From IMG/VR virus record IMGVR_UViG_3300022913_000001, positions 1-51,567 of that record: 51,567 nucleotides of DNA; one strand, written 5' to 3'. The notes under the pieces were generated by a model, which saw only the letters and a list, made by a program, of their open reading frames with translations, was not told the origin of the DNA and made no database searches. How positions within the stretch are numbered: the stretch's first letter is position 1; the number at the start of each line of letters is the position of its first letter. Both the position numbers and the translations under genes were made by a program. Below, piece after piece: positions 1 to 51,567 of the stretch. This DNA is from a virus.

Positions 1-127
1 AAATGATGAGATTTTAGTTTCTGAATTAAAAGATTATATTGACTATTTAAAAAGCATTTATTCGTTAAACAACGAATTTAATTCAGCAATTAAAGCTTTA
101 GATGCAACAGAACAATCAAAAATGATT
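1..127. repeat. Terminal direct repeat, left copy (circular closure)
   Basis: These 127 bases are identical to 51441-51567. The repeat lies inside one reading frame that continues smoothly across the junction, so the simplest reading is that a circular or circularly permuted genome was opened at an arbitrary place. A length of 127 matches a common assembler k-mer overlap, which favours an assembly overlap over a biological terminal repeat. The unique genome length would be 51,440 bp. Confidence 0.95.
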
Positions 128-358
128 GATTTGTTAGATTTAAATAAAGACGAATTAAATGAAAATAATAAAACATTTAAAGCAATTTTAAATTTAATTA
201 AAGCTGTTTCTTCTTCGGAAACAACAGAACAAAAAAATATTAGAGAAAAAAATAATTATTTTGTAAAAAAAGCAATTACAGAAGTTTTAAATTTAAGAAT
301 TGATAAAACAAAAACAGAAGTTACCGATGCAATATCTACTATAAAAAACAAACCATAA
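1..358 (+). CDS. Phage lipoprotein, 3' part (gene split by the contig ends)
   Basis: This is the C-terminal part of a protein that starts at 51079 and runs through the circle junction. Joined (51079-51567 plus 128-358) it is 239 residues in one frame. The N-terminus has a short lipoprotein signal ending in a VTGC lipobox, so the mature protein should be anchored by a lipidated Cys. The part seen here is polar, rich in Lys, Glu and Asn and probably helical. A methionine at 122 could be mistaken for the start, but it is internal. The position between a two-helix membrane protein (50668) and the endolysin (1064) is compatible with a lysis, outer-membrane or superinfection-exclusion role. No family was recognised. 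Confidence 0.85.
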   Translation, partial: NDEILVSELKDYIDYLKSIYSLNNEFNSAIKALDATEQSKMIDLLDLNKDELNENNKTFKAILNLIKAVSSSETTEQKNIREKNNYFVKKAITEVLNLRIDKTKTEVTDAISTIKNKP

Positions 359-380
359 CCAACCCTTCCTTCCTTTTCAA

Positions 381-405
381 AAACCTCCGTTCTGGAGGTT
401 TTTTT
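381..405 (+). terminator. Rho-independent terminator after the lipoprotein gene
   Basis: An 8-bp perfect stem, AAACCTCC (381-388) with GGAGGTTT (394-401), has a 5-nt loop and runs into a T tract (399-405). It lies 22 bp after the lipoprotein stop codon. Confidence 0.85.
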
Positions 406-412
406 GTATCTG

Positions 413-432
413 TGTTATAATTAATTATAACA
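413..432 (+). promoter_or_regulatory. Palindromic operator/promoter, perfect copy
   Basis: Perfect 20-bp palindrome TGTTATAATTAATTATAACA. It contains an extended -10 (TGTTATAAT, -10 at 416-421) 32 bp upstream of the gene at 453. No convincing -35 is seen at 16-17 bp, so it may depend on the extended -10 or an activator. It is one of eleven related sites in the genome. Confidence 0.75.
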
Positions 433-452
433 AACATCATTTACAAATTATT

Positions 453-1049
453 ATGAATTTAATTTTTTTAAAACAGCAGTATAAAAAATCAGTTGAGCGT
501 GAATCTCAAAATAAATCATCAAACCAAAAAGCTTTAGAAGAAAAAAACAAAAAGTTACATCTTGTTTTAGATTCTTTTACCGTTAGCTCCAAATCTTGCT
601 TTAATGCTAGGCAAATTGCAACTAAATGCAATATCAAATTTAAATTTTTAAATAAAAATTTAACTGAAAAACAGAAAGTTTTTTTGAAAAGAAAAACTGC
701 TAGATATTTAAGAGTTCTACTGAAGCATGATTTACCTTTTGGTAAAATTAAAATCAAAACAAAACTAACTACAAGGGAGCTTTGGATACCATTAAACAAT
801 AAGCCGCCAGAATATTCTAATGAAGAAAGTTTTTTTAAATTATCTAGAGGGTGCCTTAGTTCTACTCAAATACATAAAGAGGTTCATGGTTTTTTTCATA
901 GCAAAATTGACAGCAACAAAAAACACCTACTAAAATTAAAACGACAACGGTACATTAGGTTACTAACTAGAAGAGGCTGCGATCACAAAACTATTAAACA
1001 AATTTTTATTGTTCGTGGATCTTTTATTAAAACTAATGAATTATATTAA
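453..1049 (+). CDS. Internally duplicated HTH-like protein
   Basis: A basic 198-residue protein of unknown function. Its two halves look like diverged copies of one roughly 70-residue unit. Each has a segment beginning SxxC with Ile further on, then a Lys/Arg-rich helix, then an R-Y-L/I-R-x-L-L/T pattern leading into a helix-turn-helix-like stretch (residues about 85-115 and 165-195). The same unit recurs once in the gene at 1411, where the C-terminal helices read like a standard HTH (VKEIAKFFEVSTTFIR). This suggests nucleic-acid binding. There is no clear Shine-Dalgarno sequence before 453. A palindromic promoter lies just upstream and the endolysin gene follows after 14 bp. Confidence 0.7.
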   Translation: MNLIFLKQQYKKSVERESQNKSSNQKALEEKNKKLHLVLDSFTVSSKSCFNARQIATKCNIKFKFLNKNLTEKQKVFLKRKTARYLRVLLKHDLPFGKIKIKTKLTTRELWIPLNNKPPEYSNEESFFKLSRGCLSSTQIHKEVHGFFHSKIDSNKKHLLKLKRQRYIRLLTRRGCDHKTIKQIFIVRGSFIKTNELY

Positions 1050-1063
1050 AAAAGGATAATATT

Positions 1064-1426
1064 ATGACAACAACAAAACACTTTAACAAAAACACAGACA
1101 AGAGGATTACTTGCCCTTGTTGCCCTGAACAAGATGTTCTTCCAGCTGTATATATTGTATTAGAAATGATTAGAAACCACTTTGGTAGACCTGTTAAAAT
1201 CAACAGTGGCTACAGATGCATTAACTATAATAAAAAAATAGGTGGAGTGTCTAATTCAAAGCACACGAAGGGACTTGCAGTTGATGTTGTGGTTGTAGGC
1301 ATACCTCCAAAATTAGTTTATGAATTCTTAGATAATCTTTTTCCGAATTCTTTTGGATTGGGCTTATATAATAACTTTACTCATGTTGATGTTAGATCCA
1401 AAAAAGCTAGGTGGTCAAAATGTTAG
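1064..1426 (+). CDS. M15-family peptidoglycan peptidase (endolysin)
   Basis: A 120-residue zinc peptidase of the peptidase M15_3 (VanY/D-Ala-D-Ala carboxypeptidase-like) family, the right size for a single-domain phage endolysin. The family signature is visible: SGYRCINYN, then SKHTKGLAVDV (zinc-ligand His and Asp) at about residues 65-75, and FTHVDVR with the third zinc-ligand His near residue 107. It should cut the peptide stems of peptidoglycan at lysis. No signal peptide is present, so release would need a holin. The ribosome site is AAAAAAGGA about 8 bp before ATG. It overlaps the next gene by 16 bp. Confidence 0.9.
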   Translation: MTTTKHFNKNTDKRITCPCCPEQDVLPAVYIVLEMIRNHFGRPVKINSGYRCINYNKKIGGVSNSKHTKGLAVDVVVVGIPPKLVYEFLDNLFPNSFGLGLYNNFTHVDVRSKKARWSKC

Positions 1427-1812
1427 CAAATATTTATAATCAATGTAAAAAAATAAAACAGCATGAGAATGAGTTATCTAAATTAATTAGTGGCGGAATG
1501 CCTAGCAGATCTGTTAGAACAAAGCAGTTTTTAGCATCACAAGCAAAATGCAGGCAAATTGTTCAAAGCCACTGGGGTGAAATAATTAACTCTTATTACT
1601 CCATTCAACAAGTTTCGGCTCGGTTTAAATTTTCATTTAGGTTGATTAAATCAATACTAACTGAAACTCAAAAGCAGCAACTTAGAATTAAGTTTGAAAA
1701 AAAACTTCTTGATTTGTTAAAGCGTGGATGCTCTGTTAAAGAAATAGCTAAATTTTTTGAGGTTAGCACAACATTTATTAGACAAGAAATCATTAAATTA
1801 AAAAAAGGATAA
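1411..1812 (+). CDS. Small HTH protein related to the gene at 453
   Basis: A 133-residue basic protein. The C-terminal half contains one copy of the unit that appears twice in the protein at 453: an LTExQKxxL helix, then LLKRGCSVKEIAKFFEVS and TTFIRQEI, which reads as a homeodomain-like or sigma-like helix-turn-helix. It overlaps the endolysin gene by 16 bp, so translation is probably coupled. It may be a small regulator or terminase-like DNA-binding protein. No named family was recognised. Confidence 0.7.
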   Translation: MVKMLANIYNQCKKIKQHENELSKLISGGMPSRSVRTKQFLASQAKCRQIVQSHWGEIINSYYSIQQVSARFKFSFRLIKSILTETQKQQLRIKFEKKLLDLLKRGCSVKEIAKFFEVSTTFIRQEIIKLKKG

Positions 1813-1815
1813 ATT

Positions 1816-2109
1816 ATGTTTGATTTAATTACAACAATAAACACACCTGCACTTATTCAAAAAGATGATTTAATTATCCGTCAATTAGTTACTGAATATG
1901 ACAACAAGGTTGCAGCTGCTAAAGCTGCAATTGAAACGATAAAAGACCCAAAGTTCTTTGATGAAGCTCAAGCTTTTGGTTTACTTTATGTTGCTGCAAC
2001 ACAGTACGCGTATTCATCACCTAAACCGATTTATGATGTATATAGATCTGAATATGAAAGGCTGGACGAAATAAACACGGTTTATCCCCGTGCTTACGGG
2101 GAACACTAG
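1816..2109 (+). CDS. Small unknown protein whose C-terminus is encoded by a CRISPR repeat
   Basis: A 97-residue mainly helical protein with no recognised family. It follows the 1411 gene by 3 bp with a ribosome site AAAAAAGGA. Its last nine or so residues (VYPRAYGEH) are read from CRISPR repeat 1 (2078-2106), and the stop codon TAG is the first triplet of spacer 1. The array therefore appears to have landed in, or grown against, the 3' end of this gene, and the original C-terminus may be lost. Confidence 0.65.
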   Translation: MFDLITTINTPALIQKDDLIIRQLVTEYDNKVAAAKAAIETIKDPKFFDEAQAFGLLYVAATQYAYSSPKPIYDVYRSEYERLDEINTVYPRAYGEH

Positions 2110-2409
2110 ATTAGGTTTGATTTTCATTTTTAGCAGCGGTTTATCCCCGTGCTTACGGGGAACACAATTAATGATTTTTGCCAATCTATGCCAATAGCGG
2201 TTTATCCCCGTGCTTACGGGGAACACGGTTAGCGGTGATTTTAGAGTACAAACTCTGGCGGTTTATCCCCGTGCTTACGGGGAACACAGTTCCAGCGATT
2301 GCCTGCAAACTGCTGTATATGGTTTATCCCCGTGCTTACGGGGAACACTTCCGCAAGTTTCTTTTCTAATTGAGATGTGTCGGTTTATCCCCGTGCTTAC
2401 GGGGAACAC
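2078..2409 (-). CRISPR. Type I-E-like CRISPR mini-array carried by the phage
   Basis: Six 29-bp repeats start at 2078, 2137, 2198, 2259, 2320 and 2381. On the plus strand each begins CGGTTTATCCCC and ends CGGGGAACAC, with an inverted CCCCGT/ACGGGG stem. All are identical except the repeat at 2320, whose first base is T. Five spacers occupy 2107-2136 (30 nt), 2166-2197, 2227-2258, 2288-2319 and 2349-2380 (32 nt each). The repeat resembles the E. coli-type I-E repeat; read on the minus strand it ends GGGGATAAACCG, giving an ATAAACCG 5' handle. Transcription should therefore run leftwards from a leader at 2410-2500. No cas genes are present anywhere in the window, so crRNA maturation and interference would need host Cas proteins. 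No spacer was seen to match this genome by eye. Confidence 0.97.
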
Positions 2410-2494
2410 TCTTAACGAAATTACAAACAAAATCAACAACTTAAAAGCGTGCTTAAATGTTACCGAATTGTTACAGCGTATTTTCACTAAGTGA
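2410..2494 (-). promoter_or_regulatory. CRISPR leader transcript region
   Basis: An AT-rich stretch of about 85 nt between the predicted start of transcription (near 2494, minus strand) and the leader-proximal repeat (2381-2409). I see no convincing gene in it. New spacers would be expected to enter at its left edge if a host I-E adaptation machinery recognises it. Confidence 0.55.
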
Positions 2495-2529
2495 TAATTA
2501 ATTATAACAACTAATTTGACTATTTGCAA
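2490..2529 (-). promoter_or_regulatory. Palindromic promoter reading into the CRISPR array
   Basis: The palindrome copy at 2490-2509 has an intact right half. On the minus strand it gives an extended -10 TGTTATAAT (-10 at 2501-2506) with -35 TTGCAA at 2524-2529 and a 17-bp spacer. The left half carries two mismatches, so rightward use is weakened. This is the same promoter class that drives the phage's leftward genes, and it is correctly oriented to produce the pre-crRNA. Confidence 0.75.
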
Positions 2530-2540
2530 ATTATATATTA

Positions 2541-2610
2541 CAGTATAAAAACTGGCTTAGGAAACGGTCGCCTTGCACCCCCTAAGCGTCGATAGCAATA
2601 TCGGCAAGGC
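2541..2610 (+). ncRNA. Candidate pseudoknotted RNA element in the Sel1-operon 5' UTR
   Basis: Three perfect pairings interlock. Stem A is GCTTAGG (2555-2561) with CCTAAGC (2581-2587). Stem B is GCCTTGC (2570-2576) with GCAAGGC (2604-2610). Hairpin C is CGATA (2590-2594) with TATCG (2599-2603), closed by a GCAA (GNRA) tetraloop and abutting stem B for coaxial stacking. The order A-B-A'-C-C'-B' is an H-type pseudoknot with an inserted hairpin. A short CAGT/ACTG hairpin precedes it at 2541-2554. It is far more GC-rich than its surroundings and lies 45-115 bp before the ATG at 2655. It could be a riboswitch, ribosome-controlling element or small RNA. No known class was matched. Confidence 0.55.
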
Positions 2611-2654
2611 ATATCAAAACACCCCTCAAATTTCATTCATAGAATAGGAGATTT

Positions 2655-3116
2655 ATGGATACAGAAAATCAATTTAATAAAGCAATCAAGCTCTTAAAAC
2701 AAAAAAAATATACAGAAGTTTTTGATATACTTTTGAAGCTAGCTAATCAAGGACATGCTCCAGCTCAATTTCAGCTTGGCAAAATGTATGATTTAGGTAA
2801 AGGCGTAGATTTAGATCATCAGAAAGCTATTGAGTGGTACGAAAAATCAGCCGATCAAGGTTATATTAATGCTCAATTTAGCCTAGGTTCTTCATATTAT
2901 TTGGGTATAGGCGTAGAGCAAGACTACAGGAAAGCTGTTGAATGGTACACCAAAGCAGAAGAGCAAAACGATGCAGATTATAGCAAAGACGGTAAATTTT
3001 ATACTGGCGTAGACTCCATAGAATCGTTTAATTGGCACAAAGAAGCTGCAATTTCTGGGAAAAAATCAGCGTATTTTTATTTACTGGTAGATGGAGACGC
3101 AGCAAATGACTCATGA
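2655..3116 (+). CDS. Sel1-repeat protein 1
   Basis: A 153-residue protein made of Sel1-like (SLR, TPR-related) repeats of about 36 residues. Units of the form A-Q-F-x-L-G-x-M-Y-x-x-G-x-G-V-x-x-D-x-x-K-A-x-x-W-Y-x-K-A-A-x-x-G span roughly residues 35-105, after an N-terminal TPR-like helix pair (FDILLKLANQGHAPAQ). Sel1 repeats form helical scaffolds for protein-protein contact. No signal peptide is seen, so it is probably cytoplasmic. The ribosome site AGGAG is 5 bp before ATG. It is the first of three tandem Sel1 genes with short overlaps, forming one operon downstream of the structured RNA. Confidence 0.85.
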   Translation: MDTENQFNKAIKLLKQKKYTEVFDILLKLANQGHAPAQFQLGKMYDLGKGVDLDHQKAIEWYEKSADQGYINAQFSLGSSYYLGIGVEQDYRKAVEWYTKAEEQNDADYSKDGKFYTGVDSIESFNWHKEAAISGKKSAYFYLLVDGDAANDS

Positions 3117-3753
3117 AAAGATGAAAGCTAAATTTAATGAAGCAGCTGCACTTCGTAAAAAATGGGAATATGAAGCAGCTTTTAATATTTTTTCTGAATT
3201 AGTAAATTATGCCCCAGCTCAAAACCAATTAGGCGAAATGCATCAAAAAGGTTTGCATGTAGAGAAAGACTACAAAGAAGCTATCAAATGCTTTACTAAA
3301 GCTGCTGATCAAGGTTTTGGCAAAGCCAATTACAATCTAGGAGTTATGCATGAAGAAGGCGAAGGCGTAGAGAAAGATAAACAAAAAGCTTTTGATTACT
3401 ACAAGCTAGGAGCTGATCAGTGTTGTGTTGAATCTCTGCACCATCTAGGATACGCATATAAAAATGGCTGGTATGGTGTAAAACAAAACTACAAGAAAGC
3501 TATTGAATATTTTACCAAAGCAGCTAATCAAGGTTATTCTTACTCTCAATATGCATTAGCTATGATGCATCACCTAGGAGAAGGTGTAGATAAAGATGAT
3601 AATAAGGCTCTTGAATTATTTAAACAAGCAGCCGAGCAAAATTATCCAACAGCTCAAGTAATGATTGATGAGATTAATAAGGAGCCGCATTGTTTTTCGA
3701 TAATGCAAAAAGAATATGATGAAGTTAAAAGGAAAAGAAAAAATGACTGCTGA
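3106..3753 (+). CDS. Sel1-repeat protein 2
   Basis: A 215-residue Sel1-repeat protein with about four SLR units (for example NQLGEMHQKGLHVEKDYKEA and YNLGVMHEEGEGVEKDKQKA). I place the start at 3106 rather than the in-frame ATG at 3091: GGAG at 3093-3096 is 9 bp upstream, and the resulting start MTHEKMKAKF mirrors MTAEKIEAQF of the next paralogue. It overlaps the preceding gene by 11 bp and the next by 11 bp, implying translational coupling. Its role is unknown. Adaptor or host-interaction functions are usual for the family. Confidence 0.85.
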   Translation: MTHEKMKAKFNEAAALRKKWEYEAAFNIFSELVNYAPAQNQLGEMHQKGLHVEKDYKEAIKCFTKAADQGFGKANYNLGVMHEEGEGVEKDKQKAFDYYKLGADQCCVESLHHLGYAYKNGWYGVKQNYKKAIEYFTKAANQGYSYSQYALAMMHHLGEGVDKDDNKALELFKQAAEQNYPTAQVMIDEINKEPHCFSIMQKEYDEVKRKRKNDC

Positions 3754-4690
3754 AAAAATAGAAGCTCAATTTGATAAAGCAATGGGGCTTTACAATCAAG
3801 GAGACTACAAAGACGCTTTTGATGGTTTTTTAAAGTTGGCTAATCAAGGACATCCAGAAGCTCAAAATATGTTAGGCAACATGTATGACAGGGGCGAAGG
3901 AGTAAAAATTAACGACAAAAAAGCCATTGAATGGTACACTAAAGCAGCCGAGCAAGGCGATGTAGATGCTCAATTTAATTTAGCTTTTATGCATAGAAAC
4001 GGTATTGGCACAGAAGTTAGTCACAAAGAAGCTGCAAAGTGGTACACTAAAGCAGCCGAGCAAGGCGATGTAGATGCTCAATATAATTTGGGCAAAATGT
4101 ATGAATTAGGCGAAGGTGTAGAACAAGATTACGAGCAAGCTGCTTATTGGTACACCAAGGCAGCTGATAAAGGACATATATACGCTCAAACCGACCTAGC
4201 TGATATGTACAAGCAAGGCTACGGTGTAGAGCAAGATTATAAAAAAGCTTTTGATTTGTATAGCAAAGCAGCCGAGCAAGGAAGCTCCAGCGCTAAAAGA
4301 GGGTTAGCTAGCATGTATTATAACGGTAAAGGCGTGAAACAAGATAAGCAAAAAGCCAGAAAATTGCATCAAGCAGCCGACAATAAACTAGTTCAAAATG
4401 CCAAAACCTTTGTTAATTCAGACAACAACGGAACTGAAAAAAATGTATCGGACCTAGAGTTTTACGGCAATAAAGATTCATTTCAGTTAATCTGCAAGGC
4501 AAGCTCTCAAGCAGAAGGCTGGATGAAGTCAACTAAAGCTATGGAAATCAAAGGCGTTGGATGCTTAGTGCAAGTTTCTACTCAACACGGAGCGAGTGTT
4601 GCTGAAGCATTGACTTTTGTACCAGAAATAAAAATAGCTTGGATAGATGACAGCGATCATTCTAAAGGGCGTAAATTAGTAAAAATATAG
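3743..4690 (+). CDS. Sel1-repeat protein 3 fused to a phage-type C-terminal domain
   Basis: A 315-residue protein. Residues about 15-215 hold five to six Sel1 repeats. The last 80 residues, beginning LEFYGNKDSFQLICKASS and containing GWMKSTKAMEI and a beta-rich VQVSTQ...ALTFVPE segment, are a different domain. It resembles, as far as I can recall, short unnamed proteins found in other tailed phages next to gp49-type genes. The start at 3743 is preferred over 3716 because AAGGA lies about 10 bp upstream. A 43-bp exact direct repeat inside the Sel1 part points to recent repeat duplication. The next gene starts 6 bp after the stop. Confidence 0.8.
   Translation: MTAEKIEAQFDKAMGLYNQGDYKDAFDGFLKLANQGHPEAQNMLGNMYDRGEGVKINDKKAIEWYTKAAEQGDVDAQFNLAFMHRNGIGTEVSHKEAAKWYTKAAEQGDVDAQYNLGKMYELGEGVEQDYEQAAYWYTKAADKGHIYAQTDLADMYKQGYGVEQDYKKAFDLYSKAAEQGSSSAKRGLASMYYNGKGVKQDKQKARKLHQAADNKLVQNAKTFVNSDNNGTEKNVSDLEFYGNKDSFQLICKASSQAEGWMKSTKAMEIKGVGCLVQVSTQHGASVAEALTFVPEIKIAWIDDSDHSKGRKLVKI
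3932..4082 (+). repeat. 43-bp exact direct repeat inside the Sel1 gene
   Basis: Bases 3932-3974 and 4040-4082 are identical, 108 bp (exactly 36 codons, one Sel1 unit) apart. They encode WYTKAAEQGDVDAQ. Silent positions are also identical, so the duplication is recent or maintained by recombination. Confidence 0.9.
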
Positions 4691-4696
4691 GAAAAC

Positions 4697-4963
4697 ATGG
4701 AAATTAAAAAACTAACTCCAGCAGATTTAGAAAGCCACATAGACAGCGCAAAAACTGAATTCATACACCGAGGAACATTAACTATATGCATTCTAACTTT
4801 GCATAATGATTTTTATGTTGTAGGTGAGTCTGCATGCATGAATAAGGCAGATTACAACAAGGATGTTGGCGAAGCAATGTCGTTGGGTGATGCTACCAAT
4901 AAAATATGGCAACTATTAGGGTTCCATTTAAAGCAAACAAAATACGAACAGGAAACCAAATAA
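4697..4963 (+). CDS. Phage gp49/gp66-family protein
   Basis: An 88-residue protein matching the conserved small phage family named after N4 gp49 and Sf6 gene 66. It has an N-terminal KLTPADLESHI, a central TLTICILTLHNDFYVVGESAC, then ADYNKDVGEAMSLGDATNKIW and a C-terminal LLGFHLK. The function of the family is unknown. It starts 6 bp after the Sel1 fusion gene, and its TAA overlaps the next start (TAATG). Confidence 0.8.
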   Translation: MEIKKLTPADLESHIDSAKTEFIHRGTLTICILTLHNDFYVVGESACMNKADYNKDVGEAMSLGDATNKIWQLLGFHLKQTKYEQETK

Positions 4964-5214
4964 TGAAAACATTTAAAGCAATCAAAAAACCGATACCAAT
5001 TGAAGTTATTCAGATTACAGAAAACAACATTGCTGATTGCAAGAAGTTTACTAGTGGCGATTTCTCTATGATTGATGATCAGATCACTATTAAAACCCTA
5101 GAGGGAACTATGACAGGTAAGATGGACGATTACATTATCAGAGGGGTTCAGGGAGAATTCTATATCTGCGATCGCGCTATATTTGAAGCAAGCTATGATA
5201 AACTTGACAGTTAA
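4963..5214 (+). CDS. Small conserved phage protein (PGDYG-like)
   Basis: An 83-residue protein with the pattern MKTFKAIKKPIPIEVIQI, then MTGKMDDYIIRGVQGEFYIC and IFEASYDKL. This matches a widespread small phage protein carrying a GDYIxxGxxGEFYxC motif. Its function is unknown. A longer reading from 4906 is open, but the start at 4963 has a good ribosome site (CAGGAAACC) and gives the family's usual N-terminus. It is coupled to the previous gene by TAATG. Confidence 0.8.
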   Translation: MKTFKAIKKPIPIEVIQITENNIADCKKFTSGDFSMIDDQITIKTLEGTMTGKMDDYIIRGVQGEFYICDRAIFEASYDKLDS

Positions 5215-5235
5215 TTAATAATCCAATATTATATA

Positions 5236-5303
5236 AACAAAGAACCATAGTTCTTTGTTGATAAAAAAATTAGGTTTCGTTTGTAGTCGAAGCCTTTTTT
5301 TTT
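5236..5303 (+). terminator. Double hairpin terminator
   Basis: A perfect 10-bp stem, AACAAAGAAC (5236-5245) with GTTCTTTGTT (5250-5259), is followed by a second hairpin, AGGTTTCG (5272-5279) with CGAAGCCT (5288-5295, one G-T pair), and a T run to 5303. This ends the Sel1 operon. Confidence 0.85.
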
Positions 5304-5330
5304 GCCTAAAATTTATAATTGTTCTATAAT
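5302..5330 (+). promoter_or_regulatory. Promoter of the LuxR-type regulator
   Basis: -35 TTGCCT (5302-5307), a 17-bp spacer and a consensus -10 TATAAT (5325-5330) lie 32 bp before the ATG at 5362. The surrounding CTATAATCTAGTTAT is not the common phage palindrome, so control probably differs. Confidence 0.7.
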
Positions 5331-5361
5331 CTAGTTATACAAAACTAGGAGGGTATATATT

Positions 5362-6159
5362 ATGATTACTGAAAAACAAGAAAAGTCTATTAATTTATTA
5401 TCAGATGTATCTCAAACATTACTTACCAAAATTAACAATACAGGCATACCAGATGCAAACCTGCTGTCTTTAGCTTATTTTAATTTAGATGAAAACACAT
5501 ACACTCATGGTACGACTTGCAAAGGGTGGGGGCTTGATAACTTTGAGTCCAATGTTTTAAATACTACAGAAGGCTTGAGCAAAGTAATTAAAGACAAATA
5601 CGATCTTATCTCTAACACTGAATGGGAAAATGTAGCAAAAGATTCTTTTGAGAAAGATCCAAAAGTTAATGCAGACTATCCAGATATAGCCAAGTTTATT
5701 AAAATTAAGAGCGGTTACATTGGTGTTTGCCTTAAAGCTAAAGGTGTTAAATGTAACGATGAGAAAATACTGCATCAGTTATGTTATGAAGGACTTCATA
5801 TGTTGAAATCAATAGATAGATCCAGAATTGAGCATGCTGCAATTGAGATTAGTCCAGAAAACTTAATTGAACTAAGAAAAAATTATGCTAATGATACAAG
5901 GATTCTTGAAGAAAAAGAAAAGATATTTAACGGCACTAATGCCTTTAACCGTTTGCCAAGTCTTTTTATTGATGGTATAAAGTTAAGCAGCACGGAATTG
6001 TTAATAGTGCATGCTTTAACTGAATGCTGGTCTACTGAAAAAAGAGAAATAAATCATATCAGCAGAAGTGCAGTTTCTACATTTAAAAACAAAATCAAAA
6101 ATCAATTTGGTGCTTTTGATGAATTTGTTAGGTTTTTACAGTTCCGCAATATATTATAA
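5362..6159 (+). CDS. LuxR-type HTH transcriptional regulator
   Basis: A 265-residue protein. The last 60 residues have the GerE/LuxR helix-turn-helix layout: LSSTELLIVHALTE, then EINHISRSAVSTFKNKI and a closing helix. The first 190 residues do not resemble a response-regulator receiver. They hold a mixed domain with aromatic and Gly-rich positions (YTHGTTCKGWGLDNF near residue 50), as in LuxR solos with a ligand or PAS-like sensor domain. It has its own promoter and an AGGAGGG ribosome site, and lies immediately before the virion operon. It could time late genes or read a host signal. The ligand is unknown. Confidence 0.65.
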   Translation: MITEKQEKSINLLSDVSQTLLTKINNTGIPDANLLSLAYFNLDENTYTHGTTCKGWGLDNFESNVLNTTEGLSKVIKDKYDLISNTEWENVAKDSFEKDPKVNADYPDIAKFIKIKSGYIGVCLKAKGVKCNDEKILHQLCYEGLHMLKSIDRSRIEHAAIEISPENLIELRKNYANDTRILEEKEKIFNGTNAFNRLPSLFIDGIKLSSTELLIVHALTECWSTEKREINHISRSAVSTFKNKIKNQFGAFDEFVRFLQFRNIL

Positions 6160-6169
6160 TTGTTGCAAT

Positions 6170-6198
6170 TTGCAAAAATTAATCTATTGTTTTATATT
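6170..6198 (+). promoter_or_regulatory. Candidate late promoter before the virion operon
   Basis: -35 TTGCAA (6170-6175), a 17-bp spacer and -10 TATATT (6193-6198). A second TTGCAA lies at 6163-6168, giving a short repeated TTGCAAT block that a regulator could bind. No palindromic operator of the common class is present here. Confidence 0.5.
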
Positions 6199-6264
6199 AC
6201 AAGAATAGACAAAAAAATAACAATTCTTAAAACATTAATTTAGCTAATAAGTCATAATTTATTT

Positions 6265-7767
6265 ATGGCTTGGGCAGGAGGCAAGAATAGGAGAGATAAA
6301 CCAAGTCATTATAAGGCAATCATGAGCAAGAAAAAAAAGAAAAACAAACAAAGTAAAAAGCAAAACAATAATAATAACATTTCTGCTATTTATGGCGATA
6401 ATAGACGCAGAAGTTCAAGTTACACTGGTTTTAATCAATCTATCTATTCTAAATACAATGAACGCTATTCAGATAAATGGCAGATCTATTCTAGTTCTGC
6501 ATTTGCTCAAGCTTTAGTTGACAGAAAAGTCAACGACTCCATTAGAAACGGCATCAATTTTACATCATCAGATGCAACCGATCTAAACATTGATTTTAGA
6601 AAATCAAACCTATTAGACCTAATTAAAAGAGCCACAATAGAGTCTCGAATCTTTGGCGGTGCTGCAATTGTAATTGTAGAGCCAGACAAATCTCTTACGG
6701 ATGAATTTATACCAGAACTAGTTACTCCAGAATCTCAAATCATATACCATGTTTTTAACTCTGAAATTGTCAATTTAGGCGGTGATGTTCAATATAATAT
6801 ATTAGACCCCGAGTTAATTAATTCAGAGTTCTACTATATACAATTTACTAATTCACCTAATGCTAGTGACAACAATGCAGGCATTGGCAATAAAATTCAC
6901 AGAAGTAGAATAATTAAGTTTCATGGATCCGAGCTGTTATCACCGGATCTACTTACTTCATATTCTAGAATTGGTAATAATTTTTTATCTGGCAATCATT
7001 ACTTGGGTTGGGGTCGTAGTATTATACCGCCTCAATTATACGCACAAATAGAACAGTTTGATGATGTAATGGTGAAGTTATCTAAAGTAATTAAAAAAAG
7101 TAATGTGGATATTATTATTAACAAAGACCTTAGTGACGCTGGAGGGTCTGACGATTGCGACTTAAGCCGAGAGTTAATTGAATCATTTAATAGACTACAA
7201 GACGAACAGGATGCAGTGTTTCTTGCTGGAGATGCTAGTTATGATAGAAAAAGTGCCAACCTTAGCGGTTATAAAGAAGTTATGGAGTTAATGGTTCAAT
7301 ATATAACGATTCAGGAAGGCTACCCGTTAACTTATTTCCTTGGATCGCCGACACCTGGATCATTTTTAAACGGCGGCTCTCAAGATATGCAAGCTTATCT
7401 TGCAGCTGTTGCAGATATGCAAAATAAAATGAGAGCTAATCTAGATAAGTTATTGGTTATTTGGCAACTTCAAACTTACGGCAAAATATATGATGATTTG
7501 GATTATGAGTTTAATCCTTTATTCCAATCTAATCCAAAAGAAAAAGCCGAGCTAGATCAAATTGTTGCTAATACTTTAACTGGTTTATACAACAACGGTC
7601 TAGTACCAGCTAAAAACGTATTAGAAACGCTAAAAGAAAAGACAAGCATACATATTAATGATAAAAACATAAAAGAGGCAGAAGAGGCGGAAAACCTTGA
7701 TAATGAGCGTCTAAAAGAAGAAGAAGTAGCTCAAGAGAAAGCCGAAGAACAGGCGGAAAATGATTAA
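6265..7767 (+). CDS. Portal protein (DUF1073 type)
   Basis: A 500-residue portal protein forming the dodecameric DNA gate of the capsid. Diagnostic segments are ARASIF-like ATIESRIFGGAAIVIV (residues about 125-140), GWGRSIIPPQLYAQIEQFDDV and a YPLTYFLGSPTPGSFLNGGSQD clamp region, followed by a long helix, as in DUF1073 portals. The C-terminus is acidic and charged. No ribosome site precedes 6265; an in-frame ATG at 6322 (MSKKKKKNKQ) has AAGG 5 bp upstream and could be the real start. It overlaps the next gene by 8 bp. Confidence 0.88.
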   Translation: MAWAGGKNRRDKPSHYKAIMSKKKKKNKQSKKQNNNNNISAIYGDNRRRSSSYTGFNQSIYSKYNERYSDKWQIYSSSAFAQALVDRKVNDSIRNGINFTSSDATDLNIDFRKSNLLDLIKRATIESRIFGGAAIVIVEPDKSLTDEFIPELVTPESQIIYHVFNSEIVNLGGDVQYNILDPELINSEFYYIQFTNSPNASDNNAGIGNKIHRSRIIKFHGSELLSPDLLTSYSRIGNNFLSGNHYLGWGRSIIPPQLYAQIEQFDDVMVKLSKVIKKSNVDIIINKDLSDAGGSDDCDLSRELIESFNRLQDEQDAVFLAGDASYDRKSANLSGYKEVMELMVQYITIQEGYPLTYFLGSPTPGSFLNGGSQDMQAYLAAVADMQNKMRANLDKLLVIWQLQTYGKIYDDLDYEFNPLFQSNPKEKAELDQIVANTLTGLYNNGLVPAKNVLETLKEKTSIHINDKNIKEAEEAENLDNERLKEEEVAQEKAEEQAEND

Positions 7768-8599
7768 AAGGGGGCAGCTTAGCCTATTTAAAACCATTAA
7801 ATCTATCTTTGCAGAAACAAACGATGCTGTGTCTAAAATAATGCACGGATTTAAAACAAAATCAAATAACGAAATTTCAGAAAAGAAATTGCAAAAATAT
7901 GTATTTCAAAGCTTTGGTGATTTATTGGCAGAAAGAGCAAGCAAAAAATATAAGAAAGAAGTCTACAATCAACTTGCAAGACCTACTCAATTATCAGAAC
8001 AAGAATCAACTAAAGCATTTGTAAAAGATATTAATAAACATATCGGTATTAGTCGCAAAAAAATAATTCAAAAAGACAAACTTCAAGACTTTACTAAAAA
8101 CAAAACTTTAGAGATTGCCTCATTAATAACTAGAATGACAGATGAGAACATCCAGACAGCTCAAAGAATCATTAATGCCGGTATGAACGCAGGTAAATTG
8201 CCATCTGCAATAGAAAACGATTTATCGGAAAATCTACCTGATGTTAATGCAAAAAGAGCTAAATTAATTGCTAGAGATCAATATGCTCAAATTAATTCAG
8301 CAGTTACAATAAAAAGAGCAACACAAGCTGGAATTAAGTTTTTTTACTACCAAACTGCAAAGGATGATCGAGTTTCTGGCAAACCGAGCGGAAAATACCC
8401 TGACGCTAAAATTAAATGTTATGAAATATCTAAACAGGATATCGGCTATGGTGAGGGCATCTATTTATATGAAAAAGGAGCTACTTGGAAACAAGAAAAA
8501 CACCTTTATCCAGGTAGTGCGCATATTAATTGCCGATGCAACATGCGTCCTCAAATTGAAAATGTAAATTATGATCCATTGGAGAAAAAACAAATATGA
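7760..8599 (+). CDS. Mu gpF/SPP1 gp7-like head morphogenesis protein
   Basis: A 279-residue minor head protein. The C-terminal domain shows the family pattern: ARDQYAQINSAVTIKRATQAGIKFFYYQTAKDDRV region, and HLYPGSAHINCRCNMRP at residues about 248-265. It is thought to act in head assembly and DNA ejection at the portal vertex. The order portal, gpF-like, protease/scaffold is standard. It overlaps the next gene by 4 bp (ATGA). Confidence 0.88.
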   Translation: MIKRGQLSLFKTIKSIFAETNDAVSKIMHGFKTKSNNEISEKKLQKYVFQSFGDLLAERASKKYKKEVYNQLARPTQLSEQESTKAFVKDINKHIGISRKKIIQKDKLQDFTKNKTLEIASLITRMTDENIQTAQRIINAGMNAGKLPSAIENDLSENLPDVNAKRAKLIARDQYAQINSAVTIKRATQAGIKFFYYQTAKDDRVSGKPSGKYPDAKIKCYEISKQDIGYGEGIYLYEKGATWKQEKHLYPGSAHINCRCNMRPQIENVNYDPLEKKQI

Positions 8600-9672
8600 C
8601 GCAAAAATTTATTGATGGAGCGGTTAAACTAAGCCCAAATAAGGTTGTTGATGAGTATGGGAACTTACATGGTAAATGCATTGCAGCTGTTCCAACTACA
8701 TATGAATACATGGGTAACGAATTACATTTACCTTCATTAGACTCAAAAAAAACATATAAAGTACAGAAAACAGAAAGCGAGCTTCGTAAATCGGTTGATT
8801 CTTATAAAAATAAGTTCATCAATTTTGGCGATCATTTACCAGATGCTTTCTTTACACCGAATACAGACAAAGAACATTATGCAGGGCATATAAAGGATGC
8901 CAAATATATAGATGGAGTTGGCATAGAGGTAGATTTTGTTATTCATGATAAACAGGTAATTAATCATCTATTATCAAATAATAACGTCGAGGTATCGCCA
9001 GCTTTTTCTGCAAATATAGATACAGTTAATGGGCAATTACATCAAACAGATATTAAAATTAATTCATTAACTATTATTGATTCAACACTGGGTGTTGAAG
9101 CTAGGGGTGGCAGTCAATGCCGTGTGATTGATTCAAAACAGACAGGAGACCATATGGATCCAAAAGAAACGCAAAACAAGTTGATTGATAAACTTGAAAT
9201 TGAAAACAAAGAGCTAAAAGCAAAACTTGAAGCAAAAGACAAAAGCTTTGCAGATAGCAAAGTAAATGTTTCTAAGCTTGAAATTGAAAACAAAGAGCTA
9301 AAAACAGAAAATGCCAACTTAAAACAAGAAATTGTTGATGTTGAAAAAAATTCTTTTATTGATTCAATATCAAGTAAATTAGATTTTACTGATTGTAAAA
9401 ATGCAGCTGCATGTAAAGCAAAAGTTCTGCAAAACGAAAACTATTTAAATGTTGATTACAGCAAGCAAGATTCAAGTGCTATTAACGCGTATTGGAACGC
9501 ATTTAGCGATAGTAAACAGTCTAAAACAGAAAATGCCAACAAGAGCATTAACAGCGTAAATGATGAATTAAACACTACTTATGCGGACTCTAATAGTTTA
9601 AATGACAATCCAGCAGATGATTTTTATCAAAAAGCATTACAGAAAAAATACAATAAAACGGGAGGCAAATAA
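8596..9672 (+). CDS. DUF2213-type prohead protease with C-terminal scaffold
   Basis: A 358-residue protein. Residues 1-175 match the DUF2213 phage protein layout (NFGDHLPDAF, VEVSPAFSA, LTIIDSTLGVEARGG), regarded as a protease-like maturation domain. Residues about 185-260 are a coiled coil of repeated KLEIENKELK heptads, as expected for a fused scaffold. A methionine at 9154 with an upstream AGGAG could give a separate scaffold product, as in phages with nested scaffold genes. It directly abuts the cement gene. Confidence 0.8.
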   Translation: MTQKFIDGAVKLSPNKVVDEYGNLHGKCIAAVPTTYEYMGNELHLPSLDSKKTYKVQKTESELRKSVDSYKNKFINFGDHLPDAFFTPNTDKEHYAGHIKDAKYIDGVGIEVDFVIHDKQVINHLLSNNNVEVSPAFSANIDTVNGQLHQTDIKINSLTIIDSTLGVEARGGSQCRVIDSKQTGDHMDPKETQNKLIDKLEIENKELKAKLEAKDKSFADSKVNVSKLEIENKELKTENANLKQEIVDVEKNSFIDSISSKLDFTDCKNAAACKAKVLQNENYLNVDYSKQDSSAINAYWNAFSDSKQSKTENANKSINSVNDELNTTYADSNSLNDNPADDFYQKALQKKYNKTGGK

Positions 9673-10202
9673 TGATAGCTCCAAACGAACAAACCTTTTT
9701 TAACAAAGGCGTAGATAACTACAAAACAAAACATGACATAGGCTCCGAAGGTCAGGATGTCACCCAAGGCACCAATGCTGGTGTTAGAGCGTATGCAAAC
9801 GCTACTTCTAATTCTGTTCCTTTTGGTAGATTTATTGCAGCTGATTCAGATCGTAAAGCAATCGATTTAACCAAAGAAACTAACATTAGAAACATTGTTG
9901 GATTAACTTTACAGGATCCAAGTACTCCAGTTTTTGAAGATGGCACTACTGCATATCCAGTTGGAAGAATGATGAGAGTTATGGAAGTTGGGCAAGCTTA
10001 TGTTCGCGCTGTTACTCAAACTGAATTTAGTGGACCAGTATATTTATATGTTGAAGGTGACAATGTTGGTCGAGTTGGTGGCGTTGCTTCTGCTGAAGAA
10101 GGGAATACAACTATTGAGCTAAAAAGCTGTTTCTTTGAGCAAGATGTTGCTGCTGGAGAAATAGTAACAATTAACATACAGAAACTAAGAACAGGAGCGT
10201 AA
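9672..10202 (+). CDS. Head cement/decoration protein
   Basis: A 176-residue protein with the beta-rich layout of structural cement (Gp24-like) proteins: an early GTNAG and FGRFIA, then NIVGLTLQ, YPVGRMMRVMEVGQAYVRA and a C-terminal strand region. It lies just before the major capsid gene, its usual place. A ribosome site, GGGAGG, precedes the ATG. Confidence 0.75.
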   Translation: MIAPNEQTFFNKGVDNYKTKHDIGSEGQDVTQGTNAGVRAYANATSNSVPFGRFIAADSDRKAIDLTKETNIRNIVGLTLQDPSTPVFEDGTTAYPVGRMMRVMEVGQAYVRAVTQTEFSGPVYLYVEGDNVGRVGGVASAEEGNTTIELKSCFFEQDVAAGEIVTINIQKLRTGA

Positions 10203-10203
10203 T

Positions 10204-11364
10204 ATGGGAGCTGCACTTAATATATTTGATATTGATGTTATACCAATTAAAGAAAACATCATGAAGGACTCAAAGTTGTCCAATGTCATTAAAGAACATG
10301 TTGGGAAATTTGGTTCTAATCGATCTAAAAGCCAATATATTGATTCAATATTTCACAAAGGGTACCTAGATGTAGCCGCTAATGGCGGGCTTAAAGGTGT
10401 AAAAATTAATGATATTCATTTTAACGACACTACTGTTAGCGGAAACTTTTTTAGACAAGCTTTGTCATATGTTTTTTCCGAAATAGTCCAGCAGGAAATT
10501 GCACCTACTGAATACGGTCAATTTGGCATCTTGAGCTTAAAACAAATGCCTAAAACAGCTAAAGAAATCATTAGAATAGCAACAAAGGTTAAAGGCGACA
10601 TGGTTGTTGGGACTCTTGGTACTAACACTAACCCGACAATCAATATCGGCATTGAGCAAATCAAAACCCCTATACTTGAATACAGCACTGCTATAGAAGC
10701 TAAAGAGTCTGATCTTGATTACTTTAGAGAATATGGTTTGAACTTTATGGCTAACGCCGCAGCTGGAGCATTTGAAATTGCAGAGCTAGAACTAGATAAA
10801 ATGTTGTTTACTGGTGAACCTATAATAGGTACTACAGGGCTGTTAAATAATGGCGTTGTAGCAACAAAAGTTGAAGATTCCAATATTTACGGCTTAATAG
10901 CATCTAAAGATGCTGACGGTATTAAATCTATTTTTTCTAAAGGAATTGATTTAATCAATAATCGTGAAACTAACAACATGATTATTCCTGATACTATTAT
11001 TGTTCATCCTGAATTATTAAAAGAGATGAATAGAACTAGAGTTACAGATATTCAAAAGGACGCTACTAATGTAAATTTAGTATCTATGTTAGAAGAAGAT
11101 TTGAAAGTAACATTTAAATCATGCCGTAGATTAGATAAAATTACGGGCGATGATGAATACGAGCGTATTGTTATAGCAAGATTGGGTGGATTAACAGCGT
11201 CTAAATCTCTGATCTCTGCTTTTGTTGGCACACCTTTTACAATGGAAGCCCCGATTCGTGAAAGACAAAGACAAATAGTAAGCGATGCTTATCAAAGCTT
11301 TAGTGCTTTAAATATTGCAGACCCTAAGGTTATAGCTTACATGGATGTTAAGGTGGTGGGATAA
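10204..11364 (+). CDS. Major capsid protein (DUF2184 type)
   Basis: A 386-residue protein of the size and context expected for an HK97-fold capsid subunit of the DUF2184 group. Visible elements are an N-terminal arm, EIVQQEIAPTEYGQFGIL, a central ILEYSTAIEAKESDLDYF, a TGLLNN loop and the C-terminal FVGTPFTMEAPIRERQRQIVSDAY. The first methionine at 10204 overlaps the preceding TAA; an internal methionine at 10261 is less likely as a start. Confidence 0.85.
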   Translation: MGAALNIFDIDVIPIKENIMKDSKLSNVIKEHVGKFGSNRSKSQYIDSIFHKGYLDVAANGGLKGVKINDIHFNDTTVSGNFFRQALSYVFSEIVQQEIAPTEYGQFGILSLKQMPKTAKEIIRIATKVKGDMVVGTLGTNTNPTINIGIEQIKTPILEYSTAIEAKESDLDYFREYGLNFMANAAAGAFEIAELELDKMLFTGEPIIGTTGLLNNGVVATKVEDSNIYGLIASKDADGIKSIFSKGIDLINNRETNNMIIPDTIIVHPELLKEMNRTRVTDIQKDATNVNLVSMLEEDLKVTFKSCRRLDKITGDDEYERIVIARLGGLTASKSLISAFVGTPFTMEAPIRERQRQIVSDAYQSFSALNIADPKVIAYMDVKVVG

Positions 11365-11768
11365 TGTTTAAAAATATTTCTAATAAAGTATTAATTTACA
11401 CATGTGAAAACACAGGCGAAACAATTACTCTGGAGCCAGATAAAACTTCTGAATTTGGAAATGATTATTTAATTAGACAAAAATTGCTTTGTGATATTGG
11501 TGGTGGCGTTTGTGAAAAAGTCGATGCTTCAGCAGATCTCAAAAAACAAGTTAGGACTTTAAAAGGTCAATTAACTAAAGCTAATAAAAAAATTGCAGAT
11601 CTTGAAGCTAAAGTTAAAGAACTTGAATCTGATGCTACTGCTACATCAGAAGCATTAGGAAATTTAGCTGATGAGTTAACCGAAGAATTAACCGAAGAAG
11701 CAACCGAAGAAGCAACCGAAGAAGCAACCGAAGAAGCAACCGAAGAAGCAGCAGCTAGTAATGATTGA
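11364..11768 (+). CDS. Small head-associated coiled-coil protein with acidic repeats
   Basis: A 134-residue protein. The N-terminal 45 residues look like a compact beta domain (LIYTCENTGETITLEP). Then comes a coiled coil (QVRTLKGQLTKANKKIADLEAKVKELE), and the tail is a tandem run of TEEA/TEEL units. It lies between capsid and connector genes, where small head proteins are common. The function is unknown; the acidic tail could mimic DNA or bind basic scaffold or portal surfaces. Confidence 0.7.
   Translation: MFKNISNKVLIYTCENTGETITLEPDKTSEFGNDYLIRQKLLCDIGGGVCEKVDASADLKKQVRTLKGQLTKANKKIADLEAKVKELESDATATSEALGNLADELTEELTEEATEEATEEATEEATEEAAASND
11677..11752 (+). repeat. 12-bp tandem repeat encoding acidic TEEA units
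   Basis: About six copies of a 12-nt unit (ACCGAAGAAGCA and close variants) encode TEEA/TEEL repeats at the C-terminus of the small head protein. The last copies are identical, so copy number is likely to vary by slippage. Confidence 0.9.
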
Positions 11769-12150
11769 CTTTCAAGCAGTTTTTGAAGATTTTAAGCACT
11801 ATTTTGGCGAAGATGTAACCGATACTGATAGAAATATCAGTATCGCTATTAACCAAGCTAGAAGTACTATTGATGGGCTTAAATTAGGCAATTATGATTA
11901 TAATCGTGAAATCTATGAACCATCTGTTTTAGCGGAATCTTTATTTAATTATGCAGCTCATAAGCTAACAGTTAATAAAACTATTCGAGCAGCTAAAGAG
12001 ACAACAGCTGAATCTATTGGGCAAAAATCGGCAACTTATGCGGAAACTCAAGGCAGCAATGTTGAGAAAAGCTTAAGTACTACTCGCTATGGTCAAAGAT
12101 ATTTGGAATTAACCAAAAGAGCCAGAATACTAGGAGCTTCAATTTGTTAG
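11761..12150 (+). CDS. Head-tail connector (DUF4054-like)
   Basis: A 129-residue protein in the position of the first head-completion protein. It has a helical layout (FKHYFGEDVTDTDRNISIAINQA; SLFNYAAHKLTV) and the terminal segment YGQRYLELTKRARILGA seen in DUF4054-type connectors. It overlaps both neighbours. Confidence 0.65.
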   Translation: MIDFQAVFEDFKHYFGEDVTDTDRNISIAINQARSTIDGLKLGNYDYNREIYEPSVLAESLFNYAAHKLTVNKTIRAAKETTAESIGQKSATYAETQGSNVEKSLSTTRYGQRYLELTKRARILGASIC

Positions 12151-12575
12151 ATTTAGAAAAAAAACTACAGGAACTGCAAGGAAAAACTATTAAAGTGGGC
12201 GTTCCTTCGTCAACTGCACCGTATGAAGATGGGATATCTACGGCGGTGGTTGCAGCTGTTCACGAGTATGGTTCGTTAACTAGGCGTATTCCTGCTAGAC
12301 CTTTTCTTAGACCAGGTGTTGCAAATGCAATTCCTAAAATAAACAAATTGCTACAAATAAAGTTGTTAGATTTTGTAAGCGGTAGCATTAACGCCGATGG
12401 CGTATTTGCTTTAGTGGGCGAGGTTGCTCGTAGTGAAATAGTCAGAATGTGGGATAATAACAACTGGTCGCCATTAAAAAGTAAATCAGCACAAAAAGCA
12501 GTTGAAAAAGGCGATAGACAAATACTTCTGGATACGGGTCATCTTAAGAACTCAATAACATATCAGGTGATATAA
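12144..12575 (+). CDS. Head-tail joining / neck protein (HK97 gp10 or gpG-like)
   Basis: A 143-residue protein with the neck-protein pattern: IKVGVPSSTAPYEDG near the start, AVHEYGSLTRRIPARPFLRP (residues 38-56) and a C-terminal LLDTGHLKNSITYQV. It starts with TTG about 12 bp after an AGGAG. It joins the capsid connector to the tail. Confidence 0.8.
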   Translation: MLDLEKKLQELQGKTIKVGVPSSTAPYEDGISTAVVAAVHEYGSLTRRIPARPFLRPGVANAIPKINKLLQIKLLDFVSGSINADGVFALVGEVARSEIVRMWDNNNWSPLKSKSAQKAVEKGDRQILLDTGHLKNSITYQVI

Positions 12576-12901
12576 TGGAATTTTATAATAGCCAAGTAGC
12601 TGTAAAAAAATATTCTGTGGAATTAGTTAAAGGTCAAAAGCAAATAACAGAAGTAAGTTCTGTAACTGTATTTGCTGATATTCAAACAACAACTCCACAA
12701 CAAAAATATTTAAACAATGGATTAACTTCTAAAGATAAGTTTTTTGATATATTTTTTGATAATTTTTATGACTTTTCAGACGGTAGAGATGGAGAATCGT
12801 CTGTAATTATTCAAGGCGAATTAAAATATAAAATCATTGGAAAACAACTGGACACAGATAACAATTATTCATATGCAATAGCGGTATTAACTAATGATTA
12901 A
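12575..12901 (+). CDS. Head-closure / tail-completion protein
   Basis: A 108-residue beta-rich protein located between the neck protein and the tail terminator, the usual place of a head-closure (stopper) protein. The family is not recognised from sequence alone. It overlaps the next gene by 8 bp. Confidence 0.6.
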   Translation: MEFYNSQVAVKKYSVELVKGQKQITEVSSVTVFADIQTTTPQQKYLNNGLTSKDKFFDIFFDNFYDFSDGRDGESSVIIQGELKYKIIGKQLDTDNNYSYAIAVLTND

Positions 12902-13355
12902 CAGCGAATCTGAACTAAAAGGTTTTATATTTGATATAATCCAAACCGTAACTAGTTTAGAAGATAAATACATTATATACGCTAATCAGGTTCTAGATTA
13001 TCCAAAGAAAGAAAGTTTTGTTGTTATTAACTTTTCTATTGAGAACAGTCCGCTAGCGTCTGTAGTTGCTGAAAATGGTGCTGTAATTAGCAAAGTAATA
13101 ATTGCTTGTAATGTTTACGGCTCTAGGTTTTTAGCTGATAGAATTTTTAACGCAAAGCAGCTGTTTGATTTTAGTAATAGTACTATTGTTTCTGTTGAAA
13201 ATGGAGAAAATCCAGTTAATAGAACAGAACTAGAAGCTGGTGGATATTTGCAACGATTTGATACATCGTTAATATTGCATTTATTTATAAATCATTCTAT
13301 TGCAGATCGTGCAATTGGAAAAGAATTGGGAGAAATAAACATTGAAAATCAATGA
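12894..13355 (+). CDS. Tail terminator-like protein (LIC_12616 / neck terminator gp12-like)
   Basis: A 153-residue protein with the alpha/beta pattern of tail terminators: YIIYANQVLDYPKKESFVVINF, then a strand VIIACNVYGS and a C-terminal YLQRFDTSLILHL. It caps the tail tube and sheath. It overlaps the sheath gene by 14 bp. Confidence 0.7.
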   Translation: MINSESELKGFIFDIIQTVTSLEDKYIIYANQVLDYPKKESFVVINFSIENSPLASVVAENGAVISKVIIACNVYGSRFLADRIFNAKQLFDFSNSTIVSVENGENPVNRTELEAGGYLQRFDTSLILHLFINHSIADRAIGKELGEINIENQ

Positions 13356-14526
13356 AATAATTAAAATTAACCAAGATGCGGTTATTAATAGCATTGTTGC
13401 TGGGAATCTGTCGTTAATTGCAATAGTGCAAGTAAGTGAACTAGCGGGAATTGCTGCAAATACTTCAACAACTGTCTCTAGTTATAATGATTTAACAGTA
13501 ATAGTTGCACCAACGGATGAACAAAATTTAAATCCAGGCACAGAGGTCGATGCTATTGGTCGTGCGTGGTTTGGTAATGAAGGCGGTGATTTGAAAATAT
13601 TTGCTGTTGCAGATGATACAAACGCAACCGCAGCTTTAAACGAATTATTTGAATCTAGACAGTACTTTGATTCAGTTATTTTTAGTAAAAAAATAGCAAT
13701 TAGTCCAGAAGAGCTGGTAACCATATCGCAAACAGTTAAAATTAATAACAAGATTTTAGGTTACACAGCTAACCAAGCACCAACTGCAACTGATGAAAAT
13801 GTAACTGAATATGAAGATATGTACGAAAAGCTAAATGAAGATAGCACTTGCTTATCTTTTTCTTCTTTAGCAGTGCAAACAGCTGATTCAATCAATAATT
13901 ATTTATTTGCTGCAATTATGGCTAAATTCAGCCAAATAGACAGAGCTGGCGTAAATACATCACAAACAGTTTACTTTGCTGACGCAAATGGATTATCTGT
14001 TAACTCTGATTTATCTAATGCTGAAATCAAAAAACTTACTGATAATAATACGCTGCATGTTGACTCTACTCAATCAGGTGAAACAGTTACGAAGCCATTT
14101 TTCTATAGCATTAATATGGCTGATAAAAAAACACACATTACTACACGGATTAACAGCACTGCGTTAATGAATGAGATACAAGCCAAATCTTTGAGTTTTT
14201 TACGAACTGCAAAACCTTCATACAAAGCAATTGGTTTTGGTAAATTAATTTCAATTGCAACTAGTGCGTTAATTAAATACCACAGAAACGGCTCTTTAGC
14301 AGAATATACAGCTGCTGAAATAGACAGCAATCCAGAATTTAACAAGCTAAGCAGCAAACAAAAAACGAACCTTTTAAACTACGGATTTGCTATTCCAACT
14401 ACAGCTGAATCATTTAATCCAGATGATAAAGAAAGAGCTGAAAACCGTTATCCAGCAATTGATATATGGGCTAGGTTTTCCTCTGGCGTTGGCTCGGTAG
14501 TATTTAATTTTAAAGTGACTCAATAA
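13342..14526 (+). CDS. Tail sheath protein (DUF3383 type)
   Basis: A 394-residue sheath subunit of the contractile tail. It fits DUF3383-type sheaths in length and layout: an early YNDLTVIVA strand, ARAWFG-like IGRAWFGNEGGD, FDSVIFSK, and the C-terminal NRYPAIDIWARFSSGVGSVVF that forms sheath inter-subunit strands. It starts at TTG with GGGAG about 9 bp upstream. This gene is the main evidence for a myovirus. Confidence 0.85.
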   Translation: MKINEIIKINQDAVINSIVAGNLSLIAIVQVSELAGIAANTSTTVSSYNDLTVIVAPTDEQNLNPGTEVDAIGRAWFGNEGGDLKIFAVADDTNATAALNELFESRQYFDSVIFSKKIAISPEELVTISQTVKINNKILGYTANQAPTATDENVTEYEDMYEKLNEDSTCLSFSSLAVQTADSINNYLFAAIMAKFSQIDRAGVNTSQTVYFADANGLSVNSDLSNAEIKKLTDNNTLHVDSTQSGETVTKPFFYSINMADKKTHITTRINSTALMNEIQAKSLSFLRTAKPSYKAIGFGKLISIATSALIKYHRNGSLAEYTAAEIDSNPEFNKLSSKQKTNLLNYGFAIPTTAESFNPDDKERAENRYPAIDIWARFSSGVGSVVFNFKVTQ

Positions 14527-14538
14527 GGAGCAGCAAAA

Positions 14539-14946
14539 ATGAAAACTTTTGATGTTAGACGCATACAAATAATAGTTGATGGTGATGCAATGGTTGATGG
14601 TGAAAACACCACGGATTTGCCTCAAACTGGAGCGTTTACTATTAATTATGATAAAACTGATCTAATTGTTAGACAGGATGGTTTAAACGGCGAGTATGTA
14701 GAGCAAAAAGCACATAACAACTCTGGTGAAGTTGTGATTCCTTTGCTAAGAGGTTCAAAGAATATAGAGGCAATAGTTTCTAGGTTTAAAACTCCAGTTG
14801 CTGTAATGGAAATAACACTTCCTTGCGGATTGGTTTTAACTTTTGAGGGCGTGTCGCTTAATAGATTTGAGCCAATAGCTGATTTAGAGCTAGGAACAGA
14901 TTCACACGCATTAAGACTGAAAGCTTATAACATAGATATACAATAA
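14539..14946 (+). CDS. Tail tube protein (DUF3277-like)
   Basis: A 135-residue beta-rich protein immediately after the sheath gene, with AGGAG before ATG. It has the pattern RIQIIVDGDAMVDGE, then QKAHNNSGEVVIPL and a long strand VLTFEGVSLNRFEPIADLELG, consistent with the inner tail tube of Mu-like and P2-like contractile tails. Confidence 0.82.
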   Translation: MKTFDVRRIQIIVDGDAMVDGENTTDLPQTGAFTINYDKTDLIVRQDGLNGEYVEQKAHNNSGEVVIPLLRGSKNIEAIVSRFKTPVAVMEITLPCGLVLTFEGVSLNRFEPIADLELGTDSHALRLKAYNIDIQ

Positions 14947-14959
14947 AATAGGAGATATT

Positions 14960-15346
14960 GTGAATAAATTTAAATCTAAAATAAATGAAAAAGTAACATG
15001 TAACTTGCAAATAAATAGCATATTGAAGCTTTATCGCTTACTTCATGGCGGTATTGATTTAGCTAATAATGCTAATTATGGATTGTGTTTATTAAAAAAT
15101 TTGGATCAAAAAACGCAAAATGTTTCTGAATTACTAGAAATACTTTATTTAATACCAAAAGTAGATGAAGTGATTGATATTATTATTTCTGGCTCTAAAA
15201 TTGCAGATGCTAACGGCAATCCTATGCAAGCAAACAAATCTTCTTTAGGTTTAGATTTACATCTATTTGTTATAGAAGTGATTGATTTTTTTTTAATAGA
15301 TCACTACCGCAAGGTCAAAACTATGAAATTATCGGATCAGCAATAA
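14960..15346 (+). CDS. Tail assembly chaperone, short form
   Basis: A 128-residue protein between the tube and tape-measure genes, starting at GTG after GGAGA. The position is that of a tail assembly chaperone. The zero-frame product ends MKLSDQQ at 15346. A 9-T run near its end (15286-15294) allows a -1 shift into a further coding stretch, described separately. Confidence 0.75.
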   Translation: MNKFKSKINEKVTCNLQINSILKLYRLLHGGIDLANNANYGLCLLKNLDQKTQNVSELLEILYLIPKVDEVIDIIISGSKIADANGNPMQANKSSLGLDLHLFVIEVIDFFLIDHYRKVKTMKLSDQQ

Positions 15347-15456
15347 AAGATTGTTGGAGCAAAGATGCTAAGTTTAAGTTTTGTAATACATTTCTGGAGC
15401 TGCAATCAGCTAGTTGGATAGAGTTTTGCGAATATTTGGAGCTAATTAATGAGTAA
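14960..15456 (+). CDS. Tail assembly chaperone, predicted -1 frameshift form
   Basis: After the nine T residues at 15286-15294, the -1 frame is open without a start codon of its own. It reads NRSLPQGQNYEIIGSAIKDC and then a Trp/Phe-rich, protein-like segment (FCNTFLELQSASWIEFCEY) to TAA at 15454-15456, overlapping the tape-measure start by 8 bp. The zero frame loses protein-like character over the same stretch. Two-product chaperones made by frameshifting just before the tape-measure gene are well known in lambda, P2 and Mu-type phages. The exact shift codon is inferred. Confidence 0.7.
15286..15294 (+). other. Slippery T9 run, frameshift site
   Basis: Nine consecutive T residues within the chaperone gene. 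Slippage by -1 here joins the 14960 frame to the open frame ending at 15456. Some mRNA editing-like polymerase slippage at T9 is also possible. Confidence 0.65.
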
Positions 15457-16660
15457 AGATGCAACAATTAAAATAAAACTAGATACTGCATCTGCATTGA
15501 AGGATCTAAAAAGCTTTCAATCAGAAGTTGAATCGGGTTTAACTGCTAGTGTTCAATTGCCGCCTGCACCTGCGGCAAATGCTCCAACTATACCAACTGC
15601 AACTTTACCGCCTGCAACTGCACCTAATGCACCTACTGCACCGCCACCAGCAGCATTGACTTCTAAACCAGAAGATAAACCAGAAGAAGGGGGTAAGCCA
15701 AAGCCTAAGCCAGAGGACGACAATCGCAGCGGTTTATCTAAGGTTTTATTTTCACTAAAAGAATCAGTAGTAAAAAACACCAAACAACTTAAAAACGCAG
15801 CTAAAACAACCGCTATTGATACAGCAACAACAGGCGGATTTAATAGAGCTTCACTTAGAGCAGCAGGAGCAATTGGCGGAACAGTTTTAGCAGCTGGATT
15901 AATAGCACGAAGTGTAGCTAATAGAGGTTTATCTAATGCTCAAACATTAAGCGACCTAAAAGCTTCTGCTATTGATTCTAGTTTGTTTCAAGGGTTAGAT
16001 AGGTCGTTGAAATTTGCAGGCTCTAAAGAAGGAGCAGGGGCTGGATTAATTGGTGCGTTGCGAAGCCTTAGAGAACAAGTTTTAACTGGTTCAGTTCCTG
16101 AAAGTTTAACTGGAGCAATTGCAAGAAAAGCAGGACCTAGCCAAGTGCGTCCAACTCTTCAACAATTTGGAGCAGCTGAAACGGATCAGCAATTACTAAA
16201 AGCATTGTTTGATTTAACAAAAGCAACGCAGTCTTCTGGATCGCCAAACGCAAATAGAAAAACAAGTGAACTGTTAAGTCAAATATTTCCAGATGCAGGA
16301 GCAATAAATCTATTTAAATCAATAGATTCATTTGACACGCTAAAACAACAAATAGATGCTAATACAGGTAGCTTAACAGAGTCCGAAGCCGCATCAAAAA
16401 TTTTAAAAAATAGTTTTACAAAGTTTGAAAACTTTGTTGATGATTTAAATGACAAAATGTTAGCTGGTCTTAGCAAACTGGCAAGTAAAGATTATCAACA
16501 AGAACTGCAACAGCAATTTAATCAAAACATGCAAAATTTAACCGCATCAATAAAACAGCTAGCTAATGTTAGTAAAAGCAACAATAACATCTCAACAACA
16601 ATGCCGCTTAACAACAATACGCAACCGCAGCAAAACAGAATACCTAGGAGCAAACCATGA
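15449..16660 (+). CDS. Tape measure protein (short)
   Basis: A 403-residue protein in the tape-measure position. It has a Pro/Ala-rich linker (residues 35-90), a Lys/Glu/Pro segment, a hydrophobic Gly/Ala-rich stretch (GAIGGTVLAAGLIARSVA near 137-154) that could enter the membrane on ejection, helical middle and a Gln/Asn-rich tail. It is short for a tape measure, so the tail should be short, if length rules hold. It overlaps both neighbours. Confidence 0.75.
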   Translation: MSKDATIKIKLDTASALKDLKSFQSEVESGLTASVQLPPAPAANAPTIPTATLPPATAPNAPTAPPPAALTSKPEDKPEEGGKPKPKPEDDNRSGLSKVLFSLKESVVKNTKQLKNAAKTTAIDTATTGGFNRASLRAAGAIGGTVLAAGLIARSVANRGLSNAQTLSDLKASAIDSSLFQGLDRSLKFAGSKEGAGAGLIGALRSLREQVLTGSVPESLTGAIARKAGPSQVRPTLQQFGAAETDQQLLKALFDLTKATQSSGSPNANRKTSELLSQIFPDAGAINLFKSIDSFDTLKQQIDANTGSLTESEAASKILKNSFTKFENFVDDLNDKMLAGLSKLASKDYQQELQQQFNQNMQNLTASIKQLANVSKSNNNISTTMPLNNNTQPQQNRIPRSKP

Positions 16661-17331
16661 GCTTCTTATCATTAGCAATAGATAAAGTAATTAAGGCTGT
16701 TGATCCTAAAACTACATTGCAAATTGGCGATAGTGCATTAGTATTTGATGCCGTTTTGTTAGAAAAGGTTCAACAAACATATCAGCATTCCACATATCCA
16801 TCTCAAGTTGGAGATTATTCAGATAACACAGGATACAGGTTGCCTTTGCAATTGCAATTAACTGTAGCTCATGGTGATCAAATATCTAGTACAAATGATT
16901 TTATATTAAGCAACTTATCAGCATTAGCAGCAACAAGTGGATTAATTACACAAGAAACATTAAGGCAAGGGCTAGTGTTTTTTAATGCATCTAAAGATAT
17001 CGGCAAATTGGATAATTTAAGTCAGTCCACTAGGAGTTCTCGAGCTGTTGTAAACCTATTAAACATGGCTAAAGGACTGGTTACTTTTAAGCTTCAAACG
17101 GCTAAAGCGACTTATAAAAACATGGCTATTAGTTATGTATCTTATGAGAACGCAGCTGAAAACAATGGAGCAATTAATATTGATATTGGATTCGTTGAGC
17201 TTCGGCAATACTCCGAACCAAATGGATATGATCCAAGTCAGATGTTAAGCAATTCTATTACTCAATTAAGAATGCAAGACATCAAAAAAGCTGGAAAATA
17301 TGTTTTTAATAGGATAAGGAGCTTATTGTGA
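16657..17331 (+). CDS. Baseplate / distal tail protein
   Basis: A 224-residue protein directly after the tape measure. It has alternating beta-rich and helical segments (YRLPLQLQLTVAHGDQI; IDIGFVELRQYSEP). The location and layout fit a Dit-like or LysM-less tube-initiator baseplate protein of Mu/Pam3-like phages. The family assignment is uncertain. Confidence 0.6.
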   Translation: MSFLSLAIDKVIKAVDPKTTLQIGDSALVFDAVLLEKVQQTYQHSTYPSQVGDYSDNTGYRLPLQLQLTVAHGDQISSTNDFILSNLSALAATSGLITQETLRQGLVFFNASKDIGKLDNLSQSTRSSRAVVNLLNMAKGLVTFKLQTAKATYKNMAISYVSYENAAENNGAINIDIGFVELRQYSEPNGYDPSQMLSNSITQLRMQDIKKAGKYVFNRIRSLL

Positions 17332-17603
17332 TAATTGAATTACCTAACAATCAATCAGCGTTTAATATTGATTTAGCTATTGACGATACTCAATATGTGT
17401 TAAAATTTAGATACAATTGCATAGCCAGCAGGTTTTATGCAGCTTTATTTAATCAGGATGAACAAATAACAACTAGTGTGGCTTTAACTCCAGATGCGGA
17501 TTTATTAAAAAGTGTTGATTTTCTAGTTTCGTTAAAATATATAGACAACAAAGTTCCAGCATACGGAGAATTAACTGGGAAGTTGGAATTGCTTGATATC
17601 TAG
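17328..17603 (+). CDS. Small baseplate plug-like protein
   Basis: A 91-residue beta protein. The sequence has the layout of the Pam3 gp18-type plug domain: ELPNNQSAFNIDLAIDDTQY, YVLKFRYN, ADLLKSVDF and a C-terminal YGELTGKLELLDI. Such proteins sit inside the baseplate hub. It overlaps its upstream neighbour by 4 bp. Confidence 0.65.
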   Translation: MIIELPNNQSAFNIDLAIDDTQYVLKFRYNCIASRFYAALFNQDEQITTSVALTPDADLLKSVDFLVSLKYIDNKVPAYGELTGKLELLDI

Positions 17604-17613
17604 GAGGGCAAGC

Positions 17614-18456
17614 TTGAAAGAATACAAAATATTTGTAAATAACACTTTGATTGCTGAAACAGGCAATAACCATCCACTGCAAATAGAAGGTAAGATAGAA
17701 ATAAAGTCTGCTGGTGGAGTTTTGGAAATGGAGTTATCTGTTTACAATTTAAGTCAAAAAAATAGAAAGCTAGCATCTCAAAATCCAGTTAATACTATTA
17801 TTTTAGAATTAAATGGCACTGTGGTATTTGATGGCGAAATCATTAATAACACCACGCAAAATCTAAATTATACCGATATTGTTACGACCTATTACTGCAA
17901 AGAGTACAACGGAGCTAGATTAAATCAGGTTATTTCAGTTTCTGTTAGGATTTCAACATTAAGCGGCATTTTATCAGAATTATCAAGAAAAGCGGGTATT
18001 CCTGTAGTTAATAACGCATCCGATCAAGCTGCTTTACGATTTACCGCAGTTGGTTCAGTTAAAGAGATTCTAGATCAAGTAAAAGCGGAATATGGTATTA
18101 ATTACAGCATTAGCAATAGACAAATCAGGATTTGGGATGCTGGTGGCTCTTTTGCTTTAGAGCCTGTATTAATACCGCCAAATGAAATAGCTATTAATGG
18201 CTTAACTTTAGGTTTAGGCACTGGAACAGGTGTTTTATTTGTTCAATTCAAACTTCGCCCTGAATTACAGTCTGGCGATAAAATTCAGATAAATAATACT
18301 GATTACCTCAAATTAACTGGTAGCGTTTACACTGTTCAACCTGAAAGAAATGTTATTACAAGTGAAGATGGAACATATACCATTGATGAGATGGTCCACA
18401 CTTTTAACTATTATTCATCGCAGCCATTTGAAACAACAATTAGGGGTTTATTTTAA
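17614..18456 (+). CDS. Baseplate hub protein (gp27/gpD-like)
   Basis: A 280-residue protein that starts at TTG 17614, 7 bp after AGGAGG. An upstream in-frame TTG at 17593 has no ribosome site. N-terminal beta domain, then a VRISTLSGILSELSRKAGIPVV segment and a GSVKEILDQVKAEYGINYSI domain typical of phage hub proteins with a gp44/gp27-type fold. It should form the trimeric hub above the spike. Confidence 0.75.
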   Translation: MKEYKIFVNNTLIAETGNNHPLQIEGKIEIKSAGGVLEMELSVYNLSQKNRKLASQNPVNTIILELNGTVVFDGEIINNTTQNLNYTDIVTTYYCKEYNGARLNQVISVSVRISTLSGILSELSRKAGIPVVNNASDQAALRFTAVGSVKEILDQVKAEYGINYSISNRQIRIWDAGGSFALEPVLIPPNEIAINGLTLGLGTGTGVLFVQFKLRPELQSGDKIQINNTDYLKLTGSVYTVQPERNVITSEDGTYTIDEMVHTFNYYSSQPFETTIRGLF

Positions 18457-19133
18457 TGGAAAATTTAACCGATGAAGAAGTGGTCAACTTAATTTACAAC
18501 AATCAAACACGCCTTAACACTATGTTAGATGCAGTTGTTACTGCTGTTAATGGCGATAATACGGTTGATTTAAGCACCAATTTAAAAGGGCAAAGCATTG
18601 CCTTGCATTCAGTTCCTTTATATCAATTTAATACAATTCATGTCTCTATTGAATACGCTATTAGCGTTGGTACTCAAGGGGCGGTTTTGTTCTTTCAAAG
18701 AGATGTAGAAAGAAAAGCAAACAGAATGCATTCATTGCAAGATGGCTTTTTTATTCCTGCTTTTGCTAAAACTTCAACAGTTGCTACTGGTATTAAAATA
18801 CAGCTAACAGAAACAGAAGCAAAGATAGAAAAGGATTCAAAGTCTATTTTAATAGATGATAACGGCATTAAGCTTGATACTGGATCTGTAACATTAGAGT
18901 TAAGCGACAAGATTGTTGTAAAAGGAGATTTAGAAGTGCAAGGGAAAATAACCGCTACAGATAATATTGAATCCAGTGCCGATGTTAAAGCTGGAAGCGT
19001 TTCATTGAAAGATCATACTCACACAGGGTTTGGAAAATTGGGCGTTATTGTTACTCCAGGCACTTTACCTATTCCAGTTATTGATAGTCCAACATCAACC
19101 CCTGTAACAATTGATGTAGGAAAACCAACATGA
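18456..19133 (+). CDS. Baseplate spike (gpV / Mu gp45-like)
   Basis: A 225-residue spike protein. The N-terminal OB-fold-like part includes GDNTVDL and GTQGAVLFFQRD. A beta-helical stem follows (KIQLTETEAKIEKDSKSILI; SVTLELSDKIVVKGDLEVQG), and then KDHTHTG, the metal-binding H-x-H motif seen near the tip of gpV-like spikes. It pierces the outer membrane. It overlaps the next gene by 4 bp. Confidence 0.82.
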   Translation: MENLTDEEVVNLIYNNQTRLNTMLDAVVTAVNGDNTVDLSTNLKGQSIALHSVPLYQFNTIHVSIEYAISVGTQGAVLFFQRDVERKANRMHSLQDGFFIPAFAKTSTVATGIKIQLTETEAKIEKDSKSILIDDNGIKLDTGSVTLELSDKIVVKGDLEVQGKITATDNIESSADVKAGSVSLKDHTHTGFGKLGVIVTPGTLPIPVIDSPTSTPVTIDVGKPT

Positions 19134-19462
19134 TTACAAGAAACTTTAAAGAAGATGGCGAATTAATAACAGCAGGCACGCAGTTTGTTTCAGGAAGAGA
19201 CGCAATAAAAATTAAATTAATGCGATTAGTTAGAATGATTAAAGGTGAAGACTCGTTTGATCTAACTAGAGGTCTGGATTTTAAATACATAATGCAGCTA
19301 GCTTCTAGATCTGAATCATTATACGCCAGACATATTACCGATTATATACAAGAGAACATGCCAGAGGTTAGGAGCGTTATCTATGTTAAAACCAATAAAG
19401 ACAAGCAGCAATTACAGGTTGAATTGGCAGTTGAAACCGCCGAGGGAATAATTGAGATATGA
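19130..19462 (+). CDS. Baseplate wedge protein (gp25/gpW-like)
   Basis: A 110-residue protein between spike and gpJ-like genes. It has the small lysozyme-like wedge-protein layout (DAIKIKLMRLVRMIKGEDSFDLTRGLDF, then a C-terminal VELAVETAEGIIEI strand pair) of the T4 gp25 / P2 gpW family. It initiates sheath assembly. Confidence 0.78.
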   Translation: MITRNFKEDGELITAGTQFVSGRDAIKIKLMRLVRMIKGEDSFDLTRGLDFKYIMQLASRSESLYARHITDYIQENMPEVRSVIYVKTNKDKQQLQVELAVETAEGIIEI

Positions 19463-20763
19463 AAAAAACACAACGAGAACTATTTGAAGAAATTCAAGCA
19501 AAATTAACAGAAATCAATCCTGATTGGGATATTGGCTCTAGCAGCATTGATTATCAAGCACATCAAGTTTTATCTGAATTAATAGCGGATGCGTACGATT
19601 ATGCAGAAAGGGCTGCTAATTCATTAGATATAGATTCTGCTGATCTGGCTCAATTAAGAAACATAGCGTATACATTAGGACTGCCGTTAAAAAACCAAAC
19701 CAGCTCAACAACCCGTGTTGACTTTTCTCCAAAATCAGACAATGAAATATTAGTACCCGCTGGTACCAGAATATTAAACTCTACTGGCGATATTTTTGTG
19801 TTAAGAAATTCAGCTGTTGCAAAAAAATATTTTTCTACCAACAGTGAAATTTATTCTTTGCAGCTAGGACCAATAGGCGTAGAAAGTGACATGTATGTTT
19901 TTGAAGATTCGGCATTAAACGAAATTATGCAAATATACAGGAATCCAAATGCTGATTTTGTTTCTGGTTTAAAATTAGAAACAGAATTAGAGTTAAAAAA
20001 CAGAATTAAATCAACCGCTGCTAGAAATGGAATAAACACAGTTGATGCGTTAAAAGCTAGGTTGCAGGAAGAGTCGTTAATTAAAGAAGTAATTATTTAC
20101 ACAAATAGAAATGAATATCCTATTGATATGGATGGTAATCAAGTGCCAACAGGTACTTTTGATTCTCTTAATGCCAGATCTACATTAATTTTAATTGATT
20201 TTAATTATCCAGAAGACAGCCAAGAAGAATTTGTTACAGATGAAATGCAGGCAATAGCTTGGGCTGCAATTGCTGAATCATATTCGGTTGCAGAAAATCT
20301 AAATAGTGGCAACGATAGCATGATGACACCAGCAGAATATACGGGCGATCATGTAACAGCAGAACAACAATCAATAAATAGTGCTGGCGTAAATAGAATA
20401 ATTGGAGGCAGCAAGACAACCGTAACTTTTTATGCGGTTTCTCGATACTATGTTGAATTAGAAATTGTAATACGGGCTCCAAGATCCTATCTTTCAGAAG
20501 CATCTATACAAAAAGTTAAAGACTCTATAATGCTGTATAGTCAAGGAGGTTATGCAAGCATTGGTTTGCGAAATAAACCCTATGCTATTGGCGAGCCTGT
20601 TAACGAATTTGATTTTTATTTACCTGTACAAATAGCAATAGCAAACTTAGAACGCACTGAGATTGATCAAGTTACAATACCTCAAAGTAACCAATTAATT
20701 CCATTTCCAAAAACAACGTTAGCAATTTTTAAAGAAGCAAATATTTCAATCACGGTGATATAA
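19459..20763 (+). CDS. Baseplate wedge protein (gpJ-like)
   Basis: A 434-residue protein matching gpJ-like baseplate proteins. The N-terminus has IGSSSIDYQAHQVLSELIADAYDYAE and LAQLRNIAYTLGLPLKNQTSST. Then come VPAGTRI and FVLRNSA strands, and a C-terminal ALKARLQEESLIKEV domain. It forms the wedge ring that holds fibres. Confidence 0.85.
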   Translation: MKKTQRELFEEIQAKLTEINPDWDIGSSSIDYQAHQVLSELIADAYDYAERAANSLDIDSADLAQLRNIAYTLGLPLKNQTSSTTRVDFSPKSDNEILVPAGTRILNSTGDIFVLRNSAVAKKYFSTNSEIYSLQLGPIGVESDMYVFEDSALNEIMQIYRNPNADFVSGLKLETELELKNRIKSTAARNGINTVDALKARLQEESLIKEVIIYTNRNEYPIDMDGNQVPTGTFDSLNARSTLILIDFNYPEDSQEEFVTDEMQAIAWAAIAESYSVAENLNSGNDSMMTPAEYTGDHVTAEQQSINSAGVNRIIGGSKTTVTFYAVSRYYVELEIVIRAPRSYLSEASIQKVKDSIMLYSQGGYASIGLRNKPYAIGEPVNEFDFYLPVQIAIANLERTEIDQVTIPQSNQLIPFPKTTLAIFKEANISITVI

Positions 20764-21243
20764 ATGAGCAGTCAAGACCAATTAGAAACAAATCAAAAAT
20801 TTATAAATAGATTTGATTTTATCAATGACTTAATTAACGACATAAAAAACCTAGATAAAACCTATTCATTACAAGCTACTGGAAGTCAATTAGATTCACA
20901 AGGAAAGTTGTTAGGGTTAATTAGAGCTGGATTAAATGATGCGGATTTTAAATTTATTATTGCAGCAAAAAGGTCGGCATTATTAACAGATTGCACCATT
21001 GCCAGCTTGGAGTTGGTTATTGCTGGAATAGTGCAAAATGAGTTCCAAATTGTCGATAATAGATTAAATAATGTTTTGCAGTTAAATATTGCAGGAGAGT
21101 TAACGCCAGAGATTCGAGCTTTGCTACTGGAATACTTACCTAGAGTGAACAGCGTTTCTTGGGAAATAAATGAATCAGCATTTATAGCTAAATACGGCAC
21201 TGCTAAATACGGCACAAATAAATACATAAATCCAATTACATAG
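20764..21243 (+). CDS. Baseplate wedge protein (DUF2612 / gpI-like)
   Basis: A 159-residue protein directly after gpJ-like, with TAAATG junction. It has a DUF2612-type layout with LDSQGKLLGLIRAGLNDADFKFIIAAKR near residues 42-70. The C-terminus carries two short AKYGT repeats (AKYGTAKYGTNKY). It connects the wedge to tail fibres. Confidence 0.72.
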   Translation: MSSQDQLETNQKFINRFDFINDLINDIKNLDKTYSLQATGSQLDSQGKLLGLIRAGLNDADFKFIIAAKRSALLTDCTIASLELVIAGIVQNEFQIVDNRLNNVLQLNIAGELTPEIRALLLEYLPRVNSVSWEINESAFIAKYGTAKYGTNKYINPIT

Positions 21244-21251
21244 GGGGCAAA

Positions 21252-22241
21252 ATGAGAAAAGTAAATGAACAGCAGACAACTTTTGAGCAAGGGGGGTTTG
21301 ACGGCAGTGGCTTAGTTGTAGACGGCGACGCCAACAACCCTAATGCAGGTTCTACCGTTAAATCATGGGCATTAAATGATATTATTGGTGCTTTTGCTGC
21401 AATATTAAAAGCAGCTGGCATTGCGTCATTTAACGGACAACCTGAAACAGAAGATAGTTCTCAGGTTTTAGCTGCAATTCAGCATTTAATAAATAGTAAG
21501 ATTAATATACTAAATCAAAATGTTTCTAGTTTAATTGACAATGCTGCAAAGATTAACGCAGAAAATGCTTTTGCAGAAAAAAATATTTTTAAAGATCAGC
21601 TTGTAGCAGAAAACGACGCTTTTTTTAACAAAGAAATTTTTAAATATATTGACAACCAATATAAAAAAGTTATCGATGAGTCTTCTATTCTTGCTTACAA
21701 CTACATGAATACAACTGATGTAACTAATCTAATTAATTCTAAAATTGAAGGATTAAAACAGGAGATTGGGGCAAAATACGCAGCATTAGCAGGCAATAAT
21801 ATATTTACTGGAGCTAATGCATTTAATGGAGTTATGGCAACTAATTCAGCGGTAAATCATCAAAGCTTGCCGAACTATAGAGGCTCTTCATTAGTTGATC
21901 GCTCATATCTAAGCGGAAAAAACTACGCAACTAGAAGTTATGTTTCAAGCTCTGTTTCAGAAAAAATATCTGTTGATACAACCAGTAGCTCTAGCGAAAC
22001 TTATTATAATGTTGGTAGTATTTTTTGGGGTAGATATAACCCCTCTTATGACCATCCTGATTTAAATCAACGGGTTTATGTTAGAAGACTAAACAATTAT
22101 TTGATAGAAGTTACATCTAGTTATACAAGTAATGCTTTTTCTGGCACTTGGCGTGCTAAAGGTGCTATTGATGAAGTTGATTTGGAAGGAAGTAGCTCAA
22201 AAGATTCGGCTACTCTTGTTTTAGTACAGAGAGTATCTTAA
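21252..22241 (+). CDS. Tail fibre protein (first fibre gene)
   Basis: A 329-residue protein with a ribosome site GGGGG before ATG. The N-terminus has an attachment-like segment (GGFDGSGLVVDGDANNPNAG). Helical and beta-repeat parts follow, with FTGANAFNGVMATNS typical of fibre shafts, and a C-terminal beta domain ends ATLVLVQRVS. The place after the gpI-like gene fits a short fibre. Confidence 0.7.
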   Translation: MRKVNEQQTTFEQGGFDGSGLVVDGDANNPNAGSTVKSWALNDIIGAFAAILKAAGIASFNGQPETEDSSQVLAAIQHLINSKINILNQNVSSLIDNAAKINAENAFAEKNIFKDQLVAENDAFFNKEIFKYIDNQYKKVIDESSILAYNYMNTTDVTNLINSKIEGLKQEIGAKYAALAGNNIFTGANAFNGVMATNSAVNHQSLPNYRGSSLVDRSYLSGKNYATRSYVSSSVSEKISVDTTSSSSETYYNVGSIFWGRYNPSYDHPDLNQRVYVRRLNNYLIEVTSSYTSNAFSGTWRAKGAIDEVDLEGSSSKDSATLVLVQRVS

Positions 22242-22271
22242 ATGACAACAAAAATCGCAGGAGGCGAAGAA

Positions 22272-22568
22272 ATGGAAAGTAACAATAACTACATGCATAA
22301 AGAAGCAGTGCAGCAGATGTTTAAAAGACTCGAGGAAAAAGCGGATATGACAAATGAATCCATAGCAAAAACATTAGATGAATTAAGTAAAAAAGTAGAC
22401 GCTATGCAAAAAGATATTAACGAGCTTAAGATTGAATCTGAAAAAAGAAAAGCGTTCAAGTCTTTTTTTTACAGCAAGGAATTTATTATTGTTGCTTTAC
22501 TGATAATAGGAGCAATTACTGGAAGCAACGATATAATTAAGCCTTTATTTGGGCTTTTATTTGGTTAA
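22272..22568 (+). CDS. Coiled-coil membrane protein (XhlA/holin-like)
   Basis: A 98-residue protein. Start at 22272, 7 bp after AGGAGG; an upstream ATG at 22242 lacks a ribosome site. Residues 10-65 form a coiled coil (LEEKADMTNESIAKTLDELS), and a single C-terminal membrane helix follows (FIIVALLIIGAITG). This layout is that of XhlA-like phage proteins, which work with holins and endolysins. It may be a second lysis component away from the endolysin gene. Confidence 0.6.
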   Translation: MESNNNYMHKEAVQQMFKRLEEKADMTNESIAKTLDELSKKVDAMQKDINELKIESEKRKAFKSFFYSKEFIIVALLIIGAITGSNDIIKPLFGLLFG

Positions 22569-22591
22569 TTAACTTAAAAACAGGAGGTAAT

Positions 22592-22666
22592 ATGAATATT
22601 AGTAAAGGGCGAAAATTAGCAAAAAGTAGTAAAAGTAATCAAAATATAAGGAGCTTGCCATTATGA
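22592..22666 (+). CDS. 24-residue basic microprotein
   Basis: A short frame with one of the best ribosome sites in the window (AGGAGGTAAT directly before ATG). It encodes 24 residues, rich in Lys, Ser and Asn, starting MNISKGRKLAKSSKSNQNIR. Its stop overlaps the terminase small-subunit start (ATGA), so it may exist to couple or tune translation of the terminase genes, or be a small basic DNA- or RNA-binding peptide. Confidence 0.5.
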   Translation: MNISKGRKLAKSSKSNQNIRSLPL

Positions 22667-23103
22667 TCAACCAAGAATTAAAAGACATCAGCTCTCAATT
22701 AAAACATAAACAGCAACTCTATTTAAATGCATTAATTCTTGGTAAATCAGAATCAGAAGCAAGAAGAGCAGCAGGTTACAAAAAAGAGCCAAAAAGCGAA
22801 TTATTAAAAAGAGCCATCGCTATTCTGCAAGAAGCAAATCTAGATCAAGCTTTAACAGAAAGAGATAAAGCTATTAATTTTAATCATAAATTACTAAATA
22901 AGTTACAAGAACTATATAAATCCCTTGGTCGTGCAAACTATGAAAAATCAGAACCAACTGCTGTAATTAGAGAAATGAGGCAGGTGCAAGCGGAGATTAG
23001 CAAGCTGCAAGGTCTGTATATTGAAAAAGAAGAAGAGAAGCAAGGGATTACTCAAGAGCAAGAAGCACTCTTTAACAAAGATATCGACTCATGCACGGAT
23101 TAA
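22663..23103 (+). CDS. Terminase small subunit
   Basis: A 146-residue helical protein directly before the large terminase, overlapping it by 13 bp. The N-terminal QQLYLNALILGKSESEARRAAGY is the small-terminase DNA-binding helix-turn-helix segment. A coiled oligomerisation region follows (MRQVQAEISKLQGLYIEKEEE). It recognises the packaging site. Confidence 0.8.
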   Translation: MINQELKDISSQLKHKQQLYLNALILGKSESEARRAAGYKKEPKSELLKRAIAILQEANLDQALTERDKAINFNHKLLNKLQELYKSLGRANYEKSEPTAVIREMRQVQAEISKLQGLYIEKEEEKQGITQEQEALFNKDIDSCTD

Positions 23104-24899
23104 AGCATACAGACTGGAGCGAATTATCGTTAAATTCCAAGATTAAAGTTAAACAAAAAAGCGAACAATCTTTAATTAACTTTACCCGTATTTGGTTTAA
23201 GATTATAAAACGGCAAGATTTTATTCCTAATTGGCATCATTATGTAATATGTGATTATCTGCAAGATATAATAACTGGTAAAAATCTTGTTAACCTTGTT
23301 CTTAATATTCCTCCAGGAGCAGGCAAAACAGAGTTGGGCTGCATTAATTTTCAGGCTTATTCTCTTGCTCTTGCTCTTGCTGGAAAAATCAATCATTTTA
23401 GATCTTTAAATATTTCTTTTAACTCCGATCGTATATATGAAAGCTCTACTGAAACTCAACATATAGTATTTAGCGATCAGTTTCAGGAGTTATGGGGCGG
23501 TAAAAAAGGAATAGGTAAAAACAACCATTGGACAATGAAAAAGGGCGAGCAGTCAATTGGCTCTGTTCATAGTGCGGTTGCTGGTGGTAAAATCACAGGG
23601 GGTCGAGCTGGATATATGAATGACTGCTTTAGCGGAGCTTTGGTTTTAGATGACATACAAAAACCCGACGACGCACTTAGAGAGGTTGAGCGAAACCGCA
23701 CTAAAAAGCGTTTAACCAATACTATATTAAGCCGAAGAGCCAAAGAAGGAGAGCGGCATTTTACGCCTATTATCAATATTCAACAAAGGCTTCATGAGGA
23801 GGACGCAAGTGGTATTGCTCTTTCTGGTGGTATGGGCATTCCTTTTACTAAAATAGCTATTCCAGCAGTAGTAACTCCAAGCTATATTGATGAACTAGAG
23901 CAAGATAGACATAAAGAAAGGTTTCAGAAGTATATTGATAACGCACCTTTTATTACTGTTGATGGAGTGCGTCATTATAGTTACTGGCAAACAAAAGAAA
24001 GTATTGATGGCTTGTTGCGGCTTAAAAAGATCGACCCCTACACTTTCTACAGCCAAAAACAGCAAGATCCTCAAAGCATGGATGAGAAGTTATTTGATAT
24101 AGACAAGGACCTATACAAATATGACGAATTACCAAAACTTGAACAAAGGAAAGTTATCATTGATACCTCAAGCGGTAAAGAGGGCGATTACTATGATAAG
24201 AATGTGTTTTTGTTTGTTGGATATACTAGAGATAAAGTTTACATTTTAAACAGTATCCGTGGTGATTTTTCACCTGATTTTATGAAACATATGGTTTGGG
24301 CTTTGCTGACTGGACAGCCTCCAAGGGTTTTTGGAGAAAAAGAGCAAGCAGCGTTAGATAAAGAAATAGTTGATAAAGGTGTTGATTTTAAATACCTGCA
24401 AACTTTTAAAGAAACGGATCCGCTATGCTCTCAACCTTTTACGGAACTTATTGTTGAGGACAAGCAAGCTGGGCAGGGATTAATTGTTGATATTATGAAA
24501 AAATATAAATTGCTTAATGTTAGAGATAGAAAGGTCAAGCTTAAACCAGTTACTCCAAACACATCCAAGCTTGTTAGACATCAATCTGCTGCACCTCATA
24601 TTAGAGCGGGTGATGTTCTGTTTCCAAGAAAAGGTGGTGACTATTTTTATTATTACTCTAACCCTAATAAAAAAATATTTGCAACCGATGGTAAGTGGCT
24701 TCATGAAATGATCGAGGAACTAAGGAAGTTAGATATTGCTGTTTTAGAAAACAGGCATACCAGAGTGAAGAATATGAACAAAAATAAATTTGATGATCAA
24801 TACGATTGTATTATGTATTCAATTGAAGATAAATTTTGCGACACTAGTGGTAAAATGTCAAAACAAGAATATCTTAATAAATTTTACAGAAGAAGGTAA
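23091..24899 (+). CDS. Terminase large subunit
   Basis: A 602-residue packaging motor. ATPase: Walker A PPGAGKTE (residues about 75-82), coupling region SFNSDRIYESS, and Walker B ALVLDDIQKPDD (about 183-194). Nuclease: VIIDTSSGKEGDYYDKNVF (near 360) starts the RNase H-like domain, and a later LIVEDKQAGQGL and FDDQYDCIMY give further acidic residues. Length is a little above the usual 450-550. Confidence 0.92.
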   Translation: MHGLKHTDWSELSLNSKIKVKQKSEQSLINFTRIWFKIIKRQDFIPNWHHYVICDYLQDIITGKNLVNLVLNIPPGAGKTELGCINFQAYSLALALAGKINHFRSLNISFNSDRIYESSTETQHIVFSDQFQELWGGKKGIGKNNHWTMKKGEQSIGSVHSAVAGGKITGGRAGYMNDCFSGALVLDDIQKPDDALREVERNRTKKRLTNTILSRRAKEGERHFTPIINIQQRLHEEDASGIALSGGMGIPFTKIAIPAVVTPSYIDELEQDRHKERFQKYIDNAPFITVDGVRHYSYWQTKESIDGLLRLKKIDPYTFYSQKQQDPQSMDEKLFDIDKDLYKYDELPKLEQRKVIIDTSSGKEGDYYDKNVFLFVGYTRDKVYILNSIRGDFSPDFMKHMVWALLTGQPPRVFGEKEQAALDKEIVDKGVDFKYLQTFKETDPLCSQPFTELIVEDKQAGQGLIVDIMKKYKLLNVRDRKVKLKPVTPNTSKLVRHQSAAPHIRAGDVLFPRKGGDYFYYYSNPNKKIFATDGKWLHEMIEELRKLDIAVLENRHTRVKNMNKNKFDDQYDCIMYSIEDKFCDTSGKMSKQEYLNKFYRRR

Positions 24900-25055
24900 C
24901 CTTATTATTTCTATTAAAAAAAAATTACTTTATAATTAATTAAAATATTTTCTAAAGTAAAAAAAATTTAACAGATTCTTGAGGATCTATTATTTAATGC
25001 AAAATTATAAAAATCTGTTATAATTAATTATAATAAATTAAATAAGGATAAAATT
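24900..25055. other. AT-rich intergenic region before the PAPS-reductase-like gene
   Basis: This 156-bp gap holds a degenerate operator-like stretch at 24928-24947 (four mismatches to the palindrome) and an inverted repeat, TAACAGATT (24969-24977) with AATCTGTTA (25012-25020). The second arm overlaps the operator at 25016-25035. No gene is seen. Confidence 0.55.
25016..25035 (+). promoter_or_regulatory. Palindromic operator/promoter for the PAPS-reductase-like gene
   Basis: Nineteen of 20 bases match the palindrome (one change in the right arm). Extended -10 TGTTATAAT (-10 at 25019-25024) lies 32 bp before the ATG at 25056. The sequence 16 bp upstream is ATGCAA, a poor -35, so it may be weak or need an activator. 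Confidence 0.65.
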
Positions 25056-25982
25056 ATGAATAACTTTATAAATGATAGAATCACAGATCTAACAAATTGG
25101 GGTAACAACAACGGAGCAGCTGAAAGACTTCAAAATGCATTTAATAAAAATACTAATCATGTGATTAGCTTTAGCGGTGGTCGTACTTCTGCATATCTGG
25201 TTTATAGATTACTGCAAATAGTTCCTAATGCTGCGGTTGTGTTTTGCGACACAGGTGCAGAGCATCCAGAAACATATAAATTTATAAGAAGATTTGCTGA
25301 AAACTTTAATGTAGATATTACTTGCCTTAGGGCTGTTGTTAATCCTGAAAAAGGAAAAGGGATCACATATAAAGAAGTGGTAATAACGGACATTAAGCAT
25401 GATCTAGAACCTTTTAAAGCAGTAATGCAGAAATATTCAACACCATATATAGGAGGTGCGTTTTGCACTGATAGAATGAAAGCCACTCCGTTTAAAAAAT
25501 ATTGTGAAGACAAGTGGGGTAGAGGTAATTACAAAACTTGGTTAGGTATCCGAATAGATGAGCCTAAAAGGATTAGAAAGAGTGATGATTTTTTATATTT
25601 AGCTGATATTTGTGATTATGAAAAGCAAGATATTTTAAACTTTTGGAAGAAGCAACCTTTTGATCTTGGCATTCAACACCATCTTGGCAACTGTGTGTTC
25701 TGCATTAAAAAGAGTTGCGGCAAGGTTGCTTTAGCTGCTAGAGATGAACCTAAATTAGCTAAGGATTTCATTAAAATAATTAACATTGCAGCTGATAGAC
25801 CAAGTAAAGAAGATAAAAGGGTTATGTATAGAAGCCATAACACTTTAGAATCTATTATTGATCAATACGCTGATTATAGTAGAACTGATATCATCGGTAG
25901 ATTAAAAAACTCACATCAGTATCAAAGTGAATGCAGTGAGTCGTGTGAAGCTGTTGGCGAACAGCTTAAGTTTGATTTTTAA
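25056..25982 (+). CDS. PAPS reductase / PP-loop ATPase family protein
   Basis: A 308-residue protein of the adenosine 5'-phosphosulfate/PAPS reductase-like PP-loop family. The PP loop is SFSGGRTSAYLVY (residues about 33-45), followed by VVFCDTGAEHPET and later LGIRIDEPKRIRKSDD. A Cys cluster, NCVFCIKKSCGK, near residue 210 could bind a metal or cluster. Phages carry such proteins widely; roles in sulfur or base modification have been proposed, not shown for this type. It has its own palindromic promoter and an AGGATA ribosome site. Confidence 0.8.
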   Translation: MNNFINDRITDLTNWGNNNGAAERLQNAFNKNTNHVISFSGGRTSAYLVYRLLQIVPNAAVVFCDTGAEHPETYKFIRRFAENFNVDITCLRAVVNPEKGKGITYKEVVITDIKHDLEPFKAVMQKYSTPYIGGAFCTDRMKATPFKKYCEDKWGRGNYKTWLGIRIDEPKRIRKSDDFLYLADICDYEKQDILNFWKKQPFDLGIQHHLGNCVFCIKKSCGKVALAARDEPKLAKDFIKIINIAADRPSKEDKRVMYRSHNTLESIIDQYADYSRTDIIGRLKNSHQYQSECSESCEAVGEQLKFDF

Positions 25983-25992
25983 GGAGAAGCAT

Positions 25993-26247
25993 ATGTTTAG
26001 AATTAAATTTTTAAAAAAACTTGCCGATGTATTATTTTATATCGGTAAATTTGATGCAGCTATATCGGTATTAGAAAAGCTGACAAATTTATTTGATAAA
26101 ATAAAAGATAAAAAGAAATTCAATGTGAGAAAAAAAGCTTTCATTTCTGATTGCCATGGAATGCTTGCGGCATTATATGAGAAGCAAGGGTATTCAAAAA
26201 AGCAGATTAAAAAAATGCGCATAAAGTCAATGGCTGTATTATACTAA
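25993..26247 (+). CDS. Small basic TPR-like protein
   Basis: An 84-residue protein. I place the start at 25993, directly after AAGGAGAAGC; an open frame from 25927 overlaps the preceding gene and lacks a ribosome site. Helical throughout, with a TPR-like pair (FYIGKFDAAISVLEKLTN; GMLAALYEKQGYSKKQIKKM). Highly basic. Function unknown. Confidence 0.6.
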   Translation: MFRIKFLKKLADVLFYIGKFDAAISVLEKLTNLFDKIKDKKKFNVRKKAFISDCHGMLAALYEKQGYSKKQIKKMRIKSMAVLY

Positions 26248-26276
26248 TTAATAGCATAAATAAAAAAGGATATATT

Positions 26277-26483
26277 ATGATTACTTTAAATGATTTAAAA
26301 ATTATTTCTGATTTGAAATCAACAAAAGAAGAACGGAGAGCAGCTGAAGCTTTTCTCGAGGATTTGTTTGAATGCAATTGTCATGATTGCACTGTTAGGT
26401 ACTTTACAATGCTAGATGTTGTTGCAAAAATAAAATATAACCAAATTAGCCAAGAGCAAAAATTGAGTTTTAAAGTTCATTAA
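26277..26483 (+). CDS. Small unknown protein with a CxCxxC motif
   Basis: A 68-residue helical protein with AAAAAGGA before the ATG. Near residue 33 it has ECNCHDCTVR, a compact cysteine motif that could hold a metal. No family recognised. It sits in a run of small genes between the terminase and the large fibre locus. Confidence 0.55.
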   Translation: MITLNDLKIISDLKSTKEERRAAEAFLEDLFECNCHDCTVRYFTMLDVVAKIKYNQISQEQKLSFKVH

Positions 26484-26501
26484 CCAATAAATAGGAGATA
26501 T

Positions 26502-26771
26502 ATGTATTGCACTAAAATAAAATCAGGAAGAATTATTAGATTATTGCATAAAAATATTAAAACTGATATTGTAATAATTGATATAAATAGACAGGAAAAA
26601 AACGTAAAGCTTAGGATTAACGATAATGATTATTTATTATGTAAAAATGATAGGTTATCAAAGAAAGCTTTTACTATAGTTTTGATGGATGTTGTAAATG
26701 GATATGTGAATAATCCAGTTGCAGACATAGGAATTTCAGCCGATAGATCGGTTAAAATATCCAAACATTAA
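26502..26771 (+). CDS. Small unknown protein, faintly CsrA-like
   Basis: An 89-residue protein with AGGAGA before ATG. Residues 10-50 form a predicted run of beta strands (RIIRLLHKNIKTDIVIIDI; NVKLRINDNDYLLCKNDRLS), with a spacing that faintly recalls CsrA/RsmA (strand, IxIxDI, VkLgI, R-x-L). Key CsrA residues are not clearly conserved, so this is only a hint. Confidence 0.5.
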   Translation: MYCTKIKSGRIIRLLHKNIKTDIVIIDINRQEKNVKLRINDNDYLLCKNDRLSKKAFTIVLMDVVNGYVNNPVADIGISADRSVKISKH

Positions 26772-26812
26772 CGCAGGATGCAGGCGTAGGATACCGCTAA
26801 GGAGCTACAAAT

Positions 26813-29800
26813 GTGCAGGTCATACTAACAACTAAATACCAGAAATTAAAAGATCTAGTAGACAGTGTTTCTACTAGCTATAAAATTCAGGTTACCGCAG
26901 GGCGAGTTTTAGCCCTCGAATCAACAATCGCCCCCGAACCATCATCAAGTGATGGCAATTCTTTCGGATTAGGCGAGTTTTTCACTTCAACAGCAGAACA
27001 AGGAGACCTTTATGTACGGGGGACGACCAGTCAAACCACAATAAATGTTATTGCAACATCGTCATTTAGTGCAGGAATAGCACCATTTACAGGTGCAACA
27101 GGTACCACAGATGGCGGAGGCTCTGGCGGTAGTGATTCAGCCGTTGAAGTCAAAGTAAAGTATGAGAGCAACCCAAACACAAATGCTTTTACCGATGATG
27201 AGAAAGAGAAATTAAGCAAATTAAGCGAGTCTTCCTTTGAAATATCGGGCATCACTCACAACTATAATAATAATCAATTAACAACAAGTATTACAGACAC
27301 TAACGGTACCGTTACTTCTAATTCTGTAACAATTGAAGCAGCAGATGTTGACGATGTAACGGGCGTGTCTATGGATTTGGTTGATGGCACTATATCAACC
27401 ACATTGACTAAAAAGAACGGCGGCGTTGTTAGCTCAATTCCAATTCCTTTACCTGAATCAAATGATGCAAAATCAATAGAAAATACCATTGCTTCAGGAC
27501 AGCTCAAAACCATCATCACTCTAACAGATGATACCGTATTAGAATCAACCCCAGTTAATTTACCAACAGGCGGTGGCGATGGTGGCGGAGTTACTCCAGA
27601 GCAATTAGATGAAGCAATAGCTGGAGCTAATGAATATGCAGATCAAGGGGATGCTACAACACTATTATCAGCCGAATTTTTAGCGGTTGAAAGCAATGTA
27701 TTATCTATTGAAAATGGCAAACTAAAATCAGTCATATCACAGGTTGACGGCACTAATATTGAATCTAATGAAGTAACTTTACCTACAGGTGGTTCAGTCA
27801 ATATAGATGCACCAGATAACACAGTAGTTAAAGTAATTGGTGGCGAGCTGGTGGCATCTGGTGTTATTGAACAAAACGGCAGTATACAAATAGCCCCATC
27901 TTCTGTTGAATTAGGTGCGCATAGATTATCTAGTATTGGTGACTCATTAGGCGTTAAGAGCTTAGCTACAGATCAACAAAGAGCGTTACTTTTCCAAGAT
28001 ATAACCAATGGCATTACTCAACGACCATATGTATATAAAATGATAAGCAATGCTTGGGAAAATGTAGAAAATATACCCAATAACACAGGCTCAATTACTA
28101 AAGCTAAGCAGATAATACAAGGTTTTGGTGCAGAAGGTTATTACATTATTAAGCCTGGAAGTTTGCTTTTTGAAACTGCTGAACCTACTACTGATTTTGT
28201 ATTTACCATATATGATTTTGATAAAAAAATATTTGAAAAAAAATATAATACTGAAAGTTCTAACGAAAAACTACTAATACATGATGCAATTATATTAGAT
28301 GGTGCAGCAGAGATATCTTTCTCAGTTACTGATTTAGAAGGCAACCCGATAGCTTTAAAAGGCTCCGAGGCAATAGATACTCAAAGATTTGCCTTTATAG
28401 TAAGAAATGCCGAGCGAGCTTATCTAGCTTACCAAGGCGAAGGTGGCGATGGCGGCGGCGGTACTGGAGATGTTACTCAAGAGCAATTAGATAATGCTAT
28501 TTTAGAAGCTAAACAGCATGCTAATCAAGGCGATGAAACAACTTTAGAATCTGCTAGAGAATTTGATATAAAATCATCTTTCTTGAGTTTAACCGACACT
28601 AATAAATTAAAAGGGCAAATCCATTTAAATAATGGCACAGTATTTAATACTAATGATATTAATTTGCCTGTAGCAGATATTACTAAAGCCGAAACTGAAC
28701 AAATGGTACACGATCGTACTGTATTTGGTAATGTTCTGAAAATAGAAGGCAACTATTTAACCAGCACAATTCAGTTAAATAACGGCATGCATATATTTTC
28801 TGACATTGTCAGTTTGCCAGATGGTACAGGTGTATCTCTACAGCAAGTAAGAGACATTGTAGACGACGAGACCAAAGATAAAGTTAGTCAAACAAAAGCC
28901 ACGATCGATTCTCTTTTACAAATATATAGTTTTGATAAAAACGATATGTATGCAGGATTGATCATTGCAGACAACCCCGATACTTTTAGTGACGATTACA
29001 GTGGGTTTATCATTGATAATGATGCTGGAGAAATTGGTTTTCGTTACATATTTAGAGAGGACGGAGAATTTTCGCAAAATACATCTGCTAAAATTATTAA
29101 AGACGAAAATAGATTTATATTCACTAATGTACCTAAAGTAAATGATATTTTTTTAGCTGACAGAGAATATGTTGACACCAAATCGTTTTTAACAAAAGTT
29201 GATCTTACTTTAAATGATAATATTATTGATTTAAATGAAGATTATACTGGGCAGAATGTTTTTGTACATGGCTCAGGTTTAGATTCAGGTTTAATATTAG
29301 ATGCTGCTAACTATAAAGATTATGAATTAATACAAATAACTAGGGCTAGCGATTACACTAATGCTGCTATACCTGTAACAATTAAAGAAGCAGATAAAAC
29401 AACACAATATTTAGTGCAGGGAACAACAACATTTGGTGTTTTTAACGGGCATTGGTTGATCTTAAGCGACGCTTCTGTTACTTTAGCAGAGATTAGCCAG
29501 CGTGCTGGTTTTCAGCAATACATCCAAATTAAGGCTGGTCAAGGCATGACTTCAAGCATTGATCAATTTGGTGTAATGACGCTTAATGTAGTTGGCGGCG
29601 GTGGTGGCAATCCTTCGTTTGAGATACCTGATAATACTGTACCTGTTATTGTTGATAAATTACCTGTTGCCAGTGCTATATCTGTAGAATTTGATCAGCT
29701 TATATCACCATATGGGCAGCAAATAGCAGGTCATATACTGGATTCTCGTGGTGAAGTATTGGCTACTAATAGTCATGCTAATGTTACTCAACCGATAGAT

Positions 29801-31837
29801 ACTATAGGTCGATATTCTAATCCTAAAATATTTAAAGAAGTCGAACTTGAGCAGCCATCTACATTTATTAATACTAGCATGCACGATGAGGCGATCGTAC
29901 ATCCTAGCGGACAAGAGATTGTTGTTCATAGTGAAGATTATAGTTACATACGCACAGAGCCTGACGCCATTCATTTTAGAACAGGTAAAATTATTCAGGG
30001 CTGTTTATTTTCCATATTAGATAATATTGGAAATTTAATTTATAAACATAAATCAAGCGAAACGCACAACTCTAATGCCGTAGTGTATATCCAATGCCCA
30101 AGTCTGACTTTAAGAGCTAACAAATCATACTTTTTTATAGTTACAGATTTAGAGGGCAACCCAATACCTTTGCTTGGCTCTGGTGATGTTCAGTCGTGGG
30201 TATTTAATTACCGCAATTTAACGCAACATGAGCTGTTAACAGATCAAGATTCAGTATTACCAGATGTTGCATCATTTATGCATCTTAAAACGCTGCAAGT
30301 AACCGATTTAACCGAATCATCTGGGATTACTTTTAACAGTAATGGTACTCTTGAAGTTAACGGTCAACTTAATATGCAAAACAAGCATATTCTTGAGCTA
30401 TCAGCAGCAGAACACGACCATGAAGCAACTAATCTAGGACAAGTAAAGTCTTTGATTGCTAATGCTGATTTTACTGGAAATATAAGCGTTGATGGACAAG
30501 AAGTTGAAGATATTCAGCTTAACGAAGATGCTTTTGTTTACAGCTACAATCCTGTAACTAAAGTTTTACACTTAGATACTAAGCAAAGCGGTGGCGGTAG
30601 TAGTACGGCTGATGGCACTGTAAACCCAATTGTTAGTGTAGACCAGATGGAAGGTTATTTAGTTGAGTTTGCTACAGCAGACGGTAAGTTTATTCGATCA
30701 TCTAATGTAAAATGGGCTGATATTCAAGCTGAACATGAACGCATTTGGGATAAGCTCGATCCTGCTTATAAAACAGCGATCACAGCTCAAACAGAGGCGG
30801 CGGCAAACACTCTAACTATTAGTCATACAAAACATGATTTGAGCCAACTTGAACGCAAAGTAACGCATAACCGCCTTACAAATGACGATCAAGCTTTGCG
30901 TATTGGGGAGCTACAAGTTGAGGATGCTCGTCAAGATAGGCATTTGAACAATCTCGACATAGATCATCAAAAAACTAAATCTACAGTAAGTAACCATCAA
31001 GTTTCATTAGATAGTGCTAATAGCAATATTGCTTCTTTACAATCACAGCAGGAAACTATTAATACAGAGCTATCTGCTTTAAATGCAGAAGTGCAAACGA
31101 TCACAGCATTACCTTTAGAAAGATTAGCTAAAGGCGAGTTTGAAACTAGTTTATATATAGCAGACAGTTTAGATTCGTTAACGGACACTTCTCATTTTAT
31201 AACTCCTTATGGTTCTGAAATAGATTTTCCTGCAACTCCATCACAAAGAACTGTAGAGCCTGCATATTCTATTAAGTTAAAAGTTGACGGAGTGAGCCAT
31301 GAAGCCTTAAAGCTTACTGCAACGGCAATCAGAGCTGGCACAAAACCTATTAAGGATGTGGTTGATGGTGTAGATGCTCAAGATGCAGCCACAGTAAATC
31401 AATTAGTTCCTATTAATGAAGCTATTTCTAAAATTCACGACCGTTTAAGCGTGATCGAGGCAATGCTTGGGATTATTAGTCCTCCAGCAGAGCAATTTCC
31501 TGTTTATGTTGGACGAATGGTTGAGGAAAGCACCAAAGATGCAGCAGTCATCAAAAGCATGGGGGTTGTATCAGGCGTGACAGAATCGACTTTGTTAACA
31601 ACTGATTATGTGGTGCCAGGGCATATAGCAACGCCAGAGTTACAGTTTAGTTACAGCGTGATTGCATATCCTAAAGGCGTGGTAAATCCTGATCCTATGT
31701 TTGTTGTGTATAACGGTTTACCAAAAGGCAGTCGCGAACACTACGAGCTTGTCATTGATGGCGTTATGTACATTGTGTTGCATAATCAATACCCAGATAG
31801 TTCAACAAATCCAATTAGTTACAAATTAGTCCAGTAA
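26813..31837 (+). CDS. Very long tail fibre / host-recognition protein
   Basis: A 1674-residue protein starting at GTG after AAGGAG. It is a mosaic: an N-terminal attachment part, Gly-rich linkers (GGGSGGSD; GGGDGGG; GGDGGGG), repeated beta modules and helical coiled-coil regions near residues 1300-1430. Two copies of a module of about 90 residues, each ending in a VTDLEGNPI segment, lie near residues 440-530 and 1040-1130. Two further matching linkers contain QEQLD or PEQLD followed by ADQGD/ANQGD. No enzyme motif was seen. It probably forms the long receptor-binding fibre. Confidence 0.75.
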   Translation: MQVILTTKYQKLKDLVDSVSTSYKIQVTAGRVLALESTIAPEPSSSDGNSFGLGEFFTSTAEQGDLYVRGTTSQTTINVIATSSFSAGIAPFTGATGTTDGGGSGGSDSAVEVKVKYESNPNTNAFTDDEKEKLSKLSESSFEISGITHNYNNNQLTTSITDTNGTVTSNSVTIEAADVDDVTGVSMDLVDGTISTTLTKKNGGVVSSIPIPLPESNDAKSIENTIASGQLKTIITLTDDTVLESTPVNLPTGGGDGGGVTPEQLDEAIAGANEYADQGDATTLLSAEFLAVESNVLSIENGKLKSVISQVDGTNIESNEVTLPTGGSVNIDAPDNTVVKVIGGELVASGVIEQNGSIQIAPSSVELGAHRLSSIGDSLGVKSLATDQQRALLFQDITNGITQRPYVYKMISNAWENVENIPNNTGSITKAKQIIQGFGAEGYYIIKPGSLLFETAEPTTDFVFTIYDFDKKIFEKKYNTESSNEKLLIHDAIILDGAAEISFSVTDLEGNPIALKGSEAIDTQRFAFIVRNAERAYLAYQGEGGDGGGGTGDVTQEQLDNAILEAKQHANQGDETTLESAREFDIKSSFLSLTDTNKLKGQIHLNNGTVFNTNDINLPVADITKAETEQMVHDRTVFGNVLKIEGNYLTSTIQLNNGMHIFSDIVSLPDGTGVSLQQVRDIVDDETKDKVSQTKATIDSLLQIYSFDKNDMYAGLIIADNPDTFSDDYSGFIIDNDAGEIGFRYIFREDGEFSQNTSAKIIKDENRFIFTNVPKVNDIFLADREYVDTKSFLTKVDLTLNDNIIDLNEDYTGQNVFVHGSGLDSGLILDAANYKDYELIQITRASDYTNAAIPVTIKEADKTTQYLVQGTTTFGVFNGHWLILSDASVTLAEISQRAGFQQYIQIKAGQGMTSSIDQFGVMTLNVVGGGGGNPSFEIPDNTVPVIVDKLPVASAISVEFDQLISPYGQQIAGHILDSRGEVLATNSHANVTQPIDTIGRYSNPKIFKEVELEQPSTFINTSMHDEAIVHPSGQEIVVHSEDYSYIRTEPDAIHFRTGKIIQGCLFSILDNIGNLIYKHKSSETHNSNAVVYIQCPSLTLRANKSYFFIVTDLEGNPIPLLGSGDVQSWVFNYRNLTQHELLTDQDSVLPDVASFMHLKTLQVTDLTESSGITFNSNGTLEVNGQLNMQNKHILELSAAEHDHEATNLGQVKSLIANADFTGNISVDGQEVEDIQLNEDAFVYSYNPVTKVLHLDTKQSGGGSSTADGTVNPIVSVDQMEGYLVEFATADGKFIRSSNVKWADIQAEHERIWDKLDPAYKTAITAQTEAAANTLTISHTKHDLSQLERKVTHNRLTNDDQALRIGELQVEDARQDRHLNNLDIDHQKTKSTVSNHQVSLDSANSNIASLQSQQETINTELSALNAEVQTITALPLERLAKGEFETSLYIADSLDSLTDTSHFITPYGSEIDFPATPSQRTVEPAYSIKLKVDGVSHEALKLTATAIRAGTKPIKDVVDGVDAQDAATVNQLVPINEAISKIHDRLSVIEAMLGIISPPAEQFPVYVGRMVEESTKDAAVIKSMGVVSGVTESTLLTTDYVVPGHIATPELQFSYSVIAYPKGVVNPDPMFVVYNGLPKGSREHYELVIDGVMYIVLHNQYPDSSTNPISYKLVQ

Positions 31838-31848
31838 GGGGAACAAGT

Positions 31849-34473
31849 ATGGCAATTAATATAGTTGACGAACTGGTATCGTTGATACCAATTAACGCAA
31901 TAAACGGTAAAGATGTTTCTAAAACAATCCTTGTTGATGTTAATGAAAATCCAATATTCATGAAGAATCGAGCTGTGTTACGCACAGCTGAAAAAAGGTT
32001 TGATATTTATGATGATAATGGACAATTATCATTTGCTATTCCTTTAAACGATTTTGATGACGCTGAAATACTGGCAGCTATTACCAGTATTAACGCCAGT
32101 ATTACTAAATTAGAATCAGATGTAGCAGAAGCAGGAACTACGGCTAATAATGCTAAAGCCCAGAGTGAGTTAAACAAGGAAGATATTGTTACTCTTACGA
32201 CCGTGGCTAATGCAGCAGATTCACTTTCTAAAAGCAACCAATCCAATTTAAACGAACTATCGACAACGGTTGGTGGTAATGCTGCTGCAATATCGGCTAA
32301 TACTAAAGGCATTGAAAACAATACTGCGGCTATTGCAGGCAAAACAGATCAAACAGACCACGATTCATTAGTTACAGCTGTTAGCAGCAAAGCTGAACAA
32401 AGTGAGCTAGCAACTGTTAAAGCTACTGCTAATGAAGCTAATGCATTGGCTAAAACAAACCAAGGCTCTATAACAACTATAAACTCTACTATAGGAGATA
32501 TTGAGACAGAGGTTTTAACTACTAAACAAATTGCTCAAAAAGCTGAGCAAGATGTAAATACTTTGGGTGTAACTGTTGGTAATAATACTACTCAAATAAC
32601 CAATAATACCAAAAACATTGGTGATAACACCACGGCAATTGATAGTAAAGCTAGTCAAACTGATTTAAATGCTGTATCAGCTACAGCAAATGCAGCAGAC
32701 TCAAGAAGCCAATCCAATGCTAGTAGTATTACTGGACTCAATTCTGCTGTTGATAATAACACCGCAACTATTGCTACAAAAGCTAATCAAAGTGAACTAA
32801 ATACTGTGGCAGGCACAGCAGGTGCAGCAGACTCAAGAAGCTTGTCAAATGAAGCAAAGTTAGCTGGCAAGGTCGAAACTGACTCAGATGCTTCTGTAAA
32901 TTCTTTGCATAATAAAACTGGTAATTACAACAGTGATGATAATTTCGACTTAAAAGTAAACGGCACAAATGTTCTTTCGGCTACTCAATCTGCAATATAT
33001 GCTAAAAAAAATCTAGTGTTTCAAGGCGATAACGCACTTATCAAAGGTTTAACCAATGCCGTTGAAAACAAAGATGCAATGAATAAGCAAAGCGTTGAGG
33101 CTTTAACTAATGCTTTAAGTGGTCGTATTGATCAAATTGCAGAGGGTGCAGGTGATGAGTCTGATTATATAAGCGTCCATGGATTCGATGGGCTGGTTTT
33201 TGAAGGACAAAATTTATTAGATTTTATAAAATCTAAAAATGGAGATACTGAATGCCATATTGTATTTAATGCGATAAGGCACGCAACTCCAGCGGCAAAT
33301 ACTGACGCAGCTCAATGGGTGATGCGTGAATACATTCATAGCGACCATCCTTTTTGGAATTTTTGCCCGACTAATATCAGGTTAAAAGACGGGCTTGTAA
33401 ATATCCAGCATACAAGCATTTTAGGAGTCAATGTAACTATTACCACTGAAAGTGAAATCTTATGCAAACAGATGCATTATAACTTTGGTACTGGTAGCAA
33501 TGGTCGAAGGAATGATTGGCAAATTTGGCATCCTAGAGTTAAAGGGTATGAAGGATTTAACATCGGGCAGGTGTTGACAGACACGGATGTTACTTGGTCT
33601 GTTTCTTCTAATGTTAGAACTAACATGCAAAGATTACGAGATGCAATACCGAATGGGTGTACTTATATAGGTTGGCATAATTATCAATCAAATAATAATC
33701 GATACAAAATTATTGCTAAAGGCAACAGCTCTAGCATAGAAGGTACAAGTGGATCTTTTATTATTTGGCGACATGGAGGCACAAGCAGCACATCAGGTTT
33801 ATATATTAACTCTGCAAGCACATCAGCAGAGGGGTGGGCTAGATCTTATATAGGTAACGCAAATGCCTGGGTAACATTTGGTAAACAGGAAAATAAAAGC
33901 ACAGCCACACGATTTGAAGGTGTTGATCAAATAACAATACCTTTTTATGAAGAACCGCCAGAGCTAAACCTTTATGTTATAGCCAGTTTTACCAATGATT
34001 TACTCCAAACTAAAGCTATAGATGCTGATGGTGAATATCTTAGCGTTGGGCGTTATGGTGTTAATTGGGATGGTACTTGGACTAGAGATGAAGCGTATCA
34101 TACTGCATATTACAAACAATCATCTAACACCTACATAGCATTCAATTACTCAACGCTAAAATGGAATAAATTTGTAGCCGCAAAGAGTCACGAAGCAGTT
34201 GGATTACAAGCAATTAGTTCCTTAATCTCTGAATTTAGCGAGAGATCTCAATTTCCACATCATGGTGACATTTACACCAATTTTGGTGATCTAGACGATT
34301 TACCTTATGAGCAAATCACTCAACCAACAATAGTGCATGATAACACCGCAAAAACATCAAAAATTAATTTTGGTGCAGCTAGATGGGGATATATCGAGGG
34401 CGGCGGCGTTCCAGATACTTCTGGTGAATATCCAGACGATGGTATGGATCCGATTGAAACAATTGAGGAATAA
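31849..34473 (+). CDS. Second long tail fibre protein
   Basis: An 874-residue protein following the giant fibre gene by 11 bp with GGGGA before the ATG. Residues about 90-350 are tandem coiled-coil repeats of roughly 45-55 residues with the recurring words ATANAADS, NNTAAI or NNTTAI, and KASQTDL or KANQSEL. Residues about 400-874 are a globular C-terminal domain rich in Trp, Ser and Gly, with no collagen or chaperone signature recognised, likely the receptor-binding head. Confidence 0.75.
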   Translation: MAINIVDELVSLIPINAINGKDVSKTILVDVNENPIFMKNRAVLRTAEKRFDIYDDNGQLSFAIPLNDFDDAEILAAITSINASITKLESDVAEAGTTANNAKAQSELNKEDIVTLTTVANAADSLSKSNQSNLNELSTTVGGNAAAISANTKGIENNTAAIAGKTDQTDHDSLVTAVSSKAEQSELATVKATANEANALAKTNQGSITTINSTIGDIETEVLTTKQIAQKAEQDVNTLGVTVGNNTTQITNNTKNIGDNTTAIDSKASQTDLNAVSATANAADSRSQSNASSITGLNSAVDNNTATIATKANQSELNTVAGTAGAADSRSLSNEAKLAGKVETDSDASVNSLHNKTGNYNSDDNFDLKVNGTNVLSATQSAIYAKKNLVFQGDNALIKGLTNAVENKDAMNKQSVEALTNALSGRIDQIAEGAGDESDYISVHGFDGLVFEGQNLLDFIKSKNGDTECHIVFNAIRHATPAANTDAAQWVMREYIHSDHPFWNFCPTNIRLKDGLVNIQHTSILGVNVTITTESEILCKQMHYNFGTGSNGRRNDWQIWHPRVKGYEGFNIGQVLTDTDVTWSVSSNVRTNMQRLRDAIPNGCTYIGWHNYQSNNNRYKIIAKGNSSSIEGTSGSFIIWRHGGTSSTSGLYINSASTSAEGWARSYIGNANAWVTFGKQENKSTATRFEGVDQITIPFYEEPPELNLYVIASFTNDLLQTKAIDADGEYLSVGRYGVNWDGTWTRDEAYHTAYYKQSSNTYIAFNYSTLKWNKFVAAKSHEAVGLQAISSLISEFSERSQFPHHGDIYTNFGDLDDLPYEQITQPTIVHDNTAKTSKINFGAARWGYIEGGGVPDTSGEYPDDGMDPIETIEE

Positions 34474-34475
34474 AA

Positions 34476-34703
34476 ATGATACTTAACGGAAAAGTAATTA
34501 GAGATGTTGGCGGCATTGAGATCACTAAAAGCAGCGAAAACCCAAGATACGCCATAACTCTACAACGAGGCAATTTACTAGCTAATAACGCTAAATTAGA
34601 GGCTATAGCAACCGCTAAAAGTGAGTTAGAAACACAGAGATTTATCAATGCTGTTTTTGCAGCAAACCAATACCCAAATCAACCACAAGTGTATATATTT
34701 TAG
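34476..34703 (+). CDS. Small protein of the fibre locus
   Basis: A 75-residue protein starting 3 bp after the second fibre gene. N-terminal strands (ILNGKVIRDVGGIEITKSS) and a helix. Its place suggests a fibre-associated or fibre-assembly role. No family recognised. Confidence 0.6.
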   Translation: MILNGKVIRDVGGIEITKSSENPRYAITLQRGNLLANNAKLEAIATAKSELETQRFINAVFAANQYPNQPQVYIF

Positions 34704-34711
34704 GAGCTGAT

Positions 34712-35149
34712 ATGACAACAAAAACAGTAGTTTACATGAATGAAACAAATATTGATTGGACTGCAAGGTTCATTGATGGTGAAGAGAGATCAATATTTAA
34801 TATATTAAAAAACAACAAATCACAACGAGCCACTATAACAATGCAAGATAATGCATTGCAAAAATTCGTATTTGGCGATTTTACTTTATCTGAATTAAAA
34901 GAGATTCAGCTGGTGGCTACCGTTGAGATCAATGGTGAAGTGGAAAAACAGGTGCTTGATTTTATTTACAGCGGTGGGCATTGGGATGTAATCCGAGCTT
35001 TTTACGGTGCTGAATTACCAATAGAAATAGCTGTGAATGCAGCTGATACCACAAACAACGATTACTTTTCTATCGATATTATCGGTAGCGGGTTGGGCAA
35101 CGATACTGCTCAAATTAATATATTTGCTCGAAGCAAGTTAACTAGTTAA
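34712..35149 (+). CDS. Structural-like protein of the fibre locus
   Basis: A 145-residue beta-rich protein with AGGAG before ATG. Hydrophobic/polar alternation (ATITMQDNALQKFVFGDFTL; EIQLVATVEINGEVEKQVLDF) looks like a beta sandwich. Probably a virion surface or fibre-tip protein. Function inferred only from position. Confidence 0.6.
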   Translation: MTTKTVVYMNETNIDWTARFIDGEERSIFNILKNNKSQRATITMQDNALQKFVFGDFTLSELKEIQLVATVEINGEVEKQVLDFIYSGGHWDVIRAFYGAELPIEIAVNAADTTNNDYFSIDIIGSGLGNDTAQINIFARSKLTS

Positions 35150-35167
35150 TTAAACGGAGAATATAAT

Positions 35168-36148
35168 ATGGCTCATTTAACAGAAAGACGCCCTGATTTA
35201 AAGCAAGTAAACCAAGTTTTGCAATTAGGCAATAGCTCAAACGGAACAGTCCTTAGATCAGAGTTAGAAGGAGTTCTTAAAGTATGGAAGCAAAATTTAA
35301 CTGATCTTGGTACAATTAAAGCAAGAGCAGGTGTTGAAGCTGATGATGTTGTCATCATGGAGCAATACAACGAGTTGTCCGCAAAAATTGCACAAATAGA
35401 AATAGTGCTTGCATCTGATGACGAAACGCTAAAAAAATTCCAAGATATGGTTGATTTTGTTAAAAATAACAGAACAGACATCGACAGTATCACCAGTATT
35501 GCTAATGCAGGTATTGCAGCTGTACAAGCTGATGTTGATCAAAATGAAATCGACAGCGATGCAGCTGATGCGGCTTTAGCAGCAAGAGCAACCGCACTAG
35601 AAGCATTCAAAGCGTTATTTGATAGCGCTATCAGTATTGTTCAGGACGGTGCTAATTGGGATACAATCATCAAACACGATTTGAATGTTAATGGCAATAT
35701 TCAATCTAATGGAACCCAGATATTTAACAGCACTACAAAGGAATTAAAGAATGTTGCTAGTGTTGATTCTGGTACAGATGCAGTGTTATCCGCTACTGGT
35801 ATAGCTTACACCGATACATTAGCTGCAAAGCATGCTATGAGATACAAAAAAGTTCTGCATTCAGACAGTGCTTCTGCTTATTTTGGATCTATAGTTAAAG
35901 CTGATATGTTTGTTACTAAAGTAACTATCAAGGTCAATACTGCTTTTGATGGTGGTGCTACATTGTCTATTGGCGACGACAACGATCTTACTTTGTTTGG
36001 CGATTTAGTTGCTGCTGATATGGGTAGTGTTGGTGTTTATTCGTTACCAATAATCATGAAAATGACTGCTGATAAACAACCTAAATATACTGTTTCTGGT
36101 TCACCTACTCAAGGTGACTTGGAAATATTCCTAGAAGTTTCTGCATAA
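35168..36148 (+). CDS. Third fibre-like structural protein
   Basis: A 326-residue protein, last of the rightward late genes. N-terminal half is helical coiled coil (LTDLGTIKARAGVEADDVVI; DQNEIDSDAADAALAARATA). Then comes a shaft segment DLNVNGNIQSNGTQIFNSTT of a kind seen in fibre proteins, and a beta-rich C-terminus. A strong terminator follows 5 bp after its stop. Confidence 0.65.
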   Translation: MAHLTERRPDLKQVNQVLQLGNSSNGTVLRSELEGVLKVWKQNLTDLGTIKARAGVEADDVVIMEQYNELSAKIAQIEIVLASDDETLKKFQDMVDFVKNNRTDIDSITSIANAGIAAVQADVDQNEIDSDAADAALAARATALEAFKALFDSAISIVQDGANWDTIIKHDLNVNGNIQSNGTQIFNSTTKELKNVASVDSGTDAVLSATGIAYTDTLAAKHAMRYKKVLHSDSASAYFGSIVKADMFVTKVTIKVNTAFDGGATLSIGDDNDLTLFGDLVAADMGSVGVYSLPIIMKMTADKQPKYTVSGSPTQGDLEIFLEVSA

Positions 36149-36153
36149 AAAAA

Positions 36154-36179
36154 AACCCTAGGTTTTAACGCCTAGGGTT
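36154..36179. terminator. Bidirectional terminator between late and leftward genes
   Basis: Perfect 9-bp stem AACCCTAGG (36154-36162) with CCTAGGGTT (36171-36179), 8-nt loop. An A-run (36147-36155) lies on the left, giving a T tract to leftward transcripts; rightward transcripts have only a TTGTT sequence. It separates convergent transcription units. Confidence 0.85.
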
Positions 36180-36198
36180 GTTCCTTTAAGGTAGGTTG

Positions 36199-36714
36199 TT
36201 ATTTATTTTTATTAGCAATCTTAAGTAAAGACTCGGTTAGCTTTTCTCTTTTCTCATGCTCACCGCTATCACCTGTTAAAGCCAATTTTAACCAAGCAGA
36301 GAAGTCTGCCAATAAATACCTATGATTTTCAAAACCAAAATCTTTTGCAAAGTCTTGCATTAAAAACAAAACGTTTCGGAGTGTAACAGTGCTATCAGGC
36401 TTGTTTTTAATCTTGGTGTTGTATTTTATGCTCAACTCAAGATCAGAGATTAATACATGAAGCAAACATTCTGCTTGCTTAAAGCTAGCATCGGCACATG
36501 TCTCAAGCTCACGATCTAATCTTTTAATAGAAAAGTTTTGATTTAACATTGCCCAATCTGCCAACAACCGATTTCTTTGTTCAGGATTTGCTGCTTTAGC
36601 TTTGTTAATAATTGCCAACTGAGCGTTTTTGTGAGCAAGCATCATTTCAAAATGCTGAATTTTTTTAGTAACAGTTGACTCTGTTGCAATGATGTTTTGT
36701 AATTTAGTGTTCAT
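36199..36714 (-). CDS. Unknown helical protein
   Basis: A 171-residue, almost fully helical, charged protein. N-terminal half looks like a coiled coil (VTKKIQHFEMMLAHKNAQLA). A C-terminal WLKLALTGDSGEHEKREKL segment follows. No family recognised. It is a single-gene unit with AAGGATAATATT ribosome site and its own palindromic promoter (36749-36787). Expression is probably early, inferred from the promoter class. Confidence 0.65.
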   Translation of the reverse strand: MNTKLQNIIATESTVTKKIQHFEMMLAHKNAQLAIINKAKAANPEQRNRLLADWAMLNQNFSIKRLDRELETCADASFKQAECLLHVLISDLELSIKYNTKIKNKPDSTVTLRNVLFLMQDFAKDFGFENHRYLLADFSAWLKLALTGDSGEHEKREKLTESLLKIANKNK

Positions 36715-36748
36715 AATATTATCCTTATTTAATTTTGTTTAACTTAAT

Positions 36749-36787
36749 TGTTATAATTAATTATAACAGGTTTATTTATTAATGCAA
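36749..36787 (-). promoter_or_regulatory. Palindromic promoter, perfect copy
   Basis: Perfect palindrome at 36749-36768. Leftward: -35 TTGCAT (36782-36787), 16-bp spacer, -10 TATAAT (36760-36765) in TGTTATAAT. Drives the gene at 36199-36714. Confidence 0.85.
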
Positions 36788-36797
36788 GTATTAATGC

Positions 36798-36824
36798 AAA
36801 AAAAAATTTAGGCGTTAACCTAGG
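36798..36824 (-). terminator. Weak terminator after the membrane-tail Sel1 gene
   Basis: On the minus strand, a short CCTAGG/CCTA-type hairpin (36809-36824) is followed by nine T residues (complement of 36798-36806). The stem is only about 4 bp. It looks like a decayed relative of the terminator at 36154. Confidence 0.4.
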
Positions 36825-36841
36825 GTTGTTCTTAAATTGTT

Positions 36842-37921
36842 TTATGCAAAATAACCCACTTTAAAAACAAGAGCAATACTTGATAAAACAAATTTTAAAA
36901 AAGAAGAAAACTTTATATTAATTTCATTTTGATATTTTTCTTCTATTAACTCTTTGTTTTGATTTGCAATTTTTATATTTTCACAAGTAGTTCTAGCTTG
37001 ATCAACTTCTCTTTTTTCAAAATCGTTTCTAGGAGCTATGTTGTCTAATATCTCAATAGCTTTGTTATGATTTAATGCTGTTCCTTTACCTTCTGCATGC
37101 ATACGAGCTAAATCAAATTTAGCATCCATCCTGCCTTTCTTTGCTGCTTTTTCATACCAATAAACTGCTGTTTGATAATTTTGCAACAATGTTTCTTTTT
37201 TTTCATAAAATCTAGCTAAATTATATTGAGCTTCTGCATGCCCTTGCTCTGCTGCTTGCGTAAACCAATAAACGGCTTTTTCAAAGTCTTGCTCTACGCC
37301 TTCTTGACCTTCATCATACATTTCACCTAGGTTGGATTGAGCTTGAGCATTCCCTTGATCAGCTGCCTTGGTGTACCACTTAACAGTTTCTTTACTATTT
37401 TGCTTTACACCGTAGCCTATTTTATACATAAAACCTAAACAAGATTGCACCTTTGCATTGCCTCGTTCAGCTGCTTTAATAAGCCATTCAATAGCTTCTT
37501 TGCGGTCTGTTTCTACAAATTTGCCTTCGTAGTACATATTAATTAAATTATTTTGAGCATTTGCATCACCTTGATCAGCTGCTTTAGTCCACCAGCTAAA
37601 TGCTTTTTTAAAGTCTTGCTCTACACCTTCGCCCACATAATATAGCTTACCTAAAACATATTGAGCATTAATATAACCCTGATCGGCTGATTTTTCGTAC
37701 CATTCAACAGCTTTTTGGTAATTTTGATTTACGCCTTCTTTGCCTTTCTCATATATAACGGCTAGATGATATTGAGAGTAAATAAACCCTTGCTCTGCTG
37801 CCTTGGTGTGCCACTCAATAGCTTTTTGGTAATTTTGCTTTACTTCATACATAAAGCCTAAATCAAATTGAGCATTTACATCACCCGCTTCGGTTTTCTC
37901 TTCTAATTCTTTTATATCCAT
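36842..37921 (-). CDS. Sel1-repeat protein with C-terminal membrane segment
   Basis: A 359-residue protein. Residues 1-290 are about eight Sel1 repeats (for example YVLGKLYYVGEGVEQDFKKA and NLGEMYDEGQEGVEQDFEKA). The last 20 residues are hydrophobic (FLKFVLSSIALVFKVGYFA), a possible tail anchor. It may be a membrane-bound scaffold in the host. GGAAAGG precedes the ATG. It follows genes at 37930 and 38289 in one leftward unit. Confidence 0.82.
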   Translation of the reverse strand: MDIKELEEKTEAGDVNAQFDLGFMYEVKQNYQKAIEWHTKAAEQGFIYSQYHLAVIYEKGKEGVNQNYQKAVEWYEKSADQGYINAQYVLGKLYYVGEGVEQDFKKAFSWWTKAADQGDANAQNNLINMYYEGKFVETDRKEAIEWLIKAAERGNAKVQSCLGFMYKIGYGVKQNSKETVKWYTKAADQGNAQAQSNLGEMYDEGQEGVEQDFEKAVYWFTQAAEQGHAEAQYNLARFYEKKETLLQNYQTAVYWYEKAAKKGRMDAKFDLARMHAEGKGTALNHNKAIEILDNIAPRNDFEKREVDQARTTCENIKIANQNKELIEEKYQNEINIKFSSFLKFVLSSIALVFKVGYFA

Positions 37922-37929
37922 AACCTTTC

Positions 37930-38280
37930 CTATTTCTGCAAAATCTTGTAAGTAACCTTATTCTTCGACCCTCTGTAAAAAAACTGACATTCAAGCATAT
38001 CTTTTTCACCTACAATTGGTCTAACGGCAACATGAAACAAAGCAATGGACTTAAAGTGTTGCTCTGGAAAGTTGTAGTAATATTGACGATAAAATTTGTT
38101 TTGATTACCATCCCAAGCAGTTAGATGAATAAATTCACCACGAATCATGCATTTATCGTTTATGCTTTTCATGTTGTTAGCTAGCGTCACCTCGATGACA
38201 CATTCGGACGATACTTTAATTACAATAATACGATCATTAGGTATATCGTATTTAGTGTTGGTTTTAAGTTCAGACATCAT
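37930..38280 (-). CDS. Unknown protein
   Basis: A 116-residue beta-rich protein. Two in-frame methionines (38280 and 38277) sit at the start. Motif-like features are a hydrophobic IIVIKVSSECVIEVTLA strand pair and YRQYYYNFPEQHF. No family recognised. It lies between the methyltransferase-like gene and the Sel1 gene, 8 bp from each. Confidence 0.55.
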   Translation of the reverse strand: MMSELKTNTKYDIPNDRIIVIKVSSECVIEVTLANNMKSINDKCMIRGEFIHLTAWDGNQNKFYRQYYYNFPEQHFKSIALFHVAVRPIVGEKDMLECQFFYRGSKNKVTYKILQK

Positions 38281-38288
38281 GTTGCGTA

Positions 38289-38837
38289 CTACTCTCCAGC
38301 TTTGTATTTACGAATAATATAAAGTGAATCATTGTTTGCAGTTTGTACAACCCATTGTCTTTTTGTGTTTTCAATTGCTGTACTTATTAAACTACAGTTA
38401 ATGTTAGTAGCTAATAAATTAACTACAATATCGTTTTCCTTAGAAAAAGAACATATAATATCTTCTAAAAAAGCAACTGGTTTGTCGTTTAAACCATCAG
38501 ATTCATATGAATAAACACGGGGTACACTAGGTGAAAACGCTTCTGGGTTGTGGTGCTTACTAAACACTAAAACATCTTCAAATTGTCTACCATTTAACCA
38601 AATAGCTCTATAACATAAAGGCAACTCTTTTTCTTGATGTTGAATAAAATCTTTTCCATATTCAGTTTTAGCAATTACAACAGCAGTTCCTCCAGGGCGA
38701 AGTAATTTTAATGATTCTTGCATTATTGGTTGAGCGTAAGGGCGAAAAGTCATTCTAGAATCTGGTGCTACGGTAGTAAATTCTACCGCATTAATTAAAA
38801 CTAAATCTGCTTTGTTTTCGTTTTTTTGTGTTTTCAT
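38289..38837 (-). CDS. Degenerate DNA methyltransferase-like protein
   Basis: A 182-residue protein with the outline of a beta-class (N4/N6) DNA methyltransferase but altered key motifs. The DPPY-loop position reads DLVLINAVEFTT (residues 11-22) without DPPY. LKLLRPGGTAVVIA (43-56) fits the usual strand after it. The SAM-site region reads FLEDIICSFSKENDIVVNLLATNINCSLIS (123-152), where active enzymes have DPFxGSGTT. It is also short. A catalytically dead relative that may still bind DNA or mask sites is a reasonable reading. It has AAGGAATATT and its own promoter at 38861-38899. Confidence 0.5.
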   Translation of the reverse strand: MKTQKNENKADLVLINAVEFTTVAPDSRMTFRPYAQPIMQESLKLLRPGGTAVVIAKTEYGKDFIQHQEKELPLCYRAIWLNGRQFEDVLVFSKHHNPEAFSPSVPRVYSYESDGLNDKPVAFLEDIICSFSKENDIVVNLLATNINCSLISTAIENTKRQWVVQTANNDSLYIIRKYKAGE

Positions 38838-38860
38838 AATATTCCTTTTGTTGTTTAAGT

Positions 38861-38899
38861 TATTATAATTAATTATAATAACTTTATTTATTAATGCAA
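38861..38899 (-). promoter_or_regulatory. Palindromic promoter, symmetric variant
   Basis: TATTATAATTAATTATAATA (38861-38880): both arms carry the same G/C to A/T change, so symmetry is kept. Leftward: -35 TTGCAT (38894-38899), 16-bp spacer, -10 TATAAT (38872-38877). The compensating change is strong evidence that dyad symmetry is selected. Confidence 0.82.
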
Positions 38900-38912
38900 A
38901 TATCTATTTAAA

Positions 38913-39257
38913 TCAATCATCCGATCCAGAACTGCTTGAACTGCTTGAGCTGCTTGAGCTGCTTGAGCTGCTTGAACTGCCCGAATCCCCTACGCTAGTA
39001 GGTAAATACAAAGGGCTATACGGATTATAAGGGCTATACCAATCACAATCACTACTGCTGTTATGATCACAGCCACGAGAACGAGTTGTAGAAGCAGTAG
39101 CCTTTCCTTTAGAGGTCGGCTGAAGCTTTTCTTCTTCTTTTTCCTCTTCCTCTTCCACTGGATCGCATTCATTAGGCAACACAGCCCAACCAATCCAAAA
39201 CAACACAATTGCTGCATAAATTAAAATTATTACAAAAGTTATTCCTGTTTCTGTCAT
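38913..39257 (-). CDS. Membrane protein with polyserine tail
   Basis: A 114-residue protein. Residues 5-25 are one membrane helix (GITFVIILIYAAIVLFWIGWA), then an acidic EEEEEKEEE run, a Ser/Thr-rich basic part, a DWYSPYNPYSPLY aromatic segment and 17 consecutive Ser codons near the C-terminus. It ends the operon that starts at 40836. Function unknown; surface display or host-envelope interaction is possible. Confidence 0.6.
   Translation of the reverse strand: MTETGITFVIILIYAAIVLFWIGWAVLPNECDPVEEEEEKEEEKLQPTSKGKATASTTRSRGCDHNSSSDCDWYSPYNPYSPLYLPTSVGDSGSSSSSSSSSSSSSSSSSGSDD
38928..38978 (-). repeat. Serine-codon microsatellite
   Basis: A run of 17 Ser codons, mainly a 9-nt pattern of AGC-AGC-TCA and AGC-AGT-TCA. 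Regular arrangement suggests growth by slippage. Reverse frames give no plausible gene. Confidence 0.9.
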
Positions 39258-39270
39258 TTTTTATTTTCTC

Positions 39271-39699
39271 CTATATAAATTTACGAATAAGCCATACTAA
39301 CCATCGAGCATCAAAAGCTTTCTTTTTAGTGATGATTGTTAAAGGGTTGATGAGCGGACGATGAATGGAAAATCTCACATAAACATAGCCGTTTTTTTTA
39401 AAAGCATTGATAGATTTATCGACTAACCAGTATTGTCGAGACTCATCTAGTTCTGGTAAAATATTTTCAATACAATGCTTAGAATCCTTTAAGCCTAAAC
39501 CAACAAAATCGTTTTCTTTAAATTTCACATATCCAGATTTGTTGTAAATCTCTTTTTCTTTAAATGAAATTATTGAGTGAGTGTCTTCATCATAACCGTA
39601 GGTTAAGCCAAGAACATGCTCATGCCTTAAACAGATCACAATCGGTGTTGTAACCAACAATGCAATCCATAGTGGAATGGTCAGAATTAGTGCTTCCAT
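39271..39699 (-). CDS. Small membrane-anchored protein beside the Panacea gene
   Basis: A 142-residue protein with an N-terminal hydrophobic helix (ALILTIPLWIALLVTTPIVI) and a polar C-terminal domain of mixed strands. AGGAATAATA precedes the ATG. It follows the Panacea gene by 13 bp, so it is in the same leftward operon and is a candidate partner. No family recognised. Confidence 0.6.
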   Translation of the reverse strand: MEALILTIPLWIALLVTTPIVICLRHEHVLGLTYGYDEDTHSIISFKEKEIYNKSGYVKFKENDFVGLGLKDSKHCIENILPELDESRQYWLVDKSINAFKKNGYVYVRFSIHRPLINPLTIITKKKAFDARWLVWLIRKFI

Positions 39700-39712
39700 T
39701 ATTATTCCTGTT

Positions 39713-40198
39713 TTATAATGATTGATAATAGTTTTTAACTACATCATGTTGTATAGCTGTTGATTTAAATTGATTAAACCAAGGAACTTCTTTTTCATGT
39801 GTTATAGAAACTAAAACAGACGCTTTTAAGCGTCCATATTCTTGCCAGCACTTGTTTAAAACATCCAGTATCTCTTTATCTTTATTTTTGTATTCTGGCT
39901 CTATTTTGCCTTCATTAGCTGTATCTGAATCATAAAAATAAGATAATGAATCTATAGAGTCATAACCATAGCTTTTAAAAGAGTGGTATGTTTCTAAATG
40001 AACAGGTCCATACTTCCAAGCATGGAAGTTACTGTTGGCACCTATTAAGTTTTTTTCTAGTATAGCTAAAGTCCATCCGTAGCCAATAAACATTAGTTTT
40101 TGTAATTTAAAATTAGTAATAGCCAATCCCTCTAATTGGCTATTTTTAATAAAAAAGTTTGATAGCTTGTAATGCTCTTGAGAGCCAAGAATATCCAT
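39713..40198 (-). CDS. Panacea-domain (DUF4065/GepA) protein
   Basis: A 161-residue protein with the DUF4065 layout. N-terminal LSNFFIKNSQLEGLAITNFKLQKLMFIGYGW, then NFHAWKYGPVHLETYHSFKSYG (residues about 55-76), and the C-terminal YGRLKASVLVSITHEKEVPW. Panacea domains act as neutralising antitoxins for many unrelated toxins. Its start overlaps the stop of the 40198-40836 gene (TAATG), so the two are made together. The order membrane protein, Panacea, membrane protein suggests a toxin-antitoxin or defence module with a membrane toxin; this pairing is inference. Confidence 0.8.
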   Translation of the reverse strand: MDILGSQEHYKLSNFFIKNSQLEGLAITNFKLQKLMFIGYGWTLAILEKNLIGANSNFHAWKYGPVHLETYHSFKSYGYDSIDSLSYFYDSDTANEGKIEPEYKNKDKEILDVLNKCWQEYGRLKASVLVSITHEKEVPWFNQFKSTAIQHDVVKNYYQSL

Positions 40199-40836
40199 TA
40201 AATCCTCAAGTTTGCATTGTTGTAATCAGATGGAGCCATGCTAGATAAATCAATTAACTCTCGTTTTCTATAATACAAGCTATTGTTTGTTAAGTTTTGA
40301 ATTAAATGCGTATTTTTTTGCGTTTTGGTTATTACAATCCTTTCAGATTTACTTAAAAAAACAGTTAATGCCCAACCTACTTTTAATTTGCGAAAAGTTT
40401 TTGATTTACTATGATAAATGCAAGAATCATGAATAATCAGATCGTCACGATATAGAAAAAAAGAAAATGTATCATGAACAACATGAGGTAGTTCAAGAGG
40501 TAAGTGGTTATAATGAAGCATAGAATATTTTCCTGGAGTGCGGTTATCATTTGAATTTCGAAAAAATGCATTATCAACAACATACATTATGGCTACAATT
40601 AGGAATGCAAATACAGCTGATAAAAGCCAATCTGTGATTGTAATCTGGTGATTGCTTGTCATTGCATCACTTTCTTCTTTAAGCTGCTCTTCCTCTTCTT
40701 TATTAGCTTTTGATGATTTGTTTAATGTCTTATAGACGCTAGTAGCAACAAGAGCTTTTCCGGGGCTAATTCCCATAGTATGCAGACTGTATGCATTGCA
40801 AGAAATAATTGACAAAATTAAAAAAAATTTATTCAT
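40198..40836 (-). CDS. Membrane protein coupled to Panacea
   Basis: A 212-residue protein. N-terminal signal-like segment (FFLILSIISCNAYS), a charged KEEEEQLKEES run, one membrane helix at about 72-92 (WLLSAVFAFLIVAIMYVV) and a C-terminal cytoplasmic-looking beta domain of about 110 residues (FSFFLYRDDLIIHDSC; RKLKVGWALTVFLSKSERIV). First gene of the leftward operon under the promoter at 40884-40922. Candidate toxin partner of the Panacea protein. No family recognised. Confidence 0.65.
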   Translation of the reverse strand: MNKFFLILSIISCNAYSLHTMGISPGKALVATSVYKTLNKSSKANKEEEEQLKEESDAMTSNHQITITDWLLSAVFAFLIVAIMYVVDNAFFRNSNDNRTPGKYSMLHYNHLPLELPHVVHDTFSFFLYRDDLIIHDSCIYHSKSKTFRKLKVGWALTVFLSKSERIVITKTQKNTHLIQNLTNNSLYYRKRELIDLSSMAPSDYNNANLRI

Positions 40837-40883
40837 TATTATTATTCCTGCAATCTTTCCTTTGTTATTTAAAATAATTAAGT

Positions 40884-40922
40884 TGTTAAAATTAATTATA
40901 ACAGGTTTTAAGATGATTGCAA
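40884..40922 (-). promoter_or_regulatory. Palindromic promoter of the Panacea operon
   Basis: TGTTAAAATTAATTATAACA (40884-40903), one change in the left arm. Leftward: -35 TTGCAA (40917-40922), 16-bp spacer, -10 TATAAT (40895-40900). The left-arm T-to-A change spoils the -10 for rightward use only, so these copies look one-directional. Confidence 0.85.
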
Positions 40923-40931
40923 GTATTAAGT

Positions 40932-40954
40932 AAAAAAACCCTGCCGAAGCAGGG
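40932..40954 (-). terminator. Rho-independent terminator (UUCG loop)
   Basis: Perfect stem CCCTGC (40939-40944) with GCAGGG (40949-40954). On the minus strand the loop is TTCG, followed by seven T residues. Terminates the coiled-coil gene. Near-identical to the terminator at 43521. Confidence 0.92.
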
Positions 40955-40962
40955 GTTGTTGT

Positions 40963-42492
40963 TTAATCTAGTTCTAGCGTAATGCCGTCAATTTTTACAT
41001 TATCCAAAAACAGCTTGCATATAACCCAAGAGGCTGCCTTTGCTTTTACTTCATCACAGCCGTTTAGTTTAGCCACCAGCTGGTTTGTAATTGACTTATA
41101 CAGCTTGTTAGCGCTTTCTTTAGATAAGCCAGCTACTTTTTCCGCTTTAGCTTTTTCAATTGCTTCTCTTTCCGCTTTAGTTTTTTCAGCTGATTCAATC
41201 TTAGCTTGAGTTAATTGGCTGTTTAGATGACTTAATCTGTTTTTAACTTGATCAGTAATAATTAAAAGATCATCTTTGTGGTTATGGATAGACTCAATAG
41301 CCTGATTAACATTATCAACAGTTAAAATAGGAACATAAGATAAGCGTTCTAGCAACTCTATAGCTGCTTGTCGTTTCTTTTCTTCTGAGAACTGCTTGCC
41401 TTGATTAAGTATTAAAGAGTAATGCTCCTCTAAAACTTTTAAAGCTTTAGCAATCTCTGACTGAATAGTAATATCGCTATCGCCATATTCACTTGGTTGA
41501 ACCGAAAGCAAGAACTCCTTCTGCTTTTTCATCTCTTGCAACAATTCTCTTGCATGGTCTATGCTGTGGGCTGATTGCAAGTTACTACTAATGTTTTTTA
41601 TTTTATCCAATAAATCCACAACTGCTTGGGATGCAGTGTTTTTTTGCTCTGCTAAAGATGCTTGCTCTATCAAGCTGTTAATTTTGCTTAAGCCGTACTC
41701 TTTAGCTTCTTTAGCTGATTCAAGCAAAAACCCAAACTCATCTTGATTAACAAGTTTAGCTTCTAGCTGTTTTTTTAGCTGTTGAAGATTGCTACAGCTC
41801 ATGTTGTCAAGAAGCTTGCCACCCTCACTAAATGGCTTGCTATAAGCTCTAATTTCCGCAATTTTTTCTTCAAAAACTTTGCGGTTAGCTTCTGATATCT
41901 CAAGCTCTCTGGTTTTCTTAAACTCATCTAACCAATCCAAAACAACAATCTTTTTTTGCCTTAAATCAGATGCAAGATACTCATCATCTGCTATCTCTAA
42001 TGCAACTAGTTTGTCTCTTAATTTATCTATAATAGATAGAGACAAGGTTGGAGCAATTACCCCGCCATCTTCTATATTGGTTCGAAACTTTTCTATTTCA
42101 GCAAGCTTCTCTTCATGTGCTGCAACTCTAGCTTCTTCGGCTGCTTTCCATTCAGCAACAGGAGCTTTAATTGATGCTGATATAGCGTCAACATCTGTAA
42201 CAAATTGCTTAAGAGCTGCTTTATAAGCTTTAACATCAACTTCCATCTCTGCAATTTTTTCTTTTAAAGCTTTTTGTATTGCTACTTTGCTAGAACCAAC
42301 TTTTTTCGCTAATGAGTTTCTAGCTTTTCTAGTGGATTCTTGGTTTATATCCATTGCATCTAGTTTAGTTATTTCAGGAGCAACCGCTTCTTGTAGCGCA
42401 ACCATGACTGATTGCAGTCCGTTTTGAACCACTGTAACGCTAGTGGTTTCAATCGTTTCTAATACAATTAGATCTTTTTTTGTTTCGCTCAT
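40963..42492 (-). CDS. Long coiled-coil protein of the recombination cluster
   Basis: A 509-residue, strongly helical and charged protein. I set the start at 42492 (AAAGGAAATATTATT before ATG); an open extension to 42588 runs through the promoter and is not real. Heptad-rich segments cover about residues 60-140 (KVAIQKALKEKIAEMEVDVK) and 260-460. It lies directly downstream of recT, like the DUF1351-type or other coiled-coil partners of phage recombination genes. Function unknown. Confidence 0.72.
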   Translation of the reverse strand: MSETKKDLIVLETIETTSVTVVQNGLQSVMVALQEAVAPEITKLDAMDINQESTRKARNSLAKKVGSSKVAIQKALKEKIAEMEVDVKAYKAALKQFVTDVDAISASIKAPVAEWKAAEEARVAAHEEKLAEIEKFRTNIEDGGVIAPTLSLSIIDKLRDKLVALEIADDEYLASDLRQKKIVVLDWLDEFKKTRELEISEANRKVFEEKIAEIRAYSKPFSEGGKLLDNMSCSNLQQLKKQLEAKLVNQDEFGFLLESAKEAKEYGLSKINSLIEQASLAEQKNTASQAVVDLLDKIKNISSNLQSAHSIDHARELLQEMKKQKEFLLSVQPSEYGDSDITIQSEIAKALKVLEEHYSLILNQGKQFSEEKKRQAAIELLERLSYVPILTVDNVNQAIESIHNHKDDLLIITDQVKNRLSHLNSQLTQAKIESAEKTKAEREAIEKAKAEKVAGLSKESANKLYKSITNQLVAKLNGCDEVKAKAASWVICKLFLDNVKIDGITLELD

Positions 42493-42521
42493 AATAATAT
42501 TTCCTTTGTTGTGTATGAACT

Positions 42522-42560
42522 TGTTAAAATTAATTATAACAGGTTTTAAAATGATTACAA
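42522..42560 (-). promoter_or_regulatory. Palindromic promoter of the coiled-coil gene
   Basis: TGTTAAAATTAATTATAACA (42522-42541). Leftward: -35 TTGTAA (42555-42560), 16-bp spacer, -10 TATAAT (42533-42538). Confidence 0.82.
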
Positions 42561-42570
42561 ATTTTAATGC

Positions 42571-42599
42571 AAAAAAAAAACCCCACATGAAGCGGGGCT
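42571..42599 (-). terminator. Rho-independent terminator after recT
   Basis: On the minus strand, CCCCGC pairs with GTGGGG around a TTCAT loop (one G-U pair), followed by ten T residues (complement of 42571-42580). Works only for leftward transcripts. Confidence 0.88.
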
Positions 42600-42616
42600 T
42601 GTTAGGTTGGGGTTAA

Positions 42617-43438
42617 TTAAAACGGTTCTTCGTCAAGATCATCTTCATAATCAACGCTTTCGGCTTTGTTGCTTTGTTTTACTTTTGCATTAATAATTTT
42701 ATTTTGATTAACTGGAGGAGGAGTGTTAACTGGAGGCGGGTTGTTAACTTGATTTTGCTCTGGCTCAAAATAATCTTCATCTTCATCAGGAACATCAAGA
42801 CCTTCAAGAGGAATGTTTTTAAAAAGCTTTTTGATAGCAGTTTTTTCCCACATTTGTTCTTCCCAAGTTTTCCAAGGGCTGTTGCTACTGTTACCGCTTC
42901 GACTAGTATTCTTGCATTTAATAATATAACTTTTAGGGCAAATAGCGTAAATAGTTACGGTTTTGTTGCCTCTAATTATTTCAGCTAAAGCATATGCTAG
43001 TTTCATCTCACCACGCTGAAATTCATCTAAATTGTAATCAATTTTATGAGTTAATTCGTTAGTTACTGGATTGTAATCAAACTTATCTTTTTCACGAACA
43101 ACAAAAGCCTGAATGCGTGAAATGTTAGGGTTGCGGTATGCTAAAGTAATCAACCCTTGAGCCATGATAACTAAAGAAGCTCTGCCAGCAAATGGAACTA
43201 ATGCTGCTTGCTTTCCGTCAACTGGAATATTTAAAGCAAGAGCGTCTTTGCAGGTTGCAATTAATGACATTGGATCAACATTATTTTTTAAACTAGGGTT
43301 TTTTATTAACGCAGAGCTTAAACTAGCCACTGCCTTTTTCATTTTTGTTGCATCGTTTTCAAAAAACGACAACAAACCGCTTTCTGTTGCAGCTGTTGTT
43401 AACGCATTTTTAGTATTCCAAGTGATTTGTGTTCCCAT
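42617..43438 (-). CDS. recT: RecT-family single-strand annealing protein with SSB-like tail
   Basis: A 273-residue RecT-type annealing protein. Family pattern: NPSLKNNVDPMSLIATCKDALALNI, GKQAALVPFAGRASLVIMAQGLITLAYRN (residues about 75-105) and a C-terminal core WKTWEEQMWEKTAIKKLFKNIPL. A Pro/Asn/Gln-rich linker (about 225-250) follows, ending in DYEDDLDEEPF. The acidic tip with terminal Pro-Phe is like the SSB C-terminal peptide that recruits repair proteins. The nuclease partner is at 44989. AAGGAAAAATT precedes ATG. Confidence 0.9.
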   Translation of the reverse strand: MGTQITWNTKNALTTAATESGLLSFFENDATKMKKAVASLSSALIKNPSLKNNVDPMSLIATCKDALALNIPVDGKQAALVPFAGRASLVIMAQGLITLAYRNPNISRIQAFVVREKDKFDYNPVTNELTHKIDYNLDEFQRGEMKLAYALAEIIRGNKTVTIYAICPKSYIIKCKNTSRSGNSSNSPWKTWEEQMWEKTAIKKLFKNIPLEGLDVPDEDEDYFEPEQNQVNNPPPVNTPPPVNQNKIINAKVKQSNKAESVDYEDDLDEEPF

Positions 43439-43466
43439 AATTTTTCCTTATTTGATTTGGGTTAAC

Positions 43467-43505
43467 TGTTAAAATTAATTATAACAAGTTTATTTATTAA
43501 TGCAA
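43467..43505 (-). promoter_or_regulatory. Palindromic promoter of recT
   Basis: TGTTAAAATTAATTATAACA (43467-43486). Leftward: -35 TTGCAT (43500-43505), 16-bp spacer, -10 TATAAT (43478-43483). Confidence 0.85.
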
Positions 43506-43513
43506 ATATTAAG

Positions 43514-43542
43514 TAAAAAAAAACCCTGCCGAAGCAGGGTTT
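43514..43542 (-). terminator. Rho-independent terminator (UUCG loop)
   Basis: Perfect 9-bp stem AAACCCTGC (43521-43529) with GCAGGGTTT (43534-43542), TTCG loop on the minus strand and a T tract beyond (complement of 43515-43523). Ends the 43548-44615 unit. Same core as at 40939. Confidence 0.92.
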
Positions 43543-43547
43543 GTTGT

Positions 43548-44615
43548 TTAGTCTATTTCAACTTCTTCTAATGCTCGGTCGCATTCCACTATGTATTGCC
43601 AGAGCGTTTTGTTATGAAGTGTGTCAAAGGTAAATGCAAATTCCATTTTCTTATCTGTACCTACATAATCACAAGCTCTCTTTAGCAAATCAATAAAAGG
43701 GTTTTCTTCGGAACAAGAAGAACAATCAGATCGTGTTGTGGATTTTAAATAATTCTCTATATCAGATACAGAATCAAATTTTGAAACAATCTCGTCCTGA
43801 ATATAATTAAAAACAAAATTGTGAAACTCGGTTAGATCGTGTTCAAATAAGTATTTAACATTAATTGGTTTTAGCTTGACCTCAACAATTTTTAAGTCTT
43901 CTTTTTCCTTAACTGGAGTTTCTTCTTTAACAACAACTGGGGTTTCAACAACAACTGGAGTTTCTTCTTCTTCCTTAAACTCTATATTAGCAGCCCACAA
44001 CGCATCGCTTACCTTTTCTAAAACTTCTCTTTGATTATCGTAATTATTGTCAAACTCACGCAGGTAATCCTCTATTTTGCCTTGAGATCTGGCAAGGTCT
44101 TCTGCTGCATTTAGCTCATTACCGCCGTCACACAGACTGTCTTCTCCGACCATTTTATAAACAAAAGTTCCAACATCAACGCATACTTTGGCTTTGATAT
44201 GATTATTAATATGATAACTGTCAATTGAATTAATAATACGCGGATGGTAATTATTAACACCAAACGGCTGTTTGTAGTTTTCAGGATCTACAATAGAGCC
44301 AACATATTGCAGAATTTTTTCAATTGTGTCGTTATAACTCCAAAAATCTTCATTGTTTACAGCAGCTTGAGTTAGAAAAGTGGCTTTATGATTTATATCA
44401 CCATTTAACGCAGTAGAGATGTTTAGAAGATAATGCATAATGGCTTGGGTGTATGACTCATAGTCTTCATGGTAATCATTAAAACGAAACCTTTCTAAAA
44501 TCTCATCAGAGATCTCAATATCTTCTAATTTGTCATCAATTTCAATATCAGTTTTAAATTCAGTTTTAAAGTAATCTTGCAGCAATGCAAACTCGTTGTT
44601 TATATTAAATTTCAT
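43548..44615 (-). CDS. Unknown acidic protein of the recombination cluster
   Basis: A 355-residue acidic protein with two folded parts joined by a Val/Glu/Pro/Thr linker (residues about 218-245) containing repeated ETPVVV and EETPV words. The second half holds RSDCSSCSEENPF, a possible metal or redox Cys pair. No family recognised. It has its own promoter (44645-44683) and terminator, and GGAAAAATT before ATG. Confidence 0.65.
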   Translation of the reverse strand: MKFNINNEFALLQDYFKTEFKTDIEIDDKLEDIEISDEILERFRFNDYHEDYESYTQAIMHYLLNISTALNGDINHKATFLTQAAVNNEDFWSYNDTIEKILQYVGSIVDPENYKQPFGVNNYHPRIINSIDSYHINNHIKAKVCVDVGTFVYKMVGEDSLCDGGNELNAAEDLARSQGKIEDYLREFDNNYDNQREVLEKVSDALWAANIEFKEEEETPVVVETPVVVKEETPVKEKEDLKIVEVKLKPINVKYLFEHDLTEFHNFVFNYIQDEIVSKFDSVSDIENYLKSTTRSDCSSCSEENPFIDLLKRACDYVGTDKKMEFAFTFDTLHNKTLWQYIVECDRALEEVEID

Positions 44616-44644
44616 AATTTTTCCTTATTTAATTTTGTTTAAAC

Positions 44645-44683
44645 TGTTAAAATTAATTATAACAGGTTTTAAGATGATTGCAA
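44645..44683 (-). promoter_or_regulatory. Palindromic promoter of the 43548-44615 unit
   Basis: TGTTAAAATTAATTATAACA (44645-44664). Leftward: -35 TTGCAA (44678-44683), 16-bp spacer, -10 TATAAT (44656-44661). The -35 lies inside the last codons of the upstream Sel1 gene. Confidence 0.85.
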
Positions 44684-44971
44684 ATTTTCTTTTAAGATTT
44701 TTTGAGCATGTACATCACCCTGCTCGGCTGCTTTAGTGTACCATTCAATGGCTTTTTTGTTATCTTGCTTTACTCCTTGACCTTTTTCGTACATTTCACC
44801 TAGATTAAATTGAGCATCTACATTTCCTTGATTAGCTGATTTAGTAAACCATTTAACAGCTTTTTCATAACTTTGCTCTACGCCTTCTCCTATATCATAC
44901 ATAGTACCTAAATTAACTTGAGCCTCCGCACCCCCTGCTTCGGCTTGTTTTTTTAATTTCTCTATGTTCAT
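44669..44971 (-). CDS. Short Sel1-repeat protein
   Basis: A 100-residue protein with two to three complete Sel1 repeats (VNLGTMYDIGEGVEQSYEKA; FNLGEMYEKGQGVKQDNKKA). No membrane segment. AAGGAGAATAATT precedes the ATG. It is cotranscribed with the RecE-like nuclease gene, 17 bp downstream of it. It resembles a single-unit relative of the larger Sel1 proteins. Confidence 0.82.
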   Translation of the reverse strand: MNIEKLKKQAEAGGAEAQVNLGTMYDIGEGVEQSYEKAVKWFTKSANQGNVDAQFNLGEMYEKGQGVKQDNKKAIEWYTKAAEQGDVHAQKILKENLQSS

Positions 44972-44988
44972 AATTATTCTCCTTTTAT

Positions 44989-45777
44989 TTATAACTCTAT
45001 TAGTTCATCTGGATAATCGGTAAATATACCAGTGTTGCAAGCGTCTGCATAAATGCTCTTGGCTTTATTCCAAAGCTCCACGCCTTCTTGCAATAAACTG
45101 TTTGATATACGGCAACAGCGAATGCCGTGATGTTCTGCACCATTAACAACATGATAATCGGTCTCTACAAATATCAAAACATAACTAGCAGTTTTGCCAG
45201 TGTTAATTCTAACTGATTCGAGGTACGCTGCAGCTTGCATGTGATAATTAGAATCTATAATGTATTTTCTTAAATTTCCTTGTAATTGATATGTACCAAT
45301 TGTTTTTAGATCCACAATAGAACAACCATCACCCCAATCTCTATAAGCATCAAGCTTGCATTTGATATCAATGCCATAATCTGGGCAAGTGTGAGTACTT
45401 GTTATTTCAGTTGTTGTTCCTGCTAACCATTGAGATGCAGTGTTATGGTTACGGATGCATTTAACCATCTGCGTAGCGGTGTCAAAAGCGTCTTTACTTA
45501 CTCTTATTTTACCTAGGCTTGCAATGTGTTCGTTTCGTGATTTTCCTTTGTAATTCTCAACCATATATTTGCCGTCAATAGCTTCTGGCGTTAATAGTAA
45601 TTCATGGACTAGCGTACCCAAGTTAAATTTTTCTCTTGGATCTGGTTTCTTCATAATAGCTGCAATTGAACCTCTATTGATGATTCTGGATGCTTTACTA
45701 TAAGACAAAGCCCCATTATTATTATTAGAATTTTTTAGTAATTTTATAAACTCTAAGTCACTGATTTTTTTTAGCAT
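44989..45777 (-). CDS. RecE-like PD-(D/E)XK exonuclease
   Basis: A 262-residue nuclease of the YqaJ/DUF3799 exodeoxyribonuclease VIII-like type. GTLVHELLL (residues about 49-57) gives the first motif His/Glu, DIKCKLDAYRDWGDGCSIVDLKTIG (about 134-158) gives the D and D-x-K residues, and HMQAAAYLE the final Gln helix. It should resect DNA ends to feed RecT. No four-Cys cluster is seen, so it is not Cas4-like. First gene of a leftward unit divergent from the helicase. Confidence 0.85.
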   Translation of the reverse strand: MLKKISDLEFIKLLKNSNNNNGALSYSKASRIINRGSIAAIMKKPDPREKFNLGTLVHELLLTPEAIDGKYMVENYKGKSRNEHIASLGKIRVSKDAFDTATQMVKCIRNHNTASQWLAGTTTEITSTHTCPDYGIDIKCKLDAYRDWGDGCSIVDLKTIGTYQLQGNLRKYIIDSNYHMQAAAYLESVRINTGKTASYVLIFVETDYHVVNGAEHHGIRCCRISNSLLQEGVELWNKAKSIYADACNTGIFTDYPDELIEL

Positions 45778-45781
45778 TTAT

Positions 45782-45820
45782 TTGATTATTTGTTAATTTA
45801 TGTTATAATTAATTATAACA
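45782..45820. promoter_or_regulatory. Perfect palindrome between divergent nuclease and helicase genes
   Basis: TGTTATAATTAATTATAACA (45801-45820). Rightward: -35 TTGATT (45782-45787), 16-bp spacer, -10 TATAAT (45804-45809). Leftward: -10 at 45812-45817 with a poor -35. A single operator could thus control both directions. Confidence 0.82.
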
Positions 45821-45847
45821 GGTTTTATAAAAAACAACAGGATTATT

Positions 45848-47509
45848 ATGAAAAAATTAGAGCTGCGAGATTATCAAAAAGCAGTTATTAAAGAAACAAT
45901 ACAGTGCATAAAAGATAAGAATGAGCAAAAAAAACAATTGCAGGCGATGGAACAAACTCCAGAGGTGCGAGACAAACTGGTAAAGTTAAAAACTGACAAC
46001 ATATTACTTCAATTGCCAACAGGTGCAGGCAAAACAATCATTGCTACACAGTTAGTCGATATGTTTAGTAAGAAAGGTATCAGTGTTTTCTTTATAGTGC
46101 ATCGCAAAGAGTTAGTAGAGCAAACTGGCGATACTTTTAGTAAATACGGATTAGAGCATGGAATCATATCTGCAAAATCTACACCTAGGTATCACAGGCG
46201 TGTTCAGGTTTGCAGCGTGCAAACACTAGCTAATAGGCTTGACAGCATAGACAAACCGGATCGGTTAGTTATTATTTGGGATGAATGCCATCACATTGCG
46301 GCTTCTTCGTATAGAAAAATATTTGATTATTATAGTAGGGCTTTTAGTATTGGTTTATCAGCTACTCCAAGAAGATTGGATAATGCTGCATTAGCAAGAT
46401 ATTTTGATCGACTTTGCACTTTAAGCGATGTAATTAAAAGATATTTTAACCCTGAATACAGCCGTAGTTCTGTTCGTTGGTTAATAGACCAAGGCAATTT
46501 GTCGGATTACAGGTTATTTGCAGTGCCTTCTGTTAATAGAGATGATATTGATACTGTTGGCGGTCAATTTGTTGTTAAAGATGCTTCCGATAAAATGAAT
46601 GACAACATCATTGCAGGGCAAATAGTAGAAACATGGAAGAAGCATGCAGAAGGGTTAAAAACAATTGCTTTTGCAGTGGATGTAGATCATGCAGTAGGGT
46701 TGAGTAACTCCTTTAATAAACATGGCGTACCTGCAACATATGTTACGGGTAAATGTAAGGACCGTGCGGAAAAACTCCAGAGATTCGCTGAAGGTGATTT
46801 TGATGTTGTTGTTAATGTAGCGTTGTTTGATGAGGGTTTTGATATAGCTTCCGCTTCTGGTTTAGATGTTACTGTTAAATGCGTTATTAGTGCAGCCCCA
46901 ACTAAATCATTAGCCAAATGGTTGCAGATGTGTGGTAGAGCATTAAGAGCAAGTAAATGTGGTAAAAAAGCTATCATTCTTGATCATGCTCAAAACTCAT
47001 ACAAGATGGGCAAAGTTGAGCTTGGCTCACCTGATGTAGATCACAACTGGTCATTAAAAGGCGGTGAGATTAAAGAGGCTGGGGTCACCATTTGCGACGA
47101 GTGCCATTTTGCATACAAAATTGTTTTAAGTAGTTGCCCTGAATGTGGAGCAGAAAGAAAGAAACAGGAAAGAGACGGCGGAAGAAGTGTTAGTCAAGAT
47201 GATGACTTAGAACTAGTTGAGATGACTCCAGAAAGAGTTGCGGAAATAAAGAATAAAAAAGAGATTGATTTTCTTAACTGCAAAACGGTTGCAGAAGTAT
47301 TGAAAGTAGAAAAAATGCCAATTAATCAAGCAATCAGAAAACTAAATTATATTAAGGCAAAGCACAGAAGTATTTTACATATAACTAATCTAACAAAAGG
47401 CTGCAAAGCTTGGGATATACAGCTACCAGAATACGGCGACATTAGAATAAAAACTAATGACGAATTAAAGGACATTGCTTTAGATATAGAAGGAAGAATA
47501 GCAGGATGA
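45848..47509 (+). CDS. SF2 DEAD/DEAH-type helicase
   Basis: A 553-residue helicase. Motif I LPTGAGKTIIATQL (residues about 57-70), motif Ia FFIVHRKELVEQT, motif II DECHH (about 146), motif III GLSATPRR, motif VI QMCGRALRAS (about 362). A four-Cys zinc site, CDECHFAYKIVLSSCPECG, is near residue 418, then a C-terminal extension. It fits phage UvsW/RadD-like helicases used in replication, recombination or fork remodelling. Confidence 0.88.
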   Translation: MKKLELRDYQKAVIKETIQCIKDKNEQKKQLQAMEQTPEVRDKLVKLKTDNILLQLPTGAGKTIIATQLVDMFSKKGISVFFIVHRKELVEQTGDTFSKYGLEHGIISAKSTPRYHRRVQVCSVQTLANRLDSIDKPDRLVIIWDECHHIAASSYRKIFDYYSRAFSIGLSATPRRLDNAALARYFDRLCTLSDVIKRYFNPEYSRSSVRWLIDQGNLSDYRLFAVPSVNRDDIDTVGGQFVVKDASDKMNDNIIAGQIVETWKKHAEGLKTIAFAVDVDHAVGLSNSFNKHGVPATYVTGKCKDRAEKLQRFAEGDFDVVVNVALFDEGFDIASASGLDVTVKCVISAAPTKSLAKWLQMCGRALRASKCGKKAIILDHAQNSYKMGKVELGSPDVDHNWSLKGGEIKEAGVTICDECHFAYKIVLSSCPECGAERKKQERDGGRSVSQDDDLELVEMTPERVAEIKNKKEIDFLNCKTVAEVLKVEKMPINQAIRKLNYIKAKHRSILHITNLTKGCKAWDIQLPEYGDIRIKTNDELKDIALDIEGRIAG

Positions 47510-47865
47510 ATGAAAACACTTTAACAAAAAAAATAATGCTGGCACTACCAAAACTAGTGCGAGTATTTAGGAATCATGTTGGAACAGTTAAGGACCAAAG
47601 AGGCGTTTGGCATAAATTTGGATTAATGCCAGGCAGTGCAGATTTAATTGGTTATGCTAAAATTAAAATTACACCAGATATGGTTGGCAAAACTATACCA
47701 GTTTTTACTTCATTAGAGGTAAAAACGGATAAAGGAAAACAGCATGAAGCTCAACTTAAATGGCAAAATGCCATGCATAACGCAAATGCAATTCATGGGG
47801 TAGTAAGAAGCCTCGAAGATGCAGAACAAATAGTTAACAACTGGAAACAGGAGCAAGAGAAATAA
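47506..47865 (+). CDS. VRR-NUC domain nuclease
   Basis: A 119-residue protein with VRR-NUC motifs: N-terminal FRNHVGTVKD, GLMPGSADLIG (residues about 43-53) with the catalytic Asp, FTSLEVKTDKGK (about 68-79) with the E-x-K pair, then a HEAQLKWQNAM helix. Probably a structure-specific or Holliday-junction nuclease. It overlaps the helicase gene by 4 bp and the next by 1 bp. Confidence 0.85.
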   Translation: MNENTLTKKIMLALPKLVRVFRNHVGTVKDQRGVWHKFGLMPGSADLIGYAKIKITPDMVGKTIPVFTSLEVKTDKGKQHEAQLKWQNAMHNANAIHGVVRSLEDAEQIVNNWKQEQEK

Positions 47866-48281
47866 TGGAAAATCAAATAAAAAAAGTAAGATTTTATTTA
47901 AAAGTAAATGAAATTACACAAACTAAGGCAATGGAAATTTTTAACACTAGCAGACCTCTAATTGTTAGAGCATCTAATTGGACAGACTATCAAAGACTAA
48001 AAATTTATACTGGAGCAGTAGATGGTTTAATTAAAGCTATTTTAGATAAGTTTGAAGGTAGAATTAGTGATGATAAGATTATCTTTTGCAAGGCGTTAAT
48101 ACATGCATTAGATATTAAGGCAGCTAATTTAGCTAAAGAGCTTGACTGTAGTGAGGCTGTCATGAGGAATGCAATTAATGGAGCCAGTAAAACCGCGTTT
48201 AAGCGGTTTTATGATCATGTTTTAAAAAGAACAGATGCAAAAAACCTGTTATCTCTACTAAATATTAATGCTCCATTATAG
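47865..48281 (+). CDS. Putative HTH DNA-binding protein
   Basis: A 138-residue basic protein. Residues about 85-125 (LDIKAANLAKELDCSEAVMRNAI) look like an Xre-type helix-turn-helix, and an earlier segment (QTKAMEIFNTSRPLIVRASN) may be a second. It is a candidate binder for the repeated palindrome, since no other regulator of matching simple layout lies in the replication region. This link is inference. Confidence 0.55.
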   Translation: MENQIKKVRFYLKVNEITQTKAMEIFNTSRPLIVRASNWTDYQRLKIYTGAVDGLIKAILDKFEGRISDDKIIFCKALIHALDIKAANLAKELDCSEAVMRNAINGASKTAFKRFYDHVLKRTDAKNLLSLLNINAPL

Positions 48282-48288
48282 GAGCATT
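48267..48288. terminator. Convergent hairpin between head-on genes
   Basis: AATGCTCC (48267-48274) pairs with GGAGCATT (48281-48288), loop 6 nt. It sits where the rightward HTH gene and the leftward small membrane gene overlap at their 3' ends. There is no T tract, so termination would be weak. Confidence 0.4.
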
Positions 48289-48464
48289 ATAGCCTCAAAT
48301 ATAGCTGCAAACACCAAGTATGCAGCTGCTAAATAACACCAAGTTCTTACTTCTTCTTTTGCAAGTTTCTTGTAAGCTTCACAGTTTTCGCCAGGCAACT
48401 TTCTCATATCATCGTTAATAGCAGATATCGATCTGAATTTAAGTTTGTTTAAAATATTTTTCAT
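48276..48464 (-). CDS. Small membrane protein
   Basis: A 62-residue protein with one C-terminal membrane helix (WCYLAAAYLVFAAIFEAIMLL) and a basic N-terminal part. It has a strong ribosome site (AAAGGAGATAATTT before ATG) and a leftward operator copy upstream at 48480-48499, which support it as a real gene although it lies on the strand opposite its neighbours. Function unknown. Confidence 0.65.
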   Translation of the reverse strand: MKNILNKLKFRSISAINDDMRKLPGENCEAYKKLAKEEVRTWCYLAAAYLVFAAIFEAIMLL

Positions 48465-48479
48465 AAATTATCTCCTTTA

Positions 48480-48499
48480 AAATAAAATTAATTATAACA
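48480..48499 (-). promoter_or_regulatory. Degenerate palindrome, leftward promoter
   Basis: Right half intact, left half with four changes. Leftward extended -10 TGTTATAAT (-10 at 48491-48496). The -35 position is GGATAA, a poor match and overlapping the origin region. Serves the small membrane gene. Confidence 0.55.
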
Positions 48500-48510
48500 T
48501 ATTTTATATT

Positions 48511-48655
48511 AATTATCCTGTGGATAACCTGTGGATAACTTTTATTTTTATCTGTTAAGATTATTTCTGCAAATGCAGAGTTTTGCAGAAGTTTTGCAAA
48601 GTTTTGCAAAGTTTTGCAGAAGTTTGCAGAAAAAAAAACAAATTTTGCAGAAAAA
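48511..48655 (+). other. Origin of replication (DnaA boxes and iterons)
   Basis: Two perfect DnaA boxes TGTGGATAA at 48519-48527 and 48530-48538, 11 bp apart and so on the same helix face. Then GTTTTGCAGAA/GTTTTGCAAA iterons start near 48580, 48591, 48601, 48611, 48622 and 48643, with a period of 10-11 bp for the first five. A-rich runs between 48630 and 48680 could be the unwinding region. The layout matches iteron origins directly before an initiator gene. The initiator reading frame is open through this DNA, but the coding here is low complexity. Confidence 0.75.
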
Positions 48656-48746
48656 AAAACAAAAAAAATTACTAAAAAACTTGCTAAAAAAAATAAAATT
48701 AACTAAATTCACTTCTAATCAACAAAGAATTATGGAGCATGTCAGC

Positions 48747-49568
48747 ATGGATTATTTGAACATTAATATACCTAAATTGCATGAAATTTTATTTACATTA
48801 ACCAGCGAAGAAAAAGCAGCTTTTATTTTGCTATGCACGCACTATTTTAAAACAGAGAAGCCGATATCTAATGATTTAAAAAGATTATCAAAACTTTTAA
48901 CAATCAATAACTTAGAGGTGTTAAAAACTGTTCTTGACTTGCATTTTGAATACGATGAAGAGTCTGAAACATACGATTGTGAGCTATTAAGACAAGCGTT
49001 ATCTACCGCTCAAAACAACCAAAAAAGGAAGCAAGAAATAGCAAAAGTTAGAGCTGAGGCAGCTAGGAAAAAAGCTGAAAAATACAAGCTTGTTAAAAAT
49101 ATTTCTGCAAATGCTCTGCAAAACTCTGCAAATGCACCACTAAATATAAATATAAATAATAAAGATAAATATAAAAACTTAGAAAAAAGTAACCAAAAAA
49201 GGAAGCCGAATTTTTCGGAGGCAGATTTTTCTTTTGCTAAGCATTTGCAATCCTGGATTGCAAACATATCCTCAATAGCAGGTGAAAAATTTAATCTTGA
49301 CAAATCGGCAAACGATATTAGACTGATTAGGGAGAGAGACAAGGTTAGCTTGGAGGAGCTTAGCAAGATAGTAGGATTTGCATTTAGTGGTAATTGGTGG
49401 ACTGATAAAATTACATCCACTAAATTTTTAAGAAACAATTTGGGAAAGATACAAGCTCAGATGAACGGAACATCTGCAAAGCAAAACAACAGCAACAGCA
49501 ACAGCACGGATAGCAGTAGCATTAAATCAGTTGGTAAGCACACAACCACTAAAGCGACAACATTCTAG
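48747..49568 (+). CDS. Replication initiator (O-like)
   Basis: A 273-residue protein. I start it at 48747, where GGAG lies 9 bp upstream; ATG 48732 is an alternative and the frame stays open back into the origin. Residues 1-70 look like a winged-helix type initiator domain (EILFTLTSEEKAAFILLCTHYFK; ISNDLKRLSKLLTI). The middle is charged and contains iteron-like DNA (49103-49135). The C-terminal domain (SLEELSKIVGFAFSGNWWTDKI) is the replication-protein DUF-type segment seen near DnaC-like loaders. The tail is Asn/Ser/Thr-rich. Confidence 0.72.
   Translation: MDYLNINIPKLHEILFTLTSEEKAAFILLCTHYFKTEKPISNDLKRLSKLLTINNLEVLKTVLDLHFEYDEESETYDCELLRQALSTAQNNQKRKQEIAKVRAEAARKKAEKYKLVKNISANALQNSANAPLNININNKDKYKNLEKSNQKRKPNFSEADFSFAKHLQSWIANISSIAGEKFNLDKSANDIRLIRERDKVSLEELSKIVGFAFSGNWWTDKITSTKFLRNNLGKIQAQMNGTSAKQNNSNSNSTDSSSIKSVGKHTTTKATTF
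49103..49135 (+). repeat. Internal iteron-like repeats in the initiator gene
   Basis: Three copies of TCTGCAAA, two continuing into TGC and one into ACTC, lie in tandem. They are the reverse complement of the GTTTTGCAGA iterons at the origin 500 bp upstream. This recalls lambda-type origins placed inside the O gene. Confidence 0.75.
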
Positions 49569-49577
49569 GAGGAGCCT

Positions 49578-50264
49578 ATGGCTAACACACTATTTAAGCA
49601 GTTTGAAAAAAAAATGAAAGAGCAAGGGGTTAATATTTTGGACAAAGCAAGCTTGAAAGAAAAAGTTGCGGAAATTGACAGGCTTGAGAGAATTAGATTG
49701 GCAGAATTGAACAAAGCAGCTGAAATTAATTTGCCAGCTAGATTTGATTCTACAGACCTGAAAAGCATTACACCAGACAAGCAGCAAAAAAATCTTTATG
49801 AGTTTTGTCAAAAACTAGTTCAAGCAGTTAGCAAAAAGCAGGAAAAAAATGGAATCATATTAGGTAGTGTAGGTTCTGGCAAAACTATGTTTCTTAGCAG
49901 TGCTGTAAACGAATTAGGCACGCAAGGATTTAATGGTTGCTTAGTTACCTTAGCTGACATGTTGTTAGGCATTAAAGCTGCTCATTCGCTGTCTATGGCT
50001 GCTGTTTACGAGAAGATAAAACACTTTTCGGAGGTTGCTTTGCTTGTTCTTGATGAGATAGATGCAGTTAAGTTTACCGAAAAAGATTTTGAATTGCTAA
50101 ACACCGTGATCAACAATCGGTACAATTCTCGGCTATCTACTGTGGTTTTAAGCAATAAAAATATAGATCAAGTTAAAGAAATACTTGGCGATAGAATTAT
50201 TGATAGATTGAGAACTAATGGCGGTTGTCAATTATCTGTAGACATGAGGTCAAAAAGAAGTTGA
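49578..50264 (+). CDS. DnaC-like helicase loader (AAA+ ATPase)
   Basis: A 228-residue protein with AGGAGG before ATG. Walker A GSVGSGKTMF (residues about 95-104), Walker B LLVLDEIDAV (about 156-165), sensor STVVLSNKN, and an arginine-finger region DRIIDRLRTNGG. This is the DnaC/IstB-type layout with an N-terminal helicase-binding part. It should deliver the host DnaB helicase to the phage origin. No phage polymerase or helicase of DnaB type was seen, so host replisome use is likely. Confidence 0.87.
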   Translation: MANTLFKQFEKKMKEQGVNILDKASLKEKVAEIDRLERIRLAELNKAAEINLPARFDSTDLKSITPDKQQKNLYEFCQKLVQAVSKKQEKNGIILGSVGSGKTMFLSSAVNELGTQGFNGCLVTLADMLLGIKAAHSLSMAAVYEKIKHFSEVALLVLDEIDAVKFTEKDFELLNTVINNRYNSRLSTVVLSNKNIDQVKEILGDRIIDRLRTNGGCQLSVDMRSKRS

Positions 50265-50287
50265 CAATTTAGTTTTTTTTTTATAAT
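50261..50287 (+). promoter_or_regulatory. Strong promoter after the loader gene
   Basis: Consensus TTGACA (50261-50266) and consensus TATAAT (50282-50287) with a 15-bp spacer, a little short. It overlaps the stop codon of the loader gene and precedes a non-coding stretch ending in a terminator. Confidence 0.65.
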
Positions 50288-50293
50288 ATGAAT

Positions 50294-50419
50294 TTGTAAC
50301 AGTTTTTTACCATATTGTTTTAGTAAGTCTTTTTCTGTTACCATGGTTTGTTATTATTTGTTGTAATCATGATATATCCTTAGCCTCTATTGATGTTTGT
50401 TTTAATAGAGGTTTTTTTT
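50294..50419 (+). ncRNA. Candidate small RNA between strong promoter and terminator
   Basis: About 125 nt with no credible gene. A perfect stem GTAACAG (50296-50302) with CTGTTAC (50335-50341) is followed by AT-rich single-stranded sequence and then a terminator hairpin, CCTCTATT (50384-50391) with AATAGAGG (50404-50411), with a 9-T tract (50412-50420). The layout is that of a free-standing small RNA. Target unknown. Confidence 0.5.
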
Positions 50420-50420
50420 T
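50384..50420 (+). terminator. Rho-independent terminator
   Basis: Perfect 8-bp stem CCTCTATT/AATAGAGG (50384-50391 and 50404-50411), 12-nt loop and a T run from 50412. It closes the candidate small RNA and the replication operon. Confidence 0.9.
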
Positions 50421-50480
50421 GCTTTTTTTTTGTTTTTAATCTACATTTAAATTACCAACAATCAAAAAACTGGTATTTAA

Positions 50481-50684
50481 ATGCTGCCACTTATTACAAA
50501 ATCAGAGTTAGAGCTATTAATATCCGCATTTGATGTAAACACCTTGCTTGATAGCAAGAATTGTGAAGTTTTAGAAGATTCATTAAATCAAGATTCATCA
50601 CTAATCACATTAGCTTTTCCTTGTGGTGATTATCAAATCAAAACCATTAATCAAGAGGAAAAAGAAAATGCTTCTTTTATTTAG
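50481..50684 (+). CDS. Small unknown protein
   Basis: A 67-residue acidic protein (LLISAFDVNTLLDSKNCEVLEDS). No clear ribosome site or family. Its 3' end overlaps the start of the next membrane protein gene by 17 bp, suggesting a coupled pair. Confidence 0.5.
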   Translation: MLPLITKSELELLISAFDVNTLLDSKNCEVLEDSLNQDSSLITLAFPCGDYQIKTINQEEKENASFI

Positions 50685-50871
50685 TCATGTTTATTTAACA
50701 ACACAGTTCTACTCTAACAAAAAATTTATTAACAATTTTGGACTAATAATATTAATTTGCTATATGATATTTTTTGCCTTTTTGTTTGCAAGCACTACTG
50801 GATTTATTGCAGTCACTATTAATGTAATATTGTTTATTTTTAATTTTTTTGCGTTATTAGAGAAAATATAA
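50668..50871 (+). CDS. Two-helix membrane protein (holin candidate)
   Basis: A 67-residue protein with GAGGA about 9 bp before ATG 50668. A longer frame from 50623 starts at GTG without a ribosome site. Two membrane helices (FGLIILICYMIFFAFLFAS and TGFIAVTINVILFIFNFFALL) with a short polar turn, as in class II holins. Located just upstream of the lipoprotein and endolysin genes in the circle, so a holin role is plausible. Confidence 0.6.
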   Translation: MLLLFSHVYLTTQFYSNKKFINNFGLIILICYMIFFAFLFASTTGFIAVTINVILFIFNFFALLEKI

Positions 50872-50981
50872 TGTTAATAATAATAACGCTACCTAGCAGC
50901 ACTATTAGAATTAAATACAATTATGATGTAACTTTAACAACTAAGGATGGAAAAAAAACACATTTCTGCAAAAGAAAATAA
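50871..50981 (+). CDS. 36-residue basic microprotein
   Basis: A short frame whose ATG overlaps the preceding stop (TAATG). It starts MLIIITLPSSTIRIKYNYDV and ends in a basic tail. It may only be spurious extension by termination-reinitiation. No family. Confidence 0.4.
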   Translation: MLIIITLPSSTIRIKYNYDVTLTTKDGKKTHFCKRK

Positions 50982-51024
50982 TAATTATTTTGGTTTTTGT
51001 GTAATATAAAAACCTATTGTCTAC

Positions 51025-51060
51025 AACCCTCTGTTTTAGTCTTTTTAAGAGGGTTTTTTT
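51025..51060 (+). terminator. Rho-independent terminator before the lipoprotein gene
   Basis: AACCCTCT (51025-51032) pairs with AGAGGGTT (51048-51055), 15-nt loop, followed by T residues to 51060. It separates the holin candidate unit from the lipoprotein gene. Confidence 0.85.
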
Positions 51061-51078
51061 AAAAAAAGGAAAATATAT

Positions 51079-51567
51079 ATGAAAAATTTTATACCCGTAT
51101 TAGCAGTATTAGTATTTGTTACTGGATGCAATCTTAACGCAGATCACGCATTAAAAACTCTTGATGTTTCAAATTATACAGTTAAACCAGAAATAACTTT
51201 TAGCAATATTGAATTAAGAAATATAGATTTTATAAAAAAAAATAGCTTGTCTGGATGCAGCGATAAATCATTAATAGAAGATTGTTTGTCATTAATGGAA
51301 ATAAACAAATTAAAGAAATTTTCTAAAAAAGTTTTTGCTTTAAGCAATGCAAAAGCTTATGAAAAGCATGTTAATTACAAAGATGTTGCTAATGATGATT
51401 ACAAAGCAGATACAATTGCTCAATACAAAGATTCATTTAAAAATGATGAGATTTTAGTTTCTGAATTAAAAGATTATATTGACTATTTAAAAAGCATTTA
51501 TTCGTTAAACAACGAATTTAATTCAGCAATTAAAGCTTTAGATGCAACAGAACAATCAAAAATGATT
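51079..51567 (+). CDS. Phage lipoprotein, 5' part (gene split by the contig ends)
   Basis: The start of the 239-residue lipoprotein completed at 128-358. Signal peptide MKNFIPVLAVLVFVTGC with lipobox VTGC and Cys17 as the predicted lipidated residue. Asn at +2 gives no clear inner-membrane retention signal (no Asp), so outer-membrane sorting is expected. AAGGAAAATATAT precedes ATG. The mature part is polar and probably helical (residues 100-240). Phage lipoproteins in such places often act as spanins or superinfection exclusion factors; there is no TM partner adjacent to support a two-part spanin. Confidence 0.85.
   Translation, partial: MKNFIPVLAVLVFVTGCNLNADHALKTLDVSNYTVKPEITFSNIELRNIDFIKKNSLSGCSDKSLIEDCLSLMEINKLKKFSKKVFALSNAKAYEKHVNYKDVANDDYKADTIAQYKDSFKNDEILVSELKDYIDYLKSIYSLNNEFNSAIKALDATEQSKMI
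51441..51567. repeat. Terminal direct repeat, right copy
   Basis: Identical to 1-127. See the left copy. Confidence 0.95.

Follow-up and report, generated by a model that had tools for sequence, protein, structure and literature searches.

A type I-E CRISPR array without cas genes, with a probable leader and a promoter of the phage's own family, in a tailed phage genome

Results

A closed tailed-phage genome carries a type I-E array

The window analysed here is the whole of virus record IMGVR_UViG_3300022913_000001, 51,567 bases with an exact terminal repeat of 127 bp. Once that repeat is removed, the joint is spanned by an uninterrupted ORF, and the phage genome is accordingly closed and circular (51,440 bp, complete-looking) and the array lies away from any contig edge. 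Portal, head and terminase genes, an M15 endolysin, RecT, a RecE-like exonuclease, a resolvase-like protein and a DnaC-like loader identify a tailed phage, whose closest terminase relatives, at about 33% identity, belong to Vibrio, Shewanella and Escherichia phages. No nucleotide relative of its first 6 kb was found in the phage collection, and no relative among 296 genomes of the order. Scans with ORF 1816, ORF 1411 and the portal retrieved a single close relative, a 3.5-kb fragment with an 83% identical portal that stops short of the array; two further candidates (L007 and L008) look unrelated, L007 being GC-rich with a match that spans only 30 residues. Elsewhere in the genome, Sel1/TPR-repeat-rich proteins are encoded in two places (2655-4690 and 36842-37921), a 1,674-aa protein without Pfam match follows the structural genes (26813-31837) and may be a large virion protein or one that is injected, and an antitoxin-like SocA/Panacea-domain protein (PF13274; 39713-40198, minus strand) may belong to a toxin-antitoxin or counter-defence module.

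The features of the locus are collected in Table 1. The initial annotation had described six near-identical 29-bp, type I-E-like repeats with five spacers, and both coordinates and copies proved exact; its label of mini-array was dropped, since five spacers are too many for the strict class, whose published members hold 1-2. On the plus strand the repeat CGGTTTATCCCCGTGCTTACGGGGAACAC starts at 2078, 2137, 2198, 2259, 2320 and 2381 (repeat-to-repeat spacing of 59, 61, 61, 61 and 61). Five of the six copies are identical, the one at 2320 deviating solely at its first plus-strand base, a position that in type I-E is derived from the spacer or PAM. The repeat has the type I-E form (28-29 bp, CCCCG...CGGGG stem), its crRNA version bears an intact AUAAACCG 5' handle, and the RNA folds into a hairpin (7-bp stem, 4-nt loop, -12 kcal/mol). 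No two spacers are alike and, set against the I-E norm of 32-33 nt and a 61-bp period, four measure 32 nt and one 30 nt. If array growth is canonical, S5 is the newest spacer. No stray repeat occurs elsewhere in the window at up to 9 mismatches, and the repeat is absent from any other contig of the record.

Table 1 Features at the array locus (positions in the window; leader positions counted upstream from the first repeat)
Feature	Position	Strand	Remarks
Phage ORF, 97 aa (ORF 1816)	1816..2109	+	last codons in the array's end CRISPR repeat; stop within S1
CRISPR array, type I-E, 6 repeats/5 spacers	2078..2409	- (crRNA strand)	repeat GTGTTCCCCGTAAGCACGGGGATAAACCG; host arrays with the same repeat
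Spacer S1 CTGCTAAAAATGAAAATCAAACCTAATCTA	2107..2136	-	30 nt, leader-distal
Spacer S2	2166..2197	-	32 nt
Spacer S3	2227..2258	-	32 nt
Spacer S4	2288..2319	-	32 nt; on the crRNA strand it follows the handle variant ATAAACCA
Spacer S5	2349..2380	-	32 nt, leader-proximal
Leader-like region (probable)	2410..2500	-	upstream of the first repeat; ~90 bp between promoter and array
Leader end TTAAGA	2410..2415	-	the UBA2521 leader ends in the identical six bases
IHF consensus WATCARNNNNTTR, exact	2431..2443	+	leader -34 to -22; opposite strand to most host leader matches
Core GGTAACATTT	2455..2464	-	leader -55 to -46; host leaders have a GGTAGAATTT-type core at -54
Predicted promoter of the phage's repeated family, TTTGCAA, TGTTATAATTAATTAT	2501..2530	-	faces the array

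The array lacks cas genes and shares its repeat with a complete I-E system

Scans with Pfam, PHROGs and PADLOC detected no Cas family beyond generic helicase/HTH similarity, and tblastn of eight Cas proteins from the Shewanellaceae metagenome-assembled genome UBA2521 against the window gave chance-level matches only, in agreement with the earlier observation that no cas gene was visible in the phage. With no I-E cas genes adjacent, the locus is an orphan array. The small protein encoded before ORF 1816 (1411-1812) resembles CasR weakly in the PADLOC scan (E=9e-6), probably through no more than a shared helix-turn-helix.

Comparison of the repeat with those of candidate hosts, as had been proposed, revealed identity over all 29 bp to arrays of UBA2521 and some Xenorhabdus. 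Across 84,980 genomes, one per species, the 27-bp repeat core was present in only five records, four of Xenorhabdus and UBA2521. The UBA2521 array, in a region with a GC content of 37%, adjoins a full I-E set (Cas3, Cse1, Cse2, Cas7, Cas5, Cas6, Cas1 and Cas2). No other phage with the same repeat was found by an exact scan of IMG/VR or by blastn of 50,697 INPHARED phage records. Judged solely from the repeat, UBA2521 would be a plausible relative of the host and, the handle and repeat being identical to those of a complete I-E system, functional crRNAs are to be expected. At its leader-distal end the UBA2521 array continues in tandem longer units, whose repeat is degenerate (CTTACTCCCGTAAGCACGGGGATAAACCG) and which include a recurring insert that is not a spacer.

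A predicted promoter of the phage's repeated family faces the array

The palindrome TTATAATTAATTATAA and its near variants occur 19 times in the genome against 4.3 expected, mostly in intergenic positions. Within the 36-45 kb block, six sites on the minus strand that precede RecT and other genes have in common the layout TTTGCA - 16 - TGTTATAATTAATT(A/T)TAAC, and from these six a promoter model of two blocks with flexible spacing was trained, the site at 2501-2530 being excluded from training. Read on the minus strand, this site ranked 6th genome-wide, within the range of the training sites and with a maximal -35 score; the plus-strand reading of the motif lacks a -35. A position weight matrix of fixed spacing was discarded, as the array promoter, whose spacer is longer by 1 nt, scored too low under it. 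The site (TTTGCAA-N17-TATAAT) matches the sigma-70 consensus at 10/12 positions, with an extended -10, and some 92 nt separate the -10 box from the first repeat. Downstream of it on the minus strand no plausible gene is present and the array is the sole plausible target. These features suggest that the array is transcribed from the phage's own early-type promoter.

Occurrences of the TTATAATTAATTATAA motif lie at 415, 2492, 24930, 25018, 36751, 38863, 40886, 42524, 43469, 44647, 45803 and 48482; in the block of recombination genes it is accompanied by a TTTGCA -35, and it probably marks the phage's early regulon. Beyond the promoter, a GC-richer intergenic stretch (2545-2640, GGAAACGGTCGCCTTGCACCCCCTAAGCGTCGATAGCAATATCGGCAAGGC) looks structured; an Rfam search that included it matched no family.

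Since CRISPR arrays can be misassembled, a host array might have been fused to a phage contig by error. Phage sequence is found on both sides, coding to the left and marked by the phage promoter motif to the right, the 127-bp overlap closes the genome, and the junctions have few bases in common, far below that assembly overlap. A misassembly of host DNA is thus unlikely, and we consider it highly improbable as an account of the locus.

The region upstream of the array resembles a diverged leader

The stretch between promoter and array was compared with 19 I-E leaders from related genomes, Xenorhabdus and E. coli K-12. A GGT lies exactly at -54 in 18 of these 19 leaders, and at -55 in the nineteenth and in the phage. 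In E. coli adaptation, IHF occupies -9 to -35, the upstream Cas1-Cas2 contact -50 to -55 and Cas1-Cas2 binding -1 to -4 (PMC10011333), and the junction, IHF and core elements of the phage all fall within those intervals. The following tests were picked after inspecting the sequence. Among 103,134 places in the genome, a host-type leader end together with a core at -53 to -55 was encountered only at the array's upstream position, and the chance of both at one named place, calculated from the two observed rates, is ~7e-6. An anchored alignment to the UBA2521 leader gave P=0.001, outscoring 99.9% of random phage segments, and a gapped profile of the 19 host leaders gave P=0.006. Gaps were needed for this value because the phage core is shifted by 1 nt; with the ungapped profile the region ranked only 1079 of 102,996. 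Its profile score, -9 versus 17 to 48 for host leaders, is below every one of them, and the motif AAAACAA of the host-leader IHF region is absent from it. We regard 2410-2500 as a probable diverged I-E leader, probable rather than proven because the IHF element is inverted and because removal of a 331-bp segment at the array also rejoins a reading frame. The elements suggest a piece captured from a host locus that could still take up spacers.

This rejoined frame was the basis of our first reading, in which the array had been inserted into gene 1816. The ORF has a strong codon score up to 2077, and once the 331 bp are taken out it continues in frame into 27 open codons that end at 2494 (..DEINT-LNEITNKINNLKACLNVTELLQRIFTK; the frame is open across 2411-2491), while a single copy remains of the 5-bp AACAC that is repeated at both edges of the segment. 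Over 11 bp, the empty site deduced in this way, TTAAGAGTGTT, agrees with the leader-repeat junction of UBA2521. On this reading, part of a host array would have entered by accident where the 3' end of the gene happens to resemble a leader, through Cas1-Cas2 or through short-homology recombination by RecT and the RecE-like exonuclease, both encoded by the phage, and have persisted as a functionless passenger. However, the 27 post-array codons score 1.6, compared with a mean of 12.4 for coding sequence (about the 3rd percentile), a value equalled by 29% of open non-coding frames, and a frame match arises by chance 1 time in 3; in addition, the array-facing promoter and the perfect repeats point to an array in use or to one that arrived very recently. 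The codon test and the leader comparison led us to downgrade insertion into the gene, and with so weak a score and so common a frame match the leader reading is favoured over it roughly twofold. A functionless passenger of this origin seems to us improbable.

The spacers lack convincing targets in the collections searched

Searches for protospacers in phage and plasmid collections yielded only chance-level matches, as did the 296 genomes of the order, where the best match covered 23 nt (E=0.0018 for one genome among the 296). In IMG/VR, three of the five spacers, S3 to S5, were searched through short exact or wobble seeds, none of which led to a convincing protospacer. An S3 19-mer and an S4 wobble pattern had zero matches; an S4 17-mer hit 19 contigs with 10-14 mismatches across the full spacer, and an S5 16-mer hit 78 contigs, the best having 7 mismatches in the remaining 16 nt, and both sets were dismissed as chance. 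No spacer matches the phage's own genome, and no spacer of UBA2521 or Xenorhabdus matches the phage at up to 8 mismatches.

The initial annotation had proposed that the array either attacks competitors through host Cas proteins or acts as a decoy, and that a lack of hits combined with a mismatched handle would favour the latter. A cas-less I-E array in a phage is indeed present, whereas for competitor targeting no convincing protospacer was found in the collections searched; as for the decoy, matches are lacking as anticipated but the handle is identical to that of a complete I-E system. As an RNA anti-CRISPR-like decoy, the array would be transcribed strongly and early and swamp Cas6e and Cascade with irrelevant crRNAs, shielding the phage from host spacers. 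The phage-family promoter pointing at the array and the empty protospacer searches are in line with such a role, and multi-repeat transcripts would compete for Cas proteins. However, six perfect repeats, five different full-length spacers and intact handles are unneeded by a decoy, which weakens this reading, and spacers without a database match are normal when they derive from undersampled communities. RNA anti-CRISPRs (Racrs) exist for type I-E (PMC10651486), but the known ones are solitary repeat units. We consider the decoy an unlikely explanation.

Discussion

The locus, in a closed genome that encodes portal, terminase and head proteins but no Cas proteins, represents a variant within a known class, the viral CRISPR arrays that lack cas genes, whose mini-arrays have already been reviewed (PMC11656645). 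Like the arrays of the archaeal portogloboviruses SPV1 and SPV2 (PMC6858448), it combines a host-type repeat, a promoter and leader-like region upstream and no self-targeting with a lack of cas genes. The archaeal arrays have 1-2 spacers, whereas here a bacterial tailed phage carries a type I-E array of five spacers with a probable diverged leader and a promoter whose family is the phage's own, and a relative bearing a protospacer was not found. The mini-arrays of Faure et al. 2019, as relayed in PMC6858448 and PMC11656645, are likewise phage-borne, devoid of cas genes and built on a host-type repeat; in those accounts such phage and prophage mini-arrays and repeat units are described as leader-less, in contrast to the probable leader elements and higher number of spacers here. 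In a landfill survey, arrays occurred in 0.43% of viral elements with a mean of 8 spacers (PMC12607003), and both the array size and the phage genome size reported here are typical of that set; we found no mention of leaders in the text of that survey. Racrs, too, place a CRISPR repeat downstream of a phage promoter without cas genes (PMC10651486), but as a solitary repeat, as opposed to six repeats and five spacers. Vibrio phage ICP1, as summarised in PMC11656645, similarly exploits CRISPR, of type I-F, for its own benefit, but with cas genes of its own, of which there are none here. Leader elements together with a promoter belonging to the phage's own family were not found described in the literature examined.

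By a narrow balance of probability, we take the locus to be a phage-owned CRISPR transcription unit that relies on host Cas proteins and is aimed most likely at rivals. The early-type promoter at ~2501-2530 would direct minus-strand transcription first through the 90-nt leader-like region and from there into the array. Where the host has a matching I-E system, Cas6e would cleave the repeats of this transcript, and crRNAs with AUAAACCG handles would enter host Cascade and guide Cas3 to five foreign sequences, most likely in rival phages or plasmids. Competitor targeting is proposed by precedent, as published viral arrays that lack cas genes but carry host repeats target, or are proposed to target, related viruses (PMC6858448, PMC11656645). 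New spacers could be added by host Cas1-Cas2 and IHF, and recombination of the RecT/RecE type offers a plausible route of capture. A further, tentative possibility is that a captured I-E leader and array, rewired to a phage early promoter, form a self-updating immune memory, to which host Cas1-Cas2 would add spacers during infection and which host Cascade would turn against rivals.

Arrays of bacterial phages have been described as leader-less, which raises the question of whether phages control them and whether they have any capacity to learn. The present locus gives testable elements, namely a phage-family promoter and a leader-like region that has matches where Cas1-Cas2 and IHF are known to act, and these could be transferred to E. 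coli K-12 I-E assays. If the self-updating memory were true, spacer memory would be carried in virions.

Follow-up and report, generated by a model that had tools for sequence, protein, structure and literature searches.

A CRISPR array without cas genes in a phage genome, behind a predicted promoter of the phage's own operator class

Some viruses carry CRISPR arrays without any cas genes (these are also treated in a review, PMC11656645), and at issue is whether viruses control such arrays like their own genes. In SPV1 and SPV2 (Medvedeva 2019, PMC6858448), mini-CRISPR arrays without cas genes have host-type repeats and a leader that bears a promoter, and host Cas proteins are presumed to serve them. 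The array that we describe here is alike in all of these respects. By 2019, the mini-arrays reported from bacteriophages had no leader, according to that paper (PMC6858448). The arrays of huge phages (PMC7162821) resemble ours in being compact (a median of six repeats), and some are presumed to rely on host Cas proteins. Similarly, a study of Clostridioides difficile (PMC6079278) describes arrays that lie within phage genomes, are expressed, and work with the host's cas genes.

We analyzed virus record IMGVR_UViG_3300022913_000001 (51,567 bases, 34% GC); "the window" below means this whole stretch. It is a complete-looking virus genome that has a direct terminal repeat of 127 bp and encodes head, portal, terminase, and baseplate proteins. 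Matches to phage proteins point, loosely, to phages of Gammaproteobacteria. A leftward block of genes (36199-45777) includes RecT and an exonuclease VIII-like nuclease; the same block encodes a SocA/Panacea antitoxin-like protein (39713-40198, Pfam E = 2e-15). For one 51-kb phage, there are several genes with Sel1-type repeats (2655-4690, 36842-37921, and 44669-44971), of which 3716-4690 was assigned by Pfam and the remaining ones were judged from shared repeats. Before the Sel1 gene at 2655, in what is presumed to be its 5' leader, a GC-rich island (2552-2612) folds into two adjacent hairpins with a possible pseudoknot (GCCTTGC/GCAAGGC; fold z-score of -1.8); this island has no match in Rfam.

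The evidence for the array locus comes from this one genome. Searches with the portal protein found only a 3.5-kb fragment (L010) without the array region, searches with the terminase found no relatives, and searches with RecT found distant relatives only. Two other candidate relatives (L008 and L009) were set aside, as their basis was a match of 30 residues. Scans of IMG/VR with the repeat and the palindrome that is described below found no other phage, just one single AT-rich match (L023).

The features of the locus and of the phage's operators are listed in Table 1. The repeats of the array start at 2078, 2137, 2198, 2259, 2320, and 2381, and one of the six has a T for a C at its edge. The spacers are of 30, 32, 32, 32, and 32 nt. 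On the minus strand, the repeat is GTGTTCCCCGTAAGCACGGGGATAAACCG, which forms a stable hairpin. The length of the repeat, the hairpin, the AUAAACCG handle, and spacers of about 32 nt are those of type I-E arrays. The crRNA strand is the minus strand, so the leader side is to the right (2410 onward).

The identical repeat is found in five gammaproteobacterial genomes (four Xenorhabdus and one metagenome-assembled genome of Shewanellaceae), and at one locus (L003), it adjoins Cas6e, Cas1e, and Cas2e. An order-wide search for the repeat found only two genomes, both already known. A complete type I-E CRISPR-Cas system would have cas genes in the same genome, and we found none among the phage proteins that were scanned (some small ORFs lay outside the scan). 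By these features, we classify the locus as a cas-less type I-E array within phage DNA. Could the assembly be a chimera? An operator in the leader, phage genes on both sides of the array, and the terminal repeat argue against this. As a separate observation, the phage ORF at 1816-2109 gives the impression that its original 3' end has given way to the array.

Table 1. Positions of the array, its predicted promoter and leader elements, and the other copies of the phage operator palindrome.
Feature	Coordinates	Strand	Basis
Cas-less type I-E CRISPR array: six 29-nt repeats, five spacers	2078..2409	-	Repeat identity to host arrays
Phage ORF; the leader-distal repeat and the first bases of the adjoining spacer supply its final residues and stop codon	1816..2109	+	
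Leader-repeat junction TTAAGA	2410..2415	-	PWM from ten I-E leaders, genome-wide p ~0.004
Exact IHF consensus WATCAANNNNTTR (AATCAACAACTTA), -34 to -22 from first repeat	2431..2443	.	
CGGTAAC, -56 to -50; weak, one-base-shifted GGTAGA (candidate upstream Cas1-Cas2 element)	2459..2465	-	
Copy of phage operator palindrome, TGTTATAATTAATTATCACT, 18/20	2490..2509	-	Palindrome scan
Predicted -10 hexamer TATAAT; extended -10 TG at 2508-2509	2501..2506	-	Promoter scan
Predicted -35 hexamer TTGCAA, 17 bp from -10	2524..2529	-	Promoter scan
Exact palindrome before rightward operon 453-2109, antisense into array	413..432	+	
Palindrome, 1 mismatch, before PAPS-reductase-like gene	25016..25035	+	
Exact palindrome, TTGCAT -35 at 16 bp	36749..36768	-	
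Palindrome, 2 mismatches, TTGCAT at 16 bp	38861..38880	-	
Palindrome, 1 mismatch, TTGCAA at 16 bp	40884..40903	-	
Palindrome, 1 mismatch, TTGTAA at 16 bp	42522..42541	-	
Palindrome, 1 mismatch, TTGCAT at 16 bp, before recT	43467..43486	-	
Palindrome, 1 mismatch, TTGCAA at 16 bp	44645..44664	-	
Exact palindrome between exonuclease VIII-like gene (left) and helicase gene (right)	45801..45820	.	

The phage genome contains a recurring 20-bp palindrome, TGTTATAATTAATTATAACA. There are 3 exact copies, 8 copies with at most one mismatch, and 10 with at most two, while shuffled sequences gave 0, 0, and 0.01 copies at these thresholds. All 10 copies are intergenic, and intergenic DNA makes up about 6% of the genome. 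Half of the palindrome doubles as a -10 element. Of the 16 occurrences of TGNTATAAT in the genome, 13 belong to the palindrome class. At the copies other than the one by the array, a start codon lies 32-59 bp from the -10. In the 36199-45777 block, the six leftward promoters have a spacing of 16 bp and share AAAACC/AATAAAC motifs in the spacer between the -35 and the -10. The exonuclease-like gene that ends this block at 45777 has no recognizable -35 at its own copy (45801-45820).

At 25016-25982, the -10 of a one-mismatch operator copy is followed, 32 bp downstream, by the PAPS-reductase-like gene, so this gene is probably in the same phage regulon. A search of the phage proteins for regulators identified no repressor or activator of the palindrome. 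Two candidates were rejected: for the protein at 47865-48281, the AlphaFold2 model was set aside (mean pLDDT of 52), and for the protein at 1411-1812, the matches to helix-turn-helix models were weak.

One copy of the palindrome lies in the leader of the array. A sequence-only reading of this DNA had claimed that, just beyond the leader-side repeat, an intact half of the palindrome forms a leftward extended -10 with a TTGCAA -35 at 17 bp. We found these elements at 2529-2501 on the minus strand. The half is indeed intact, as both mismatches of the 2490-2509 copy fall in the half that is distal to the leftward -10. Similarly, four of the six leftward promoters in the recombination block carry their changes in the half away from the -10. 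The predicted transcription start is at about 2494 on the minus strand, or about 85 nt from the first repeat.

Taken on its own, a generic sigma-70 scan of this region is not significant (5 sites in 1500-3200, versus 5.1 expected). The array promoter is significant because its -10 is half of the phage's palindrome, not because of the sigma-70 pattern alone. Once the perfect extended -10 is taken as given, agreement of the following 11 bases with the palindrome at no fewer than 9 positions has a probability of about 0.002; given the -10, the chance of TTGCAW at a distance of 16-18 bp is about 0.004. We also built a model whose only training data were the recombination block's six leftward promoters. 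It ranked the array promoter 8th among all positions in the genome and second among the sites outside of its training set. That the array promoter belongs to the phage's operator-promoter class is well supported by these comparisons.

The array promoter appears to be of the same class as the promoters of the recombination genes, as had been proposed, but not of the same architecture, because those six promoters use 16 bp and another spacer sequence. In other words, the leftward subtype (TTGCAW at 16 bp with the AAAACC/AATAAAC motif) does not extend to the array, and the likeness of its -35 to theirs is one hexamer only. The broader claim, that the array looks wired into the phage regulon, is supported in part: a promoter of the phage's class, the right orientation, and a normal distance across the leader speak for it, while the spacing of the -35 differs. 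crRNA expression on the schedule of infection is what we infer from this arrangement. The net output of crRNA should not be assumed, because the promoter at 413, which is of the same class, runs antisense into the array; we found no strong terminator between the two.

Two other similarities near the promoter were discarded. An inverted repeat, TCACTAAGTGA (2484-2494), is unremarkable, as there are 81 such repeats with arms of 5 in the window, and the weak similarity that blastn found between 2481-2517 and an enterobacterial phage (H43) was put down to chance in AT-rich sequence.

The palindrome at 2490-2509 might not serve the array at all. It could act chiefly for the rightward Sel1 genes (2655 onward), or it could be an operator copy that simply chanced to be at this place, and the array would then be a passive, recently inserted element that shows hardly any phage-timed expression, if any. 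A weaker rightward promoter (GTTACA-17-GATAAT) does use the other half of the palindrome, and the ORF at 1816-2109 ends within the leader-distal repeat, as it would after a recent insertion. However, it is the rightward -10 half that is mutated, while the leftward half is perfect and has the TTGCAA. Also, the next rightward ATG is 146 bp away, as compared to the 32-59 bp from -10 to ATG at the other operators. We consider a passive insertion to be quite unlikely.

The DNA between the promoter and the first repeat has features that the sequence-only reading had missed, namely elements like those for adaptation in type I-E systems. In the I-E leaders of E. coli, Cas1-Cas2 contacts positions -1 to -4, IHF binds at -9 to -35, another element lies upstream at -50 to -55, and transcripts start about 50 and 95 nt upstream of the repeat (PMC10011333). 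For comparison, we assembled ten I-E leaders (from nine host loci and two E. coli arrays, with near-duplicates removed). Some 50 nt from the repeat, these leaders share a conserved element that resembles GGTAGA, and the junction with the repeat is mostly of the TTAGA type.

The phage has counterparts of these elements, as a statistical signal. When the best of five offsets is taken, the CGGTAAC element has a genome-wide p of 0.0025, and it is weaker than the corresponding element in all 10 host leaders. Exact matches to the IHF consensus occur 12 times in the window (p ~0.01 per 60 nt). With thresholds that were derived from the phage sequence itself, just 1 of 103,008 positions combines the junction, the -50 element, and the IHF consensus, and that position is the array's leader. 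The host leaders that we examined do not contain the exact IHF consensus, so the phage's IHF site is not evidence of descent. The I-E leader profile, when applied to the whole phage leader, is not significant (ungapped rank of 861 out of 103,012), and nhmmer gave no hit at the array leader among the matches listed. These results suggest, without proving, that 2410-2465 may be a diverged I-E leader.

Alternatively, a low-GC host might have supplied the entire leader together with its promoter, and the resemblance to the phage operator would be due to coincidence or to a host factor that controls both. The weak leader elements are at the right distances for this, and the promoter is positioned as in the leaders of E. 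coli. The two conditional chances (~0.002 for the extension of the palindrome and ~0.004 for the -35) weigh against coincidence, and the operator palindrome is in none of the host leaders that we examined. A wholly host-derived leader therefore seems very improbable. Instead, with a phage promoter on the outside and elements for spacer acquisition on the inside, the leader looks like a hybrid: the outer part (from 2490 rightward) would be phage regulatory DNA, and the inner part (2410-2465) would retain weak elements for Cas1-Cas2 and IHF.

We looked for the targets of the spacers. None matches the rest of the phage genome over more than 14 consecutive bases, and BLAST searches with the whole region found no protospacers in annotated phages or plasmids. 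Spacers 3 and 4 were also compared to IMG/VR as 20-mers, while the other spacers were covered by the whole-region BLAST only. Spacer 3 had no match in IMG/VR, and the match for spacer 4 (L024) was judged to be chance (22/32, within a stretch of 63% GC). Because the spacers do not match their carrier, the targets are most likely rival mobile elements.

The lack of protospacers for any spacer that was tested would also fit with a decoy. If crRNAs from a strong phage promoter flooded the host's Cascade and Cas6e, they would weaken the host's immunity to the phage, and the array would extend the principle of RNA anti-CRISPRs to several repeats. A non-targeting crRNA, like Racr, is reported to lower type I-F interference when it is expressed (PMC10651486), and the perfect extended -10 of the array promoter would suit such a role. 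But that result concerns type I-F rather than I-E, and five distinct spacers of regular length, along with elements for spacer uptake, are unnecessary in a decoy. We view a decoy as unlikely, if less so than the passive insertion or the host-derived leader.

The reading that we prefer is that the phage carries a cas-less I-E array, with a promoter of the phage's regulon about 85 nt upstream, that is used by the host's Cascade. We give this a probability of roughly 0.62. During infection, leftward transcription from about 2494 would yield a pre-crRNA. This would be cut by the host's Cas6e, since the array's repeat is identical to I-E repeats of hosts, and the crRNAs would be loaded into the host's Cascade. 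A further step is more tentative, and we would sooner bet against it than for it: the phage may have domesticated an updatable CRISPR memory, in which its operator-promoter replaced the host's promoter, the crRNAs are phage-timed, and, by way of the inner leader, the host's Cas1-Cas2 and IHF add spacers to the phage DNA in the course of infection. If there is truly a phage regulon promoter together with elements for uptake, then the timing of crRNAs relative to the phage's early genes becomes testable, and so does the collection of new spacers by the phage during infection.

How does this locus differ from the known systems? The RNA anti-CRISPRs that are encoded as solitary repeat units (PMC10651486) also have a host-type repeat behind a promoter in the phage genome, without cas genes. 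However, Racr is a single repeat with no spacer, while this array has six intact repeats and five spacers, so it is not a Racr. The huge phages have genomes of over 200 kb and often carry cas genes, and we found no description of the promoter class of their arrays in the accessible part of the report (PMC7162821). The C. difficile arrays are of type I-B and lie in prophages, and we found no report of a phage regulon promoter for them in the accessible part of that study (PMC6079278). As for the leader, the order of its elements is that of E. coli (promoter, -50 element, IHF site, and junction), with a start in the range of 50-95 nt upstream (PMC10011333), but the promoter appears to be a phage operator-promoter, and the -50 element is weak and shifted by one base.

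Like the virus-borne mini-CRISPR arrays, this array lacks cas genes and has host-type repeats; because it has five spacers, rather than one or two, we class it as a cas-less phage array, outside the strict definition of a mini-array. The arrays of SPV1 and SPV2 have a host-like leader and promoter, one or two spacers that match relatives, and an archaeal host (PMC6858448), whereas the phage array seems to have a promoter of the phage's own class and has five spacers, with targets that were not found. In the open-access papers that we searched, we found no earlier case of an array in a phage genome with a regulon promoter of that phage in front of it. Viral arrays without cas genes were already known; a phage-regulon promoter in front of one would be the new element.
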